Shown in pieces: positions 1-64,000 of a stretch of 64,000 nt of DNA. This DNA comes from Auxenochlorella pyrenoidosa (Eukaryota; Chlorophyta; Trebouxiophyceae; Chlorellales; Chlorellaceae), in assembly GCA_001430745.1 (NCBI GenBank), contig KQ482003.1, positions 886,991-950,990 on the forward strand, given 5' to 3'. A program made the translations under genes and the position numbers. The notes beneath the pieces are model-generated. The model saw nothing but the letters and a program-made list of their open reading frames with translations. It did no database searches and had not been told where the DNA came from. How positions within the stretch are numbered: the first letter of the stretch is position 1; each line of letters starts with the position of its first letter.

Positions 1-3000
1 TTTGGAAGCCTGCAGCAGCAACAGCAGCAGCTCACCAGCCAGCAGCAGGCAGGATGCGGCATCTGAGGCAGCCGGCGAGAGCATGCATGTAGCAGCTCTG
101 CTGGAGTGGGCACAGGCTGTTTGCGCCCAGTACAAGTTACCTGTACGCAACTTTGGCGCATGCCTCAGTGATGGAAGCGTTTTCTGCCTGCTGGTAAGCG
201 TCATGAAGGGAAGGGGGCAACGTCCCAGCAAAAGCGGTGGGCGCTCCAGCAAAGCTGGCACGTCCAAGGATGGCACAGTTGCAGCAGCAATCATCTGCGG
301 CATCAGATTCACACACCGCCCTCTTCCTTGCAGGTCCATTATTACCTGGGCAACGCTTATGTTGGACTTAGGGATGTGAAGATGCCTCTGCTGCAGGGCA
401 CCGCAAGTGCCTCTGGTGAGGTTCAGCCGGGGCTCTGCCGTGGGTCGGTGCGTTTGCTTTACATTAATCATGTGTGCAGGAAGGTGTTGAGTCACTTTGG
501 TTCCACAATGTTTCAGCAAGACTGCCTCCCCTGCAGGCGTGGTGGCCCCGGCTGGGATGCCTATGGCTGGCCAGCTGGAGCGGGCGCGCAGCAACTTTGC
601 CACTGTGCAGCGGGTGGTGGAGCTGCTGGGTGGCATCCCCGCCATGGTGTCTGCCGAGGACTTTGCAGAGCATGATGAGAAGGGGTGCATCCTGTTCACC
701 GCCTTCCTCTGCCACCGCCTGCTGGAGATCAGGTGAGAAACGGTGGGGGCTGAGGGGCCATGCTTGAGACTCTGTGCTTCAGTCAACACACCAGGGCTGT
801 CTTGCCACATGACTTTTTGCCCAACCTTTTGCAGCAAGGAGGAGCGTGCAGCCATGGTCATCCAGCGGCAATGGCGCAACCGGCACCAGAACAAGCCAGG
901 CAAGAGCAGTCTGTTTTTTCCATGTGTGCCCACAGTTGGTGTGCCGGCCTCACCTTAATACAGTTGCACGAACAAAGGCCCAGCACACGCACCCCTCAGC
1001 ACCTCTCCCTGCAGGGACAGCACGGGAGCACCTGTACAAGTGGATTGCAGCAGCCTCAGTGGTGCAGCGTGCTGTGCGGGCGTGGCAGCTGCGGCGGGGG
1101 CTGGAGCGGTTTTCCGCTCAGCGGCAACGTGCGCTGGCTGCAGTGGTGCGGCTGCAGGCACTGTGGCGAGCGCGGCCCGTGTTCCGGCGGTACCAGCAGC
1201 TGCGGCGGGCAGCCATCTGTGTGCAGGTGGGGACTCAGTGGACTCCTCGATAACTAGCTGTGTGCTTTCCAGCAGCTCTTGCCGGTACGAAGCCTGGGAG
1301 GCGGCTTCTCCAGTTTCTCCAGTTTGAACACTCAAAACTTTGGCTGCCTGTTACGAGAATGCAGGCTGCCTACCGCGGCAAGATGGCGCGGCGGCAGGTG
1401 TTCCACCACCGGGTGGTGCCCCGTATGCTTGAGGCTGGGCTGCGCTGCAAGCGAGAGCTGGAGGCCAGCAGGTGGCGTTGCCAAGGGGAGGGCGGGACCC
1501 ACCCTGATTGTGCCTGCAATCCACTACTGCATGCGTCAGGCCACCCAAGCCCGCCATTTCCTGAAATGCCCCCTGCCGTGTTGAAACCAGATCCCACTTG
1601 ATCATGGTGGCTGCCTCGATCCTGCCCTCCTCAATGCAGATATGAGGGCCGCTTGGTGCGAGCGGCCATCAAGATGCAGGCCCTGCGGCGTGGCAGCGTG
1701 CTGCGCCACCAGTTTCTGCGGCAGCGCAGCGCAACCATCATCATCCAGGCAGCTGTGCGGGCCCACCAGCAGCGTGCAAGCTTCTTGCAGCAGCGATCAG
1801 CGGCGGTGTGCATCCAGGCCAGCTGGCGGCAGCACATGGCCAAGCAGCAGCTTCGGCGGGCAAAGGTGAGCACTTTCATAGATGGCTCGCCTGTCAGTAT
1901 TTGGAAGAGAGCTGCAAACTGAAATGTGCCTGGAGAACATCGTCGCCCTCCCCTGTAGGCTGCGGCAACAGCATTGCAGGCGGCATGGCGGCGGTGGCAT
2001 GCCCAGCAGCAATATCAGCAGCTGCGAGCAGCAGCAGTGGTTGTGCAAGCAGCATGGCGTGCACGGCAAGCGCGCCTGCTGCTGCAGCAGCACAAGGCGG
2101 CGCAGCGCATCCAAGCGGCCTGGCGGGGGTATGCTGTGCGCAATGAGCTGGAACAGCAGGAGGCTGCAGCGGTGTGCATCCAGGCAACCTGGCGTGCCTT
2201 TGCGACACGGAGGGCGTTCCTTGAGCAGCGGCGGGCGGCTGTGGTGGTGCAGGCAGCTGTGCGGCAGGCGGCCGCGCGCAGGCGCTTCCTGCTGAGCAAG
2301 CAGGCGGCGGTGCTCATCCAAGCAGCCTGGCGCGGCTTTGCTGTGCGCCACCTGCTGCAGCGCAACCAGGCGGCCACTACCATCCAGAGGTGAGCCTGCT
2401 GGAGAACTGTTTGGGTTGGACGGCCTGCAAGCTTCGGTGCATCAGTGTCCCAACGTCCCTGCCGCGTTGTGTCTGCTCAATAGCCTTGCCACAGCTGTGT
2501 AACAGTACCCTCCGGCCTCCTTCCACGGGCTGCAGCCATGTGCGCGGCTTCCTAGCACGCCGGCACCTACAGCAGCAGCATGCAGCAGCGACCACCATAC
2601 AGCATGCTGTGCGGGGGTTCCAGGAGCGCAAGCGGGCAGCAGCTGTGGCGGCGCTGAAGCAGCAGATGGCGGAGATGGCGCGGTTGATGCAGCAGTATGC
2701 GGCACGCACGGCGGCTGCGCTGCGCATCCAGGTGTGGGAGCAGTTGAACGAGCCCACAGATGTTGCCAGGGCTTGTTGCTAACCAGACCTGGTTGGGATC
2801 CCTTGCTCTGTCTGGTGCTTTCTGATAGGAATGCCTGCTCGTTTTGGTTTGCCTGAGCATATGCAGGCGGCCTATCGTGGGCACCAGGGCCGCAGGGAGT
2901 ACCGCCGCCTGCTGGCAGAGCAGCAGGAGCGGCTGCGGCAGCAGCGCGAGCGCGAAGCGGCGGCGCTGGCCGTGATTGCCCCCTGGGCCCGCGCCTTCAG

Positions 3001-4743
3001 TGACCGGGTCTGGTTCCTGCGGGCGCAGCGGGCGGCGCCTGTGGTGCAGGCCTGGTGGCGCCGCGAGTTTGCACGCAGGCAGGCAGCGGCGGTGGCCATT
3101 CAGGCGGCGGTGCGCTGTTTCTTAGCGCAGCGGCAGATGCAACGCAGCAGGCGGGCAGCGCTGGTGCTGCAGGTAGGTTGCGATGCAGAATGGGTGCATG
3201 TCTGCCTGCCAAGGCAGCGCAGAGTGCATCCAGAGGTACTGTCGATCATATTGGCTTGTCCTGAGCACCACCCTTGCTGACTGTCTTCACACCTGGCCCA
3301 CTCTGCAGACAGCCTGGCGCGGCAGCCATCTGCGGGCCACCCACCCGCACCGCAAGCAGCTGGCCGACATTCGGCTCAGGCTGGCAGCAGCAGCTGCCAA
3401 CGCAGGTTGGTCAGCCCTCAGCTGTGTTTCTCTGATGTGGACTTGATGTTCAGAATGCTCACAGTGCGGTCTGCTCTTTCACCGACATATGACCCGCTGG
3501 CTTGTGCTCGTGCTCTGCTTGTTGTGGTGCAGCGAATGCGCCACATAGGTCGCTGGGCAACCGCACGCGCGCACACCTGGACGCCCTGCTGGCCACCAAG
3601 CACCCCAGCTCGGTACGGGGCAGTGTTTGCCTGATACCCGGTGTGGTCGCATGCCTCCTCTGGCTAAGCAGCTCCAGCACACTGCGCAGCTCTGTCCTCA
3701 CGCCCTGCGTGCCTAGTCTTCCTCTTGCTGGTCTGCTGTTGCTTATTTTTGCCACCCTAGCCGCTTGCTGTCTCATCATTGATAGATGTGCACTGGACTC
3801 CCGCTCGCAGGCCATAGCTGCACTCAACGGCCTTGCCCTCACCACAGAAGCAGTGCTGGCCTGCGGTGACATTGTCGTCGCGGGCGGCGGCCTGCCAGTG
3901 CTGCTGGGCATCGTCAAGTCGTCCAGCCGCTCCAAGGAGGCAGCAGATGCGCTGCGAGCTGCCCTGCTGTGCCTCAGCAACATCTGCCGCAGCAGGTGGG
4001 CGTGCCCTGCTTGATCAAACAAGCAGTGCTGTTTGCATGCACAAGCAATGCTTTCCAGCCGGCTCACACGCTGCCTGAGCAGGGCTCTGATGTGTTTGCT
4101 GATCCCTGGATAACCTGCAGGCAGCATGGTGACACAGTCTTTGAGGCAGAGGGCGTGCTGCCCAGCCTGGGGGACCACCTGCAGCAGCAGCGCGATAAGG
4201 AGGTGAGCCAGGGGCCGGCCACCTGCTCGGAACCTGCTGCCTGGCCATTTGCCTGTGAACCACCTGTCTTTTGCTGGCAACAGGTCTCAAACTGCTCCAA
4301 AGCCACTGTCCTCCAACCGACTCGTGCACCCCTGCGTCCCTCTCTTCCGCCTTGCTGCTGCGCAGGAGGTGTTCATGGCGGTGGTGGGCCTGTGGCAGCG
4401 GCTGGTGTGCGGCCACCCAGCCCGCGCGCTCTCGCTGGCGCGCCAGCCCGAGGTGCTGGCCAAGCTGGAGGGCGTGGCCCGCCTGCTGACCCTCAAGCAG
4501 ACCGCCGACCAAAAGTACCTGGTCAAGCTGGAGCAGCAGAAGGGTTCAGATCGGTCGGCCCGCACCGCCACCAAGGCGCTGCTGACCACGACGCGCCAGC
4601 TGCGTGCGCTGCGTGCCGTGCTGGCGGCGGTGGGGGCCGGCCCAGAGCTCGTGCAAGGTGGCGCTGGCGAGAGCGGCGCTGGGAAGCCGGCAGACCTGGG
4701 CAAAAACACGCTGGTGCGGGAGGTCCTGCGGGCTCAGAAATGA
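1..4743 (+). CDS. ASPM-like abnormal spindle protein, 5' truncated
   Basis: Partial multi-exon gene; the N-terminus lies upstream of the window. ASPM proteins focus spindle poles by binding microtubules and calmodulin. The first exons (frame 2; 2-193, then from 334) encode a calponin-homology-like segment with LLEWAQAVCAQY and SDGSVFCLL, continuing into VHYYLGNAYVGL. A second segment at 560-735 (NFATVQRVVELLGGIPAM) fits the end of a CH domain. From about 840 to 3340 many exons carry IQ-type repeats (for example VVQRAVRAWQLRR, VIQAAWRGFAVRH, VVVQAAVRQAAARRR). The tail at 3790-4740 is ARM/HEAT-like (AIAALNGLALTTEAVLACGD, GLPVLLGI, ALLCLSNICRS, VGLWQRLVCGHPARALSL), as in ASPM C-termini. It ends at TGA 4741. 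The order CH, IQ array, ARM-like tail is what identifies the family. A myosin is unlikely because no motor domain is seen. It is convergent with the next gene, with a gap of 250 bp. Confidence 0.85.
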
Positions 4744-4993
4744 GCCATAGTGACACCTGGCAGCCGGGAAGCGTGAGGGCTCCCCACTACCGCGCTTGCA
4801 AGTGGCCGACAGAGGCCGACCACCCTTCTTTCTCCCTTGGATTGCGTGACCCCAGCCCTGGTCCTGATTGTGGAGGAAAAAGTAGACCTGAAAATTAGGT
4901 TGGTTACATCACTCAAAAGTACGAGAACACTGCCGAAATGAGTAAGGGGAGAGGCGCGGCCAGGGGCAGGCTAGGCACCCCAGGGGCCGGCCT
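4744..4993. other. Convergent 3' intergenic region
   Basis: This 250 bp holds the 3' ends of the ASPM-like and WDR48-like genes. The only element I recognise is a minus-strand TGTAA, listed separately. Confidence 0.6.
4904..4908 (-). terminator. TGTAA poly(A) signal of WDR48-like gene
   Basis: TTACA on the plus strand reads TGTAA on the minus strand, 86 bp downstream of the WDR48-like stop. TGTAA is the known green-algal polyadenylation signal. Assignment rests on position and motif only. Confidence 0.45.
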
Positions 4994-7900
4994 TCAGGGC
5001 GGCCGGATGGCTGGCAGCTTGAGCGGCGTGTCGTAGCCTCGCACCGAGTAGTGCAGCACCAGATCATCGGAGCGCTTGAAGATCCACTGCTTGACTGCGG
5101 CCAGGCTGAAGTCGTAGGGCACCGCGTGGCCATTGCACGTCAGCAGGAGGGTGGGTGCCTGCCGCGGCTCGCTGCCCGGCCCGCCCACCACCGGGTGCAG
5201 CTGATGCACGTTGGCGCCGCTGCTGGCGCCCCCCATCGCCTCTGCCGCCTGATCCGCCTGCCACAGCTCCGCCTTGGCGGGGTCCTGCAGTGAGTGAGAG
5301 AGGAACATCACATGCGAGGTGTTGAGCGCAGTCAAAAGCTCGTCCCAGAGCAAGGGCCGACGGCTCTTTCCCTGGGAGGGCCGCAGAGCTGCACTGTGCC
5401 CGTGTTGGCGAGAGCTCACCCAGTACAGCGGCTCCTCCAGCAGCTGGATGCCGTGCTCCTCCATCTTGCGCCGCACGTAGTCGGACACCTTGTTGATGCG
5501 CAGCACGCGCGGTGCGTTGAGCTTGCTCTGCAGCAGTGAGGGCAGGCCGGAGCCCTGCAGGGGCGGGAGGGGAGGCAGAGAAAGGAGATTTTCAAGGCAG
5601 GGCAAGGGAACCATTGCAGACATGGCTCATAGGAACTGGATTCCTGAGCGCCAGACAGAGCGCTGCCGGCAGGGTCATTGGCAGCAGCAGTGCCTAGCAG
5701 CTGCTGTGTCAAGGATGCTTACTGGCAGGGGCACCAGCTGGAAGGCCATCTTCAGCTCGCGGCTCAGCGGGTAGTGCCCATTCAGCACGCACTCGGCCAC
5801 CCACTGCAGCAGGGTGGGGACTTGTGAGGCCATCATGAGGCTGAGGAGCCCCCTCCTTTGCATGCCGAATTGCAGTCCCGCACCTTGATACAATGATATT
5901 GCGCCGTCCGTGCACAGTTGAGCGTCGCCGGCTCCCCACTCAGCAGCCCTTTCCGTCCCCCATGAAGCACTGACCTGAGGGACATCCTCGTCTCCAGTGA
6001 AGCTGTCGATGGGGCAGCACCAGGGCACAGAGGAGCCGCTGCCAGAGACCATGACCACAGGGGCCAGAGGACCCCGGAAGCAGAAGCGGCTTGCAGGAGC
6101 TGGCGGCAGGTTGCCAGCCTCACTGCAATGCAAAGAGCGGATGGAGCAAAGCTGACCAGCTGTCCAGGCATCGCTGTGCACCAGCCACGCGTGGCAAGGC
6201 AAATTTGAAGGACAAACAGGGGCTGTGCCAGCAGGCTCGGAATACACTTGGCAAGCGCAATTTCATGCCTACCCGCCAGCTGCCGCCGTCGCCCCTCTCG
6301 CATCGTGCAGCCGGCTGTCCTCAGCCCCCTGCTGCCGCTCCGCAGCTGCTCCGTCATCCCCGCCGGCATCCCCATCAGCACCGTCCGCTGCTGAACTGGC
6401 CATGATTGCGCTACTTTCGTTGCTGCCACCTGCTGTAGCATCCTCCTGCTGCGGCTGTGGCTGCTGCTGCTGCTGCTGCTGATGCAGTCGAGGAGGCACG
6501 TGTCGCGATTGGGGCTGCTGCTGCTGCGATGGCTGCGGCTGGAGCAGTTGCTGCTGCTTGCCTTGTTGCTGCAGCGCTGCCCACTGGCGGAACAGGGCAA
6601 CAAGCATCTGCTCTCCAAAGTTGACTTTCAGGTCGATGGGCGCCTCCCTGTCCCCAAGGTCCTGCAGGCAACAAACCCGCAGCGGCGAGCCAGCCTTGAA
6701 GGGACAACCGATGCTGTGGGTCTGCACTGCAGCGACACTATGTACTGAGGTCCTCGCCGGCCCATCCGGCAGCGACTCCAATGCAGCAACGATGCGGCGC
6801 GCGTAAGACTGCCGGCACTGACGTCGGTCACTGACCTGCGCATAGATCTCCGCGCCAAAGCACTGCGGCACGTCCATGCTGCCCGCCAGGCTGCCCAGCT
6901 TGATTTCCGGCGCAAACCAGGCGGAGACGGAGTGGGACGGCTGGAACAGCTCCCGCTCCACCTCCCGCAGCTCGCACCGCCCAAAGTCCCGGGCCACCGC
7001 GCCTGCAGGAGCCCGGGGGGCAGAACAGATGGCCTTTTCACCACGAGTCTGCTGACCTTGGTGCCGCGTGTGTAAGGAATAGGAGCAGTGAGACGCCATC
7101 CCAACGGCCAGGTGAAGGGGTCATGGCTGTTTGATGCAGTTCAAACCTGCATTGCTCAGTGCGCCATTTTTTGTGCTAAGCCACGAGAATGAGCAGCTGC
7201 TCAGCCCAGCCAGCCGCACCTGAGGTAATGTCCCACATCAGCACGTCGCCAGCAGCATCCTGGGTGAGCACATGCCGCCGGTCTGTGAGCACAGCTGCCT
7301 GCTGAATTGGAGGGATGCCTGGCGTTGCCAAGGTAGGCTGCAGCTGCTGCGCAGCAGGGCGGGAGCCTGCGAGCGGGCGGCAGGCGGCATGCACAACGCG
7401 CAGTGAGGCCTGAACTTGGCATTTCCGGGAGACAACGATAGGAAACGCGCAGCAGCTGCTCCATGCGCATGCTCAAATGAACGCACAGAGGATGCAGGGG
7501 AGATGCAGGCAGGTGGCCGTTGCGCCCACAAGCAGTTCCACCTGCAGGCGCCCGCCCGCTCACCCCTCCGGTCCGTAGGCGCTCCCTGCAGGTCAAACAC
7601 CAGCCGCGCCCTCGCCGCCGCAGATGGGCTGGCCACAAAGCACGTGCTGCTGCCTGGCAGCGCAGCGCCAGCGCCGCCCAGCGGCGACCGCGGCGTGAGC
7701 GGCAGGCTGGCCGCCTCGCCCGCCTCGATCTTCCACCTGTGCACCTCGGGTGAGGTGGTGGCCGCCCAGAGGAAGTCCTCGTTGCGTCCCACAGCCAGGC
7801 GCACCACCGGGCGCTCCTCGCAGGCCAGCAGCTCGCTCACGCGGTTGGCCAGCCGCGTGCTGCAGGCAGGGGTAGATGAGCAGCAGCCGGGGGTGGACAG

Positions 7901-10059
7901 CTGTGCGGGGAGTTGCAGGGGCAGGCTCAAACCTTGCAAAGCGAGCACCCTTGGCGTCCACACACGCCCAGCCTGTTGCGGCAGCACCCTGCGCGACCCG
8001 GCGCCCACTCACCGGTAGATGCAGCCGTCGCGCCCGCCGCTGTACACCGTGGAGAAGCTGGGGCTGGCCCACAGGGCCCACACCGAGTCGGTGTGCACTG
8101 CCAGCGTCTGCACGCAGCGCTGCTGCCCCAGGTCCCACAGCCGGATGGTGTGGTCAGAGGACCCGGTCAGCATGAGGCGGCCATCAGTGTCTAGCTGGAG
8201 CGCACTGCAGAAGGACGCGCAGCAGGGAAGGCGAACAGGCTCATCTGGTGGGTGCACAGAATGCCAGCAGCGATGGTCCAGGGTGCAGAAGGGGTCCAGG
8301 GCAAGGCGCCCCCCCACTGCAGCGCTGCTGGGCTCCACAGCCCCTCCCACAGGCTGCTTGTTGGCAAGCTGTGCAGCTCTGGTGCGCACCGGATGTTGTC
8401 GGTGTGCCCCTTGAGCTGCATCACCAGCCGGCCGGAGCGAACATCCATCACGTTTGCTATTGACTGCGCCGGCAGGAAAAGGGCAAGTAGCTGTGAGACA
8501 TATCCCGCCATCAAGAGGCAGGCAGGCTTCACACAGCAACACTGCTGCGGCAAAGCCTCAGCCCCAACAAAGGCGAAATAGAAGAGAAGGGGTGCGCAGA
8601 TCCTGCACCTGAGTGGATCCTGTGGCAACGAGCGTGCCGGCGCCGCTCATGCTGATGGCATACACCGAGTGCTTTGGGACCTCTGCAGCGGAGGCTCCAT
8701 ACTCTTGGTTCTGCGAATGAGAACGCAGGGGACTTGATGCAAATGCTGTCGCAGCGCTGGGGAGAGCATGTGAAGCAGGTGCTGGGTGCACCACCATGCA
8801 CCTTGCGAGAGGAAAGAGGCTTCAATCAGCAGCACTCCAACCTGAAGGCAGCAGCAGCAGACAAGGCAGGGCAGCAACACCTGCAGTGTGGCTGGGCGCA
8901 GCGCCTGTCCAGAGTGGCCGCTCACCGGGACGGTGCCTGACATCACCTGCCGCAGCCCGGCAATGTCCCAGAGCAGCACCTCGCCCTGCAAGCCGCCAGA
9001 AGCCAGCATGCTGCCGGACTGCGAGGCCGCCAGCCCAGTGACGTAGTCGGTGTGCCCGGTGAGGCAGCCCAGCGCAGGGTCTGCCAGCAAGATGGGTGGG
9101 GGAAGGCAGGGTGTTGGAAACTGCGCGTGCACATTGGGGTGCGTAGCGGATGAAAAAGGCAGCCCAGGCTTGGACACTCGTGCTCGCAGACAAGCAAGAT
9201 GTCCGTCTACTCTCATGTGCGGGGGGCCCAGGCAGAGGCTGTGAGAGCTGTCACGAGGCCAAGACATGCCTGCTGTGCTCACCTGGCGAGTCCGGCTGCC
9301 AGACACGCAGCGTCTTGTCGGCGGAGCAGGACACCAGGAACTCGCCGACCAGCGCGAGGTCGTTCACCTGCCCACGCAGGACCGTAAGCAATCAGCAGCT
9401 TGAGTGGAGTGGAAAGAGGTCAATTCGTCTACGACTTTCACAAGGAGATTCTGCCGCACAACACTGTGGGCACGCTTCAAGCAGGCAGGTATAGGCGAGA
9501 CAGGCTGCGTGAGCACAGCAGACAGCACCAGCTGGCGCGGGATAAGGACGCACCCAGTCAATGTGGCCCACGTGGTCGTGCCTCAACGATGCGCGCTCCC
9601 CCGTGATATCCCAGCTGCAACACAGCGGTAGAGTGGCAGTATTGTTGGGCGAGCAGCCAGCTTGCCCCCCCCGATCCCAGGGAAGGCAGGGAGGTGGGAA
9701 GGCTGGTGAGCAGGCTTCCACGGCAGGGTGGGTGTGCCAGTGGAATAAGGAGGCAGCAGGCCGCTGAAGACCTTCCAGGGCCTCACCACTTGATGATGGC
9801 ATCACGTGATCCGGTCCAGAGGTGCTGTTCATCGCTCGACAGGGCCAGGGCATTCACGCCGGCGCAGTGCTGCACAGTGCGGAAAGGCAGCAGTGAGGTT
9901 GCAATCCGGGCCAAGCATTCGGTCGAGCACCGTCCATCAGTGAAGTATCATTCAAGATCCACTCACCCCTGCCCCCTGGGTGCGGCGGAAGAGAAAGGAG
10001 ACGCGACGAGCGCCTTCCCTGGCCGCCGCCGCGCCGCCGCCCCGGCCTGCAGAGGCCAT
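4994..10059 (-). CDS. WDR48: WDR48/UAF1-like WD40 protein
   Basis: UAF1 is the WD40 activator of ubiquitin-specific proteases of the USP1/12/46 group. I place the start at ATG 10057-10059 (MASAGRGGG, then [11 protein letters not shown]). The first intron is removed after 9969 and exon 2 reads [22 protein letters not shown] blades follow in order: [10 protein letters not shown] with HIDW (about 9600-9540), [19 protein letters not shown] (9370-9295), [16 protein letters not shown] (about 9075), [20 protein letters not shown] (8690-8612), LKGHTDNIR (8420-8393), [17 protein letters not shown] (8175-8110) and [12 protein letters not shown] (8050-8014). The C-terminal half has the UAF1-specific pieces: [13 protein letters not shown] (about 6935), [20 protein letters not shown] (about 6640), and the terminal ubiquitin-like SLD region ([16 protein letters not shown]) before the stop at 4994. 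A Q/H-rich and Ala-rich insertion (about 6560-6280) follows the KVNFGEQ segment. Exon edges were read by eye. Confidence 0.88.
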
Positions 10060-10448
10060 CGCCCGGGCGGCCCAGCAGGCTGCAACAGGGGCGAACCTCC
10101 GGCGGGCTGATCCGTGTGAGGGGATCGCTATAAAGGCACGCCCCAGCAGCGACCAGCCAGGGAGGGCTCACTCGGTGAAAGGACTGTCGGGCAGTCAAGG
10201 AGGGGCGCTGGGTTGATTGGCAGATCGCTACAATAAATTCGGTTGTGCGATCGCCCCATCAACCCCGCAAGGACGATGCAAGAGAACGGGGGGCTGCCTT
10301 GCTGGCTTTCCTTCCGAGCACCTGGCGCTCCGATGGTCCGCCTCACGTTGTCGAAGTGGTGAAACGGAACGTGGGCCGTCCTGGTTTGCCCCCGCGTCTC
10401 CTCGCCGGCCCCAACAGCACTGCCTGGCGACAAAGGGGGGAGGCCACC
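10060..10448. promoter_or_regulatory. Shared divergent promoter region, WDR48-like / SAPS
   Basis: 389 bp between the two opposed start codons. It must hold both promoters and 5' leaders, and no ORF in it is convincing. A plus-strand TATAAAG lies at 10129-10135, in the orientation of the SAPS gene. That a single element drives both genes is inference. Confidence 0.5.
10129..10135 (+). promoter_or_regulatory. TATA-like element
   Basis: TATAAAG stands in otherwise GC-rich sequence, 314 bp upstream of the SAPS start. If used, it implies a 5' leader of roughly 285 nt. Position and motif are the only support. Confidence 0.35.
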
Positions 10449-13400
10449 ATGTTTTGGCGGGTGAGACACGCCGTAGCTCTTTGCGGATTCAGCCATGCGC
10501 TTACGTCGGTCTGCAGCCCGCCCGCTTCCTGTCCAGCAGCCTGATGAGCCCATCCCGCCCCCTCCCGCAGGTGTCCGGGCTCAACACAGGTGCGTGTGCT
10601 GTGAGGGTTGTCGCCATGGCGCCCTGGCAGCGGACAGCTGCCGACGGCGCCCAGGGCGCGACTGCTTGCCCGCCCGCTTCTGCCACCTGCTGCGAGCGCT
10701 CGCTAGCCCCCTGCCTCCTTGCAGCCAGCCCAGTAGACAGCATCCTTGATAAAGAATCATACACGTTAGAGGAGCTGCTGGACGAGGATGAGCTCATTCA
10801 GGAGTGCAAGTCGCTCAATGCGCGGCTTACGGCGTACCTGAAGCAGAAGGAGACGGTGGACAAGCTGGTGCGTGGCGGAGCAGCGCCAGCAGCATTGCTC
10901 AGCGCGGCTGCCGCATGCAGCACAGCAAGTGCCGCATGGATTGCCACGTCGGCGAGGCGGTTCAAAGCTGCTGGGCGCTCTGTGGCATCATGAGCAGTCT
11001 CGCTGCCTGCTTGCCTTTGTTCTGCAGGTGCGGTATCTGGTGGAGCCCCCGCCAGAGAATGCCGACCCCAAGCGCAGCTTCAAGTACCCCTTCACGGCGT
11101 GCGAGATCTTCTGCTGCGAGGTGGAGGGCATCTTCAACACGCTGCTGGAGAATGAGGATGTGCTGGCGCAGCTGTTCTCCCTGCTGCAGGCACGAGGGCA
11201 TGGGGCACAGCTGCCGTCTGGTGGCTTGTGCGACCTGTTGCCATGTTTGTGCATGCCCTAGCATAGCAGCCAAGTCCATCGAGGGCGGGCCAGCTGCACT
11301 GGTGAAGCAATGCTTCACACCGCTGTGCCGCACTCTGCTCCCCTGCAGGCGCCGCGCCCTCTGAACTGCATGCTGGCGGGCTACTTCAGCCGCGTCATGG
11401 GCTCACTGCTGCTGCGGCGCACCCAGGACATCATGCAGTACCTGCAGAAGCACCAGGAGCTGCTGCTTCAGGTAGCTGCTCTGTGCATGTGCCATTTGGC
11501 CACGTCATTACTGCGAGCATCCGTCCTGGCTGCTGATGCGCTCTGTTTTGGGAGCTCTCAAGTGCCAACCCTGCTCAGTTACCTGACATCGCCCCTGCTC
11601 TGTGGTAATGTCGGTTTCACAGCTGGTGGAGCACGTGGACACCACCTCAATCGCTGAGGTGCTGGTGCGGCTGGTGGGCGCGGACGAGCAGCGCGCCTTC
11701 CTCTCCACAAACCACCTGCAGTGGCTGTCAGGTGAGGGCTTCAGAAGGGATTATCAAACAGTCAAAACCTGGGCAGCTTGCGCCTCCTCGTCTGCATTGC
11801 CCTGCGCGCTCCCGTTGCCATGCCTGACACCCCTTCATTTGCCCGCCTGCCACGCATGCAGACACCAACCTGCTCTACCTGCTGCTGGACAAGCTGCAGC
11901 CAGGGCAGCCTGTCGAGGCGCAGAGCAACGCTGCAGAAATTCTCGCGGCGCTGGCGCAGAGCCAGGTGTCGCCGCTGACGCGCAACCTGGCAGAGCCCCA
12001 GTTCCTTGAGCTGCTTGTGGAGCGGGCACTGCGCCACCCAGCCCCTGCCGCACCCGCAGCAGCCAGCGCTCAGACAGATGCGCCGCCGGCTGCAGCACAG
12101 CACGGCTCAGAGCCACCAGCAGCCGCAGAGCCCGCCAGCAGTGAGCCAGGCAGCGGGGCTGCAGCAGATGCCGGCAAAAGTGCAGCAGATGGGGAGGCCA
12201 CGGCGGCAGATGCTGCGCCCAAGGGCAAGGACGCCAAGCCAGCTGCGGGGGCAGAGTCTGCAGCGCCTGCAGCTGCATGCAGCGGGGCTGACGCCAGCGC
12301 TGTTGCCAGCGACCTGGGCAGCAGCAACAGCAGCAGCGCCATGATGCATGCGGTGAGTGGGCTTCTCCGCCCGCCTCTCCTTCCGCTCCTGATTTCTGTT
12401 TTGAGGCCCTTTCTTGTGTGCCCCCCCCCCCCCCCCCCCCCCCGCCCCCCCTCAGCGTGTGTATGTCAGTACCAATGGGACGGAACCGCTCACTTCAAGC
12501 CCTCTGCCACCCCGTTTTTGCAGCTCAACGTCTGCATCGCCCTGGTGGAGCCGCTCCCGCCGACGCCTGAGCAGCAGGCGGCAGCGCAGGGATTGGGCCT
12601 GGGGCCGCTGCCCACCCCCGCCATTGACGCCGCAGCAGTGGAGATTCATGCTGCCATGCGGGCGCAGGCCATCCAGTGCATCAGCAAGTCCATTGACCGG
12701 CTGGTGGCGCTGCTCGAGGCGGTGGATGCTGACCGGCAGCTGCCAACCTCATATGGCCTGCTGCGCCCCCCTGTGGGCCTGGCCCGGCTCAAGGCTGTGG
12801 AGCTGCTGGCGGCGCTGCTGCACAGCGGCGACGAGGCGGCAGGTGGGCAGCCATGCTGGTTGCAGCTGCGCTGAAGCTGATAAGCGGGCTTGCCTGATTG
12901 CAGCTAGCCAAGCAGCCATGCTTGGTGCTCTTTGGTACAAATCTGCAGCCCTGTGTTTACCTCTCAAGCCTGCGCCCGCCTATGTGTGTACCCTGGAAAG
13001 CACCCTGTTACTGCTTCCTTCTGCCTTGCAGAATGCGCTGTGATGAGCACACGTGGCGTACAGCGCAGCATGCAGCTCTTCCTGCAGTTTCCCTTCAACA
13101 ACGTGCTGCACCGGCATGTGGCCACGCTCGTCACGGCGGTTGACCAGGGCTCTGCCCGTTTGGCAGAGTTTCTGGTCAAGGACTGCGGGCTGCTGGGCTG
13201 GCTGGCGGATGCGCCGACAGAGGTGCGCAGCGCATTCACTGATCAAGGATGCTTTGCTGGTGGGGGTGGGGTGCTGTTTGTTTATCGCAGTGTGCAGTAG
13301 TGGATGTGCTGCAGCTGCAAATTCAAGAGCGTGCTGCGTTCTGGGCAAACAATGTGCGCCCACCTCATGCTTAGTATTGTTCAAGCCATCCGCCATGACT

Positions 13401-15130
13401 CGCAGATCGTGCCGCTGCGACGCCCCGGTGACACGCGGAGCGAAGAGGAGCGGAAGCCGCTGCGTGCGGGCTATGTGGGGCACATCACGCAGATCTCCAA
13501 CTGCCTCATACAACTGGCAAACGATGGGCAGCAGCAGGTGCGTCGGCAAGGCGGTGGGAGATGGAAGCTCGCTGTAGGGAGGAGAACAGCAGAGCGTGGA
13601 ATGCGCATCTTGGTGCTTTCTGGAAAGGGAGAACTTGCAGCGCAGCTGCGCTTTGATGCAGGACCATTGCATTCTTCCAATGAACAAGCCTGCCTCACCT
13701 GCTGTCCCCACCCTTTGAGCAGCTACGTACGGCAATGGACACTGAGGAGCGCTGGCAGCAGTTTGTGAAGGAGCGGCTAGAGCCACGGAATGCAGAGGAG
13801 AACGTGTTTGCCTGGAAGTGTGGGCGGCCCACTGTGCACGAGCCAGGTGGGTGCTGCCCTGGTGTAAGCCCAGAGTTTGAACCTCGGCTGGAGCTGATGT
13901 ATGCTGCTTTCAGACTTGACTGAGGAATGATGGTCGAGTGCCTGCTTGCGGCCGAGCTGCAGTATGGGCACCTGGAAGTGCTCAGCCTGTGCACCTGATG
14001 TGCGCCCTGCTCGCCGCTGGGCCGCCCTTGCAGTGGTGGACTCTGAAGCCGACATGTTCCAGACAGACCTCGACTTTGGGTCCATGGAGAGCGAGGCCTT
14101 CACTCGTGATGTGTACCAGCGGTGGGTGGCGACGGCCGGCAGGCCAGCACAGCTTGCACTGTGCCCACCCGTCACTCGGCACACAGCATGCTGTGCGCAT
14201 GGTGTCCTCGTCGCGGGCTTCGGCCCCCGGCTCAGCACGCCTGCTATGCTGTGCGCACGTGGCCTCAGCGCTGCCTGGTTGCACGGCTGCCTTGTTGACG
14301 CATGTTCCCCGCTCGCTCATGCCGCCCGCCAGGTACGGCGTGTTTGCCTCCCACGAGGATGAGGAGGTGGACAACGAGCAGCCGCAGTGGGCCATGGAGC
14401 TGGCATCGGCGGCGTCTGCTGCGGGGGCGGTGGCCGCTGGGCCCGGCAAGCTGCCGCTGCCGTCGTCGTCAGGGCCTCAGCCCTTCCCCGTCTACGACAG
14501 CAGCAGCAGCAGCGAGGACGACAGCGACGAGGAGCACGGGGCAGCTGTGGGCTCTGGTGAGCTCTGCGCGGGACCATGGAACTGCTCTGTGCATGGCATC
14601 CTTCTCTGTTCTTGCTTTGGAACGCCTGCAACTGAGGGGGTGGCTAGTCTGCCCCGCTGGCACATCTGAGCATGCTGCCGGCCCTCCTGCCCATTTGTGC
14701 GCCCCCGCCTGCAGCTGACTCCAGCGCGGATGCAGAGGTGAGCGTCACCCCCGCATCCGACAGCGACATGGTCCTAGTGGACAGCAGCGGGAGCGCAGGG
14801 GCAGCAGGCGGCGCCGCGGCTGTGGCGCCGCGTGCGCCGTTGGGCAGCGACGACGCCGACATGCAGGACGATGCCGTCATGCTGGAATACGAGACCGCAG
14901 AGCAGCTGGTCAGCCTGTCGCTGGCAGACGCGCCGGAGGACTCGGCAGCGGGAGCAGCCGCCCAAGCCGAGCAGCCTGGCAGCGAAGCGGGCAAAGGCGG
15001 CGCGGCTGATGAAGGACACGGCGCAGCGGCCAGCACATCTGCAGGCGAAGCACACCTCCAAAGATTGGGGCAGGGCGAGGACAGAGAAGCAACAAACGGC
15101 CCTGCAGCTGTCTCTGCAACCTCCACCTAG
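10449..15130 (+). CDS. SAPS-family PP6/Sit4 phosphatase regulatory subunit
   Basis: SAPS proteins are scaffolds of PP6 (yeast Sit4) phosphatase, acting in cell-cycle and nutrient control. The start is ATG 10449 in a CCACC context: a 12-nt first exon (MFWR, 10449-10460), a 19-nt second exon (10571-10589, VSGLNT) and exon 3 from 10725. Together they read MFWRVSGLNTASPVDSILDK, the characteristic plant SAPS N-terminus, followed by YTLEELLDEDELIQECKSLN. The HEAT-like SAPS body continues through SFKYPFTACEIFCCEVEGIF (about 11080), AGYFSRVMGSLL (11380), LVEHVDTTSIAEVLVRLVGA (11630), NLLYLLLDKLQPGQPVEAQSN (11870), ARLKAVELLAALLHSG (12785) and PFNNVLHRHVATLVTAV (13095). It ends with RAGYVGHITQISNCL (13470) and an Ala/acidic low-complexity tail. 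The stop is TAG 15128. A poly-C tract sits in an intron at 12421. Confidence 0.92.
12419..12452 (+). repeat. Intronic poly-C tract
   Basis: An almost uninterrupted run of cytosines, broken by one G, lies in the intron after the Ala-rich segment of the SAPS gene. Length is uncertain because sequencing slips in such runs. It lies close to, but is not itself, the next splice acceptor. Confidence 0.8.
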
Positions 15131-15490
15131 CCTGTAGTGTTGATTTACCGAGGAACGAAATGACCGACTCGTGTCTGACAACATACTGACAGAATGGCAC
15201 ACACAAGGAGCTGACAGAGTCATTCAAGACAGTTGTGTGCAATCAATACTGCATGACTGCATGCTGGAACGCTTGGCTTGCAGACCAGGTTCTCAAAACT
15301 GCATTTCTCAAGCTGTGCACTTTGTAGGGCGTTCCCTCCATGGCTCGCACCAGCGCTGACAGCCGGGGTTGATGTGCAGCACCCAGTCCAGCTCTGTTTG
15401 CCAGTATGCAGTGTCAAGTATCACATGAATGCCACAGGGTAGAGGTAAAATGAATGATAACTCTGTCGCACTCAACATGCCATGCAAGCA
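15131..15490. other. Convergent 3' intergenic region
   Basis: 360 bp between the SAPS and sulfotransferase stop codons. It is less GC-rich than the flanking genes and holds only 3' untranslated sequence as far as I can tell. No clear TGTAA and no RNA gene was seen. Confidence 0.5.
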
Positions 15491-18236
15491 TCATCGGCAG
15501 GTGGGGAGGCCGAACAACCGCACGTCATCCTGATAGTACGCCGCCAGCGCATCAAAGCAGGCAGAGTGCTGCAGCGCAGGGCAAGGGTGAGCAGGGCTGG
15601 CTCAGCAACAGAGGCCTGCATTATCTGCTCCTCCTGACCCGAGAGTCCCCTACTTAGCATCCAGTTGCTGGCTCAGGCAGACTGCCTTCGACGGCAGCGC
15701 TCGTACGACTCTCAGGGGCCAACCTTCCCCACTGCCCTACCTCGCCCTCGTAATACATCTGGATTGCGCAGTAGCTCTCTGGCGCTTCCAGATGGATGAC
15801 GTGGGGTTTGTCGGCCAGTGTTCTCCGCCGCCTGCAACCAAGGACCAGCAAACGCTCACTGCTCTACTCCTTAACAGAGGTGCAAATAATAGAGATGCAA
15901 AAGCAACGCTCAGTGCAGCTCAAGTCCAATGCCACTGAAAGGTGATTGAAGAATGCAATCCTGCTGTCGCAACCCAGCCAACCCTACCGCTCCCCACCCT
16001 CTTCCCATAGTACACCAAGAACTCACGCGACTGCTGCAATCTCCTTGGACAGCGTGGCACCGCTCCGAGCTGCCGAGCCTGCTGCTGCTGCTGCTGCTGC
16101 TGCTCCTTCTGCTGCTGCTCCTCCTCCTCCGCCTCCTGCTGCTGCTGCTGCTGCTGCCGCCCCTGCTGCGGCTGCTGCTGCAGTGGCTGTTGCATTCTTA
16201 GGAATGCCACGGCAGGCCACATGCACCTTGTTCACGTTTGTGAGCTGCCCCAGCAGGGACTCCACATCAAGCTCCGGCGTGCCAGGAAGCCGCCGTGCAT
16301 TCATCCCCTGCCAGACCTGCGAAGAGCACAGCCCAGAGAAGAGGAAGCTGCTTGAGCACCACAGCAAGACAGCAAAATGTCCCCGCTCCAGGGCAAGGCA
16401 CCCACGAGCCACGTCTCCCAGGCACTTCATCCGCCCTGCCCTGCTCACCTCCTTCATGTCCTCTGCAAGGTTCTCAGTGCGCACCACATAGTCTGCTGCC
16501 CAGTCGCCAGTGGCGGTGACCAGGCAGGGCGCCTGCGGAATGAGGTGGTGCATCGCAAAGCCCTCGCCCTGCTGCCTGCAGAGGAGTAGGAGCCGAGAGG
16601 CCAGAGCCCATGGCGCATGTCAGTGCCCGTGCCGATGGATGGATCCGCGTGTGCAGTGTGCGTGCTTGTGTGCTGGAGCAGAGCAGCTGGTGAAGGGCAC
16701 CGCCGGCACGCGCGCCCCTACAAAGCAGCACAGCCTGCAGGACACTTGCTCAGCTGCCCCTTTGGCCTGGGCATGCCGGGCACCCTCACTTGTTGATCGT
16801 GCACAGCGGGTGCTGGTTGTGCACCAGCGGCAGCAGGTTGGCATCTGCGCACACGCGGTTCCAGCCGCCCACCAGCTCCTTGCAGCCGTGGCGCAGGTAG
16901 CGCGACAGCATGCGGTAGCTGGACACGGCGCGCGCCCAGGGGTTGCGCACCACCGCAAACACAAAGTAGTCGCTGTACATGCGCTGGTACTCCTCCTCCG
17001 AAGCCATCACCTGGGGGTGCCAGGGGAGGAGGCAGGCAGGCAATGAGCAGGCAGGCAGGAGGGGACTTGGCATTGGCAGGGCAGGGCAGGGCAGCCGCAG
17101 GCATGAACAGAGTGCAAGGATACGGGGGTAGGGAGATTAGTGTGTGGAGTGGGTGGGCACAGCGGGAGCTGCACAGGCAGAGGCAGTTCAGGGAGGACAG
17201 TCCCAGCATTGCATGCCGGCGGCATGCCGGCGGCACCCACCTCCAGTGGCTTGAAGCAGGTGGGCTTGTCGGTGGTGGCATTGCCAGTGCATGTGCCCAT
17301 CAGGGTCAGCAGGCTGGTGCTGCCGGTCTTGGGCGCCTTGAGGTACATGGTGCGGTACGCATGGTTGACCAGGATGCGGCAGTACGGGAAGAGCGGCGGG
17401 GGGCGGCCCACGCGTGCTGCAGAAGCGAGCGGAGGTGCATTGGTGCAGGAGGGCATGTTGAGGCTAATGCAGCAACCAGGAGGGGCAATGGGAGGCGCAA
17501 GCGCTGTGCAGGCTGTCGTTGCTGATTCCGCCAGGCGTGAATTGAAGCCAAGTCCCTCGGCATAAATGTCGAGTGCAGTTTGGCGACGCAGATCAAGACC
17601 AGGTAGCAGTCAGTTGCAAAGTGCGGCATTTGCCAGCACAGGTCTGCCTGCCGCTCTCCCAACAATGCCTCCACCTATCTCAGCACCTGTGCATCACTCA
17701 CTCAGCTTGCCGTCGACCAACCACTCCTGCGTGCGCTCCTCTTCTGTGCCAAAGTCGCGCCAGGCAAAGTAGGCCCTGTGCCGCTGCGTGGTGTTGGGCC
17801 CATCCAGCAGGTGCATGGGCAGAGGGCCCGCCTTCTGCACCCGGCCATGCACCGGTGTAGGCCCGGTGGTGGCCACAGTCACGCACTCATCGTGGGTGGC
17901 AAAGTGAGCGTCGGTGGCACCACCGCCGCCCGCCTGCAGCGTCGTGCCGCCGCTGCCAAAGGCGGCAGCACCAGTGCGCCCTCCTGCCGCTGCTGCCGCT
18001 CCGTTCGCTGTCGCTGCTGCCCATGATGCAGCCTCTTCCGCCGTCACGCCTGCTGCAGCGCCAGCTGCCGACCCCGCGCTGATGAGCCGGCGGGCGTGGC
18101 GCCTCTCCCTATGCAGCGGCCTGCCAGGCTCGTGCGTGACAATCACCGCCAGCAGCACGGCAGTGCTCATCGTCGCCAGCCAGCGCAGTCCAGAAGAGAG
18201 GCCGGCCCGGCCTCTCTTCGGCTGCCGAGCCCCCAT
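15491..18236 (-). CDS. Type II membrane carbohydrate sulfotransferase (copy 1)
   Basis: Probable Golgi PAPS-dependent sulfotransferase of the Sulfotransfer_2 type, transferring sulfate to a glycan. The start is ATG 18234-18236. Residues 1-35 carry a basic N-terminus and a hydrophobic anchor (WLATMSTAVLLAVIV), then an Ala-rich stem. The 5'-phosphosulfate loop is KAPKTGSTSLLTLMG (about 17340-17305). The 3'-phosphate motif is FAVVRNPWARAVSSYRML (about 16950-16910). Later conserved pieces are GWNRVCADANLLPLVHNQH (about 16860-16800), YVVRTENLAEDMKE (about 16480-16450) and LDVESLLGQLTNVNKVHVA (about 16275-16220). A long Ala/Gly tract follows. The final exon reads HSACFDALAAYYQDD and stops at 15491-15493. 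It is paralogous to the gene at 39678-41814, sharing anchor, motif order and end. The acceptor cannot be read from the sequence. Confidence 0.82.
16078..16192 (-). repeat. GCN microsatellite encoding poly-Ala/Gly in sulfotransferase 1
   Basis: CTG/CTC triplet runs on the plus strand read as GCN and GGN codons in the sulfotransferase frame. They give a long Ala stretch split by a Gly block between the conserved LTNVNKVHV segment and LSKEIAAVA. The tract is inside coding sequence, because both flanks are in frame. Confidence 0.75.
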
Positions 18237-18537
18237 TTCTGCCTGGCAGGCTGCAGGGGAATGGGGCGAATGTAGAACAATGCAAACCCGGGCACAATGG
18301 CCGAGCTGCCGCCATCTGCCTCACCCGTTGGCGGTTGGCATGCACTGCTGGCACGACCGTCGTATTGCTCATGGCTCCTTTCGATGCAGGCAGCTATGTT
18401 ACACACGCAGGCCCCACAGGGTATCCGAGCAGGGGGCTTGCAGGTTGGAGACACACACAAAGAATGGGAGAGGAATTCGAGGAGACGCCGATGAAATTGA
18501 TCTCGATGTATCAGGAGCGAGTGTGGTGGGCAGATGT
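18237..18537. other. Intergenic region upstream of sulfotransferase 1
   Basis: 301 bp in tandem orientation: promoter and leader of sulfotransferase 1 plus the 3' end of the phosphatase gene. A minus-strand TGTAA occurs at 18399-18403. Nothing else is recognised. Confidence 0.5.
18399..18403 (-). terminator. TGTAA poly(A) signal of phosphatase gene
   Basis: TTACA on the plus strand, 135 bp past the phosphatase stop at 18538. Matches the green-algal polyadenylation signal in the right orientation. Confidence 0.4.
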
Positions 18538-20896
18538 TCAAGCACGCACGATCTGGGCGATGAATTGCCGCACAAACTCGTGCTGCTCATCCGTCTCCGG
18601 GGAGCGGCGGCCGCCTGCAAGCAGAGAGGCGAGGGCGGAAGCCACGTTTACTACCTTGCATCATGCATGCAGTGGCAGACAGCCGCCGTGACAGGCAGGC
18701 CTCACGCATGCAGCTGGCGCAAACTCCAGTGCAATGCAGAATCTGCTCACCATCTTTGCGCGTGTCGAATGAGCGCTGGACCCTGCAAAAACGAAGAGGG
18801 GAACAAAGTGTGTGAAGAGGGGCCTGCAAGAATCAGCCGCAGTGCTGCCTGAAGCACGCCCTGCAAACGCCTGCCACCCTGCAGCCCGCAGGCAAAGACT
18901 CGCCTCTCGAGCGCCTCATCCGCCGACATGCCGTACAGCTGTGCCAGCAGGCAGGCGCCAACGGTGCCCGCGCGTCCGCGCCCGCCCCAGCTGCATTCGC
19001 ACAAGGCAGTTGCACAAAGTGGCAGTTGTATCAGTGCTCATCTCGAACAAGCGAGGCAGCTGACAACCGCAAGGGAGCAGTAGCACGCAAAGATCAGCAT
19101 GTAACTGCAGCGGCAACTTGAGATGGGTACATTCTTGCATATACAGGCGCACGGGTAATTCAAGGCACTGAGCAGACAAGTGGCCAGCCCGGAGCTCACC
19201 AGTGCACATACAGGGTCTCCCCGTTCTCGAGCCGCTGCGCCATGTCTGCCAGCAGCAGCCGCAGCCTGCAGAGGCAGCGAGCAGGCAGGCACTGAGCCTT
19301 CCGGTGGCTTGCTCAGGTGCCCCTGGCATGGGCAGCTGCCAGCGACAAATAGGATTTGCTTTGAAACCCCCCCNNNNNNNNNNNNNNNNNNNNNNNNNNN
19401 NNNNNNNNNNNNNNNNNNNNNNNNNNNNNNNNNNNNNNNNNNNNNNNNNNNNNNNNNNNNNNNNNNNNNNNNNNNNNNNNNNNNNNNNNNNNNNNNNNNN
19501 NNNNNNNNNNNNNNNNNNNNNNNNNNNNNNNNNNNNNNNNNNNNNNNNNNNNNNNNNNNNNNNNNNNNNNNNNNNNNNNNNNNNNNNNNNNNNNNNNNNN
19601 NNNNNNNNNNNNNNNNNNNNNNNNNNNNNNNNNNNNNNNNNNNNNNNNNNNNNNNNNNNNNNNNNNNNNNNNNNNNNNNNNNNNNNNNNNNNNNNNNNNN
19701 NNNNNNNNNNNNNNNNNNNNNNNNNNNNNNNNNNNNNNNNNNNNNNNNNNNNNNNNNNNNNNNNNNNNNNNNNNNNNNNNNNNNNNNNNNNNNNNNNNNN
19801 NNNNNNNNNNNNNNNNNNNNNNNNNNNNNNNNNNNNNNNNNNNNNNNNNNNNNNNNNNNNNNNNNNNNNNNNNNNNNNNNNNNNNNNNNNNNNNNNNNGG
19901 CACGCCCAGGTCCACGATGGGGCTGTGCACAAAGTCCAGCTCGATGCGCTTGCGCTGCTGCCAGGCAGCCGGGCGGCGGCGCGGCGGCAGGAAGCGGTCC
20001 AGGTCGGGGGTGCGCAGCGCGGCAATCTCCTCGATGGAGGGCGGCGGCGACATCGCGGTGGCCAGCAGCGTGGCGGACGCGCGGTACGGCACAAAGCCGT
20101 CCACGCCGCCGATGCGCATGGCCGACTGCTCCGGGATCTCGGCCTGCCAGGGGCAAGGGCCACACCAGGCAGCGCTGGGCGTTCTGCCTTGTCGGCAGCA
20201 CAGCTGCTGGCACCGCAACACAGGCTGGGAAACCCATGTTCCCCAAAACACTGAATTGTGGAGCTCTGCTGACCACCCCTGCTGCGCGGCTCACTGCATG
20301 CCTCACCCCACCTGCAGTGAAATGAACGTGGTGACGCCCGCGGCAATCAGCTGACGAAGCTGCTCCTCCCCCACTTCGCGCGAACGGCAGCGGCTGGGCT
20401 CCACAAAGGGGTAGCGCCCCAGCATGACGCGGCCCGGGATGAGCCAGTTGGCAAAGTCGGTGAATGCACAGGCCGACTCGTAGCCGTCTGCATGTGGGCG
20501 GACGGGGCGACAGCATGCTGCTTGCCTGTGCAGAACCAGCCACTCGCAGCAGGGCAGATCCGAGTGCTTGCACGCGCAGGCTTGAGGCGCGTGGAGGCAG
20601 CAGCACCCTCTTTCCGGCTGCAAGCTCATCGTTTTTACCGAGGCTGCCCAGAAAGCCTCACCATCCAGAGGTGGCAGCTGCGGGAGCGCCGTGGCCTGCG
20701 GAGCAAGCGTTGTTGCCGCTGCCTCTGCAATGCCGCTCCGGCGGCGGCGGCAGGCTGCTGCACGGTGCTGGGCACGGTGCTCTGGAATTGCGGCAGAGCG
20801 GCAGGTGGGCAGGGCCGCTGCCGCTGTCCGCGCCCTTGGCCCCTGTGTCGCGGAGGCGGACACATAGCCGCGCACAACTACCGAAGCGGCCTGCAT
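18538..20896 (-). CDS. Putative plastid-targeted cysteine (tyrosine/dual-specificity) phosphatase, interrupted by assembly gap
   Basis: Start taken at ATG 20894-20896 (MQAASVVVRGYVSA). The first 60 or so residues are rich in Ala, Arg and Ser with almost no acids, as in a plastid transit peptide. After an intron comes DFANWLIPGRVMLGRYPF (20460-20405) and LRQLIAAGVTTFISLQ (about 20360-20310). Next is a segment ending in RKRIELDFVHSPIVDLGV at the gap edge. Beyond the gap, LENGETLYVHC is spliced onto WGGRGRAGTVGACLLAQ (about 19215-18935). This recreates a CX5R phosphatase loop, HC-WGGRG-R-AGT, split by an intron inside the Cys codon. The final exons read VQRSFDTRKD and EHEFVRQFIAQIVRA before the stop at 18538. 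The middle of the domain is missing because 525 bp are N. Substrate unknown; a CDKN3-like fold is the nearest guess. Confidence 0.68.
19374..19898. other. Assembly gap (525 N)
   Basis: A run of N preceded by a poly-C stretch (ccccccc at 19367-19373), inside the phosphatase gene. All open frames across it are artefacts. Confidence 0.99.
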
Positions 20897-21179
20897 GGTT
20901 GAAGAGCGAGGTTCAGGGCCCCACGGGGGGAGAAGGGCTGAAGGTGCGACCTTCGCTTGCACCCGTGGCTGGCTCTGGGACCCTTGCTCGCTGCTATCAA
21001 TAGAGAATGTAGGTTGGGGGGAGCGATGGCGTGGCGGGGGAGCGGTCCACCATGGGAGCCTGCTGTGCCTGCCACCGGATAGCATGCGAAATCCCGCCTC
21101 TAGCGGCAAGACCGAGCTGCCATCGCTGCCTTCGCCCGCCGCTCGTCCTCTGTACACTCAGAAGCCACACTTAGCAGCC
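20897..21179. promoter_or_regulatory. Divergent promoter region, phosphatase / psaE
   Basis: 283 bp separate the two opposed start codons. psaE is normally highly expressed and light-regulated, so its promoter must fit here or overlap the phosphatase leader. I see an AT-rich patch (CTATCAATAGAGAATG, about 20994-21009) but no certain TATA box. Confidence 0.45.
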
Positions 21180-22263
21180 ATGGCTTCCTCCCTGGCCTTC
21201 AAGAGCACGCTGCTGGCCGGTGAGTCTGGCCGGCCCCGCCCCTTCCGCGGCAGCCCGAGTGTCCCTGAGCGCGCGATGGTCGTCATAAGCATCGGATTAC
21301 GAGCGGGTGGGCCCGCTACCGCCTCCGCGAGACCGCTGGGGCGACCCTCCAACCCAGCCTGTTTGATTGCCGCTCCCTGCAGGCAAGGCCCGCCGTACCA
21401 GCCTGGTGGTGCGCGCCGAGGAGGCTGCCGCGGCGCCTGCCCCCGTCAAGAAGCCGGACGTCGGCCCCAAGCGCGGCACCACTGTGAGTGCCGCCGCCGC
21501 CGTGCAATGCGCAGCCAGGGACGGCGGCGGCGCGTCGATCGCAGCTGCAGCTTGGAGATCTGCATCGGCTGTAGCCAGCAGGCGCAGCCTTTTGGCAGTA
21601 ATCTGCAATCCTGCACCCAACTCTGCAATTCAGCCTTGGGCTGGCACGGGCGACCGCGTCGGCTTTGTTTGAATGGCCGGCTCAATGCTGATCACCTGCC
21701 GGCTGCTTGCTGCTCTCCTGCAGGTGCGCATCCTGCGGCCCGAGTCCTACTGGTGCGTGCCTTCAAACAGCCGTACCGCATTGGGTTGGGGCTCTTCATG
21801 GCCTCTCCCAGGCAGCAACCACAGACAGCAGCTGCCATCTTCGTTGTTTTAGAGAGCATGGATTTACTGGGGACGATCGGAACCAGCGACCACTGGAGTG
21901 GCAGTGCGTTTGACAGCTGCTGCTGCTGCGCTGTAATGCTGCAGGTTCCGGGAGACCGGCAAGGTGGTGTCCGTGGACCAGAGCGGCATCCGCTACCCCG
22001 TGGTGGTGCGCTTCGAGAAGGTGAGCGCGGGTCAGGCTGGCGCGCGTCCGGGCAGGCACCAGCTGCAGCGGACCAGAGCAGATCTTGCAAGAGCCGCATG
22101 CTGCGTACATGCTGTGGTGGAAAGGAAGCCCGATGCGCAGACCTCTGTGTCGCGGCATGTTGCACCACTGGCCCTGGCCTGCCCCACCTGCCTGCAGGTG
22201 AACTACGCGGGCGTGTCCACCAACAACTACGCCCTTGACGAGGTTGAGGAGGTGAAGAAGTAA
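21180..22263 (+). CDS. psaE: Photosystem I reaction centre subunit IV (PsaE), plastid precursor
   Basis: PsaE is the stromal PSI subunit that helps dock ferredoxin and supports cyclic electron flow. Five exons can be placed exactly: 21180-21219, 21383-21483, 21724-21752, 21945-22020 and 22198-22263. They join to a 103-residue protein. Residues 1 to about 25 ([18 protein letters not shown], then TSLVVRA) form the transit peptide. An Ala/Pro linker ([21 protein letters not shown]) follows. The SH3-like barrel begins [20 protein letters not shown] and includes [20 protein letters not shown]. It ends [13 protein letters not shown], a typical PsaE end. The start is the only ATG in frame before the transit peptide. 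Confidence 0.97.
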
Positions 22264-23005
22264 GCGAGCCCCGCTTGCCTCTTGCGGCGCCGGCCGGCGC
22301 CGCCCCCTTGGCCCACCCTCTGTACCCATTCATGCTTCAACGGCATTCGCTAGGAACCACCCCCCGAGAAGAACTTCCCTTTGCTTTTATGCTCTTGTTC
22401 TGGCCCTCCTCCACTTTGCCAACTGCCCGGTAACCTCGCCCGGGAACTAACACCGAACACGTTAAACGCAGACATTCTACTGAGCTTGAGCTCTGAGAGG
22501 AACAGCAGCAGGGTTGTGACAAGCTAGACTTGAGCTCGCATCAAGCCAGCCTTCAGTCCTGTTAGCGCAGGGCTGGGTATGATTTTGTGGTGGCTTCACG
22601 GATCAGGCCAGCCTCAAATGCCACATGCCCAGTGGGTCACTGTAATTTTGTTGTTCTCGGCAGGCCAAGGGGCCAGGTTGCAGAGGGTTAACATTGACTT
22701 GCTGAACAGCTGAAGATATGTAGGTGCAGGGTAGTCAGCTCCGAGGGCGCAGAGAGAGCGGCATGGGTTGGGGCAGGCGCAACTAAATTCTAGCAGCACA
22801 TGTGCGCACAGGAAAGAATACGCAAGACGGAAGATGAAACAGGGTGCAGGGGTCGTTCCTGGGCTCAGGACGCGTTCAACACGAGGACAGGGGTTTGCAT
22901 GGGGGCATTCAGAGATGACGATGCAGCCAGGGGTGAAGCCACGCAGCAGGCAAAGGGCTCGCGGCGCAACGCGTGGTTCACCACAGCAGGGGGCACGCCC
23001 TTGGT
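22264..23005. other. Convergent 3' intergenic region
   Basis: 742 bp between the psaE and phosphorylase stops. It is the expected place for two 3' UTRs, and PSI genes in algae often have long ones. A plus-strand TGTAA is at 22641. ORFs here are open-frame noise, with no domain I recognise. Confidence 0.5.
22641..22645 (+). terminator. TGTAA poly(A) signal, probably psaE
   Basis: TGTAA 378 bp after the psaE stop. This distance is ordinary for green-algal 3' UTRs; no nearer copy was found. Confidence 0.4.
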
Positions 23006-26000
23006 TCAGGGCAGCGGGGTGGGCTGCACGTTCCAGATCTCCCGGGCGTACTGCTCAATCGTGCGGTCGCTGGAGAAGAAGCCGTTGGAGGCGGTGTACA
23101 GGATGGAGCGGCGGGTCCACTCCTCCTGGTCGCGGTACAGCTTGTCCACCTCGTCCTGGGCATCCATGTAGCTGGCAAAGTCGTTGGCTGCAGGCGGGGA
23201 GGGGGGCAGCGCCGGGTGTGCAAGCAGGAAGCAGAGCCGACTGGGGCCTGCAGGGCATCAACGTCAATGCTGTGCATGTGCCCTGCTAAGAACGCCCTTT
23301 CAACCAGAACATTAACGCCAAACAATGATTTGCGGAAAACGCTCCATTCTCCTGCAACCCCTGGCCTCCCTGCCCCTTGGCTCACCCAGCAGGAACCAGT
23401 CGTTGCCGCGGGTCATGTCGTTCACCGAAGCCACCAGGTCATCAAAATAGTCGGGGCGGCCAAATGCGCCGGCCTTGACCATGTCCAGCGCCGCGGTCCA
23501 GCGGGGGTCATAGTCCTTGAAGTCCTTGCGCTCCTGCAAGGGTGAGGGGGAGGGAGAGCCCTTGATTCAGTCGCGAAACAACGCGCCAATCTTGCCCTGC
23601 ATGGACACACAAGACTGTCCGGGACCGGAAAAGCAGGTGATCCATCAGGCAGGGAGACACATCAAACACTTCAGAAAACAAAAATCAAAATGTTCACAAG
23701 CACTAGCCCAGAAAGGGGTTGACTGGATACAGGGCATGCCCAAGCACGCGACAGCCAGGCTCGGGCGGCGTGAGTGCCCACCTCGCGCAGGCGGTTGATC
23801 TCCTCCGCCCGCACGCCGAAGATGAACAGGTTCTCAAAGCCTGCGCGCCGAAGGAGCACGAGGTTGATTGGCAATTCGTCAGGCAACCGGCAGGTGCAAC
23901 CCAGCAGCTGTGAGTTTGTTGGTGCTTGTCAGCAGCACAGTCAACACAGCATGGAAAGTCTCTCGAGTCCTAGCAAGAAGGTGCCGGACCCGCACGCTGT
24001 CAGCCCAAAGAAGGGTACCCACCAGTGTTCTCGCCAATCTCGATGTTGGCGCCATCCATGGTGCCGATGATGAAGGAGCCGTTGAGCGCAAACTTCATGT
24101 TGGAGGTGCCGCTCGCCTCGGTGCCCGCGGTGGAGATGTGCTGGCTGCAGGGCAAGCCAGGTGTGCAGGGCAAACATGGGTGGGCAGAGGCCACCGTGCT
24201 GGACGCATTGAAACGAAGGATTGAAACGGAGGAGCGGAGGCTGGCTCAGAGCAGGGCACTGAAGCCACAGCTGCTGCAAGCGAAAGTGCATTCCTCGCGC
24301 GCACGCCACCAACCAGCTGCAAGGCTGCACCTGAGCTCGGCGCCGGGGATGATGATCTCAGCCTCAGACACGTTGTAGTTGGGCAGGAAGATGACCTGCA
24401 AGGGGCAGGAGGGGTGTGCACAGGGAGCTGAGGCTCAGCGGCACGGGATGGGTCGAGGTGGGCTTGAAAACAGCGGCGTGTGGGAGCGCCCTGCAATGCC
24501 ACCCAGCCCGGCCGCCCTACCGCGCCCTACCATCCCTCTGGGCCCCTCCCCGCAGGCATGACTGCCACAGCAGGGCGCAGCCGATTTGGCATGGAACCCG
24601 GCGGGCTGGGCACCAGGCCTGGCGGGGGGCCCCACCTTGAGCAGGTCGCCGACCTCGGGGTCGTTGTTCACCGTCTCGGAGATGGACAGGATGAGGCCCA
24701 CAATCTTCTTGGCCATGTAGTAGGCGGAGGCCGCCTTGCCGCCAAACACGCACACGCGGGGCACCATCTGCGGGGCGGTGCGGGGAGGCAGCGCGCGGGA
24801 TAATACGTGGGGTTGGCACGCCGCAGGCAGCTGCTGGCAGGAACACTGAAAGGCACAAGCTGCCCTGATGCCTTGCCACCGTTGAGGGGTCTAATTGGTT
24901 GCAGAGGTTGTTGTGGCAGGGCAGGCGGCGCTTGCCTTGGCGCGCTCCTCGGGGGTGGCGTCCTTGATGGTCTTGTAGCGGTAGATGAGGGAGATGGCGT
25001 TCATGAACTGGCGCTTGTACTCGTGGATGCGCTTCACCTGCGGCAGGGCAGGCGGGCGGGCAGTGCATGCATGGCCTGGTTGGCAGGTGGATGCAGCGGC
25101 GTGCCCAGCCCTCAAGACCCTGCAGGCACATGCTGTTCACATCAATGCCTGCAAAGCAAGCGGGCTCCGTGGCACAGCCACCCGTAATACCCCTGCACAG
25201 TGGCCCCGCCACCCCATCCCAGTGGCTGGCACCCACCTGGATGTCGAACAGCGGCTCGGTGGAGACCTCGTAGCCGGTCACCTCCTTGATGTGCGCCGCC
25301 AGGTCGGCCTTCTTCTGCTGCTTGATGGCGCGCCAGCGGGCGCGGAAGCTGGCGTCCTCGGCAAAGGGCTTGAGCTTCTCCAGCAGGGTGGCATCCTTCA
25401 CCCAGGCGTCAGTGCCCAGGGCCTGCATGTCGAGGCAGTGGGTTGGAGCGCAGGTTGGGTAGGGTAGTGCAGCAGCGCAGGAAGGGGCAGAAGGCTTGGT
25501 GCCGGGCATTGGAGTGGCAATCTCCGTGCCCAACATCCGATGCAACCCATAACCAGGAACGTGCGGCTACCCGCAAAGCGGTTGCGCTTGCTTGGCAAGC
25601 CTGGCCAGCCGCCCACCTCGGTGATGAGGGCAGACAGCTCGGGGTTGCAGTACGCCAGCCAGCGGCGCAGGGTCACGCCGTTGGTCTTGTTCTGGAAGCG
25701 CTCAGGGAACAGCTCCACAAAGTGCTGCGGAGCAGGGGTGGCGTGCACAAAGATGCTTCATGAATGTTGCCTGGAGTGAGCGAGGCAGAAACCCCTGTTT
25801 TCAAACACACAGCTGCAATGGCTGCAAGCATGCCAGCAGTGCATGTCCCCTGCTGCTCCGCTCAAAACGCCCAGGTGTTGCCGCACTCACCGGGAAGATG
25901 TCGGTCTTGATGATCTCCGAGTGGATGGCCGCCACACCGTTGACCGCAAAGGAGCCCACCACTGCCAGGTAGGCCATGTTCACCAGCCTGCAGCACACCG

Positions 26001-29000
26001 GCAGGGAGGGGGGCGCTGGGCTGAGGCAGGCGGCGGCTCGACGAGGACAGCTGCTGTGCCCATTTGCGGAAGGAAGAGGGTGCAATGCACTCAGCCTGTT
26101 AGCAAAGAGCTGTGCACCGCTCAGCCGGCCAGGGGCGCTCACATCTCGCCCTTGTTCCACTGGTTCTCCTGGATAATGCTGTAGGTCTTGAGGGCCTCCG
26201 CCACGTGGTCGACCTGCAGCCAGCAGGTGGAGCGGGGGCGGGTGGTTGTGGGTTTGGGGCCCGGCCTGCTTACCCCGAAAGCCTGCTCTGCCAAGGGAAC
26301 GGCGAGTCTGACGACCAGCAGCGTCCTGCCTGGCAGTGCTGGTAGGCCCAAGGCCAGCCCCTGAGCTGGCCAACCCACCTCATCCTTCTTCTCCTCCGCA
26401 GCCTCCTCCTCCTCCTCAGCCAGCTCCTTGCCCTCCGCCTTGGCAGCAGCCTCCTTCTCGGCCTTCGCGGCAGCCTTGGCCTCCGCCTCAGCAGCCGCCT
26501 TGGCGGCAGCCTCCTTCTCCACCTTGGCGGCCACGTGGTCCTGCAAAGGTGGAGATGCAACAGCGTGCCAGCGATTCAAGCATGGCTGCCTCCTTCCCTC
26601 CAGGCTGCCACTCTTGGTCCTGTGCGCTTCCCCATGCGTGCGTCCACGGGCGCCAGCTAGCGGTTGAATCAGCTGCCCAACCGCCCTCGATGCCCGCACT
26701 CGAGGAAGTGCAGCCCTGCGCCCACCTTGATGGACGCCAGCCAGCGGTCGTTGATCTCCTCGATCAGCTGCATGTGGCGGGGCAGCAGCTTGGCCAGCAC
26801 GCGGACCGGCCACTTCTCCAGTGCCTCGGGCATGACGCTGCACAGAAGGGGGGGAGGGGGCGCCCAGGGTGGCAGCTTCAGCAGCCCTGCTGCCTGCTGC
26901 ACAGGCCAGCACAGGTACACGCCGATCTGCTCTGCCAGTCTGCAGACATCATAACTGCAGGCGCCTGCCTCTTTCTTCTCCATCCCTGCGGAAAATTCCC
27001 CTCACGTGTGGTTGGTGTAGGCCACCGTCTTGGTGGTGATGGCCCACGCCTGGTCGTAGCTCAGGCCGTGCACATCGATCAGCAGGCGCATCAGCTCAGC
27101 CACTGCGGAGCGGGCCAAAGAAGGGAGGCAGGGCCGGTCGAGGGCGGCAATGTCAGCCAACTGAGCGAGGGCAATGATGAGCAGCGCCACAATACTGCTG
27201 ACGTGGCAGGAGGGTTGCTGCAGTCATGGGGCCCTGGACGTGGCAGGAGGGTTGCTGCAGTCATGAAGCCCTGGACAGGCAGGGCAGTAAGCACGCAGGA
27301 GGCAACAGGAATGAAGGGGCCTCACCCGCAATGGTGGGGTGGGTGTCGTTCATCTGGAAGCACGCCTTCTCGGGCAGCCCAGACAGGTCAGAGTGCTTCT
27401 CCTGCGCACACAGGATGCAGACACACAACAAGGGTGAGGCTTGGCAGCACATGCGCCAATGGCGCTGTGCAGGCAACGCTGTTTGTCTAACATTCCGTCC
27501 CTGCCCTGACCCTCGCTCTCGTCTTCGGCCCCAGCCCTCCCCATGTTTGCCCCCCAGCCCACCCACCAGGTAGCGCGCGATGGTGTCCTGCAGCGAGGCG
27601 CTGACGAAGAAGAACTGCTGCTTCAGGCGCAGCTCCTTGCCCTCCTCGGTCGCGTCGTTGGGGTACAGCACGGCGGTGATCTCGTCCGCCTTGCGCTTCT
27701 GCTCCACAGCCTGCAGCAGGGGCAGGCCAGGCAAGGGCATCGCAACTCAGCACCGCCAGCACCCCGGAACAGCCCTTCTCCAGCCGGTCTGCCCGTCCTC
27801 TTTAGGCTGGTCCCCTCCTTACCAGGTGCCCTCAGTAATGCTGCAAGCACCGGGAGGCGCCCCCCCACCTGCACGTAGTCGCCCGCGTTGAAGGCCTGCA
27901 GGTCCAGCTCGGTGGTGGGCAGCGCATCCCACAGCCGCAGGTTGCTGCAGGTCTTGGTCTTGTAGCCGGGGATGGGCACGTCGTACGCCTCGGCAATCAC
28001 CTCCTCGCCGGGCACCCACTTGCCGTCCTGCACGGAGCCGTAGAAGCCCACCCTGCAGCAGGGGGAGGAGGGGCCGGTGCACGTGAGGGTGCTCGGCGAG
28101 CACCCAGGGCTGTCCACCGTGCACTCCCAAGGCCTTTGCTGAGTTGTGGTGCTTTACCGACACATGTGGCACCCAGGTGGCAGGCCCACGTGCCACGAGG
28201 CGCTGCTGGAGAAGGACAGGTTAAGCAGTGGTAACGAAGTGCAGCAGCTCCTCTCACTTGAACTGGGTGGCGGGGCGGCGGATCTCCCAGGGGTTGCCGT
28301 TGTCCAGCCAGTAGTCGGGCAGCTCAACCTGCAGCAGGGGGGGGGTGACAAAGACAACAGTCAAAGAGCTGCTGGGATGCCACAGTGAGTGGGCAGTCCC
28401 ACTGCAGGCAGGCGCAGCGCATGTTCTCTTGGCCCCACAGCAGCCAGCCCGGGAATGGCAAATTATAAAGTGCTGCAGCAGCGCTGCTTCCCGGTGCTCA
28501 TCAGGTGCTCCCGCGGTGCGCTGAGACTTCATGACCAGCAAAGCCCACGCATTGCTCCGTCCAGACCAAGCACCGCCCACCTGCACCCCGTCCTTCACTG
28601 CCTGCTTGAACATGCCGTACCGGTAGCGGATGCCGTAGCCCCTGCACAGAGGGGGCGGGGATGCAGAGCCGAGGATGCTGACACCGCCAGGCATGTTTGA
28701 AGCCAAGGTTGAAGCTCGTTTTCGTGGCGAGCATGAGCATGCAGTGCACGGCGCGCCGCTCACCAGCCGGGCAGGTCCAGGGTGGCGATGGAGTCGAGGA
28801 AGCAGGCAGCCAGGCGGCCCAGGCCGCCGTTGCCCAGTGCCGCGTCCAGCTCCTGGCTGCGCACCTCCTCCATGGAGGAGCCCAGCTTCTTGAGGGCCTG
28901 CGCAGTTGAGTGGAAAGAGTACACTGCACGCCTGAACTGAAAGCGCAGCATTTCGCGGTGCACGCCTGCTGGGTAAGCATACTGGGTGGCCCCACCCTGC

Positions 29001-29968
29001 TGTGCTGCACTCGCACCCCTGATGCCGCCATGCTCGTGTAGCACGGCCCGCCACTCTCTTCCTGTCACCGTCGCATAGCTCTCCATTGCTGTTATCAAAG
29101 CTCTTGAGCCCCCTCACCTCGGCGTACTCGCCCTGCAGGTCCATGTTGTGCACCGCGTTGGTCAGGGTGCGGCCCATCAGGAACTCGGCCGACAGGTAGT
29201 ACACATGCTTGGGGTCCTTCTCCCTGCAACCCGGCGGGGATGGGACACGGGTGAAGGGGCCGGCGCAGGGAGGGCAAGCTGGCACAGCGCCGCTGCCAGG
29301 GTGCCGCGAGTCGGTTGGGGGCAGGTCGGAGATGCCATGACCAGGCAGGCTGCGGTTCAAGCAAGGATGCAACACAATGCCACGACCAGTGATTCGAAAC
29401 AAAATTGCTGGCTATATGCGCCCGCATGCTGCACAATCTGGCACAAATGGCACTTGAATGGCAGGGGCTGCCACAGGAACCGCCAATTCAAATCGAAATG
29501 GTAGCCCTCCACACCCCGGCCCGGTCCTCACTTCCAGTAGGCCTGGGTGGCCTCGAAAGCATCCACCAGCTTGTTGTGCACGCTCCAGGCCACTGCAGGC
29601 AGCAGCAGCGCCCACGAGGCGGCAGGTCAGCGGGCCCTCTCCCCTCCCCCGTCGGTGGGGTTCTGGTAACGCGAGCGCGGGGCAGCACAGTTCAGGCCGC
29701 CGATCGCCGCGCCCCATTGCTCACCGCCCTGGTACAGCTTGGACGGGCCCGCAGGGGCGCCGGTGACCTTGTACTTCTCAGCAGCGAGGATGTCTGCTGC
29801 CACATCGTGCGTGCTGCTGCCGTTTGTGCTGCTGGCCGGCTTGTTGATCTCCAACACGGCGCGGGCCTGCATGGCGCCAGCAGCGCGCTGCTGGCGACCA
29901 GCACGGCCCTTGAGGAAGGCCTTCTGAGAAGGCTTCACGCCGCCCAGCAGGAGCTGGCTGCACTGCAT
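23006..29968 (-). CDS. Alpha-1,4-glucan (starch) phosphorylase, plastidial type with insertion
   Basis: Reversibly phosphorolyses the non-reducing end of starch or maltodextrin to glucose 1-phosphate, using PLP. The start is ATG 29966-29968, with a basic, Ala-rich leader that could be a transit peptide. More than 20 exons give a near-complete family sequence: [17 protein letters not shown] (29594), [16 protein letters not shown] (29210), [17 protein letters not shown] (28850), [13 protein letters not shown] (28640) and [13 protein letters not shown] (27360). Then come [20 protein letters not shown] (25970), [15 protein letters not shown] (25700), [12 protein letters not shown] (25040), [16 protein letters not shown] (24755) and the PLP site [18 protein letters not shown] (24125-24070), whose Lys in NMKF binds PLP. 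The end is [12 protein letters not shown]. An exon at 26542-26382 inserts a Lys/Ala/Glu-rich segment at the place where plant plastidial isoforms carry their extra peptide. A 37-bp tandem repeat lies in one intron. Confidence 0.95.
26382..26542 (-). other. Charged Ala/Lys/Glu insertion exon in phosphorylase
   Basis: This exon encodes [20 protein letters not shown], further [12 protein letters not shown] repeats, and a Glu-rich end closing in EEKKDE. Preceding (WLASIK) and following ([13 protein letters not shown]) exons are in frame. The predicted structure is a single charged helix or disordered loop. Plant L-type phosphorylases carry a 78-80 residue insertion at the corresponding site; sequence similarity to it is not apparent. 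Confidence 0.8.
27201..27274. repeat. 37-bp direct tandem repeat in phosphorylase intron
   Basis: Two adjacent 37-bp units begin at 27201 and 27238 (each starts ACGTGGCAGGAGGGTTGCTG). They differ at two positions near the end. The repeat lies in the intron upstream of the exon encoding [10 protein letters not shown] on the minus strand. Confidence 0.85.
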
Positions 29969-30561
29969 GGCCCTATTGATCAGAAGCCACGATCAAAGGA
30001 AGTGGCAGTCGCGGAGATCAAAGTGGAGCGATGGCCAGGGCAAGGGCTTTTGCTTGGAGGGCAGAGTTGGGCGAATGTGGGCTCGATCCAGTCGCCACGC
30101 AACAAACTGTCAATTGGTTGCACGGCGTCAATGCAATGTCCGACCTGCTGCCTGCTGTGCCAACTGGGCAGTTGGCCAGGCAAGCCCTCCGAGGGTCGGA
30201 GAGCGCATGCATGCTGCAAGAACCCTTGGAGCAAACTCTTTGTGCTGTTAGGCCACTGCCCGGCTGCCATCGCATGCTGAACTGAGCAGGAAGCTCACAG
30301 GTGGACAGCGTCGCACTTGCAGAGAGTAGGACCTAGAACAAGCCGTCTGTTCGGGTGGGACTGGCGGTCCTCTCGTAGTCGACCAACTGCTGCCGCTGCC
30401 GCCGCCACTCCCCGGCTGCTGCCAGTTGCTGCTGCATTTGTCCGCCAAAACAAACAAATGTATCAGTGCCTATGGCATGTATCGTTGATCTAAACCCCGC
30501 TGGTTGTGATCCACCAACTGAAAGAACAGCTCCTTCATTGTCTCGCAGAGTTTGAGCGGCT
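29969..30561. promoter_or_regulatory. Divergent promoter region, phosphorylase / methionine aminopeptidase
   Basis: 593 bp between opposed start codons. Both promoters and 5' leaders must be here. ORFs present show no family features, and no TATA box or RNA gene could be assigned. Confidence 0.45.
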
Positions 30562-33186
30562 ATGGCGGAGGCGGAGATGGCTGAGGGGCTGCTCTGTGCC
30601 ACGTGCCAGCAGCCTGCCAAGCTGCAGTGCCCACGCTGGTGAGTGCGCTCTTCCCCACCCCAGCCCTTTCAGCTCTTGCAATGCTCTTTCGGCCGCATTC
30701 ACCAATTCAGTGCAGGAACCGCAACCAGCAGCAGGTCTGCAGGCACACACCAGGCAGCCGGGCCCATGCCGCGGCCTGGTGTCCCTGCTGGCCAAGCGTC
30801 CCTGCCTCAGGATCCCCTCGGACCCGACTCTTGTAACTACCCCCCCCCTGCTGCAGCCTGGAGCTGAACCTGGAGAAGGACCTGGCGGCCTTCTGCTCAC
30901 AGGACTGCTTCAAGGCGTCCTGGGCGGAGCACAAGAAGCTGCACAAGCCCAGCGCCACTGAGGGATGGCACTACTGCACGCGGCGCGGCGCCGGACGCAG
31001 CCTCAACATGCCCGACTTCAAGTGGACGGGGGACCTGCGGCCTGCGCGCATTGGGCCAATGCGACCGGTAAGGCCCGCGGGCAGCTCCATCACAAGCAGG
31101 GAGCGCGGTGCGTGGCCCGTTGCTGCTGCCTGGCGCGATGGGTACTGCGTCACGCGCTTGCTGCTGCTCTCTGTTCTTCCGTCTTCTTCGCAGATCCCAG
31201 ACCACATCCCCAAGCCTGACTACTATGCCACGGGCTATCCTGCCTCTGAGATGGAGAGCCGGCAGCAGCACCAGGGTGAGAGCGACCTCTGCTTCCTGTA
31301 GGCATAGCGCGCTATGCTGTCTGTAAATGCTCCCTTGCCAAGTGGGGTCCTGCTGCTGCCTGCATTCCTGCCATGGCGTGCACCTGAGCATGCTGCCGCC
31401 GCTCACTGATATTTTCCTGCCCCCTGCTGCAGTCAAGATCCGCACAGAGAAGGACATTGCGGGCATCCGGGAGGCATGCCGTCTGGGCCGGCTGGTGCTG
31501 GACAAGGCGCATGCGGCGATCAAGCCGGGTGTGCTGACCGACGAGATTGACCGAATAGTGAGCCCTTGGATTACAGGGCAGCCAACACACGGTCATGCGT
31601 GGAGGTCCCGCACATCATGGCTGCACGTCGCTGCCTCAACTGCTGCAGGAAGGCCCTTTTTTCGTGAAGCCTGCGCGCTGCTCGTGTGCAGACCCCCCCC
31701 TCCCCCGCCCTCCTCCCCACCGCAGGTGCACGAGGCCACCATCGAGCTTGGCGCCTACCCCTCCCCCTACAACTACTTCAACTTCCCCAAGTCGGTGTGC
31801 ACCTCCATCAACGAGGTCATCTGCCACGGCATCCCCGACCGCCGGCCGCTCAGGGAGGGGGACATTGTCAACGTGGACGTGTCGGTGTACTACAGGGGCT
31901 ACCACGGTGAGGCCCAGGGCTGCAGGGGCGCGAGCTGAGCTGGCCTGGCCCAACCCACTGCATGTGGTGGTCGCAGTGAATGCCCGGCATCATCCCAGCG
32001 GCAGAGCACAGATACGACGCAGCTGCCCGGAGCGCAGAGGCGCCTACTCGCGCCGGCTTTTCCGTAACCGCGCTGGCTGTGCCCCCTTGCAGGCGACTTG
32101 AACGAGACGTTTGTGGTGGGCGAGGTGGACGAGCGGTCAAAGGAGCTCATCAAAGTGACCCACGACGTGAGTGCAGGCTTTTGCAAAGGCCGTGCCTGCC
32201 AGCAAGCAGGAGCAGCAGCACTGCGGAACGTTGGTTGAATGGGCGAGAGAACGGCGCTCTGCTGGTTGTGGATACTGGGCCTTCCTCAAGCACTGGACAC
32301 TGCCCCACCCCCTGCAGTGCCTGCACAAGGCTATCGCCATCTGCAAGCCGGGCACGCCCTACCGGGACATTGGGGATGTGATCACCAAGCATGCCAAGCA
32401 GTTTGGGTGAGGCCCAAGGGTGGGCAGGGCCTAGGCTGTGTTCTGGGTGCTTTCCGAGGCAGGCAGGACAGGCGGTCGGCTGCATGCAGCAGGGCCTTTT
32501 GTTGTCTGCATCCTGGTGCGTTGGAGGCATGCCTCCACAAGCCAGGTCGCTTTGCCATCAGCCATGCCACCCCACCCGTCTGGTGCTGCTTGCATGAAGT
32601 ATGTGTTGCCGCCCCCTCGCTCCCACCCTGGTTGCAGCATGAGCGTGGTGCGGACGTACTGCGGCCATGGCATTGGCGAGTTTTTCCACTGCGCTCCCAA
32701 CGTGCCGCACTACGCCAAGAACAAGGCCAAGGGCACCATGAAGGTTGGCGAAATCTTCACAATAGGTGGGTTGATGGGCTGGGCACTGGATCGCACGCAG
32801 GCCATGCACGAGTTATCTGGGCACACTTTCGGAGCTTGCCACCAGCCCAAGCATGGTTGCCCCTTGCGTCCCAGCACCAGCGAGCCAGGCGTTGCTGCCG
32901 CTGCTTCATGCCCTATGCCTGCATTTCCTTGTACCATGTTGCAGAGCCCATGATCAACCTTGGGTCGCACCGCGACAAGACCTGGCCCGACGGCTGGACC
33001 TCTGCCACCGAGGACGGGCAGCGCTCGGCGCAGTTTGAGCACACGCTGCTCATCACGCCCACCGGCTGCGAGCTGCTGACCGCGCGGCTGCCGACGTCGC
33101 CGCCGCTCTGGTGGGAGACGGAGGAGCGGCATCAGGCGGGCGGTGGCGAGGCAGCAGCAGCGGCGGCGGCAGTCACCGCCAGCTGA
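30562..33186 (+). CDS. Methionine aminopeptidase type 1, zinc-finger containing
   Basis: Removes N-terminal Met from nascent proteins at the ribosome. The start is ATG 30562 ([20 protein letters not shown]). The N-terminal C6H2 zinc finger is read as [15 protein letters not shown] spliced to [20 protein letters not shown] and SWAEHKKLH, as in cytosolic eukaryotic MetAP1. The linker [19 protein letters not shown] and [16 protein letters not shown] follow. The pita-bread catalytic domain shows the metal ligands in context: [20 protein letters not shown] (two Asp, about 31860-32100), [19 protein letters not shown] (His, 32655-32715), IEPMINLG (Glu) and [10 protein letters not shown] (final Glu, about 33030-33056). 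The stop is TGA 33184. All five ligands are present, so it should be active. Divergent from the phosphorylase gene. Confidence 0.96.
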
Positions 33187-33923
33187 GTTTAGTTGGACTG
33201 GCAGCGCAGTTGCAGTGTTGCCAATACCAATGATTTGAAAGCATGGCAAGCTCGGTGTACCGGTGGCTCATTCAGTATGCCAGGGAAGGAGGTTCAGGGA
33301 AGAGTGTCAGGGCACAGCCCGCCGGCAGCGATGGTCACTTGTGGATTCACCAGCACATCGTGCTTAAACAGGCGCGTGCCGCTTGTGGCAGCTGCTGCCT
33401 GAACTCGAAGCACTGTGCAGCACCTGAGCACTTTGGTGGAGATGTGGCCATGAGAAAAGCAGCCTCCCCTCTTGTACATGCCGGCTGCACATCCGCGCAC
33501 ACAGGATCAAGCAGAAAATGCTCGACTTGTGTTCACTGCTGAACATCTGCTCCCTAGTCCATCAGCGTTGTTGCAAAGAGCATGCCAACTGTCAAGATCT
33601 TGATGGCAGCAGCACCGGTGTGGTCGTTGCTGCCCATTCGGACCGTCCTCCGGCTGCACTGCTGGGAGTTCCGGGCGGGTGCGCTGCACGGCAACTCTGC
33701 CATCCTGCTGCTGTACAACGTGTGAATCTCTTACTCAGAAGAGCCACACAGGATCTCTGACAGCATGGCAGAGGGCGCAGCACGGAAAGCAGGCATGTCC
33801 CAAACCGCGTTAGCACATGCAATTCCCTTATTCGACGGCCCCTTGCGGCAGAGACAAGTGCATCTACATTGCCCGCCGCCCTGCAAGCCCACCTTCTCGC
33901 CCTTCAAGCACACAGCCAAGCAA
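33187..33923. other. Intergenic region between MetAP1 and deacetylase-like gene
   Basis: 737 bp in tandem orientation: 3' UTR of MetAP1 and promoter of the deacetylase-like gene. Several short open frames occur but show no conserved domain or plausible splicing. No TGTAA was found on the plus strand. Confidence 0.45.
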
Positions 33924-36900
33924 ATGGCGCGGGCCCTCCCCTGGGCAGCGCTGCTGCTGGTCTTGGCAGCGCGTCAGGCGGTGGGTGAGTGGCGCGCAGC
34001 CCCGCAGAGGCGTCCGCTAACCCAACCGCCCTGCTCCGCCATCTGGCGCCGCGGCTTCAGGACGGCAGCTGCGTGCTCGTTGTTGGCGGACGCGGCAGTG
34101 GCTGATGCACATTTCTGCCCCTCTCCCCTGCTGCAGCCGACATCGTCACCACAGATACGTACCACTGCAACCCAGCTACGTGCACGCCGCCAGAGTGCCT
34201 GTGCGCCAGCAACTCGCCGCCTGGCGGGCTTGCAGCCGCCGAGATCCCGCAGGTGGGGTTCCTGTTGCTTCACAGCGTCTATGAACGCAGGCTTTGGCCA
34301 GCGCGATTGCATGCAGAGGAATGGACACCATCCCTATTGGTCCTTCGGTGTCTTTTGTGTGCGCGCGCGGCCCTCCCCCCCTCAAGCCCCCCCCTTCCCA
34401 ACCGCCCCCAACCACCCATCCCACCCCCTGCAGTTTGTGCTTTTGAGTCATGACAACGCCCTCAATAACCAGAGCTACAACCTGATGGTGGAGCTGCTGG
34501 GATCCAAGAAGCAGAACGACGGCTGCCGAGTGCCCATCACCTGGTTTGCGATGAGGTGAGGGGACCCTGAGCCGGCGCATGCATGCGCCTCTGCCCAGCA
34601 GGCCAGTCTCCCTGCCCCGCAGCCCTGACAGTCATGACCTGCTTCAAGGTCCTGCCCTGAATCCTGGAGGTGGTGCTCCCTGGCTGCCTCCCCACTGCAG
34701 GTACCACAGTGACTGCACTGCGGGCAAGCTCGCTCTGCAGCGCGGTGATGAGCTGGCAATGCAGGTGGGGACGGAGGCATGCACAACACTCCGCGCAAAC
34801 GCCACCCCTCAACAGCACCAGCACCTCTGCCAAACTCATGCGCGCCACTGCCTGCACCTCCCTCCTGGCTGCAGACAAACAGGTTCAACCCGACCGACCC
34901 CTTCAATGCAACAGACCCAAGCCCTCATTACAACTCGCGGGACCCAGTCACTGGCAAGCCCAGCGTGGAGATTGAGATCACCATGAGCCGCGAGTGAGTG
35001 CCCCACGCAGCTGCTGGCTGCGTTGGAGCATGGACCTTTTCCGTGCGCGGGGCAGTGCGCAAAGGGGGCTGCACCTGACCAGCATCCCACCAACCTTGCT
35101 CCCGTCTGTGGCAGTTGGTGGGCGGGAATCAACTCGTCCACGTCGGGAGCTGAGGGGTGCGGCCTGCCCATCCGGGACATGGTGGGATATCGCTCCCCCG
35201 GCTATTATAACAACCCCGCCATCCGCCAAGTGAGAGGGGTGTTGAGGGCCTCTGCGGCAGGCTTTACAGCTGCCAACTACTACGGCTTCATGCAGCGTAT
35301 GCCTGGCCTGCTCCTGAGGATGTGGCGCCACAGGGCTTCTCTGGCCCACCAACTAAGTCGTTCAAGCTGGCTGACCTTTTTGTCCGCCCGCCCTCCCCTC
35401 CCAGACCCTCTCCAAGGATGGTTACCTTTATGATGCGACACTGGTGGAGCGTTATTTCCCTGGTTCTCAGACATCGCCATCAAAGGACGCGGTCCTGTGG
35501 CCATGTGAGTGCAGAAGCTGGCGTGCGTGTTCTGCTGCTGGGCTGCATGTGTAGCTGCCAGTCAACGAGGGTGTGACAAACCTGCCGCGCCACTCCCGCC
35601 CTGCAGACACCATGGACGGCGGCATCCCGCAGGAGTGCAACTTTCTTGGCGACAACATAGGCCACTGCAACGCCACTGAAAATTACAGGGGCCTGTGGGA
35701 GGTGCGCTGCGGCAGCCGGGAGGGACGGCCTGCCTCTCCACTGTCTGCTCATGCACCGCATTCCATTCCGTACCCAAATCAGACCTCACGGTTGTCCCAC
35801 ATCTTCCCTTGCCCTGCCTGCAGGTTCCACTGTACGAACTCCAGGATGGCGACACGCTGTACGGCGTCTCTGGTGAGCTGCAGCTGGGATTGGCAGCACC
35901 TGTGCCGGCTGCACACCCACCGCTCGGTGCTGCTGCTCAAAGCTGTCACACTTACCAGAACCACACCCCGCCCTACCCCCCGCCCATGCGACTGCGTGCA
36001 GACTATGGCGACACCGAGGCCGGCCTGCCCGCTGTTCCCGATATGTTTGCGCTGTTCAAGAGCCAGCTGGACCAGCGGCTGGCCGGCGGCCGCGCCCCGC
36101 TCCAGATCTCCACCTTTTACGAGTGGTGCGTGCTTCCGGGAGGGTGGCAGGCAGTCTCCATCCAAAGGGGAGGGCAAGCGCCAATGCAGAGCAGCACGGC
36201 GTCCATGCTGGCTGCGAGCGCCCCTACCAGCAAAACACCGGCTCTTTCTGCGGTGCAGGCTGTCGGTCAAGCCGGCCCAGGGCCCCCCGGACGACCCCCG
36301 GTGCCTGTACTGCTACCGTCCGCCCTCTGACAACGCCAAGGCTCTCGTCAAGTTTGTTGACTATGCGCTGAAGCAGCCGGCGGTGCGGTTCATCACTTAT
36401 AGCGATCTCATCCGGTGGATGCAGGTGGGCAGGGGGCCGCATGTCACCAGAGGCGTGTCGAGTTGGGCAGTCAGCTTCGGGGGCAGTTTGAAGTGTCTGA
36501 TCTAGGATGCACTGTGTACACCCGGGCCGGCAAACGTGGGCGCTCGAATGCAAATTCTACCGCATTCGGCTGCACTTTTAACATAGCACACATCCACCGC
36601 TTGCTCCCTCCTCCCCGCTTTGCAGGACCCGGTGCCCCTCGCAAAGTTTGATGCCTGGTACGGCCCCACCTGCCGCATCCCAGGCGTCAAGGCCGACCTG
36701 TCTGGTGCGCGAGGAGCAGTGCGCTGTTTGGAAGCAAAGATTGAGGCAGCAGGTCGTGACAGATGCTGTCAGCTGATGCTTCGGGTGCCTTGTCTCTCAC
36801 CTGTGCCCCTGTCCCTTCCTTGTGTGCAGCTGTCAACCTGACTGCCGCGCAGCTGGCAGATGGAGCGCCGCAAATCACTCCACCGCCGGCCGCCCCCGCC

Positions 36901-37149
36901 GCTGCCCCTGCACCGAGTGTGGCGCTCTCGCCCCCACTGGTGCTGTCCCCTGCTGGTGGCCCCATCGTGGCGCCCATGCCCGCGCCTGGCGCTGCCAGCC
37001 CATCCCCCACTGCTGCAACCACGGGCACCAGCGATTCTGCCGCACCACCGCCGGTGGCTGATGTGCAGAGCAGTGCTGCTGCCAGGCAACTGGCCACTCT
37101 GACTACTGGAGCAGCTGCTGCAGTTGCCGCACTGCTACTGGCGCTGTAA
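33924..37149 (+). CDS. Secreted polysaccharide (chitin) deacetylase-like protein, likely GPI-anchored
   Basis: The start is ATG 33924. Residues 1-21 (MARALPWAALLLVLAARQAV) form a signal peptide. A small Cys-rich head follows (CNPATCTPPECLCAS). The carbohydrate esterase 4-like domain runs from QFVLLSHDNALNNQSYNL (34432) through GCRVPITWFAMRYHSDCTAG, GDELAMQTNRFNP, IRDMVGYRSPGYYNNPAIR (35172-35228) and YLYDATLVERYF. It continues with PYTMDGGIPQECN and GLWEVPLYELQDGDTLYG (35690-35870), then ISTFYEWLSVKPA. The layout matches chitin-deacetylase-like proteins. However, the usual Asp-Asp of motif 1 reads Asp-Asn, and the paired His of motif 2 are not visible at GDELAMQT, so activity is doubtful. The C-terminus is a Pro/Ala linker ending in a hydrophobic stretch (LTTGAAAAVAALLLAL), as in a GPI signal. 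The stop is TAA 37147. Confidence 0.83.
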
Positions 37150-37288
37150 GGCTGCAAAACCTGCCTCGCACAGCTTCATCCACTGACTTTCCGACCCGCC
37201 AAAATCTAGGTAGCCTGACGCTTTAGTTGCTTTGTGACGACCTTTTACAACCTGCATGGTGCTTCTTCTTGATACATCTGCCTGGCCA

Positions 37289-37293
37289 TGTAA
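37289..37293 (+). terminator. TGTAA poly(A) signal of deacetylase-like gene
   Basis: TGTAA 140 bp past the stop codon. Another TGTAA overlaps the stop itself (37145-37149), which is too early to be useful. Confidence 0.45.
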
Positions 37294-37818
37294 ACCCTTT
37301 GAACCAGGCCTGCACACCTGAGCAGCAGCGACCGTCGAGGGCCCAACCAAGCCACATGTGCTCAGAACTCCGAACAATTGCTGCACGTGCTCAAACTTGC
37401 AGCCTGCTCCGCTGCTGGTGCAAGTGCAAGATGGGTTGCTGGTGAGCACCTGCCGCATCCCGGCCTCGGGCCTGCAAAGTCTGCCTGCCGGCTGGAATCA
37501 TGTCTACCTTTCCATGCCACCTGCGTCTTGGAACCCACTAGGGTGCGCTTCGTAGAAGCTGGCATGCCAAACCCATGCAGGCAGTACTGCTGGGGCATGG
37601 CCATCAAGGCAGCCCGGCTGCGCTCCTGCGCAGGGCATGCCCGATGGGGGCGGCTGCCAATGCCAGCTCACCTCCCATCCGCCTTGCTGCTGCCAATCGC
37701 AACTTGCATTCCATCCTCCAAGAGATCATCTGCCAGAACGTGCGGCAGCATGGTTCCGAGGAGAGTTGCGAGGAACCGGCTTGAAGCGCGGCCACGTGGG
37801 GCGCGGCGCAGTTTGTGC

Positions 37819-37825
37819 ATAAAAC
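37819..37825 (+). promoter_or_regulatory. TATA-like element upstream of LysM gene
   Basis: CATAAAA lies about 52 bp before the LysM-gene ATG, in otherwise GC-rich sequence. It implies a very short 5' leader. Confidence 0.35.
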
Positions 37826-37876
37826 CCTGACGGATTGATTGATCGCAATCCATCGCCAGCCCGAGAAGTGATCGGA

Positions 37877-39147
37877 ATGGTCTCAATGCTCCGAGCTTTC
37901 CCCATTGCGGCGGCGCTGCTGCTGGCCGCCCTGCTGCCAGCAGCCCTGGGCGATTGCCCCAACAGAGATGTGCGGTGCCGCATCCCCAATGCTCAGAGCG
38001 TGCTGCAGGTGAGTGCAGGGATGCTCAACATCTGTGGGGGGTCTGCACCTGGGCAGGAGAGGCTGCATGTTGCAACCTGCAGCTGGGTACCACCAGCCTG
38101 GCGGCCAGGCGCCGCCATGGCCACGGGCCGGGCCCTGAGAGCCCCAGCAGCCCCAATGGTGCTCAAGGACGGCCCTGGGCAGCAGACCTGTCTAGTATGC
38201 AGCGACCAGAGCTTGCGCCTAGTATGCACCTTGAGCTCCACCGCATGCCTGCAGGTATCATCCAACGGCTGCTCATTTGGCGGCTCAGCAAATGCTGGTG
38301 TGTCGGGTACGCCAGAAGGCGTGCTGCCGAGCGGTTCAGTGACGCTGAATGGGCAATGCTACGATGCATTCACCTCCTCGGACAACACGTACTTCGTGCC
38401 TGTGGGCGTCATCGGCGGCGCAGGGACGTGCTACCAGTACCAGTTTGGCGATATGTCCATCTGGGTGAGTGACAATGTGGGAAATAAGCTGGAAGGGGCG
38501 GGCAGCGTGCACGAGGGATGTGTACGTGCCCTGCTACCGGCCGCATGTGCTGCAGCGCCCATGGTGTGAAGGAGTACTTTGCATGTCCTGTCCACCCGTA
38601 GCTGCCTGTTCGCATTCTGCGCTTCAAAACCCTGGCCCTCCCTGCCCTCCCAACCACGGCCTGCTGTCTGCAGGACAGCTGCCGCATCTGTGGAGGGTCG
38701 TTTGCCAAGGCGTGCTCTGCCAACTTGCCCAGCCAGTGCCAGGAGTGCCAGTGCAGCAACTGGGCGACTGTGAGCGCACATGACCTCGGCCTCGACCGTC
38801 GCCGCCTGCACCGCCGCTCTCTTGCCCAGGACTCCCCGTCCCCGTCGCCCAGCCCCTCGCCCTCCCCCAGCCCCTCGCCGTCGCCCAGCCCTTCCCCCTC
38901 TCCCTCCCCCTCTCCCTCCCCCTCTCCCTCCCCTTCTCCCTCTCCCTCTCCCTCGCCGTCGCCGTCCCCTTCCCCAGCACCCAATGCTGACCCCTGCCAG
39001 TCCCTTGCCCTTGCCAATGGCCTCAGCCCCGACGCCCTGCTCGCCATGAACCCGGGCGTGGATTGTTCTGCACTGCGCGAGGGCGACAGCCTGTGCATCG
39101 CCAAGCAGGCCAACTGCATCGACATCTGTGAGGGCGAGTTCGTGTGA
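37877..39147 (+). CDS. Secreted Cys-rich protein with Ser-Pro stalk and C-terminal LysM domain
   Basis: The start is ATG 37877. Residues 1 to about 24 (MVSMLRAFPIAAALLLAALL) are a signal peptide. Exons are 37877-38008, 38255-38464 and 38674-39147. The N-terminal part is Cys-rich (CPNRDVRCRIPNAQ, NGQCYDAFTSSDNTYFVPVG, CRICGGSFAKACSANL, CQECQCSNWAT) and I do not recognise its family. About 25 Ser-Pro dipeptides follow (38831-38981), resembling algal hydroxyproline-rich wall stalks. The C-terminus (DPCQSLALANGLSPDALLAM, then NPGVDCSALREGDSLCIAK) fits a LysM module, which binds GlcNAc polymers. It is probably a cell-wall binding protein. A GT-AG pair around 38770-38828 could remove SAHDL to SLAQ as a further small intron; both versions stay in frame. 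The gene lies directly downstream of the deacetylase-like gene. Confidence 0.8.
38829..38985 (+). repeat. Ser-Pro coding repeat
   Basis: Hexameric CCC/TCG/TCC/AGC repeats encode about 25 consecutive Ser-Pro units. TCCCCC-type units in the middle are almost identical, which suggests recent slippage expansion. Confidence 0.9.
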
Positions 39148-39512
39148 CAATCAGCCCATCCGTCCCTTCCTGCTGCCAGTTGATCACCAGGAACTGCCTT
39201 CAAGAGCAGCGCTGGCATCTCCCCCCGTCACTGCATGCTTAGATGTGAATGAAACCCCGTTATGACATTGATCACAAGTTCCCCATCAAACCTGGAATCT
39301 CTTGGTCTTTATCCCTTGTGAACAAGTTTTGTGTGATGCATCCCGGACTCTGCTGCAGCTGTGGTGTGTGCGTGCTTTCATTCTGATTGTGTGCCCCCGC
39401 CACGTGTAGGGCGCAGACCGAAAATGCCCAAAACAACGCAAATTGACGTATGGTTCATACCAGATTGGGCCTGTAGGGCTTGAGGCCCTCCACCAAGAGC
39501 GTAGCGTAGAGG

Positions 39513-39517
39513 TGTAA
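39513..39517 (+). terminator. TGTAA poly(A) signal of LysM gene
   Basis: TGTAA about 366 bp past the LysM stop codon. Confidence 0.4.
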
Positions 39518-39628
39518 AAGGTTTGTGCTGAGTGCAGCCCTCAATGTGCAGGGCGCGTTCCACCCATGCAACAGCCCCACGGCAACTGTATCAGTTTGCA
39601 GCCTCGTGCACGTCATCTAAATTTATCA

Positions 39629-39633
39629 TTACA
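39629..39633 (-). terminator. TGTAA poly(A) signal of sulfotransferase 2
   Basis: TTACA on the plus strand, 45 bp past the sulfotransferase 2 stop in its direction of transcription. Confidence 0.45.
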
Positions 39634-39677
39634 TCAAGTGTGGCAGATTTGCAGCAACACAGAAGAGACAGTCCTGC

Positions 39678-41814
39678 TACCGTAGCTGCATCAGTCGCTG
39701 CCGCCGCGCAACCGCTGCATCACCGTTGCCAGAGCCCAGGAAGCCCAGCCCGTGTGCATCGCCATGGTAGTGGTGCTGCACCTGGGCAAAGCAGGCTGCA
39801 TGCTCGCCACGATAGTAGTCTGTGGGGTCGCAGTACTGCTCCTTGGCCACCGAGTGGCCTGTCTCTGCATGGGGAAGGACAGCAGTTGCGCTGTACCGTC
39901 AGCAAAGAAGCATGCGATTGATTGTGCTCGCCCGCTGGCACCGTGGCAGCGTGCCCCGGGCGCATATCTAAGCAGCAGCTGCAACGTGGATCAGCGGCTG
40001 TACGAGTGCCCACCTGCTGCTGACTCGTTGCAGCCGCGGCCGTTGACGTTGGCCAGGCTGCCCTCCAGCGGCTCGACCTGAGGAGAGGAGCAGGCAGGAT
40101 AGTGCATCCCTCAACTCACTGCCCCAAAAAGCACAAGGCCCACCGGCCCCTCTGCCAGCACGCTGACTATTTCCCTTTAACTGGAGCCAGCTGGCGGGCC
40201 CACCAACTGGTCACACACAAGCGCCTCAGCCAAATCTAGGAAACACACACTTTCGACTGCCCCATGAGCTCACCGCCGGCGCATCTGGCGGCCGCCGCTT
40301 CTCCAGCTCTGCCAGCACCAGCCCCAGGTCCTCGTCGATGTGCTCGACCCGGCCAATGAAGTCCACAGCCCAGCCGCCGCCCTCTGTGACGACGCACTCG
40401 TGCTGCGGCTGGATGTGCACGTACACAAAGTTGCGGCCCTTCCTGCAGGGGGAGCAGGCAGTCGTGGGTGCGACCGTGACGAGTGCTTGTTGAAGAGCTG
40501 GCAAAAGCAGAAAGGCGGACATGCAAGCTCGCCTGAACAGCGCATCTGCAGATGTGCCCCATGGCCCAGCCGCTAGCGGACTTTGCCCGGCTCCCAAATG
40601 CACCCACCACAGCCCGCTCACTTCTTGCACTGCTCATCCGCCATGCACTCGTCCGCAAAGCCGGTGGGGTCGGCGCAGAAGCGGTTCCAGGAGTAGGCTT
40701 CCGCCCCTGGGCCCCCCAGGCGCAGCTGGCGCATCATCATGCGGTAGCTGGAGACGGCGCGCTGGTAGGGGTTGCGCACAAACGTGACCACAAAGTACTC
40801 CCGCCACAGCTGCTCCAGCTCGCCCACCGACTTGGCCTGCTGGCATGGGGTGCAGTAGAGGGGATGGGCCAGGGGCAGGGAAGAGCTGGGGAGCGCGGGG
40901 CAGTGCTGCAGCCAAGCCAGGGGCCAGGCTCAAGCGACGGGCAGGCCATCAAATGCAGCAATTCTGCTCTTCGCTGCTGCCAGCGGGGGAATCTTCTTTC
41001 TCTCGGTGGCATTGAGTAGACGAACGTTTATTTCGTTCGCTTGCGCCAGCTTTGTACCGACGAAATGCTCACCTGGAACAGCTCAAAGCTCAGGGCCTTG
41101 CGTGCCGCTGCCTCATCCGCTGTCTCATTAGCCGCGACGCTCTTGCAGCCCCCAAAGTGGCAGAAGAGGCTGCTGGAGGCGGTCTTGGCATGGCGCAGGA
41201 AGAGCACCTTGTAGAGATGGTTGACATACACCTGGCAGCCTGTGTAGATCGGCAGCGGTGGCGGCAGCTGGCCTGCAGGGAAAGCATGCAAGCTGGGTTG
41301 CGAGGCTGGGCCTGACGCCGACAGCATGCTGCAGTGCAGCACCAATGGCACGCAGCAGCAGCATAATCTACACAGAGGTGCAGTATGTGGCCTGATGCGC
41401 AGCTGCACGCTTGCACGTGTTCTTGCCGAGGTAGCGCCGCTCACCTTCTGACACCAGCCGCTCTCGCTGTGCCAGCCACTCCTCCAGCCGTGCCTGCCGG
41501 AACGACTTGTGGTCGGGGTGCCAATTTTTCGGATCCGCGGGCCCCTCCTTCTTCACAAAACCATGAACGCCAGCACCTGACGTGACGGCGGCCACCATGT
41601 CTGCCCCGCTGCTGCCGCCAGAGAGCTGAGCAGTCGAGCGCCGCCCGCCGCCGCTGCCGCCCGCTGGTAGCTGCTCCCCGCCCTCGTCGGCATGCTGACT
41701 GCGCACTGGTCGCCGTGCCCAGGTAAAGAGCAGAAGAAGCACCAGTGCCGGGGCGGCAAGGCGGCGCAGCAGTTTTGCGCGCAAGGCCGAGGGCCGGCGC
41801 GGTCTGGAGACCAT
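39678..41814 (-). CDS. Type II membrane carbohydrate sulfotransferase (copy 2)
   Basis: Paralogue of the gene at 15491-18236, about six exons. The start is ATG 41812-41814 (MVSRPRRPSALRAK). A hydrophobic anchor (LAAPALVLLLLFTWA) precedes a Gly/Ser stem, then FVKKEGPADPKNWHPDHKSF. The nucleotide-binding region reads VYVNHLYKVLFLRHAKTASS, SLFCHFGGCK (about 41225-41145). The first loop is therefore HAKTASSSL, where copy 1 has APKTGSTSL. The second motif is VVTFVRNPYQRAVSSYRMMM (40790-40735). Then come YSWNRFCADPTGFADECMAD (about 40705-40635), FVYVHIQPQHECVV (about 40430-40390) and VDFIGRVEHIDEDLGLVLAE (about 40365-40305). The last exon, YCDPTDYYRGEHAACFAQVQ, stops at 39678-39680. Probably Golgi. 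The altered first loop leaves PAPS binding to be confirmed. It is divergent from the O-fucosyltransferase-like gene, 179 bp away. Confidence 0.82.
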
Positions 41815-41993
41815 TGCAGCGGGTTCAAGATTGGTGGAAGGGGCAAACGAAGAAATGGCAATCAAAATGCGCAACCACCTTTTTAGTTGCGCCCCGACAC
41901 GCCTGTTTTGTTCATTCGCTGTTGCCTTGCAGACCGATCGCATTGCCCCGTCTCATCGCAGCGGCAGCCGATGTGTTTGTAGCAACCTGCGCT
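41815..41993. promoter_or_regulatory. Compact bidirectional promoter, sulfotransferase 2 / O-fucosyltransferase-like
   Basis: Only 179 bp separate the two opposed start codons, so both promoters and leaders must overlap or share elements. No TATA box is evident. Both genes encode glycan-modifying secretory enzymes, which would suit co-expression. Confidence 0.5.
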
Positions 41994-44162
41994 ATGAGCT
42001 CGCGGGCAGCTGGAGCTGGGCTGCTGCTCCTTGGGTGCTGGCTGCTGCTGCTAGCGGGGCCTAGCTGCACTAGAGCCGCACACCTGCCTGCCGATGTGTC
42101 GGCGGTGCTGGGCCGGCGTGGCGGTGGCGGCGGCGGCGACGTCAGCGCCTTCCTCCTTCGGGCAGGCCGCGGCCTGGAGCTGGGCGGCCGGCGCTACCGC
42201 CTCCACCTGCGCTACACAGCCTGCACCGGTCTGGTCAACCAGCAGTACAGCCACATCGCCGCCTTCACGCTGGCTGCGGCACTGGGTGTCAGCGAGGTGC
42301 ACCTGCCGCCTGCGGCAGTGCGCGACTCCTTTGGCCACAAGTTCAGCATTCACCAGGAGCAGAACCAGATGCAGTGGTTCCCCGCGCGCACCGGCTGTCT
42401 GTTGGATGTGGAGCGGCTGCAGCGCACGTGGGCGGCCCTGGGCATCACGGTGCACGAGGTGCGGGCCGTTGCTTTTTGCAAATTGCAGCGTGCACGCCAC
42501 CGGCCTGCAGGTGCCCAGGGATGGGTTGCCCCTGCTTCTGTGCTGTCATTTTGGGCCGAGAAACCCCATATCCAGGCGTTGAGTAATGGGACGTGCACAT
42601 GCAGGCGGCCTTCGCGCTGCACCAAGACTTACTCCCTCTGGCGCCCCGCTGCAGCCGGACACGCTGCTGCCCTTCCCAGACCTCATGCTCCCCGCGGGCG
42701 CCTTCCAGCTGACCCCCGTGCCCGGCATTGACCCGCGAGCTGTGGTGCGGGTGGATGGAGTCTACCTAGCCGGCATGGACCTGCCACAGCTCGTGGCGCA
42801 CGCCACCAGTGCGGCCGAGGCGCACCTGCGCCGCGTGCACGCCGCCTTCCCGGGCTTGCAGCTGCAGGAGCTCCTGCTGGAGCTGCCCTGCACATTTTTT
42901 TCTCTGCACACCTCCAGGTGGGTGCCGCAAGAGAGGTACAGCAAGAAATTTGGGCGGAGCATGCAGGGCCGGCTCTGCTGAGCCCCCGCAGCTGCATGAA
43001 GAGCAGCGTCATGCGCTCATGATGCTGGGCACTCTTCCTGCTGCCCCCCGCAGCATGCTGCCGCTTGTGAGCCAGGTGGCGGCCACGCTGCACTTCAACC
43101 CTAACCTGGAGTATCTGGCTGACCGCGTAGTATCCTACATAACCCGCGACGGACGGCGACGCTTCAACGGTGTGTGGGCAGAGCAGCACGCCTGAGCAGC
43201 AGGGCGCTTGGGCTGCACCGGCCGAGGATCAAGAAAACAGGAATAGAGTTGAGCATGGCAGTCGCAGGCCAGGTGGCATGCCACCAGCCAGAGGCGGTTG
43301 TGAGGTGCCCATGTGTGTTGCTGCTGTTCGGCCATGCAGGTGCCCACTTGCGGGTGGAGAAGGACGCAGCAGAGTGGTTCATCATCTTGGGAGGGCCCCA
43401 GGTGGTGTGGAACATGTACAGGCAAGCAGAGACTTTCATTCGCGGAAAGCATGGGCTGCCACTGTATGGCTGCTTGCCCCACCAAAACATTACAGGCCCT
43501 AAGTTCTGCCAGCGGGGCCCCTTGCCTGCAGGGAGAAGATGCAGGAGGCCGGGTTTGAGCCCACGCTGCCGCTGTATGTGGCCACGGGACTGCTGTCGTA
43601 TGGAGCGGAGCTTGAGTTTCAGGGAGGGGTCAACATGCTGGTGCAGAGCCACCTGTGCAGCGAGGTGCTGTACAAGGAGCAGTACATGCCCATCTTTGAG
43701 CTGCAGCGTGAGTCTGCAGTTCGGGACAGGGCGGGCAAGCAAGCGGCTGGGGTGTTCTCAGCTGGGAATGGTCCCAACCTGGACTGCAGCCTGAACCAGC
43801 TGCGTGCTTCAAGCTCTGCCCAGTAGGCGCTTTCCTTGTGCTGCGCCTGTTTTGTGGCCTGCAGGCCTGTTGCTCTTGCCTGTGTATTAATGCTTGCTGC
43901 TGCCACATCCCCGCCCCATGCATCATCCGCAGGCCTCAACTCGGAGCAGCTGGCCCTGCTCGACTTCCTCATCCTAGCCCGAGCAGAGAAATACGTGGGC
44001 TTTGGCCCCTCCACCTTTTCCTTCTACCTACGGGAGCACCGCATGCTGCACGGCGTGCCACCAGAGCAGTCGCACTTGGTGAATGCAAGCAAGATTGGCA
44101 CTGATTTCATTTTTTCGTGGTCCGCACAGATAGCGAACCGACAATTGCCAGGGCAGGGCTAG
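41994..44162 (+). CDS. O-fucosyltransferase-like secretory-pathway glycosyltransferase
   Basis: The start is ATG 41994, giving a signal peptide or anchor (SSRAAGAGLLLLGCWLLLLA). Exon 1 carries YRLHLRYTACTGLVNQQYSH, IAAFTLAAALGVSEVHLPPA and RDSFGHKFS, the nucleotide-sugar-binding start typical of algal and plant O-fucosyltransferase-like proteins. Middle exons include DTLLPFPDLMLP (about 42660) and LHFNPNLEYLADRVVSYI (43091-43140). The conserved region AHLRVEKDAAEW (43342-43377) corresponds to the H-L-R-x-E motif. Near the end are LPLYVATGLLSYGAELEFQG (about 43570-43625), LLDFLILARAEKYVGFGPST and FSFYLREHRML (about 43955-44050), the family's C-terminal acceptor-site region. The stop is TAG 44160. 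The sugar donor is inferred as GDP-fucose from family membership only. Confidence 0.75.
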
Positions 44163-44638
44163 TATCGTGATGCCTTATCCCTGTGTACTTGATTTCGAGC
44201 TTGCAACACATGTGCCCTGGTACTAAGGCGCAGGCAGCGGTGAGGGCTGCAGCCCTAGGCAGATGAGACAGGCAGGAAATAATGCTGCATGCAGGTATGC
44301 TACCATTATGAAAGTGCATTGCATCCAGTGCATGACATCCAGACAAGTAGCCGCTTAGCCAGAATGTCAGGTTGGCAGGCAATAGCGAGCGAGAAGCAGG
44401 CGGTTCAAAACGGCGTGCTGTGCCCCCGCTCGCCCGCCTGGCACTGCTGTTGCTGCAGGCCGGGAGGGCGGGCGTTTGAGAGCGATCGCCATGGCCCTAG
44501 GCACCTCTGATCTTGTCCTGCTGTGCTGGTAAAGCGGGGGCGGTGATCACCAATTGTGTTGGCTGCGAGGGCCGATTGAGTTGGAAGCGCCGCGGCCATG
44601 GCAGCAGTTCTTCGCAACCAATACGGAGACTGTTAATC
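44163..44638. other. Tandem intergenic region
   Basis: 476 bp: 3' UTR of the O-fucosyltransferase-like gene and promoter plus leader of the chromatin gene. A short upstream ORF beginning at ATG 44598 (MAAVLRNQYGDC) ends just before the main ATG at 44639. No other element was recognised. Confidence 0.45.
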
Positions 44639-47600
44639 ATGCGGGAGGAAGATATTCCTGCCGCTTTTCAGCAGCCCAGCTCAGCAGGTGGGCTTCGGGT
44701 GCCGTCGCCTCTCTTCTTTCGCAGCTCAGCACTATGTGCGAGGCGATCGTGCAGTTGGGGTTTGCCGCCGAGGCGCCGTGCCGCCTGCAGCTGCTGCCGC
44801 CGCCACCGCTGCCCGCCAGCCGCCAGCCTTTGCTACCTTGCTGGCCTCCCCATCCCTCCTCTCCGCAAACTATGCCCCCTTGCAGGGCCCACTGAACTGC
44901 CGCTGCGGCTTCTTACGGGGTTCGAGGTGGTGGATGAGAGCGGCGTGGTGCAGCCGCTCACTTCACTGACCCAACAGCCCGGCCTAGCGCTCTCCGGCCA
45001 GCTCGTGCCTGCCCAGGGCAGTGCAGCTGCAGCAGCAGAGCCAGGCCCCAACCTAACCGCTGCACCGCTCATTGACTGGGTGGTGGAGCAGAGCCCTGTG
45101 CCAGGCCAGCCCCCTGCAGTCTGGGCAGTTTCCCAGCGTGCCTGGTACCGCCTGTTGCAGCCGTCAGCACGCTATGCCCCGCTGTTTGAGGCGGCACAGC
45201 ACGCCGCTGGGGCGCAGGTTGAGGTGAGGGCATGCATGGAACGTCGCGATATGGGTCCTGCTTATATCGGCCCTGCTCGGCCAGGCGCCAGTCATGTCGG
45301 CTGTGCGCACCCTCCCCGTCCCAGTGGCTAACCGCTCGCTGTGCCGCTGGTATTTTTTGCCGCTGCAGGCCAGGATGGCAGCGGCACAGCGCCGGGGAGG
45401 CGCAGGCAAGCGTGGGGCCAGCGGCGCCACAGGCGGCCGGTCCAAGCGTGCCAAGGTGGGTGCTGAGTCTCCGTTCTCGCTCTCCGCATAGCGACAGCTA
45501 TGCACCAGACCCTGATCATTGGAATGTTGGCAGGCAGGCACAGGAGCCCTCCATCACCAAGTTTGCACAACACCCTCTCAGCGACTGGCTGAGCCGTGTG
45601 TCTCTGCAACTGCAGGCGTCCCACGGCGCCGGCTCGGGCAAGGTCCGCTTTGCCGGGGCTGCAGGGTCTGCGGCGGCCTCCATGGTCGACCTGGCGGCGT
45701 TTGCTGGCGAATGGGATGCTGTGAGCGATGAGGACATGCCAGACGACTTCCAGCTGTCAGGCAAGGTCATGGGCCTGGGGGTTTTGGCTCTGATTGGTCA
45801 CATTGTTTTGGGGGTGGTCTTGCAAGCCCCACATGTCTTGCATCTTGCGGCATAGCCCAGACTTTGAATGCGGCACGGCAGAGGCAATCCTCCAGTGGTG
45901 GGCCGCACGACTCTGCCTCACTTCCCTCCTGTTCTTGCTGTGCTGCAGATGCAGAGGCCGACCTGCTTGAGGCGAACAACCTGGGGAAGGCGCGGCGCAA
46001 GGCCTGGCAGAAGGCCAAGTACTGGCAGCGGCGCATCGCGGAGGAGGAGCGGCAGCGCGCAGGTGCGCGCTGCGTGCGGGCATCAGGGCCCAGCGTGTGT
46101 GCTGCCTTGGTCGTATGGGCACACACCAAAGGCCTTGTGCATTTGCATCTGTTGAGCCTCTGCCTTGCCCTATGGTGCCTTGAGGTGCAGCGGCTAAGGC
46201 GCGGGCAGCGGCCGACGCGGCAGCGGATGCAGGGCGCGGTCCGCCGCCGGCGCTCACCTCGGGCTTCCGTGTGCCGCCGGCCTGCGTGTCCGACCTGCTG
46301 ATGGTCTGGGAGTTCACTCAGGTGGGCCGTGGTTGGTCTGGGACCGCGTACAGGAATGTGCTTGGTTGTTTTGCATCAGGCTGGGGGTTGAAATTCAGGG
46401 GCAGGAGCCAGCAGGAGGCTTGGGCGCAGTAATTGTATGCAACACTTTCTTGCAACCTGAGCCAGTAGTGCTCTGCTGCGTGCAGGCATTCAGCGACGTG
46501 CTGCAACTGCCACCCTACTCGCTGGTTGCGCTGGAAGCAGCGGTCTGCCCCGGACCTTCCCTGCCCCGCCGCGCTGCACCCGGTGTGCCCATGCTGGGTG
46601 CAGAGGGCGCAGCTGAGAAAGGTGTGCCGGTTGCTGGAGGTGTTCACTTGCAGAGTATGTGTTGCAGATCTGCACAAGAGCTGTGCAAGCGTGCTGATTC
46701 ATGTGATGCCCGGTATGCTCAGCTGCTCTTCCCTGCATGTCATTGCAGGTGAAGTTGCAGCAGGCGACGGCGAGGCGCAGCGAGAAGGCGAGCAGGAGCA
46801 GTGTGAGGAGGAGCAGCAGCACGACAAGCCTGCGCCTGTGGCGCAGCCAAGCTTGGGGCGCAGCGATCAGCAGGAGACCGGGCCGGGGTCGGAACAGCAG
46901 CGCGCAGCGGCAGAAGAGGAAGGAGAGGACGGCCGTGCTGCAGACCAGCAGGAACAGAAAGAGGAGCGGCCGCGGGAGCAGCAGCCAGGCAGCGCTGCCT
47001 CTGCTGAAGTGCAGGGGCAGGAGCCGTCTGCTGAGCAGCAGCAGGCGGAGCTGCCCGCCGAGGAGCGCTCAGCCCAGCAGGATGCAGCGCAGCTGCCGGC
47101 GGAAGCAGAGGAGCAGGCCCCGATGGGGTCCCGGCGGCCGCGGCGCTCCGCAGCCGCCAACTGGATGCGCCACCTGGCTTCAGAGGACTTTATTGTTGAC
47201 GAGCCCCTGCTGAAGCCCCGACGCTCGCAGCAGGTAAAATGTCGCTCTTGTTTGTTGGGAGTGTTGAAGGCGTTTTTTGCGCTCTGGTCGTCACCACTTC
47301 GGTGCGCGATTTGCATATGCCTGGCTTCCTTGGGCTTGCAAACTAAGCCTGCGGGTCAATCCGGGCCATGTCTGCCCTGCTGGCTCTGTCCCGTCTGCAG
47401 AGCGAAGACTCTGAGCAGCCGCTGCGCTTCCGTGTCAGCCTGGGCAGCAGCGGCGCTGCCCAGGCTGCAGCCGCACCGGTCATCAAGCTCAAGCCCAAGG
47501 GCTCTGAGCGCACCGAGCGCTTGCAGCAGAAGTATGGCCTGCCACCAGAGGCGGCTCGGCGGCTGGTGCCCATCGACAGAGACTTCGCTCCCAGCGGGGT

Positions 47601-50600
47601 GCTGCTCCGTGACATCTGCTGCGCGCTGCTGCGCGTGGCGGCGGGGCGCGTCACAGCGGGCGCAGCAGCGGCAGTTGGGGAGCAGCCGCGGGCGGCCAAG
47701 CTGCAGAGCGAGGAGAATGAGGTAAGGGTTTGCGTAAGGGTTGGGTGGGAGCTGCTATGGAGGACTTGGAGCACAACCCACATCCAGCCGGCCCGCCCAA
47801 AGTGTCCGCTCTGGGTAAGACTCCTGCCAGCCCTGCATCCAGGCCGCCGATGTCCAGCAACCCCTTCCGTTGATGCCTCGACTGCTTGGGTGGTGGATGC
47901 CCCCTTGGTGTGCAGAACCCGCTTCCCTGGCCCGAGCGCGTCTGCAACGCGGTGTGGATGTCCCCCGAAGCCGACCTGGACGACCGCACAGTGGCCATCA
48001 AGCTCGGCTACGGCGACTGGCAGGACCTGGCTGCCGAGGAGCGCGTGCGGGTGAGCGCACGTGCCTCTGGATCAATCAAAAGTGTTCCACGCAGTGCCGG
48101 GTTGCTGTCCTTCTGCTGCCATGCCTTTGCCCGCGTTTGGCTCGGGTTTGAGCCGGCTTTGGGTACCCGTGAACCACGTGCATGAGCGGTGCACCCTTGC
48201 TGGCGAGGTGGGCACTTTGTTTGCTGTGCCTTGAGTTCAACCCTTGTGGGTGCTCACTGCCCAGTGGGCAGGGCCTTCTTGAGCACTGCATGTCCCACAC
48301 TTGTCGCGGTGCAGCTGCTGGCGGCGCTGGTGCGCGTGGCGCTGGCTTCTGAGCCGATGCAGCATGAGCTCAACAACCGCATCGAGGCGCTGGCAGCGGC
48401 CCGGCGGGGCCGAGACGGCAAGGACGGCGGCGGGCCTGGCGACGAGGACTCTGATGTCGAGGCCGACCTGCAGCGGCTGCCGCAGGTGGCGGCATCAGGC
48501 CAGGCAACCCCTTCTGTGTCGGTCCAGGCAGGCGCCGCAACGACCGGCAGTGAGGTCCCCAGCAGGGCCGGCTCCGAGGCGCCGTCTGCCTCGGCGGCTG
48601 CAGCGCGCAGCGCCGAGCAGCAGCAGTCTGGGGAGCTGCCAGCGCGCGCAGTGAGTGCAGCCGACTGGGCTGCCTGGCTGCAGCAGCGGCGGCTGGGGCT
48701 GCGGCGGCCGCTCGGCCTTGACCTGCGGGGGCGGCGCTACTGGTGCTTTGGCCGCCAGGCTGGCGCTTTCAGGGTCTATGTGGAGGACAGTGAGGGCCAG
48801 GCCTGGGGCTGGTACGAAGGCAAGTTGCCAGAGGCGTTTGATGTGAACTTTGGAGTTCACAATGCTCCCATGCCCTCCGCTGCGGTGGGGATGGCCACTT
48901 CCTGGACGTATGGATTGGCAGCCCAAAGCTGATTGAAAAGGGCATGCCCCGCAGATGTGACCATCACCATGCTTTGTCCATGTCTGCAGGCGAGCAGCTG
49001 ACCAAACTGTGCAGCTGGGTGGAGCAGGCGAACGTAGCGGTGGAGGCGCCACTGCTGCGCGCGCTGCGCACGATGCCGCTGCCCCGCTCCAGCGCCCGCC
49101 ACCAGCGCCCCCTGGGGGGCAGCGAGTTGGAAGCACTTCGGTCGGATGGCTACCGCACCCTGGTGAGAGGCTGCCTCTCTGCCTTGCTGCCTTGCCGGTT
49201 GAGCTGGTCCTGCAGTTGCCCGCGTGGCAGCGTGCATGCTGCCATTTTGCTGAGGCATGTGTCCGGACCTAGCATTTCTGGCGCGGGTGCTCCCCTTGGA
49301 GGAATCACAGCAGACAGCCTTGCTGAGATCACTTTGTGCACGTGGTCTGCACTTGGTGCAGGTGACCCCCTTCCTGCGCGGCGAGTGGAACACCAGCAAG
49401 ACGGGCCTGCTGGCCCCCGCTGAGCAGCGCATCCTGCTGGCCGTGGATGCGCTGCTGGGCGCTGTCCCCGTCTGGTTCAAGGCAAGCTCAGTGGGTCACC
49501 CCTGGCCAAACTTGGAGGGTTGCCTTCTTGTTTGCTCGTTTTGTGTACCTGTCTTCCTGCCCTCCGCGATTGCGCTGCTGCCTGCCTTTTCGCCATCTGT
49601 GCAGGGCCCTGAGGCACTGCAACAGCATCTGGCCATCTGCGAGGCTGCGCAGAGCGGCAACCTTGCAGACATGGGCCGCGCGTTGCTGTCTGTCGAGCAG
49701 CTGCTGGCGGGAGAGGGGCGCCTTCCAGAGGAGTGGCTGGATGTTTGGCAGCTTCCTTGGAGCAGGTGGGCCAACTCTGGGTGGTTGCCCACTGCCTGTC
49801 ATGTGCAGTGCACATGTTTGTATGTGGAGGACAGCCTTGCAATGGGTCTCCCCCTGCATTTGCAGCCATCTGCTCACAGCTCTTGGCCTGTGCAATGTCG
49901 TGTGCAGGGCTGTCTCCAGCTGCGGCGACATTCGCGACATGCTTCTGTACACTGCAGCACTGCAGCAGCACGTGCGAGCGTCGCCAGACCTGCTCCCACG
50001 CCAGGTGCGCCTGGGGACTGGCAGGCCCTTAAGTCGACACTTCTTGCCAGCAGCAGTTTGAGGGGCATGGATCTTGCATTCTGTAATGAAATAAGCATCG
50101 CCCATTGTGACCTCTGCAGGCCTTCCTCAAGTATGCCATCGAGGCGCAGTGCCCGCTCTTCTTTCCCTACCCGGGCGAGAATGTGGCTGTGATGCGCGCC
50201 GGCCTGCTGCGCCACATCGACAGGCAAGCAAACCAGCTGACCAGCTTGGCCTGGCGGGCACAGTGCCGCCTTTCTTCTACCCACCCAAGGCGCTCTGAGC
50301 TTCATCTTGCTTTCTTTTGTGTCTGTTACGACCCGTGCTGCAGGTACATGCAGTTGCTTGGCCTGGGTCAAACTGGGAACCTGCCCGCACATCAGGAGCC
50401 GCAGGCGCCTTCTGAACTGGCAGAGCAGCAGCAGGAGGCAGGGCGTGGACAAGTGGAGCCAAGCGAAGCAGCGGCAGGCGAGCAGGCTGTCAAGACGGAG
50501 ATGGATGGTGAGCGGCAGCAGCAGCAGCGGCAGCAGCAGCAGCTGCAGCAGCAGCCACCTGCCCATGCAGTAGGGCAGGTGCCTGCCCAGCCTGCTGCGT

Positions 50601-53600
50601 CAGCTCCTGCCCCTGGGCGCAACGTTTTGTCAGTGTTTGGCATTGCTGGCGCACAGGCAGATGCCATGCCGGCAGCGAGCACGCAGACCGGTCCGTCTCA
50701 GACTGGCACCGGCAGCGAGGCTGACGGCGGCAGCATGCAGGATGGGGATGACGATGCCGGCAGCAGTGGCCAGCAGCAGCAGCAGCAGTCGGCACCCATG
50801 CCGCCGCATGGGGCAGTGCAGCTGGCGCCTCGAGTGCAGGATGGCAAGAAGGCCGCGCTGCAGGCACACTGGGAGGAGTTGCGGCAACGGGCGCAGGTGC
50901 GGATGCAAAGCTGAACCAGGTGCCTGCTGGGCCGCTGAGTCAGAAACCGCGCTGCGCCCACCAATTTGTTGTTGGGTGTTCATTGGCTAGGGACAAAGTT
51001 GATCAAAGCCTGTCTGCGCTTGCCCTGCAGGCACTGCGGCCAGTGGAGCGCTACGTTGTGCGCAGGTGGGAATTGCTTTTCCTGGTCCCTTTGCTTTGTT
51101 GCGGTGGTGGAGCGGCACCATTGGGTTTGTTGTGATGTGAGGGCGCGCTTCTGTAAAGTTGACCATACATATCCTGCAGCATCTCCGGCGGGTGCTGCTG
51201 CCAGTGTGTCATGCTGGCACCCCCTGAAAACTCTGCCCCACTGCCACCCCCTTGCAGCGTGGTGTACCGCCGCCACCTGGCGGACGACGCCGACCTCGAG
51301 CACAGCGAGGCAGACGAGATGGCACGTCGCTGGCCCGTGGCCTGGCTCATCCTGCGCCCGGCCAAGTATGGCCCGCGCCACCAGCTGCCCACACAGGTGG
51401 GGAAAGCTGCCATGGCTGCACGAGTGTTGCAGGTTGGCTGCTGGTATGTGGTGCCGCCCTGCACTCTTGCCCTCGGTGCATTTGCTCTTTGCTCAGCCCC
51501 GGTAACTTGCTTGCCTCACATTTTGGCGCCCATGATGCGTCTACAAAAGTAAAAGGCTGCTTCCTTCGGTTCTCTGTTTTGCAGGACCTTGTCCTCCCAG
51601 TGGCCATTGACAACACCCAGCCCGAGTATGCCATCAAGGCGGAGACGTACGCGGAGCGCATGCGCGTGCGCTGGCAGTCCGGCGACCGCTTCCGCATGTT
51701 CTTCGGCGGCCAGGTGTCGCGCAAGACCCACAAGCGGGTCAAGACAGGTGCGACAGCTGTGCGCATCGGGCAGGTTCTGCTGTGCAGTCGCCGTGGGGGC
51801 ACTCATTGGCCAGGTGCTTTCCAAGTCCTTTCAGGAATGCACCCAGTTCTAAATACAGCATGTGCAGGGCACAGCAGCCAACTCATCAGCAATTCAGTGC
51901 GCGATGCATGCAAGAAGGCAGGCACCCTTTGTGCTGCTGCGCCGCAGGCGGCGTGTGGTACAAGGGCACGGTGGTGGACCTGAAGCAGGCGCAGCCGGGC
52001 AAGGACGCGCCGCCGGAGGAGAAGGAGCGCTACGACCCGTGGGAGAGCCTGGTGGTGCACTGGGACAGAGGTGGGTGGCCGGGGCAGAGGCAGGTCTGTG
52101 CAGGGGCTGCAGGGCAGCAATTCGAACAGGCATTCCATGTGCAGCTCGAGGTGGCAGCGGGATGAAACTGTGAGCTGCTGCATGTGACTCCATGCCTGCG
52201 CTTTTTCTTGGTTCAGCCCTGCCCGATGAGAACGAGACTGTCAGCCCCTGGGAGCTTGAGATTGACCCTGATGAGGAGCGGCGGCGAGCCGAGGAGGCGC
52301 GGCGGCAGGTGCAGGCGGCAGCGCGCGCGCAGCGCGCACGACAGAGCTCGCGCAGGTGAGCTGGCGTGCTGCGCCATCCGGCGCTGGTGTTCAAGGGAAG
52401 CAAGATTTTGGTAACTTCAGTTTGGCTGCTGTGGATCAAGGAAAGATCAAGAACCCTGCCAAGGAGGGCGTCTTGTTGTTGTCATCTGCAGGAACGCGCC
52501 CGATGGCGAGGCCAGCGAAGCTACAGAGGGCCGAGCCGAGATGCTGGTCCGGCAGGCGGAGCGCGCGCAGCAGCTGCTCAGCTACCACCTGCAGGCAAGG
52601 GGCCGGCGGCAAGCCCAACTCTTTGCGACTGGCAGCTGACGTGGATTCCCACCAACCTGCCCTGTGTGCTTTCCTTGCTTTGCATTGAACTAAAGCCCAC
52701 GATTGCCTTGCTCACACACTGGTTGCCGTCCGTCTCCGTGCAGCCGGGAGCGGAGGAGGAGCAGGAGTTCAACGAGGCCGTCTACGGGCAGCCCCTGCAG
52801 CTGCAGCAGCACCTTGTGCAGCCCACGCTGCCTGCGGCCATGCCGCACGTGCAGCAGGAGCCGCAGCGGCGACACCACGGACATGCGCCCTCCTCAGGCC
52901 CCGCTGGCCAGATCCAGCCGCTCAACCCGGGGCAGGAGGTGCCGCCGGTGAGCGAGGGGCAGCAAACTGCCCATGCTGCATTGTTGGCTCTGCCTTTGCA
53001 GGCCGGGCCTGCTTTGCCTGCTTGTCAAGTATGCTACAGTCTGCGGCCCGGCCTCCTGGCGCTCCACTTTTATCACTTTATGCCTGTGCTGCCCTGCAGG
53101 AGGTGCTGGACATGCTGCGCCCGCTGAGCCCGGACGCCTTCCTTGTCATGGTGAGGGGGCACCCGACTTGCACACAGGGAGGAGCGCAGGTGGACGGCAT
53201 GTGGGAGCCCCTGATGCCACGCCTTTGTTTGCACACTTCCTTGCGGCTATGTTGCAGATCACAAACTTCTACCGCGGCCTGAAGGGCAAGTTCAAGGTGC
53301 CAACCTTTGCGCACAAGGAGCTAGACCTGTATGCGGTGAGGGCAGTGTGCTGTCGTTGATGCTCGCCACTGCTGGGAGGCGCCTGGCAAGCAGGGGGCTT
53401 GACCGCCACTTCTCTGCCTCAAGCAGGTTGGCAAGGCGGAAAGCGGTGGTCGCCATGGTTGCAGGCGTGCAGGCGCTTCGAGTCCTGCATGGTTCACTTT
53501 CCCTGCACGGGGTCCCCTGTATGCTGCTGTGAAAACTGATGTACTCCCATGCGTGCTCGTGCCGCCCTATCTGTGGCAGGCTTTCTGGGCGGTGATGGAG

Positions 53601-55845
53601 CGCGGTGGCTACGAGACAGTCACGGCCGGCAAGCAGTGGAAGGAGATCTGCCGCTGCCTGCCGGGCGTGGACCTCACCGGCCAGACATCCGCCTCCTACA
53701 ACAGTGAGGTCCCGGGCTGGGTGGCAGCACACAGGTGCACTTGTTGTTAGATGCCTATGGTGGTCCCCCATCTGCTGACATTGCCAGGCTGGCACCAGTG
53801 TGTACACACGCCAGGCTCCAGGCATCAAGCATCTGGCGTTTCCCCCTGCTGCCACTCTATCTCTCCTCTCCCCTGCAGTGCGCCTCAACTATGAGCGCTG
53901 CCTGCTGGACTTTGAGTCGTACCTGGCCTGCGGGCAGGTGAGGATGGAGAGCATGTGGAATTTGGCTGCACGCAGCACGCTGGCGTGTGTGCGTGGCGGG
54001 GTCTGAACAGTCCGTTCCCTCGTTTCACAGCCGCCTGTTTGCGTGCCTTCTTCTTCTCTCTGAGACACCGTGGTATGCCTGCCACCACCCTGTGCAGTAT
54101 GAGCGCGACCTGGCGGCCGGCTGCGCCCCCGAAAGCGAGTTCCTCACAGACCCCGCCCGCACCAAGTTCACCCTGCCGGGCATCGACTACAGGCAAGCCA
54201 GGCGGCTGCGCAGGCCGAACGTGCGGTGCTGCAGCCTGTTGGACCGCCTGTCGCGTGTGCGTCCCGCGGGACGGGCTCCTCTCTCAATGCTTCTGGCTGC
54301 GGCTGACAACTCCTGTGGAACAGTGCAGGCTGCCCACCTGCGCCAGCACTGCACGCCCCCTCCCTCCATTGCCTTATCCACCAACCCTGCCATGCATGTC
54401 CACCTACCCTGGCTGCAGCACTCCCGCGCCCACTGGCCGAGGGGCCGCCAAGCCCACCAGCAGCCAGGGCAGTGACCTGCTGCCGGGGGGCAGCCGCCCA
54501 CAGCGCTCCACCCGCGGCAGCAGCCGTCTCAAGCAGAAGGCCACAGCAGCAGCCGAGGCTTCAGCTACACAGGACGACATGCTGGCGGTGAGTCGCAAGC
54601 TGGTGGGCCACGGTGCACAGTAGCTGGCAGGCTTGGCTGGAACGAAGGCATTTCATGCTTGATGGTGCTGTAGGCAGTCGTCTTGTGCCCAACGTTCGAG
54701 CCTCTCCCTTGCCCACCTTTCTTATCCCACAGATGATCGCTGCGGCCTTCCCTGTTCCACCCTCTGGCGAAGAGGGCGCAGCAGCCCTGCCTGCGCTGCC
54801 AGTGGTGGACGCCGCTGGCGGGGCAGCCTTTGGCGGCACCTGGGAGGGCATCCTGCCGCCTGGCAACGTGGGCCAGCTGCTCAAGGCGCTGGGCCAACTA
54901 GCAGTGGGCCGCACCGTCGAGCGGTTCTGGGCAGAGGAGGGTGCGTACGGTTCCTTGGGTGCGGTGGGCCAACAGCCCAGCGGGTGCGTGCATGCACGGA
55001 TCTTTCGCCTGCGCAGCCTGCGGAAATCTGCTGTAAGCAGTCCTCCTCACATTGTTCTTGCCCATGCCGCTGCCCCAGGATCCTCTCCCGGTGCTGCTCC
55101 CTCACCCCCAGCAGGCGGCTGGTGGCGGGCCCTGGTCTCAGACTTCAATGGAGAGTCGGGCGAGCACCAGCTGACCTACAATGCCGGGCAGGATGACGAG
55201 TCGTATGAGTGGGCAGACCTCGGGGAGCTCGCCAACGAGGAGCTCAGGTGGGCTTGGAGACAGCTTTTGGGCATGCCTCAAGCCTGGACGGCGGCGTGCG
55301 AGCTGCCCCGGCAGGTGCAAGCTCGCTCCCATGCCTCGCTTGCCGCCCTGACCTGCAGGGACGCGACCGCCAGCGCCGCCATGCCTCGGATGGAGGACCT
55401 GCCGCCGCTGCCATTGCCTCTGGAGGGCTGGCAGCCGCCAGCAGATGCAGGCGAGGCAGGAGCAGCGGAGGGCAGCGGAGCAGCAGGGCCGGCTTCAGCA
55501 GCTGAGCCCGTGCTCCCTGTGGTGGGCGGTGCTGCTGATGCTGCTGCAGGAGCAAGCCCACCGCTTGGTGGCTTCATGGGCCTGCTGGCAGACTCGCAGC
55601 CAGATGGGGCCGGGGCCGCCCAAGCACAACAGCAGCAGCAACAGCATGCGCCAGGTGCGGCAGGCAGCGAACAGCTGCCGCTTGCCCAGGGCAACGAGCA
55701 AGACGCCCAAGCGACACTTACAGTGGAGGAGTTGCAAGCCATGCTGCCCGCGCCGCCGCCGCTGCCACCGGAAGTGAAGGCGGAAGAAGCAGTGGCAGCA
55801 ACACCGGCGGAGGAGCAGCAGGCAGCCAAGGTTGAAGAACCATAG
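44639..55845 (+). CDS. Giant multidomain chromatin protein: RFTS, DDT, WHIM, BRWD/Tudor-like, ARID, EMSY-like Tudor
   Basis: About 33 exons and roughly 2,000 residues by my reading. The start is ATG 44639 (MREEDIPAAFQ). Order of modules: a DNMT1-type replication-foci (RFTS) region at 44887-45455 (LPLRLLTGFEVVDESGVVQP, WYRLLQPSARYAPLFEAAQ); first half of a DDT domain at 46260-46560 (VSDLLMVWEFTQAFSDVLQL, PPYSLVALEAAV); and a long acidic Gln/Glu insertion (46750-47230). Next is the second DDT half at 47590-47640 (GVLLRDICCALLRV). WHIM-like segments follow: LGYGDWQDLAAEERVRLLAA (48002-48320), LDLRGRRYWCFGRQAGAF (48717-48770) and LCSWVEQANVAVEAPLLRAL (about 49010). A BRWD/PHIP-type Tudor-like region is at 51640-52275 (WQSGDRFRMFFGG, GGVWYKGTVVDL, ETVSPWELEID). 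ARID lies at 53100-53940 (FKVPTFAHKELDLYAAFWAV, GGYETVTAGKQWKEI). An EMSY/plant-type Tudor is at 54895-55247 (WWRALVSDFNGESGEHQLTY). The stop is TAG 55843. This suggests an ISWI-associated chromatin targeting subunit in the nucleus. A split into two genes remains possible, but I found no internal stop or start. Confidence 0.75.
50506..50555 (+). repeat. CAG-rich poly-Gln coding tract
   Basis: CAGCAG units encode an interrupted Gln run (QQQQRQQQQLQQQ) inside the linker exon 50345-50895 of the chromatin gene. Similar shorter Gln runs occur at 50770-50790 and 55628-55646 in the same gene. Confidence 0.8.
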
Positions 55846-56137
55846 CAGCAGTTGCAATCTGTCCCATTCAATTGTGAAGGCTGTAACATCAGGAGTTCGG
55901 TGGACATCTCTCGGAGGATGTGAGGATTTTGCAGAGCACATTGTACTCGTTTGATGCATACAACCCAGGAGTGACTGTGGTGCATGCGCTGCGCCCGCTG
56001 CCTGCGACACTGCTGACATTTCTGGCCCTCAATACCTCCAGCGATCCAGCCCTCTCGTGCATTCGAGCAAGATTCCAACTTGCATCAAAAACGGCTCGCT
56101 GGCCTCGTCTCGCCATGAATTCCGGCGTTTGCTGAGA
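55846..56137. other. Tandem intergenic region with uORF
   Basis: 292 bp containing the chromatin-gene 3' UTR and the GNAT-gene promoter and leader. A six-residue upstream ORF (ATG 56115 to TGA 56135) ends two bases before the GNAT start codon. Confidence 0.55.
55882..55886 (+). terminator. TGTAA poly(A) signal of chromatin gene
   Basis: TGTAA only 37 bp past the stop codon; supports this being the true 3' end of the giant gene. Confidence 0.5.
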
Positions 56138-57220
56138 ATGGAGCTCTGCCGCTCCGCCTGGGCGCCTGCTAGGCACTGCGATGTCTCGATTGTTAGAGAT
56201 CTCTGCATTAGCCGCTGCCGGAGAAGAGTTGCAAGCCCGCTCGTAGCCAGCAGCGCAGCTCGCGATGCGGGGGGCGGCTCACAAACGCAGCAACATGGCG
56301 TGAGCAGGACAGCAAGCACGGCCCGAAATGCTGCCAGCAGTAGTGCCGCCACTCCCGCCGCCACTCTGAGCTCACAGCCGCCCATCCGGCGTGCGACGCC
56401 CTCCGACCTGCCGCATCTCTGCAAGCTCGAACAGCTGACTGCAGAGGGCGCCACGTGGAGTGACAAACAGATAGAGGTAGGGCCAGGGTTTGCTACAACG
56501 AGGGCATCACCCTGCATTTCGAGCTGTTCCCATTTGCTCAAAGCGCAGCTACGACTTTGTTCCCTGCCATGCAGGCAGAGCTGTCACGGGAGCGTGCCAC
56601 GGTGCTTGTGGTGGACCAGGGGGCTGGCGCGGTAGGCTGGGCGGTGGGCTGGGCGGTGCCCGGCGAGCTGCACATCATGAACATTGCTGTCCACCCAGAC
56701 CACCGGCGGCGAGGGCATGCCCGCGCCCTGCTGGCGGCACTTATCGAGCTGCATAGGTGGGCCCAGCTGATGGTCAAAGCAGGGTTTGTGGGTTAGGGAA
56801 GGTCCCGACACCTTGATTTTATGCCTACGTGGCCGCGCCGCTTGCCCACAGCTGTGGCGTGCGCGTTCCTTCACGGCACCAGCCCTGTCCCCTCCGCAGG
56901 GGCGCTGAGTCGGCGCTGCTGGAGGTGCGGGTGTCCAATGAGCCAGCGCGCAGCTTGTATCGCTCGATGGGCTTCCAGCATGTGGGCTTGCGGCGAAAGT
57001 ACTACCAGGTGGGGTGTTGCGCCAAGCGGGCCAACACAATGCTGCCTTTGCTGCTGTGCTCGGCGGGAATGCAGTCGGACGTAGTTCTTCCATCGCTGCC
57101 TGGCGCTTCCAGATCAGCGCTCCTACTGGCCAGGCCGCCCGCATGTGTTTGCAGGATGGAGAAGATGCCGCCCTCATGACGTTGCAGCTGGAGGCAGGGC
57201 CGGCCACTAGCTCAGCGTGA
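56138..57220 (+). CDS. RimI-like GNAT N-acetyltransferase, probably plastid-targeted
   Basis: The start is ATG 56138 (MELCRSAWAPARHCDVS). The first 75 residues or so are rich in Arg, Ser and Ala with few acids, suggesting a plastid transit peptide. The GNAT fold starts at IRRATPSDLPHLCKLEQL (about 56380-56440). The acetyl-CoA loop is NIAVHPDHRRRGHARALLAA (56680-56740), with R-R-x-G-x-A in place. RVSNEPARSLYRSMGFQHVG (about 56928-56988) and RRKYYQDGEDAALMTL complete the RimI-like domain. Exons are about 56138-56476, 56575-56755, 56900-57008 and 57155-57220. Family members acetylate protein N-termini (and some lysines) in plastids of plants. It converges on the HIR3-like gene, 152 bp away. Confidence 0.85.
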
Positions 57221-57372
57221 AAGAACTGCACACTCTTCTAGTACAGACGTGTACAAACCTATCCCCATGTCTGCTGTCTGAGATAACTGTTCTTAACAAG
57301 CACTCTGTATAGGCATGCACGCTCTGTTTACCGGTCATGAAACAAGGACGTCTCAATCAAGGGCATTCAAGT

Positions 57373-60300
57373 CTAGTGGTTTGCATGCCCTGCATCCGCC
57401 GCCGTCGCAGCCTCCAGAGCCTGGCACACCACCTCGTGCACTACAGCAGCTGCAGTCTCGTCTTCCTGCTCATCCTGCGGGGCCGGCTGTGGCTGCGGTG
57501 CCACCGAAGCGCTCCGCAGCCGCTTCCTGGTCGTTGGTGGGGCGGCCTCGCTGGGCGCTGGCGCTCCCCGCTTTCGCCCAGCAGGAGCTGCGGGCTGCTC
57601 CTCGGCTGCCTCAGCAATGGGTGGCAAAGCCCCTGCTGCTGCAGTAGTTGCTCCGCCCTGCTGCTGCTGCTGCTGCTGGCGGGCGGCAGCACCCTGCTGG
57701 CGAGACTGCCGGCGCTGCTGCCTGGCCGCCTCATCTGCCGCCTTGAGCTGCTCTGCCCGGCTCTGCCTGCTCAGCTCTGCCATCGTTGGCTGCCCCATGC
57801 AGCGCGCATGCAGGCGGTAGGCCCTGCACAAGTGCACGGGCCTCACAGGCGTCAAGCAGCAGATAGCAGGATGGAGGGCAGCTCGAGTTGTGCGCCGGAG
57901 AGCAGGCTGACGGTGGTGCAGGCACAGGGAAATTTGATAGAACACACAGGCTGCAGGCAATGCTTCCGCCCCGGCGCACCTGAGCAGCATATCCTCTCCA
58001 ATGCTGCCCAGCGCTCGCATCTCCTCACGGGCCGCGGCGTTGCTGCTGCCAGCAGCCGCCCCCACCATCTGTTTCCGAACGAGAGAGAGGGAATAAGTTC
58101 TGCACCTTGAGCGCCTGGTGACAAGTGGCTGCGACGTGATGACGCGCACAGCCAAGCATTTCAACAGGGCCATAGTTGTAAGCAACAGCCCAGCACGCTT
58201 GCTGACGCACCTGCAGCCAGCGCGAGAGGTCGCGCTGGAAGGAGTGCGCCACCTGCAGCAGCGCCATGCACCGCTCCTGCAGCAGCTGCTGCTCTGCCGA
58301 TGGCAGCAGAGCAGGGCTGCCCAGAACCTCTCGCAGGTCTGTGCCTGGAGTGGTGCTGTGTGCTGCAGCACCTGCTGCGGCACCTCCTGGCGTCTGCGCG
58401 GCAGGTTGCTGCTGTTGCGTGGGCCCAGCAGGGCCAGCGGGGGCCGGAGAGCTCTGCAGTTCGGCGGCGCCACCTGCAGGAGCTGGCGGCGCCACCTGCA
58501 CGCCATGTTGCTGCTGCTCCTGCTGGGCCTGCCCTGAGGGGGCCCCAGCGGGCTGCCCGTCAACCTCCATGACAGCTGCCAGGTCCTGGGCTGTGGGTTG
58601 CAAGGGGGAGAGCGACCCTGCAGCCACATCCTGCTCCGCCTGTGCCAGCGCGCTGTCCGTGGCCCCTAGCAGCGCCTCAGAGAGTACCAGCGCCTGGCGC
58701 CGCAGGAAGCGCGCCTGCCGCGCCTCGGCCGAGCCCAGGCCCTTCACCCTGCTCCAGGATGGAAAACGTGCCGGGCCGCCAATTTTAGGCAACCACAGAG
58801 TCAAAGTTTGTACAGCAGGCAGGCAGGCAGGCAGCAAATAGCAATATAGCTATAGATAGCAATACGTATCTGTGAGCATGGCCACGTTGTCTAAAATGAG
58901 AGCTGCAGTATAAAGCACGCTTGCAGGGACAATATTACTCCCTGTGCCCCTCACCGCTTCTTCATGGCCAGCAGGAGGGTCAGCAGCTTATCAGTGGCTC
59001 CCTGGTGCTGCAGAAGATGCACATGCAGATTGGCATACAGGCTACAGCCAAGAAAAAACGGGGTCATGTCAGGTTAGTCTGGGTGAGGCGGATGCGTGCT
59101 GGGCCCAGCTTGCAATGTCTGCAACACTTTTGAGTCCACATCAGTTTGATTGTCTGTGGATAAGTCGCCTTCATGTCCCGCTCACTTGAACATCTTGCGC
59201 AAGTTGGGCTGGGAGCAGCGCTGGCGCAGTTCCTCGTCAGCTGCCAAGCTGCTGCTGCTGTTGCTGCACCAGTAGGGGGAAGCACATGATACCACTGAGG
59301 AAGTGAAAGCAGGTGAAGTACTCACAGTTATGCAAGCCAGTGCCTTGCAACTGTTGACAGAGCTGCGGCGCTCCTGCCGTAACCAGGCCCACCTGAGCGC
59401 CTCATGCACGGCTGGCCCGGCCATGCTGTGCCACTTGTCGTCACCCTCAGCGTGCAGGGAGTAGTCACTGAAGACCTGTGAAGTCAGGCAGGAAGGCAAG
59501 CAGAGGCGGCGAAATCTTGGAGTACAGTACCCAAAGCGGCAAAGCAGGGCACACACATCGGCGGCTTAATAAACTGCATAACGCCGGCTCCCAGGAGGCT
59601 GCAGACCAAGCCTGCAAAACTCTCACCTGGTGCGCTTTGGCCAGCAGCTGCTCTGCCGGCGTGCCGTCCAGCCCAGCCGCCACTTGCAGCAGCTGCTCAG
59701 ACACCTGGTGGCGCGCCTGAGTGGCCGGGGTGGGCCACAGGCTGCGGACAGTGCCTGCCGCCTCTGCAGGCGTCGCATGCACCGCCGACGCAGGCGCAGC
59801 GCTCAGCGTTCCGGCAGCATGAGCAGGATGCGCCGCAAGCAATGCAGCTCCAGGGGTTTGCTGTCCAGCAGGCTGCTGCTGCGGGTGTTGCGCCTCGCTG
59901 GCATCCACCTCCATGCTGCCACCAGTGCCGCCGCCCACGGTCAGGGCAAGGCCTGGCGTTGGAGCAGGCGGCCCCAAGCCGGGCAGCTGCTCGAGGGGGC
60001 AGCAGGCTTGCAGGCACGCAACGAGTGCGAGCAGGAAGTGGCCTCTGGAGCACATGGAGCAGGATGGAGGATGGCTCAGCGCAGGAAGGCTCCCAGCCAG
60101 ACATAGTGAGGCTGCGGGTCACATCTTCACAAAAGCAAATGCAATCCAGAGCAGCGCACGCTGCAGCAGCTGCACCACACAGCCACCTACCTGGCCAGCT
60201 TGTCGCAGCCGTCCCAGGCCTTGCTGGCGGATTGAGGCATGGAGGAGATGTATGCGGCTGCCTGCTGCAGCACCTCGAGGGGCGGCTGCCGCCCAGCTTC

Positions 60301-63300
60301 ACAGTCTGGCGACGCCTGCCCATCGACTGCTGCCACAGCAGCATCAGCCAGGCAGGAGAAGTAGAGGCGCAGCGTCTTCCTGCATGGATAGAAACCACAG
60401 CAAAGTGCCAGTTTGTTGAAGAGTGCAGGGGCTGCATTCACTGCCAAAAAAGCAGGCTGCTCAACAATCCGTTCATGCTGGTGATTGCTCTCGAGCACTC
60501 ACCGCAGCCGCGTGCCAAACGTTGCCTCGTCCTCCTGCATGCCAATGCCGGTCAGGCGTGAGGGCGCCTCCCCCCAGCTGCACTCTGGCTCAGCCATGGA
60601 GCCTGCGCGCTTGCCCTCCTGCTCCAGCTGCCCCTGCTCCTGCTGCTGCTGCTGCTGCTGGCCGCCATCACCCGACTGCCTGGCCTTGCGGCCACGCCTG
60701 GGCGGAGCATCCACCTTGCTCTCCTGCGGCACAGGGGGGGGCAGCAAAGCACGAGCGGATGCGGCACTCAGCAACATCTCAGATATCCAGGCAGCAGAAA
60801 AGGGGCAGAATGGTGCAGGCAAATGCATAATGACGCCCAACCGACGATCAGGGAGCACGCTCGACGCTCGCGTCTGTTTGGCGACTCGCTGGGGCTCACC
60901 AGGATGGGCGTCATGTTGGCAGTGAATATCTGCTTGCCGCGGGTGAAGAGCGGCTCCAACAGCGCCACGGCCTTGAGTGGCTGGCCGATGTGCTGCATGG
61001 CCACTGCCAGCCTGCAGGCAGGCGCAGGTGAGCATGCTCTTCGAAAGCACGAGCGTCTCATCCGTCAAGCAAGGTCTTCTCTGTCCAATTCCACGATGAG
61101 GGGGACTGTCATCGGCAGCGTGTGCTTCAAAGCCACGCCTACAGCAGCGCTGCTTGCCTGTAGGCTGCCCGGTGGAAGGTCCGGTCCTTCTCGAGGCACC
61201 AGCGCATGGCGGCGCAGCAGTCCTCCAGCAGGCCCTGCCAGTCTTCCCTCAGCTCCTCATCTGCTGCTGCCGCAGCCGGCCTGCGGGCCTGCTGGCTGGG
61301 ACTGTTCAGCGAGGTGTTGCTGGCGGGCAGGAAGCAGCAGCTGCCCACCAGCCGCAGCAGCTCTCGCTCCTGCTCGCTGGCCTGCTGCTCCCGCTCCCTT
61401 GTGCGCCGCCTGATGCCCTGCCGAGGCTGACCCTCTGACCCGCTGCTGTCCCAGCGAGCAGCAGAGGGCATGGCCAGCAGCAGGCGCATGCGGCTGGCGT
61501 GCAGCGCATAGAGCGGGTAGAGCATGCCGCCTTCGTCGCTGCTGGCATAGTGGCATGCCCGTGCTAGCAGTGGCAGCCAATTCGCCGGCGGCTGCTGCTG
61601 CTTGCGCAGGCAGCGAGCCTTTGCCACCAGCAGGTCCCAGCCAGCCATGTCGTCCTGCTCCTCCAGCGCTGCAGCCGCTGCATCAAAGGCAGCCTCAGCC
61701 AGGCGGCAGCCCTCTTTGTAGGCATCACTGGCCTTGACCTCCTGCCATGCTGCGTTGCTGCCCAGCGGGTCTTGGCAGGGCAGGCTGCGCAGCACATCCT
61801 GCAACAACCTGCGCACACCATGGAGAAGGATTGACACCCGGTCAGAGGCTCATGGAAGCACTGCACAAGATGCAAGTGCAGCAAGTCCACGGTAGCCTCA
61901 ACAGAGTGCTGTTACTGGCAAAGACAATCCCAAACGGGCATGCATGCAGTCCCAGGGCGCACCTCCAGCCGCTTGCGGCCAACAACCGCGTGCGGTCGTC
62001 ATCGCTGGTTGCACACAGCCATGCCCCTGCCGTGGCCCAGTAGGCCAGGCGGCGCCACAGCCGCACCCTGTAAGTGCGAATAAAGAACAGGTGGGGCATA
62101 GCTCTTGATTGCAATTTGCAGTACATGCAGGACATAAACCGGCTGTTGCAAGCGACACTAGGGCTTTGCGCATATGATGCAAAACATGCTGCTCGTTAAA
62201 TGCCAGGCACCTGTGCCGCAGATCACGGCCGTGGCGCCACTCTCGGTGAGTGATGATCTTGCTGGCAGCGTCCTGCAGCGTGGTATGTGGGCGCAGCAAC
62301 ATGCGCTAATTAGGAATGCACGAAAGGCATCAAGAACCCTGTGGAGGGTCTGGGAAGAGCAGTAGTCCAGTAGGACATGCATTACATCAACCCTACGTCG
62401 CGTCCAAACTGTTTTGCTCACCAGCAGGTCATCCGCTGCGCCATGGTACTCGTGCGCCAGCTTCTCCCAAGTCGCCGAGCGTTGAGGGTTGAAGCACAGG
62501 TCAGCTTTGGCAGCCTGCACGTGCCGCTCCACCGCCGCCTCTGCATTGTCCCCTAGCAGGTTGTCCACGCTGGTGCGCTGCAGGATGGGTTCGAGGACGG
62601 GATGCACTGAGCTTTCCCAGTGCACCAACCAGTTGCATTGAGAGCTTTTCAGATGACGGACGCTTTGAGGACAAATGAAGCGTCTCGCATGCACAGCTAG
62701 ACTAGAAACAGCCTAAACTACTGTTCCCATCTATGCGAATGCCACATGCATGCTACTTGGCAGCATTTCAAGCCTCCAACTGTCCTTATAAACACAGCAC
62801 TCTCACCTCTTTGTCCTGAAGCTCGCTCAGCAAATAGTACAGGCTGCGCCGCACAGCCGCGAGCTGCTCCTCATTCGCTCCTTCTAATATAGCTGGTGCG
62901 AAATCCTGGCCGCCCATGGCCCTTGGCGCTGCTGCCTCTTCGCGGGCCTCAGTGTGCTGGAGCGCTGGCGCCTGGGAGGCCAGCTCAAGCAGGCGCTGCA
63001 TGGCATCAGGGCATGCGCCATCCAGCGAGCTGCACGGCATGTGGGGCGGCTCGGCTGCTGCCAGCTGGCGCCATGCGGCAGCCGAGCGAGCCGCCACTGC
63101 CGCTGGCAGCTCGATAAAGTGCTCGGCTGCAGCCTGGAGGAAGCCTGCAGGACATGGTGGCAGCAGCAGTACAGCACAAGCCTGAATGCTCGGCAATTTG
63201 CTGTCCACCTCGGCGTTGGCAAAAGGCACACTTATTCCTGCAAACCTGTTTTAGGCACACCTTTGTGCTTGGAAATATGCTCAACGTCCTCCAGCAGGAA

Positions 63301-64000
63301 AGGCTCCACCAGTGGCCACACATCCGCCACTGCCTGTGGGCTGGTGAGCTGGCGGGCCGCAGCCTCTGCACCACCTTTGGCCTGCAGGGCAAATAGAAAG
63401 CATCACTCAATTTCAATGCACATGGCTCTCATAAGCTCCATGCAGAAGAATTGAGGCACAACAACATTTAAGCAATCCAACTTTGAACACATAACCAAAC
63501 ATCTGCCGCCCTCCCCACCCTGCCTCGAGCTCACATGGAAGTCGCCGCCCCACTCCTCCTGCTTGTCAAGTCCAGGGAGCTCCAGCCCGAACAGCCAGAA
63601 CAAGCAGTGCTGCACGCCGCCAGTGAGCTGCTGCCGCAGTTCTGCTGCATCGGGGACTTCACCAGCCTGGGCAGGGGCTGGCTCTGTGCCAAGCGCATCC
63701 AGCTGCTTCAGCAGCAACTGCAGCTTGCCCATGCACGCCTGCAGAGCCAGATAAAGGGCATAACGCTGCAGCTCTTGAGGAAAGTACACGAGCTGCTGCA
63801 AAACATATGGCCCCTGTAAATCGGGCATAATTTGTGCACTCCAGCCTTCACAGCACAGTATGTTGTCCGAACTGTCTTTCTCCAACGCACCTGGACAAAT
63901 CGGCCCCGCCTGTCCATCAGAGCCTGTGCGGTGCCCAGGGCCTCGCACAGGTGCCAGGCAACATCCTGCGCCCTCTCCACAGCCTGCAGCACTTGAACGC
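57373..64000 (-). CDS. HIR3/CABIN1-like HIR-complex subunit, 5' truncated
   Basis: Three-prime part of a long many-exon gene; the N-terminus lies beyond 64000. HIR3/CABIN1 is the TPR scaffold of the HIRA complex that deposits H3.3 independently of replication. Recognised segments, in protein order: YVLQQLVYFPQELQRYALYL (about 63800-63740); VQHCLFWLFGLELPGLD (63625-63570), equivalent to the YCLYG region of CABIN1; WPLVEPFLLEDVEHISKHKG (about 63325-63260); LYYLLSELQDKE (62845-62810); and ATWEKLAHEYHGAADDLL (about 62480-62425). Then come ASKIITHREWRHGRDLRHR (about 62270-62210), AVAMQHIGQPLKAVALLEPL (about 61010-60950), LRLYFSCLADAAVAAVD (60375-60325), LYANLHVHLLQHQGATDKLL (about 59040-58985) and ARFLRRQALVLSEALLGA (about 58710-58660). 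The tail is Gln/Ala-rich and basic (RKRLRSASV) with the stop at 57373. Low overall conservation of this family keeps the assignment moderate. Confidence 0.68.
58819..58834. repeat. CAGG tetranucleotide repeat in intron
   Basis: Four consecutive CAGG units lie in the intron between exons encoding LLAMKKR and VKGLGSAEA of the HIR3-like gene. Confidence 0.7.

Follow-up and report, generated by a model that had tools for sequence, protein, structure and literature searches.

The 64,000-nt stretch of Auxenochlorella pyrenoidosa DNA analysed here (the window) encodes, at 44639-55845 on the + strand, a protein of 1987 aa from a green-algal family. It probably serves an ISWI nucleosome-spacing remodeller as a large accessory subunit and brings targeting modules of its own. 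ACF1/BAZ, Itc1 and the plant RLT/DDR proteins are accessory subunits of this kind. At the level of sequence, the observation of one very large multi-module chromatin protein, made in the first-pass annotation, holds, and comparison with relatives indicates that the architecture is an old conserved design common to several green algae and not a one-off fusion. The gene and its modules are laid out as follows.

44639-44687, 44886-45223, 45369-45455, 45616-45760, 45949-46062, 46191-46321, 46486-46621, 46749-47233, + strand: exons 1-8
47401-47721, 47916-48050, 48315-48819, 48990-49162, 49362-49481, 49605-49765, 49908-50004, 50120-50223, + strand: exons 9-16
50344-50896, 51031-51065, 51258-51396, 51585-51747, 51948-52070, 52217-52355, 52492-52594, 52744-52947, + strand: exons 17-24
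53100-53150, 53258-53335, 53580-53703, 53879-53937, 54098-54192, 54419-54587, 54733-54940, 55115-55247, 55359-55845, + strand: exons 25-33
44894..45205, + strand: RFTS (DNMT1-RFD) domain, aa 20-123, within exon 2 (Pfam PF12047)
46283..46548, + strand: first part of the DDT domain, helices 1-2, aa 276-309 (Pfam PF02791)
46558..47592, + strand: insert inside the DDT domain, 247 aa, 19% Asp+Glu, aa 313-559 (alignment with 16 relatives)
47593..47634, + strand: third DDT helix, SGVLLRDICCALLR, aa 560-573 (joined-segment DDT scoring)
47701..48392, + strand: WHIM1-like region, aa 596-673 (aligned to relatives)
48705..49027, + strand: WSD/WHIM2 (D-TOX E), aa 778-828 (Pfam PF15613)
49028..50377, + strand: conserved post-WHIM block with no Pfam name, about aa 829-1045 (alignment)
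51031..52272, + strand: ARF/PHIP ancillary-domain (AD; double-Tudor-like) region, aa 1219-1390
53130..53937, + strand: ARID DNA-binding domain, aa 1531-1624 (Pfam PF01388)
54865..55247, + strand: putative C-terminal Tudor domain, aa 1757-1826 (profile match and structure model)

The 33 exons splice in frame, with 26 GT and 6 GC donor sites and introns of 107-264 bp. The acceptor of exon 32 was set at 55115 because of the comparison with a Micractinium tetrahymenae protein (P0001), which is annotated as one protein and shares with the window protein 1574 identical residues out of 1839 aligned; Pfam was run on a 1999-aa version of the window protein in which this acceptor lay 36 nt further upstream. 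Compared exon by exon with P0001, all 33 exons align at 67-100% identity, exon 8 being alignable over 27 of its 162 residues. In a three-way alignment that also included a second Micractinium model (P0002), 29 of the 32 splice junctions were ungapped relative to P0001, the gapped ones being junctions 1, 7 and 22. The start at 44639, the stop at 55845, the strand and the single open spliced frame that had been proposed from the DNA letters are borne out by the splice model and the P0001 alignment.

The DDT domain is split. Its first part was matched by PF02791 (E 1.1e-7, 32.3 bits against a cut-off of 22) over profile positions 2-35 of 58, and an insert of 30-326 aa precedes helix 3 at the same place in all 17 aligned proteins (the window protein and 16 relatives). 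With the third helix joined to the first part, DDT scored 47.2 bits instead of 37.3, against 36.7 with one control segment; the distant helix completed the domain in each of the four proteins tested, and is kept beyond the insert in 17/17 aligned proteins. This retention, together with the conserved DDT helices, WSD and post-WHIM block, suggests that the DDT fold is in use. DDT scores were under the curated cut-off of 22 in two relatives (19.2 in P0014 and 19.6 in P0012), and neither DDT nor WSD was detected by Pfam in a third (P0016). The WSD of the window protein was matched by PF15613 (E 9e-8, 32.6 bits against a cut-off of 25.4), a threshold under which P0008 (22.8) and P0015 (21.6) fall. 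WHIM1 gave no Pfam match in the window protein, though 10 of 15 relatives have it (e.g. P0010, 689-724, E 5.6e-8), and the post-WHIM block, which is presumably akin to what follows WHIM2 in BAZ/RLT proteins, shows 27-95% identity to the 16 relatives over aa 835-1045. With the DDT-WHIM proteins of ISWI complexes (ACF1/BAZ, Itc1, RLT, DDR) the window protein shares DDT and WSD in the same order, with a WHIM1-like region aligned between them, and an ISWI-class ATPase is encoded in its genome; it differs in that its DDT is split by a long insert, in that RFTS, AD/Tudor-like, ARID and Tudor modules lie in the same chain, and in lacking a PHD finger and a bromodomain.

The RFTS is, to our knowledge, a hallmark of DNMT1. 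PF12047 matched aa 20-123 of the window protein with E 1e-7 (32.5 bits against a cut-off of 22); in PDB searches the exon 2 stretch alone found DNMT1 chains with a whole-sequence E of 5.7e-5 (best single stretch, i-E 0.033), and a profile of 15 family members found them at E about 1e-16. The likeness to DNMT1 lies in this domain; no BAH or C5-methyltransferase domain was found in the Pfam scan of the whole window protein, and a separate DNMT1-like gene in the genome has its own RFTS. The ARID was matched by PF01388 at 1532-1617 (E 6.1e-14, above the curated cut-off) and occurs in all 15 relatives scanned. Arabidopsis ARID5, an ISWI component, likewise has an ARID, but according to the passages seen of PMC13361950 it is paired there with an H3K4me3-reading PHD finger, whereas the Pfam scan of the window protein found no PHD finger.

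For the region between the post-WHIM block and the ARID, the earlier label 'BRWD/Tudor-like' was right as to the presence of such a domain, but the score is better for ARF_AD (1291-1387, E 1.2e-5, 25.5 bits, under the cut-off of 27) than for BRWD_AD (E 0.015, 15.5 bits against a cut-off of 40). A profile of the region gave only five PDB matches, all of them ARF chains. The structure model was poor (pLDDT 66.9) and Foldseek returned no match below 1e-3, with ribosomal-protein rows scoring near the ARF rows and no PHIP structures among the matches listed, so that the assignment leans on the sequence matches. The AD of auxin response factors has been traced back to PHIP (PMC11685440, in the part seen). 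The module is taken as homologous to the double-Tudor (CryptoTudor) of PHIP/BRWD and to the ARF DD-AD; unlike PHIP/BRWD, however, the window protein shows no WD40 and no bromodomain in the Pfam scan and, unlike auxin response factors, no B3 and no PB1, ARF_AD itself being under its cut-off.

The C-terminal domain had no Pfam match in the window protein. Its profile found 7de9, the RDM15 Tudor, in the PDB at E 1e-6, and with an AF2 model of the equivalent P0001 domain (pLDDT 89.8) Foldseek ranked 7de9 first, at E 3.4e-3, with no match below 1e-3. Sequence and model point to a Tudor domain, labelled EMSY-like in the first-pass annotation, whose nearest solved relative is that of Arabidopsis RDM15. 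The aromatic cage of RDM15 is formed by W616/Y623/Y641 (PMC8184781, in the passages seen), and it appears to be kept, by sequence and model: among 12 aligned relatives the W616 position is W in 11, the Y623 position W, F or Y in all 12, and the Y641 position Y in 11. These 12 omit P0002, which ends early, P0006, which is near P0005, and P0007 and P0015, in which no Tudor was aligned. In contrast, the positions of D643/D645, the pair tied to monomethyl-lysine selectivity in RDM15, are acidic in 0/12 at either place. Taken together, Pfam, the profiles and the Tudor model support the prediction that RFTS, DDT-WHIM, AD/Tudor-like, ARID and Tudor modules sit in a single polypeptide, with the RFTS, DDT, WSD/WHIM2 and ARID all above curated Pfam cut-offs.

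The search for orthologs found at least 16 relatives in several green algae (8 of those 16 are from named species), and 12/16 combine RFTS, DDT/WSD and ARID in one chain according to precomputed Pfam matches. At E <= 0.01, the tallies over 15 relatives were ARID 15, ARF_AD 14, WSD 14, RFD 13, DDT 12, WHIM1 10, bromodomain 7 and BRWD_AD 5. The bromodomain is N-terminal in these 7 relatives and missing from the window protein; a hidden copy was sought in the window with the bromodomain regions of the seven, and none was found (best E 0.23). The same domain order occurs in other trebouxiophytes, in Bryopsis and, in reduced form, in Scenedesmus. One relative (P0008), of 1850 aa, has a 5.55 kb coding sequence on a 7,117-base contig, so that introns or separate genes would hardly fit. 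A search seeded with P0015 gave only P0015 itself among the matches listed; each search scored about 7,970-7,990 candidates, and absence elsewhere follows neither from these lists nor from the P0015 result. Among viral sequences, 32 pattern stretches included no relative, and NCBIfam had no family for P0010 and P0014.

Possible partners are encoded in the same genome. Exons of an ISWI-class ATPase lie at C2:1707549-1710541, including the block AEPGPPYITGDHLVENAG and a second 25-residue block, with 56-89% identity to letters taken to be those of Arabidopsis ISWI. The HAND-SANT-SLIDE part of ISWI is the one that binds DDT; it is unseen here because the gene runs into Ns. Absence of ISWI, as the SLIDE, HAND and C-terminal searches might suggest, was rejected since the ATPase half sits beside this run of Ns, and the SLIDE and HAND searches, which had no match anywhere, are no proof of absence. 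Likewise, PF00145 found no DNA methylase although controls matched in 10 genomes, but the DNMT1-like gene on C26 has methyltransferase motifs on split exons downstream of its RFTS, contradicting such a lack; SRA exons are also encoded. A second DDT match, on C23, is followed by a PHD finger some 1.2 kb further downstream, so that the window protein is not the sole candidate ISWI partner. Genome searches for DDT and ARID missed the window's own exon-split domains, and genome counts are therefore lower bounds.

As an ISWI subunit, the protein would use its split DDT and WHIM block to bind the ISWI ATPase along with linker DNA, while the ARID (DNA), the PHIP/ARF-type Tudor-like domain and the C-terminal Tudor (methyl-lysine) would target the remodeller, and the RFTS may add targeting via ubiquitylated H3 or bind an internal partner. 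We infer ISWI binding, the ligand of each reader and a link to replication or DNA methylation, the last as a hypothesis with RFTS homology as its one basis. In the main competitor, to which we give a minor share of our belief, the DDT-WHIM block has ceased to bind ISWI, and the protein works outside ISWI complexes as a multivalent reader of chromatin, either PHIP/BRWD-like or associated with SWI/SNF. The AD is characteristic of PHIP/BRWD, as ARID and bromodomain are of SWI/SNF subunits; a long insert breaks the DDT, which scores weakly in some relatives, and the DDT-PHD locus could serve ISWI; against this, the DDT helices, WSD and post-WHIM block are conserved, and helix 3 is present in 17/17 proteins.

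Far less credible is a wrong joining of two or more neighbouring genes, a DDT-WHIM part and an AD-ARID-Tudor part. P0002 does end after the AD region, without ARID and Tudor, but its tail appears to come from reading through intron 22. P0001 spans all 33 exons, and on this comparison we reject the two-gene explanation; moreover, predictions from other lineages have the same domain order, and the introns that separate modules do not exceed the others in length, compared with a gap of about 480 bp to the upstream neighbour, in which the ORF taken as its gene's end stops at 44162. Equally improbable is a recent fusion of a plant-like RLT with ARID5, private to this alga. Arabidopsis ISWI does use separate DDT proteins and ARID5 as partners (PMC10776871 and PMC13361950, both in part), but the missing PHD finger speaks against such an origin, and the same order in trebouxiophytes, Bryopsis and, reduced, Scenedesmus contradicts it. 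The RLT-ARID5 fusion of the first-pass annotation was not upheld, and the occurrence of the architecture in such distant relatives makes an old composite family at least as good a description. Of the preferred reading as an ISWI subunit there is also a bolder, rather doubtful extension: the RFTS, being DNMT1-like, might read UHRF1-type ubiquitylated H3, so that one kind of reader would bring both the spacing remodeller and the maintenance methyltransferase to the same freshly replicated chromatin, and the AD-ARID half might keep an early, non-auxin use of the later ARF ancillary domain.

An AD flanked by an ARID in a chlorophyte protein was described by Mutte et al. 2018 (eLife, PMC5873896), very likely from the same family; the passages seen of that paper mention no RFTS, DDT-WHIM, Tudor or ISWI link. 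The chlorophyte AD-ARID pairing is thus already known, while in the literature, mainly at title and abstract level, we found no description of a single algal protein that joins an RFTS to DDT or ARID and no published account of the full architecture. The split DDT with its insert of variable length is a new detail of the family.

For the ancillary domain, which derives from PHIP and was later taken up into auxin response factors, the family also supplies a setting in chlorophytes. The targeting functions of ISWI remodellers are, in animals and land plants, divided among interchangeable subunits. A single chain with DDT-WHIM, RFTS, ARID and Tudor-type modules would make a shared recruitment of nucleosome spacing and DNA-methylation maintenance testable in small unicellular algae.

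The gene at 44639-55845 on the forward strand can be modelled as 33 exons, with no internal stop once spliced, and its introns open with 26 GT and six GC donors. The first-pass annotation had described a continuous set of in-frame exons without internal stop, and this is borne out by the 33-exon frame and by its match to P0001, a single protein from Micractinium tetrahymenae covering the span of all exons. The spliced product is 1987 aa long with the exon 32 acceptor before 55115, as the comparison with P0001 indicates; an alternative exon 32 acceptor, which would put 12 extra residues into the conserved Tudor, is contradicted by P0001. A three-way alignment that also took in P0002 (Micractinium sp. 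CCAP 211/92) matched all 33 exons at least partly to P0001 (67-100% identity); in it, 1574 of 1839 aligned residues were identical to P0001, and 29 of the 32 splice junctions were free of gaps. The low-complexity exon 8 (46749-47233), inside the DDT domain, is mostly missing from P0001 (27 of 162 residues aligned), whereas 159 of 162 align in P0002. GC donors account for about 19% of the introns (6/32).

The region very probably holds one gene and not several. The introns measure 107-264 bp, and none has a length resembling an intergenic gap. The chain of P0002 stops past the AD region; its tail resembles intron 22 read through, and we therefore infer that P0002 is a truncated prediction. Relatives of other lineages carry the modules in identical order in a single chain, and in one of them, P0008, a 5.55 kb coding sequence lies on a 7,117-base contig. 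Upstream, an ORF read as a gene end has its stop at 44162, and no Pfam match was found for it. The downstream neighbour codes for a GNAT acetyltransferase (56464-56793; Acetyltransf_1, E 4.6e-10). Elsewhere in the window, G+C falls to 46% at 18001-20000, the other 2-kb steps lying at 58-66%; no tandem repeats were found at 17500-20500.

The Pfam DDT match covers only profile positions 2-35 of 58, and the conserved helix SGVLLRDICCALLR (aa 560-573) sits 247 residues beyond this first part. With the two joined, the DDT match improved from 37.3 bits to 47.2, and likewise in three relatives (P0010, 15.6 to 24.3; P0014, 26.2 to 32.3; P0015, 39.1 to 51.0 bits), the joined match reaching profile position 54-55; a control segment joined instead of the helix gave 36.7 bits (single control, this protein only). 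Across the 17 aligned proteins the insert is shortest in P0016 (30 aa) and in the one from Bryopsis (32 aa), and the remaining 15 have 89-326 aa. We take the interruption to be an expanded loop within a DDT domain.

Two protein searches yielded 16 relatives (P0001-P0016); a third matched only its own query, and five bromodomain proteins (P0017-P0021), similar only in the bromodomain, were excluded. Eight come from named green algae (two Micractinium, Myrmecia, Symbiochloris, Coccomyxa, Apatococcus, Bryopsis and Scenedesmus), and the other eight are metagenome or EukProt entries. In precomputed Pfam lists, RFTS, DDT or WSD, and ARID occur in one chain in 12 of the 16; of the other four, P0002 lacks ARID, P0009 and P0015 lack RFTS, and DDT/WSD is missing from P0016. 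A tally at E 0.01 or better, some matches lying below cut-off, covered 15 relatives (truncated P0002 omitted) and gave ARID in 15, ARF_AD in 14, WSD in 14, RFD in 13, DDT in 12, WHIM1 in 10, a bromodomain in seven and BRWD_AD in five. The bromodomain is N-terminal in these seven, and none was found in the window. Since the bromodomain-bearing P0008 falls inside a group without bromodomain in a FastTree tree, loss would be the simpler reading of its absence (P0003-P0007, possibly cut at the N-terminus, were excluded from this scoring).

Other chromatin genes were located in the same genome (51.6 Mb, 65 contigs):

C2:1704500-1714499, ISWI-class ATPase gene
C26:226000-235999, reverse strand, DNMT1-like gene with its own RFTS
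C23:2036000-2045999, DDT match with a PHD finger (E 3.7e-8) about 1.2 kb downstream

The ISWI-class gene, identified with plant ISWI sequence as the query, turns to Ns part-way into the second helicase lobe, hiding HAND-SANT-SLIDE; SLIDE and HAND searches of the genome gave no match, possibly because the 3′ part of this gene is lost in Ns. The C26 gene also enters Ns; in our reading it has methyltransferase motifs, spread over split exons, as well as a stretch resembling BAH. SRA-domain exons are present, the C23 matches perhaps form one PTM/BPTF-like gene, and ARID occurs in three further places, one of which looks to us like a KDM5 demethylase. These domain counts are lower bounds, because the window's own DDT and ARID escaped the genome searches.

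DDT-WHIM proteins are common docking partners of ISWI, and on this analogy we read the protein as an ISWI subunit. Its DDT-WHIM part would grip the ISWI motor and linker DNA, and the remaining modules would direct the subunit to its target. The known ligand class of the DNMT1 RFTS is ubiquitylated H3. For the Tudor, the nearest solved structure is that of Arabidopsis RDM15, whose cage, according to the available text of PMC8184781, consists of W616, Y623 and Y641, with Asp643/Asp645 tied to monomethyl selectivity. Among 12 aligned relatives (P0002, P0006, P0007 and P0015 excluded), the W616 site is W in 11, the Y623 site W, F or Y in all 12 and the Y641 site Y in 11, the first and third cage residues being missing from P0016. 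The aromatic cage is thus kept in the family, whereas the sites of the Asp643/Asp645 pair are acidic in none of the 12, at either position. Methyl-lysine binding by the family's Tudor is therefore plausible on sequence grounds, but H3K4me1 specificity would not be expected, since the acidic pair is absent.

The available text of Mutte et al. 2018 (PMC5873896) describes a chlorophyte protein with ARID flanking AD, very likely of the same family. Our literature searches found no description of AD-ARID combined with RFTS and split DDT-WHIM, and hence of the ISWI reading. The novelty would thus lie in a DDT-WHIM accessory protein carrying an unusual set of readers.
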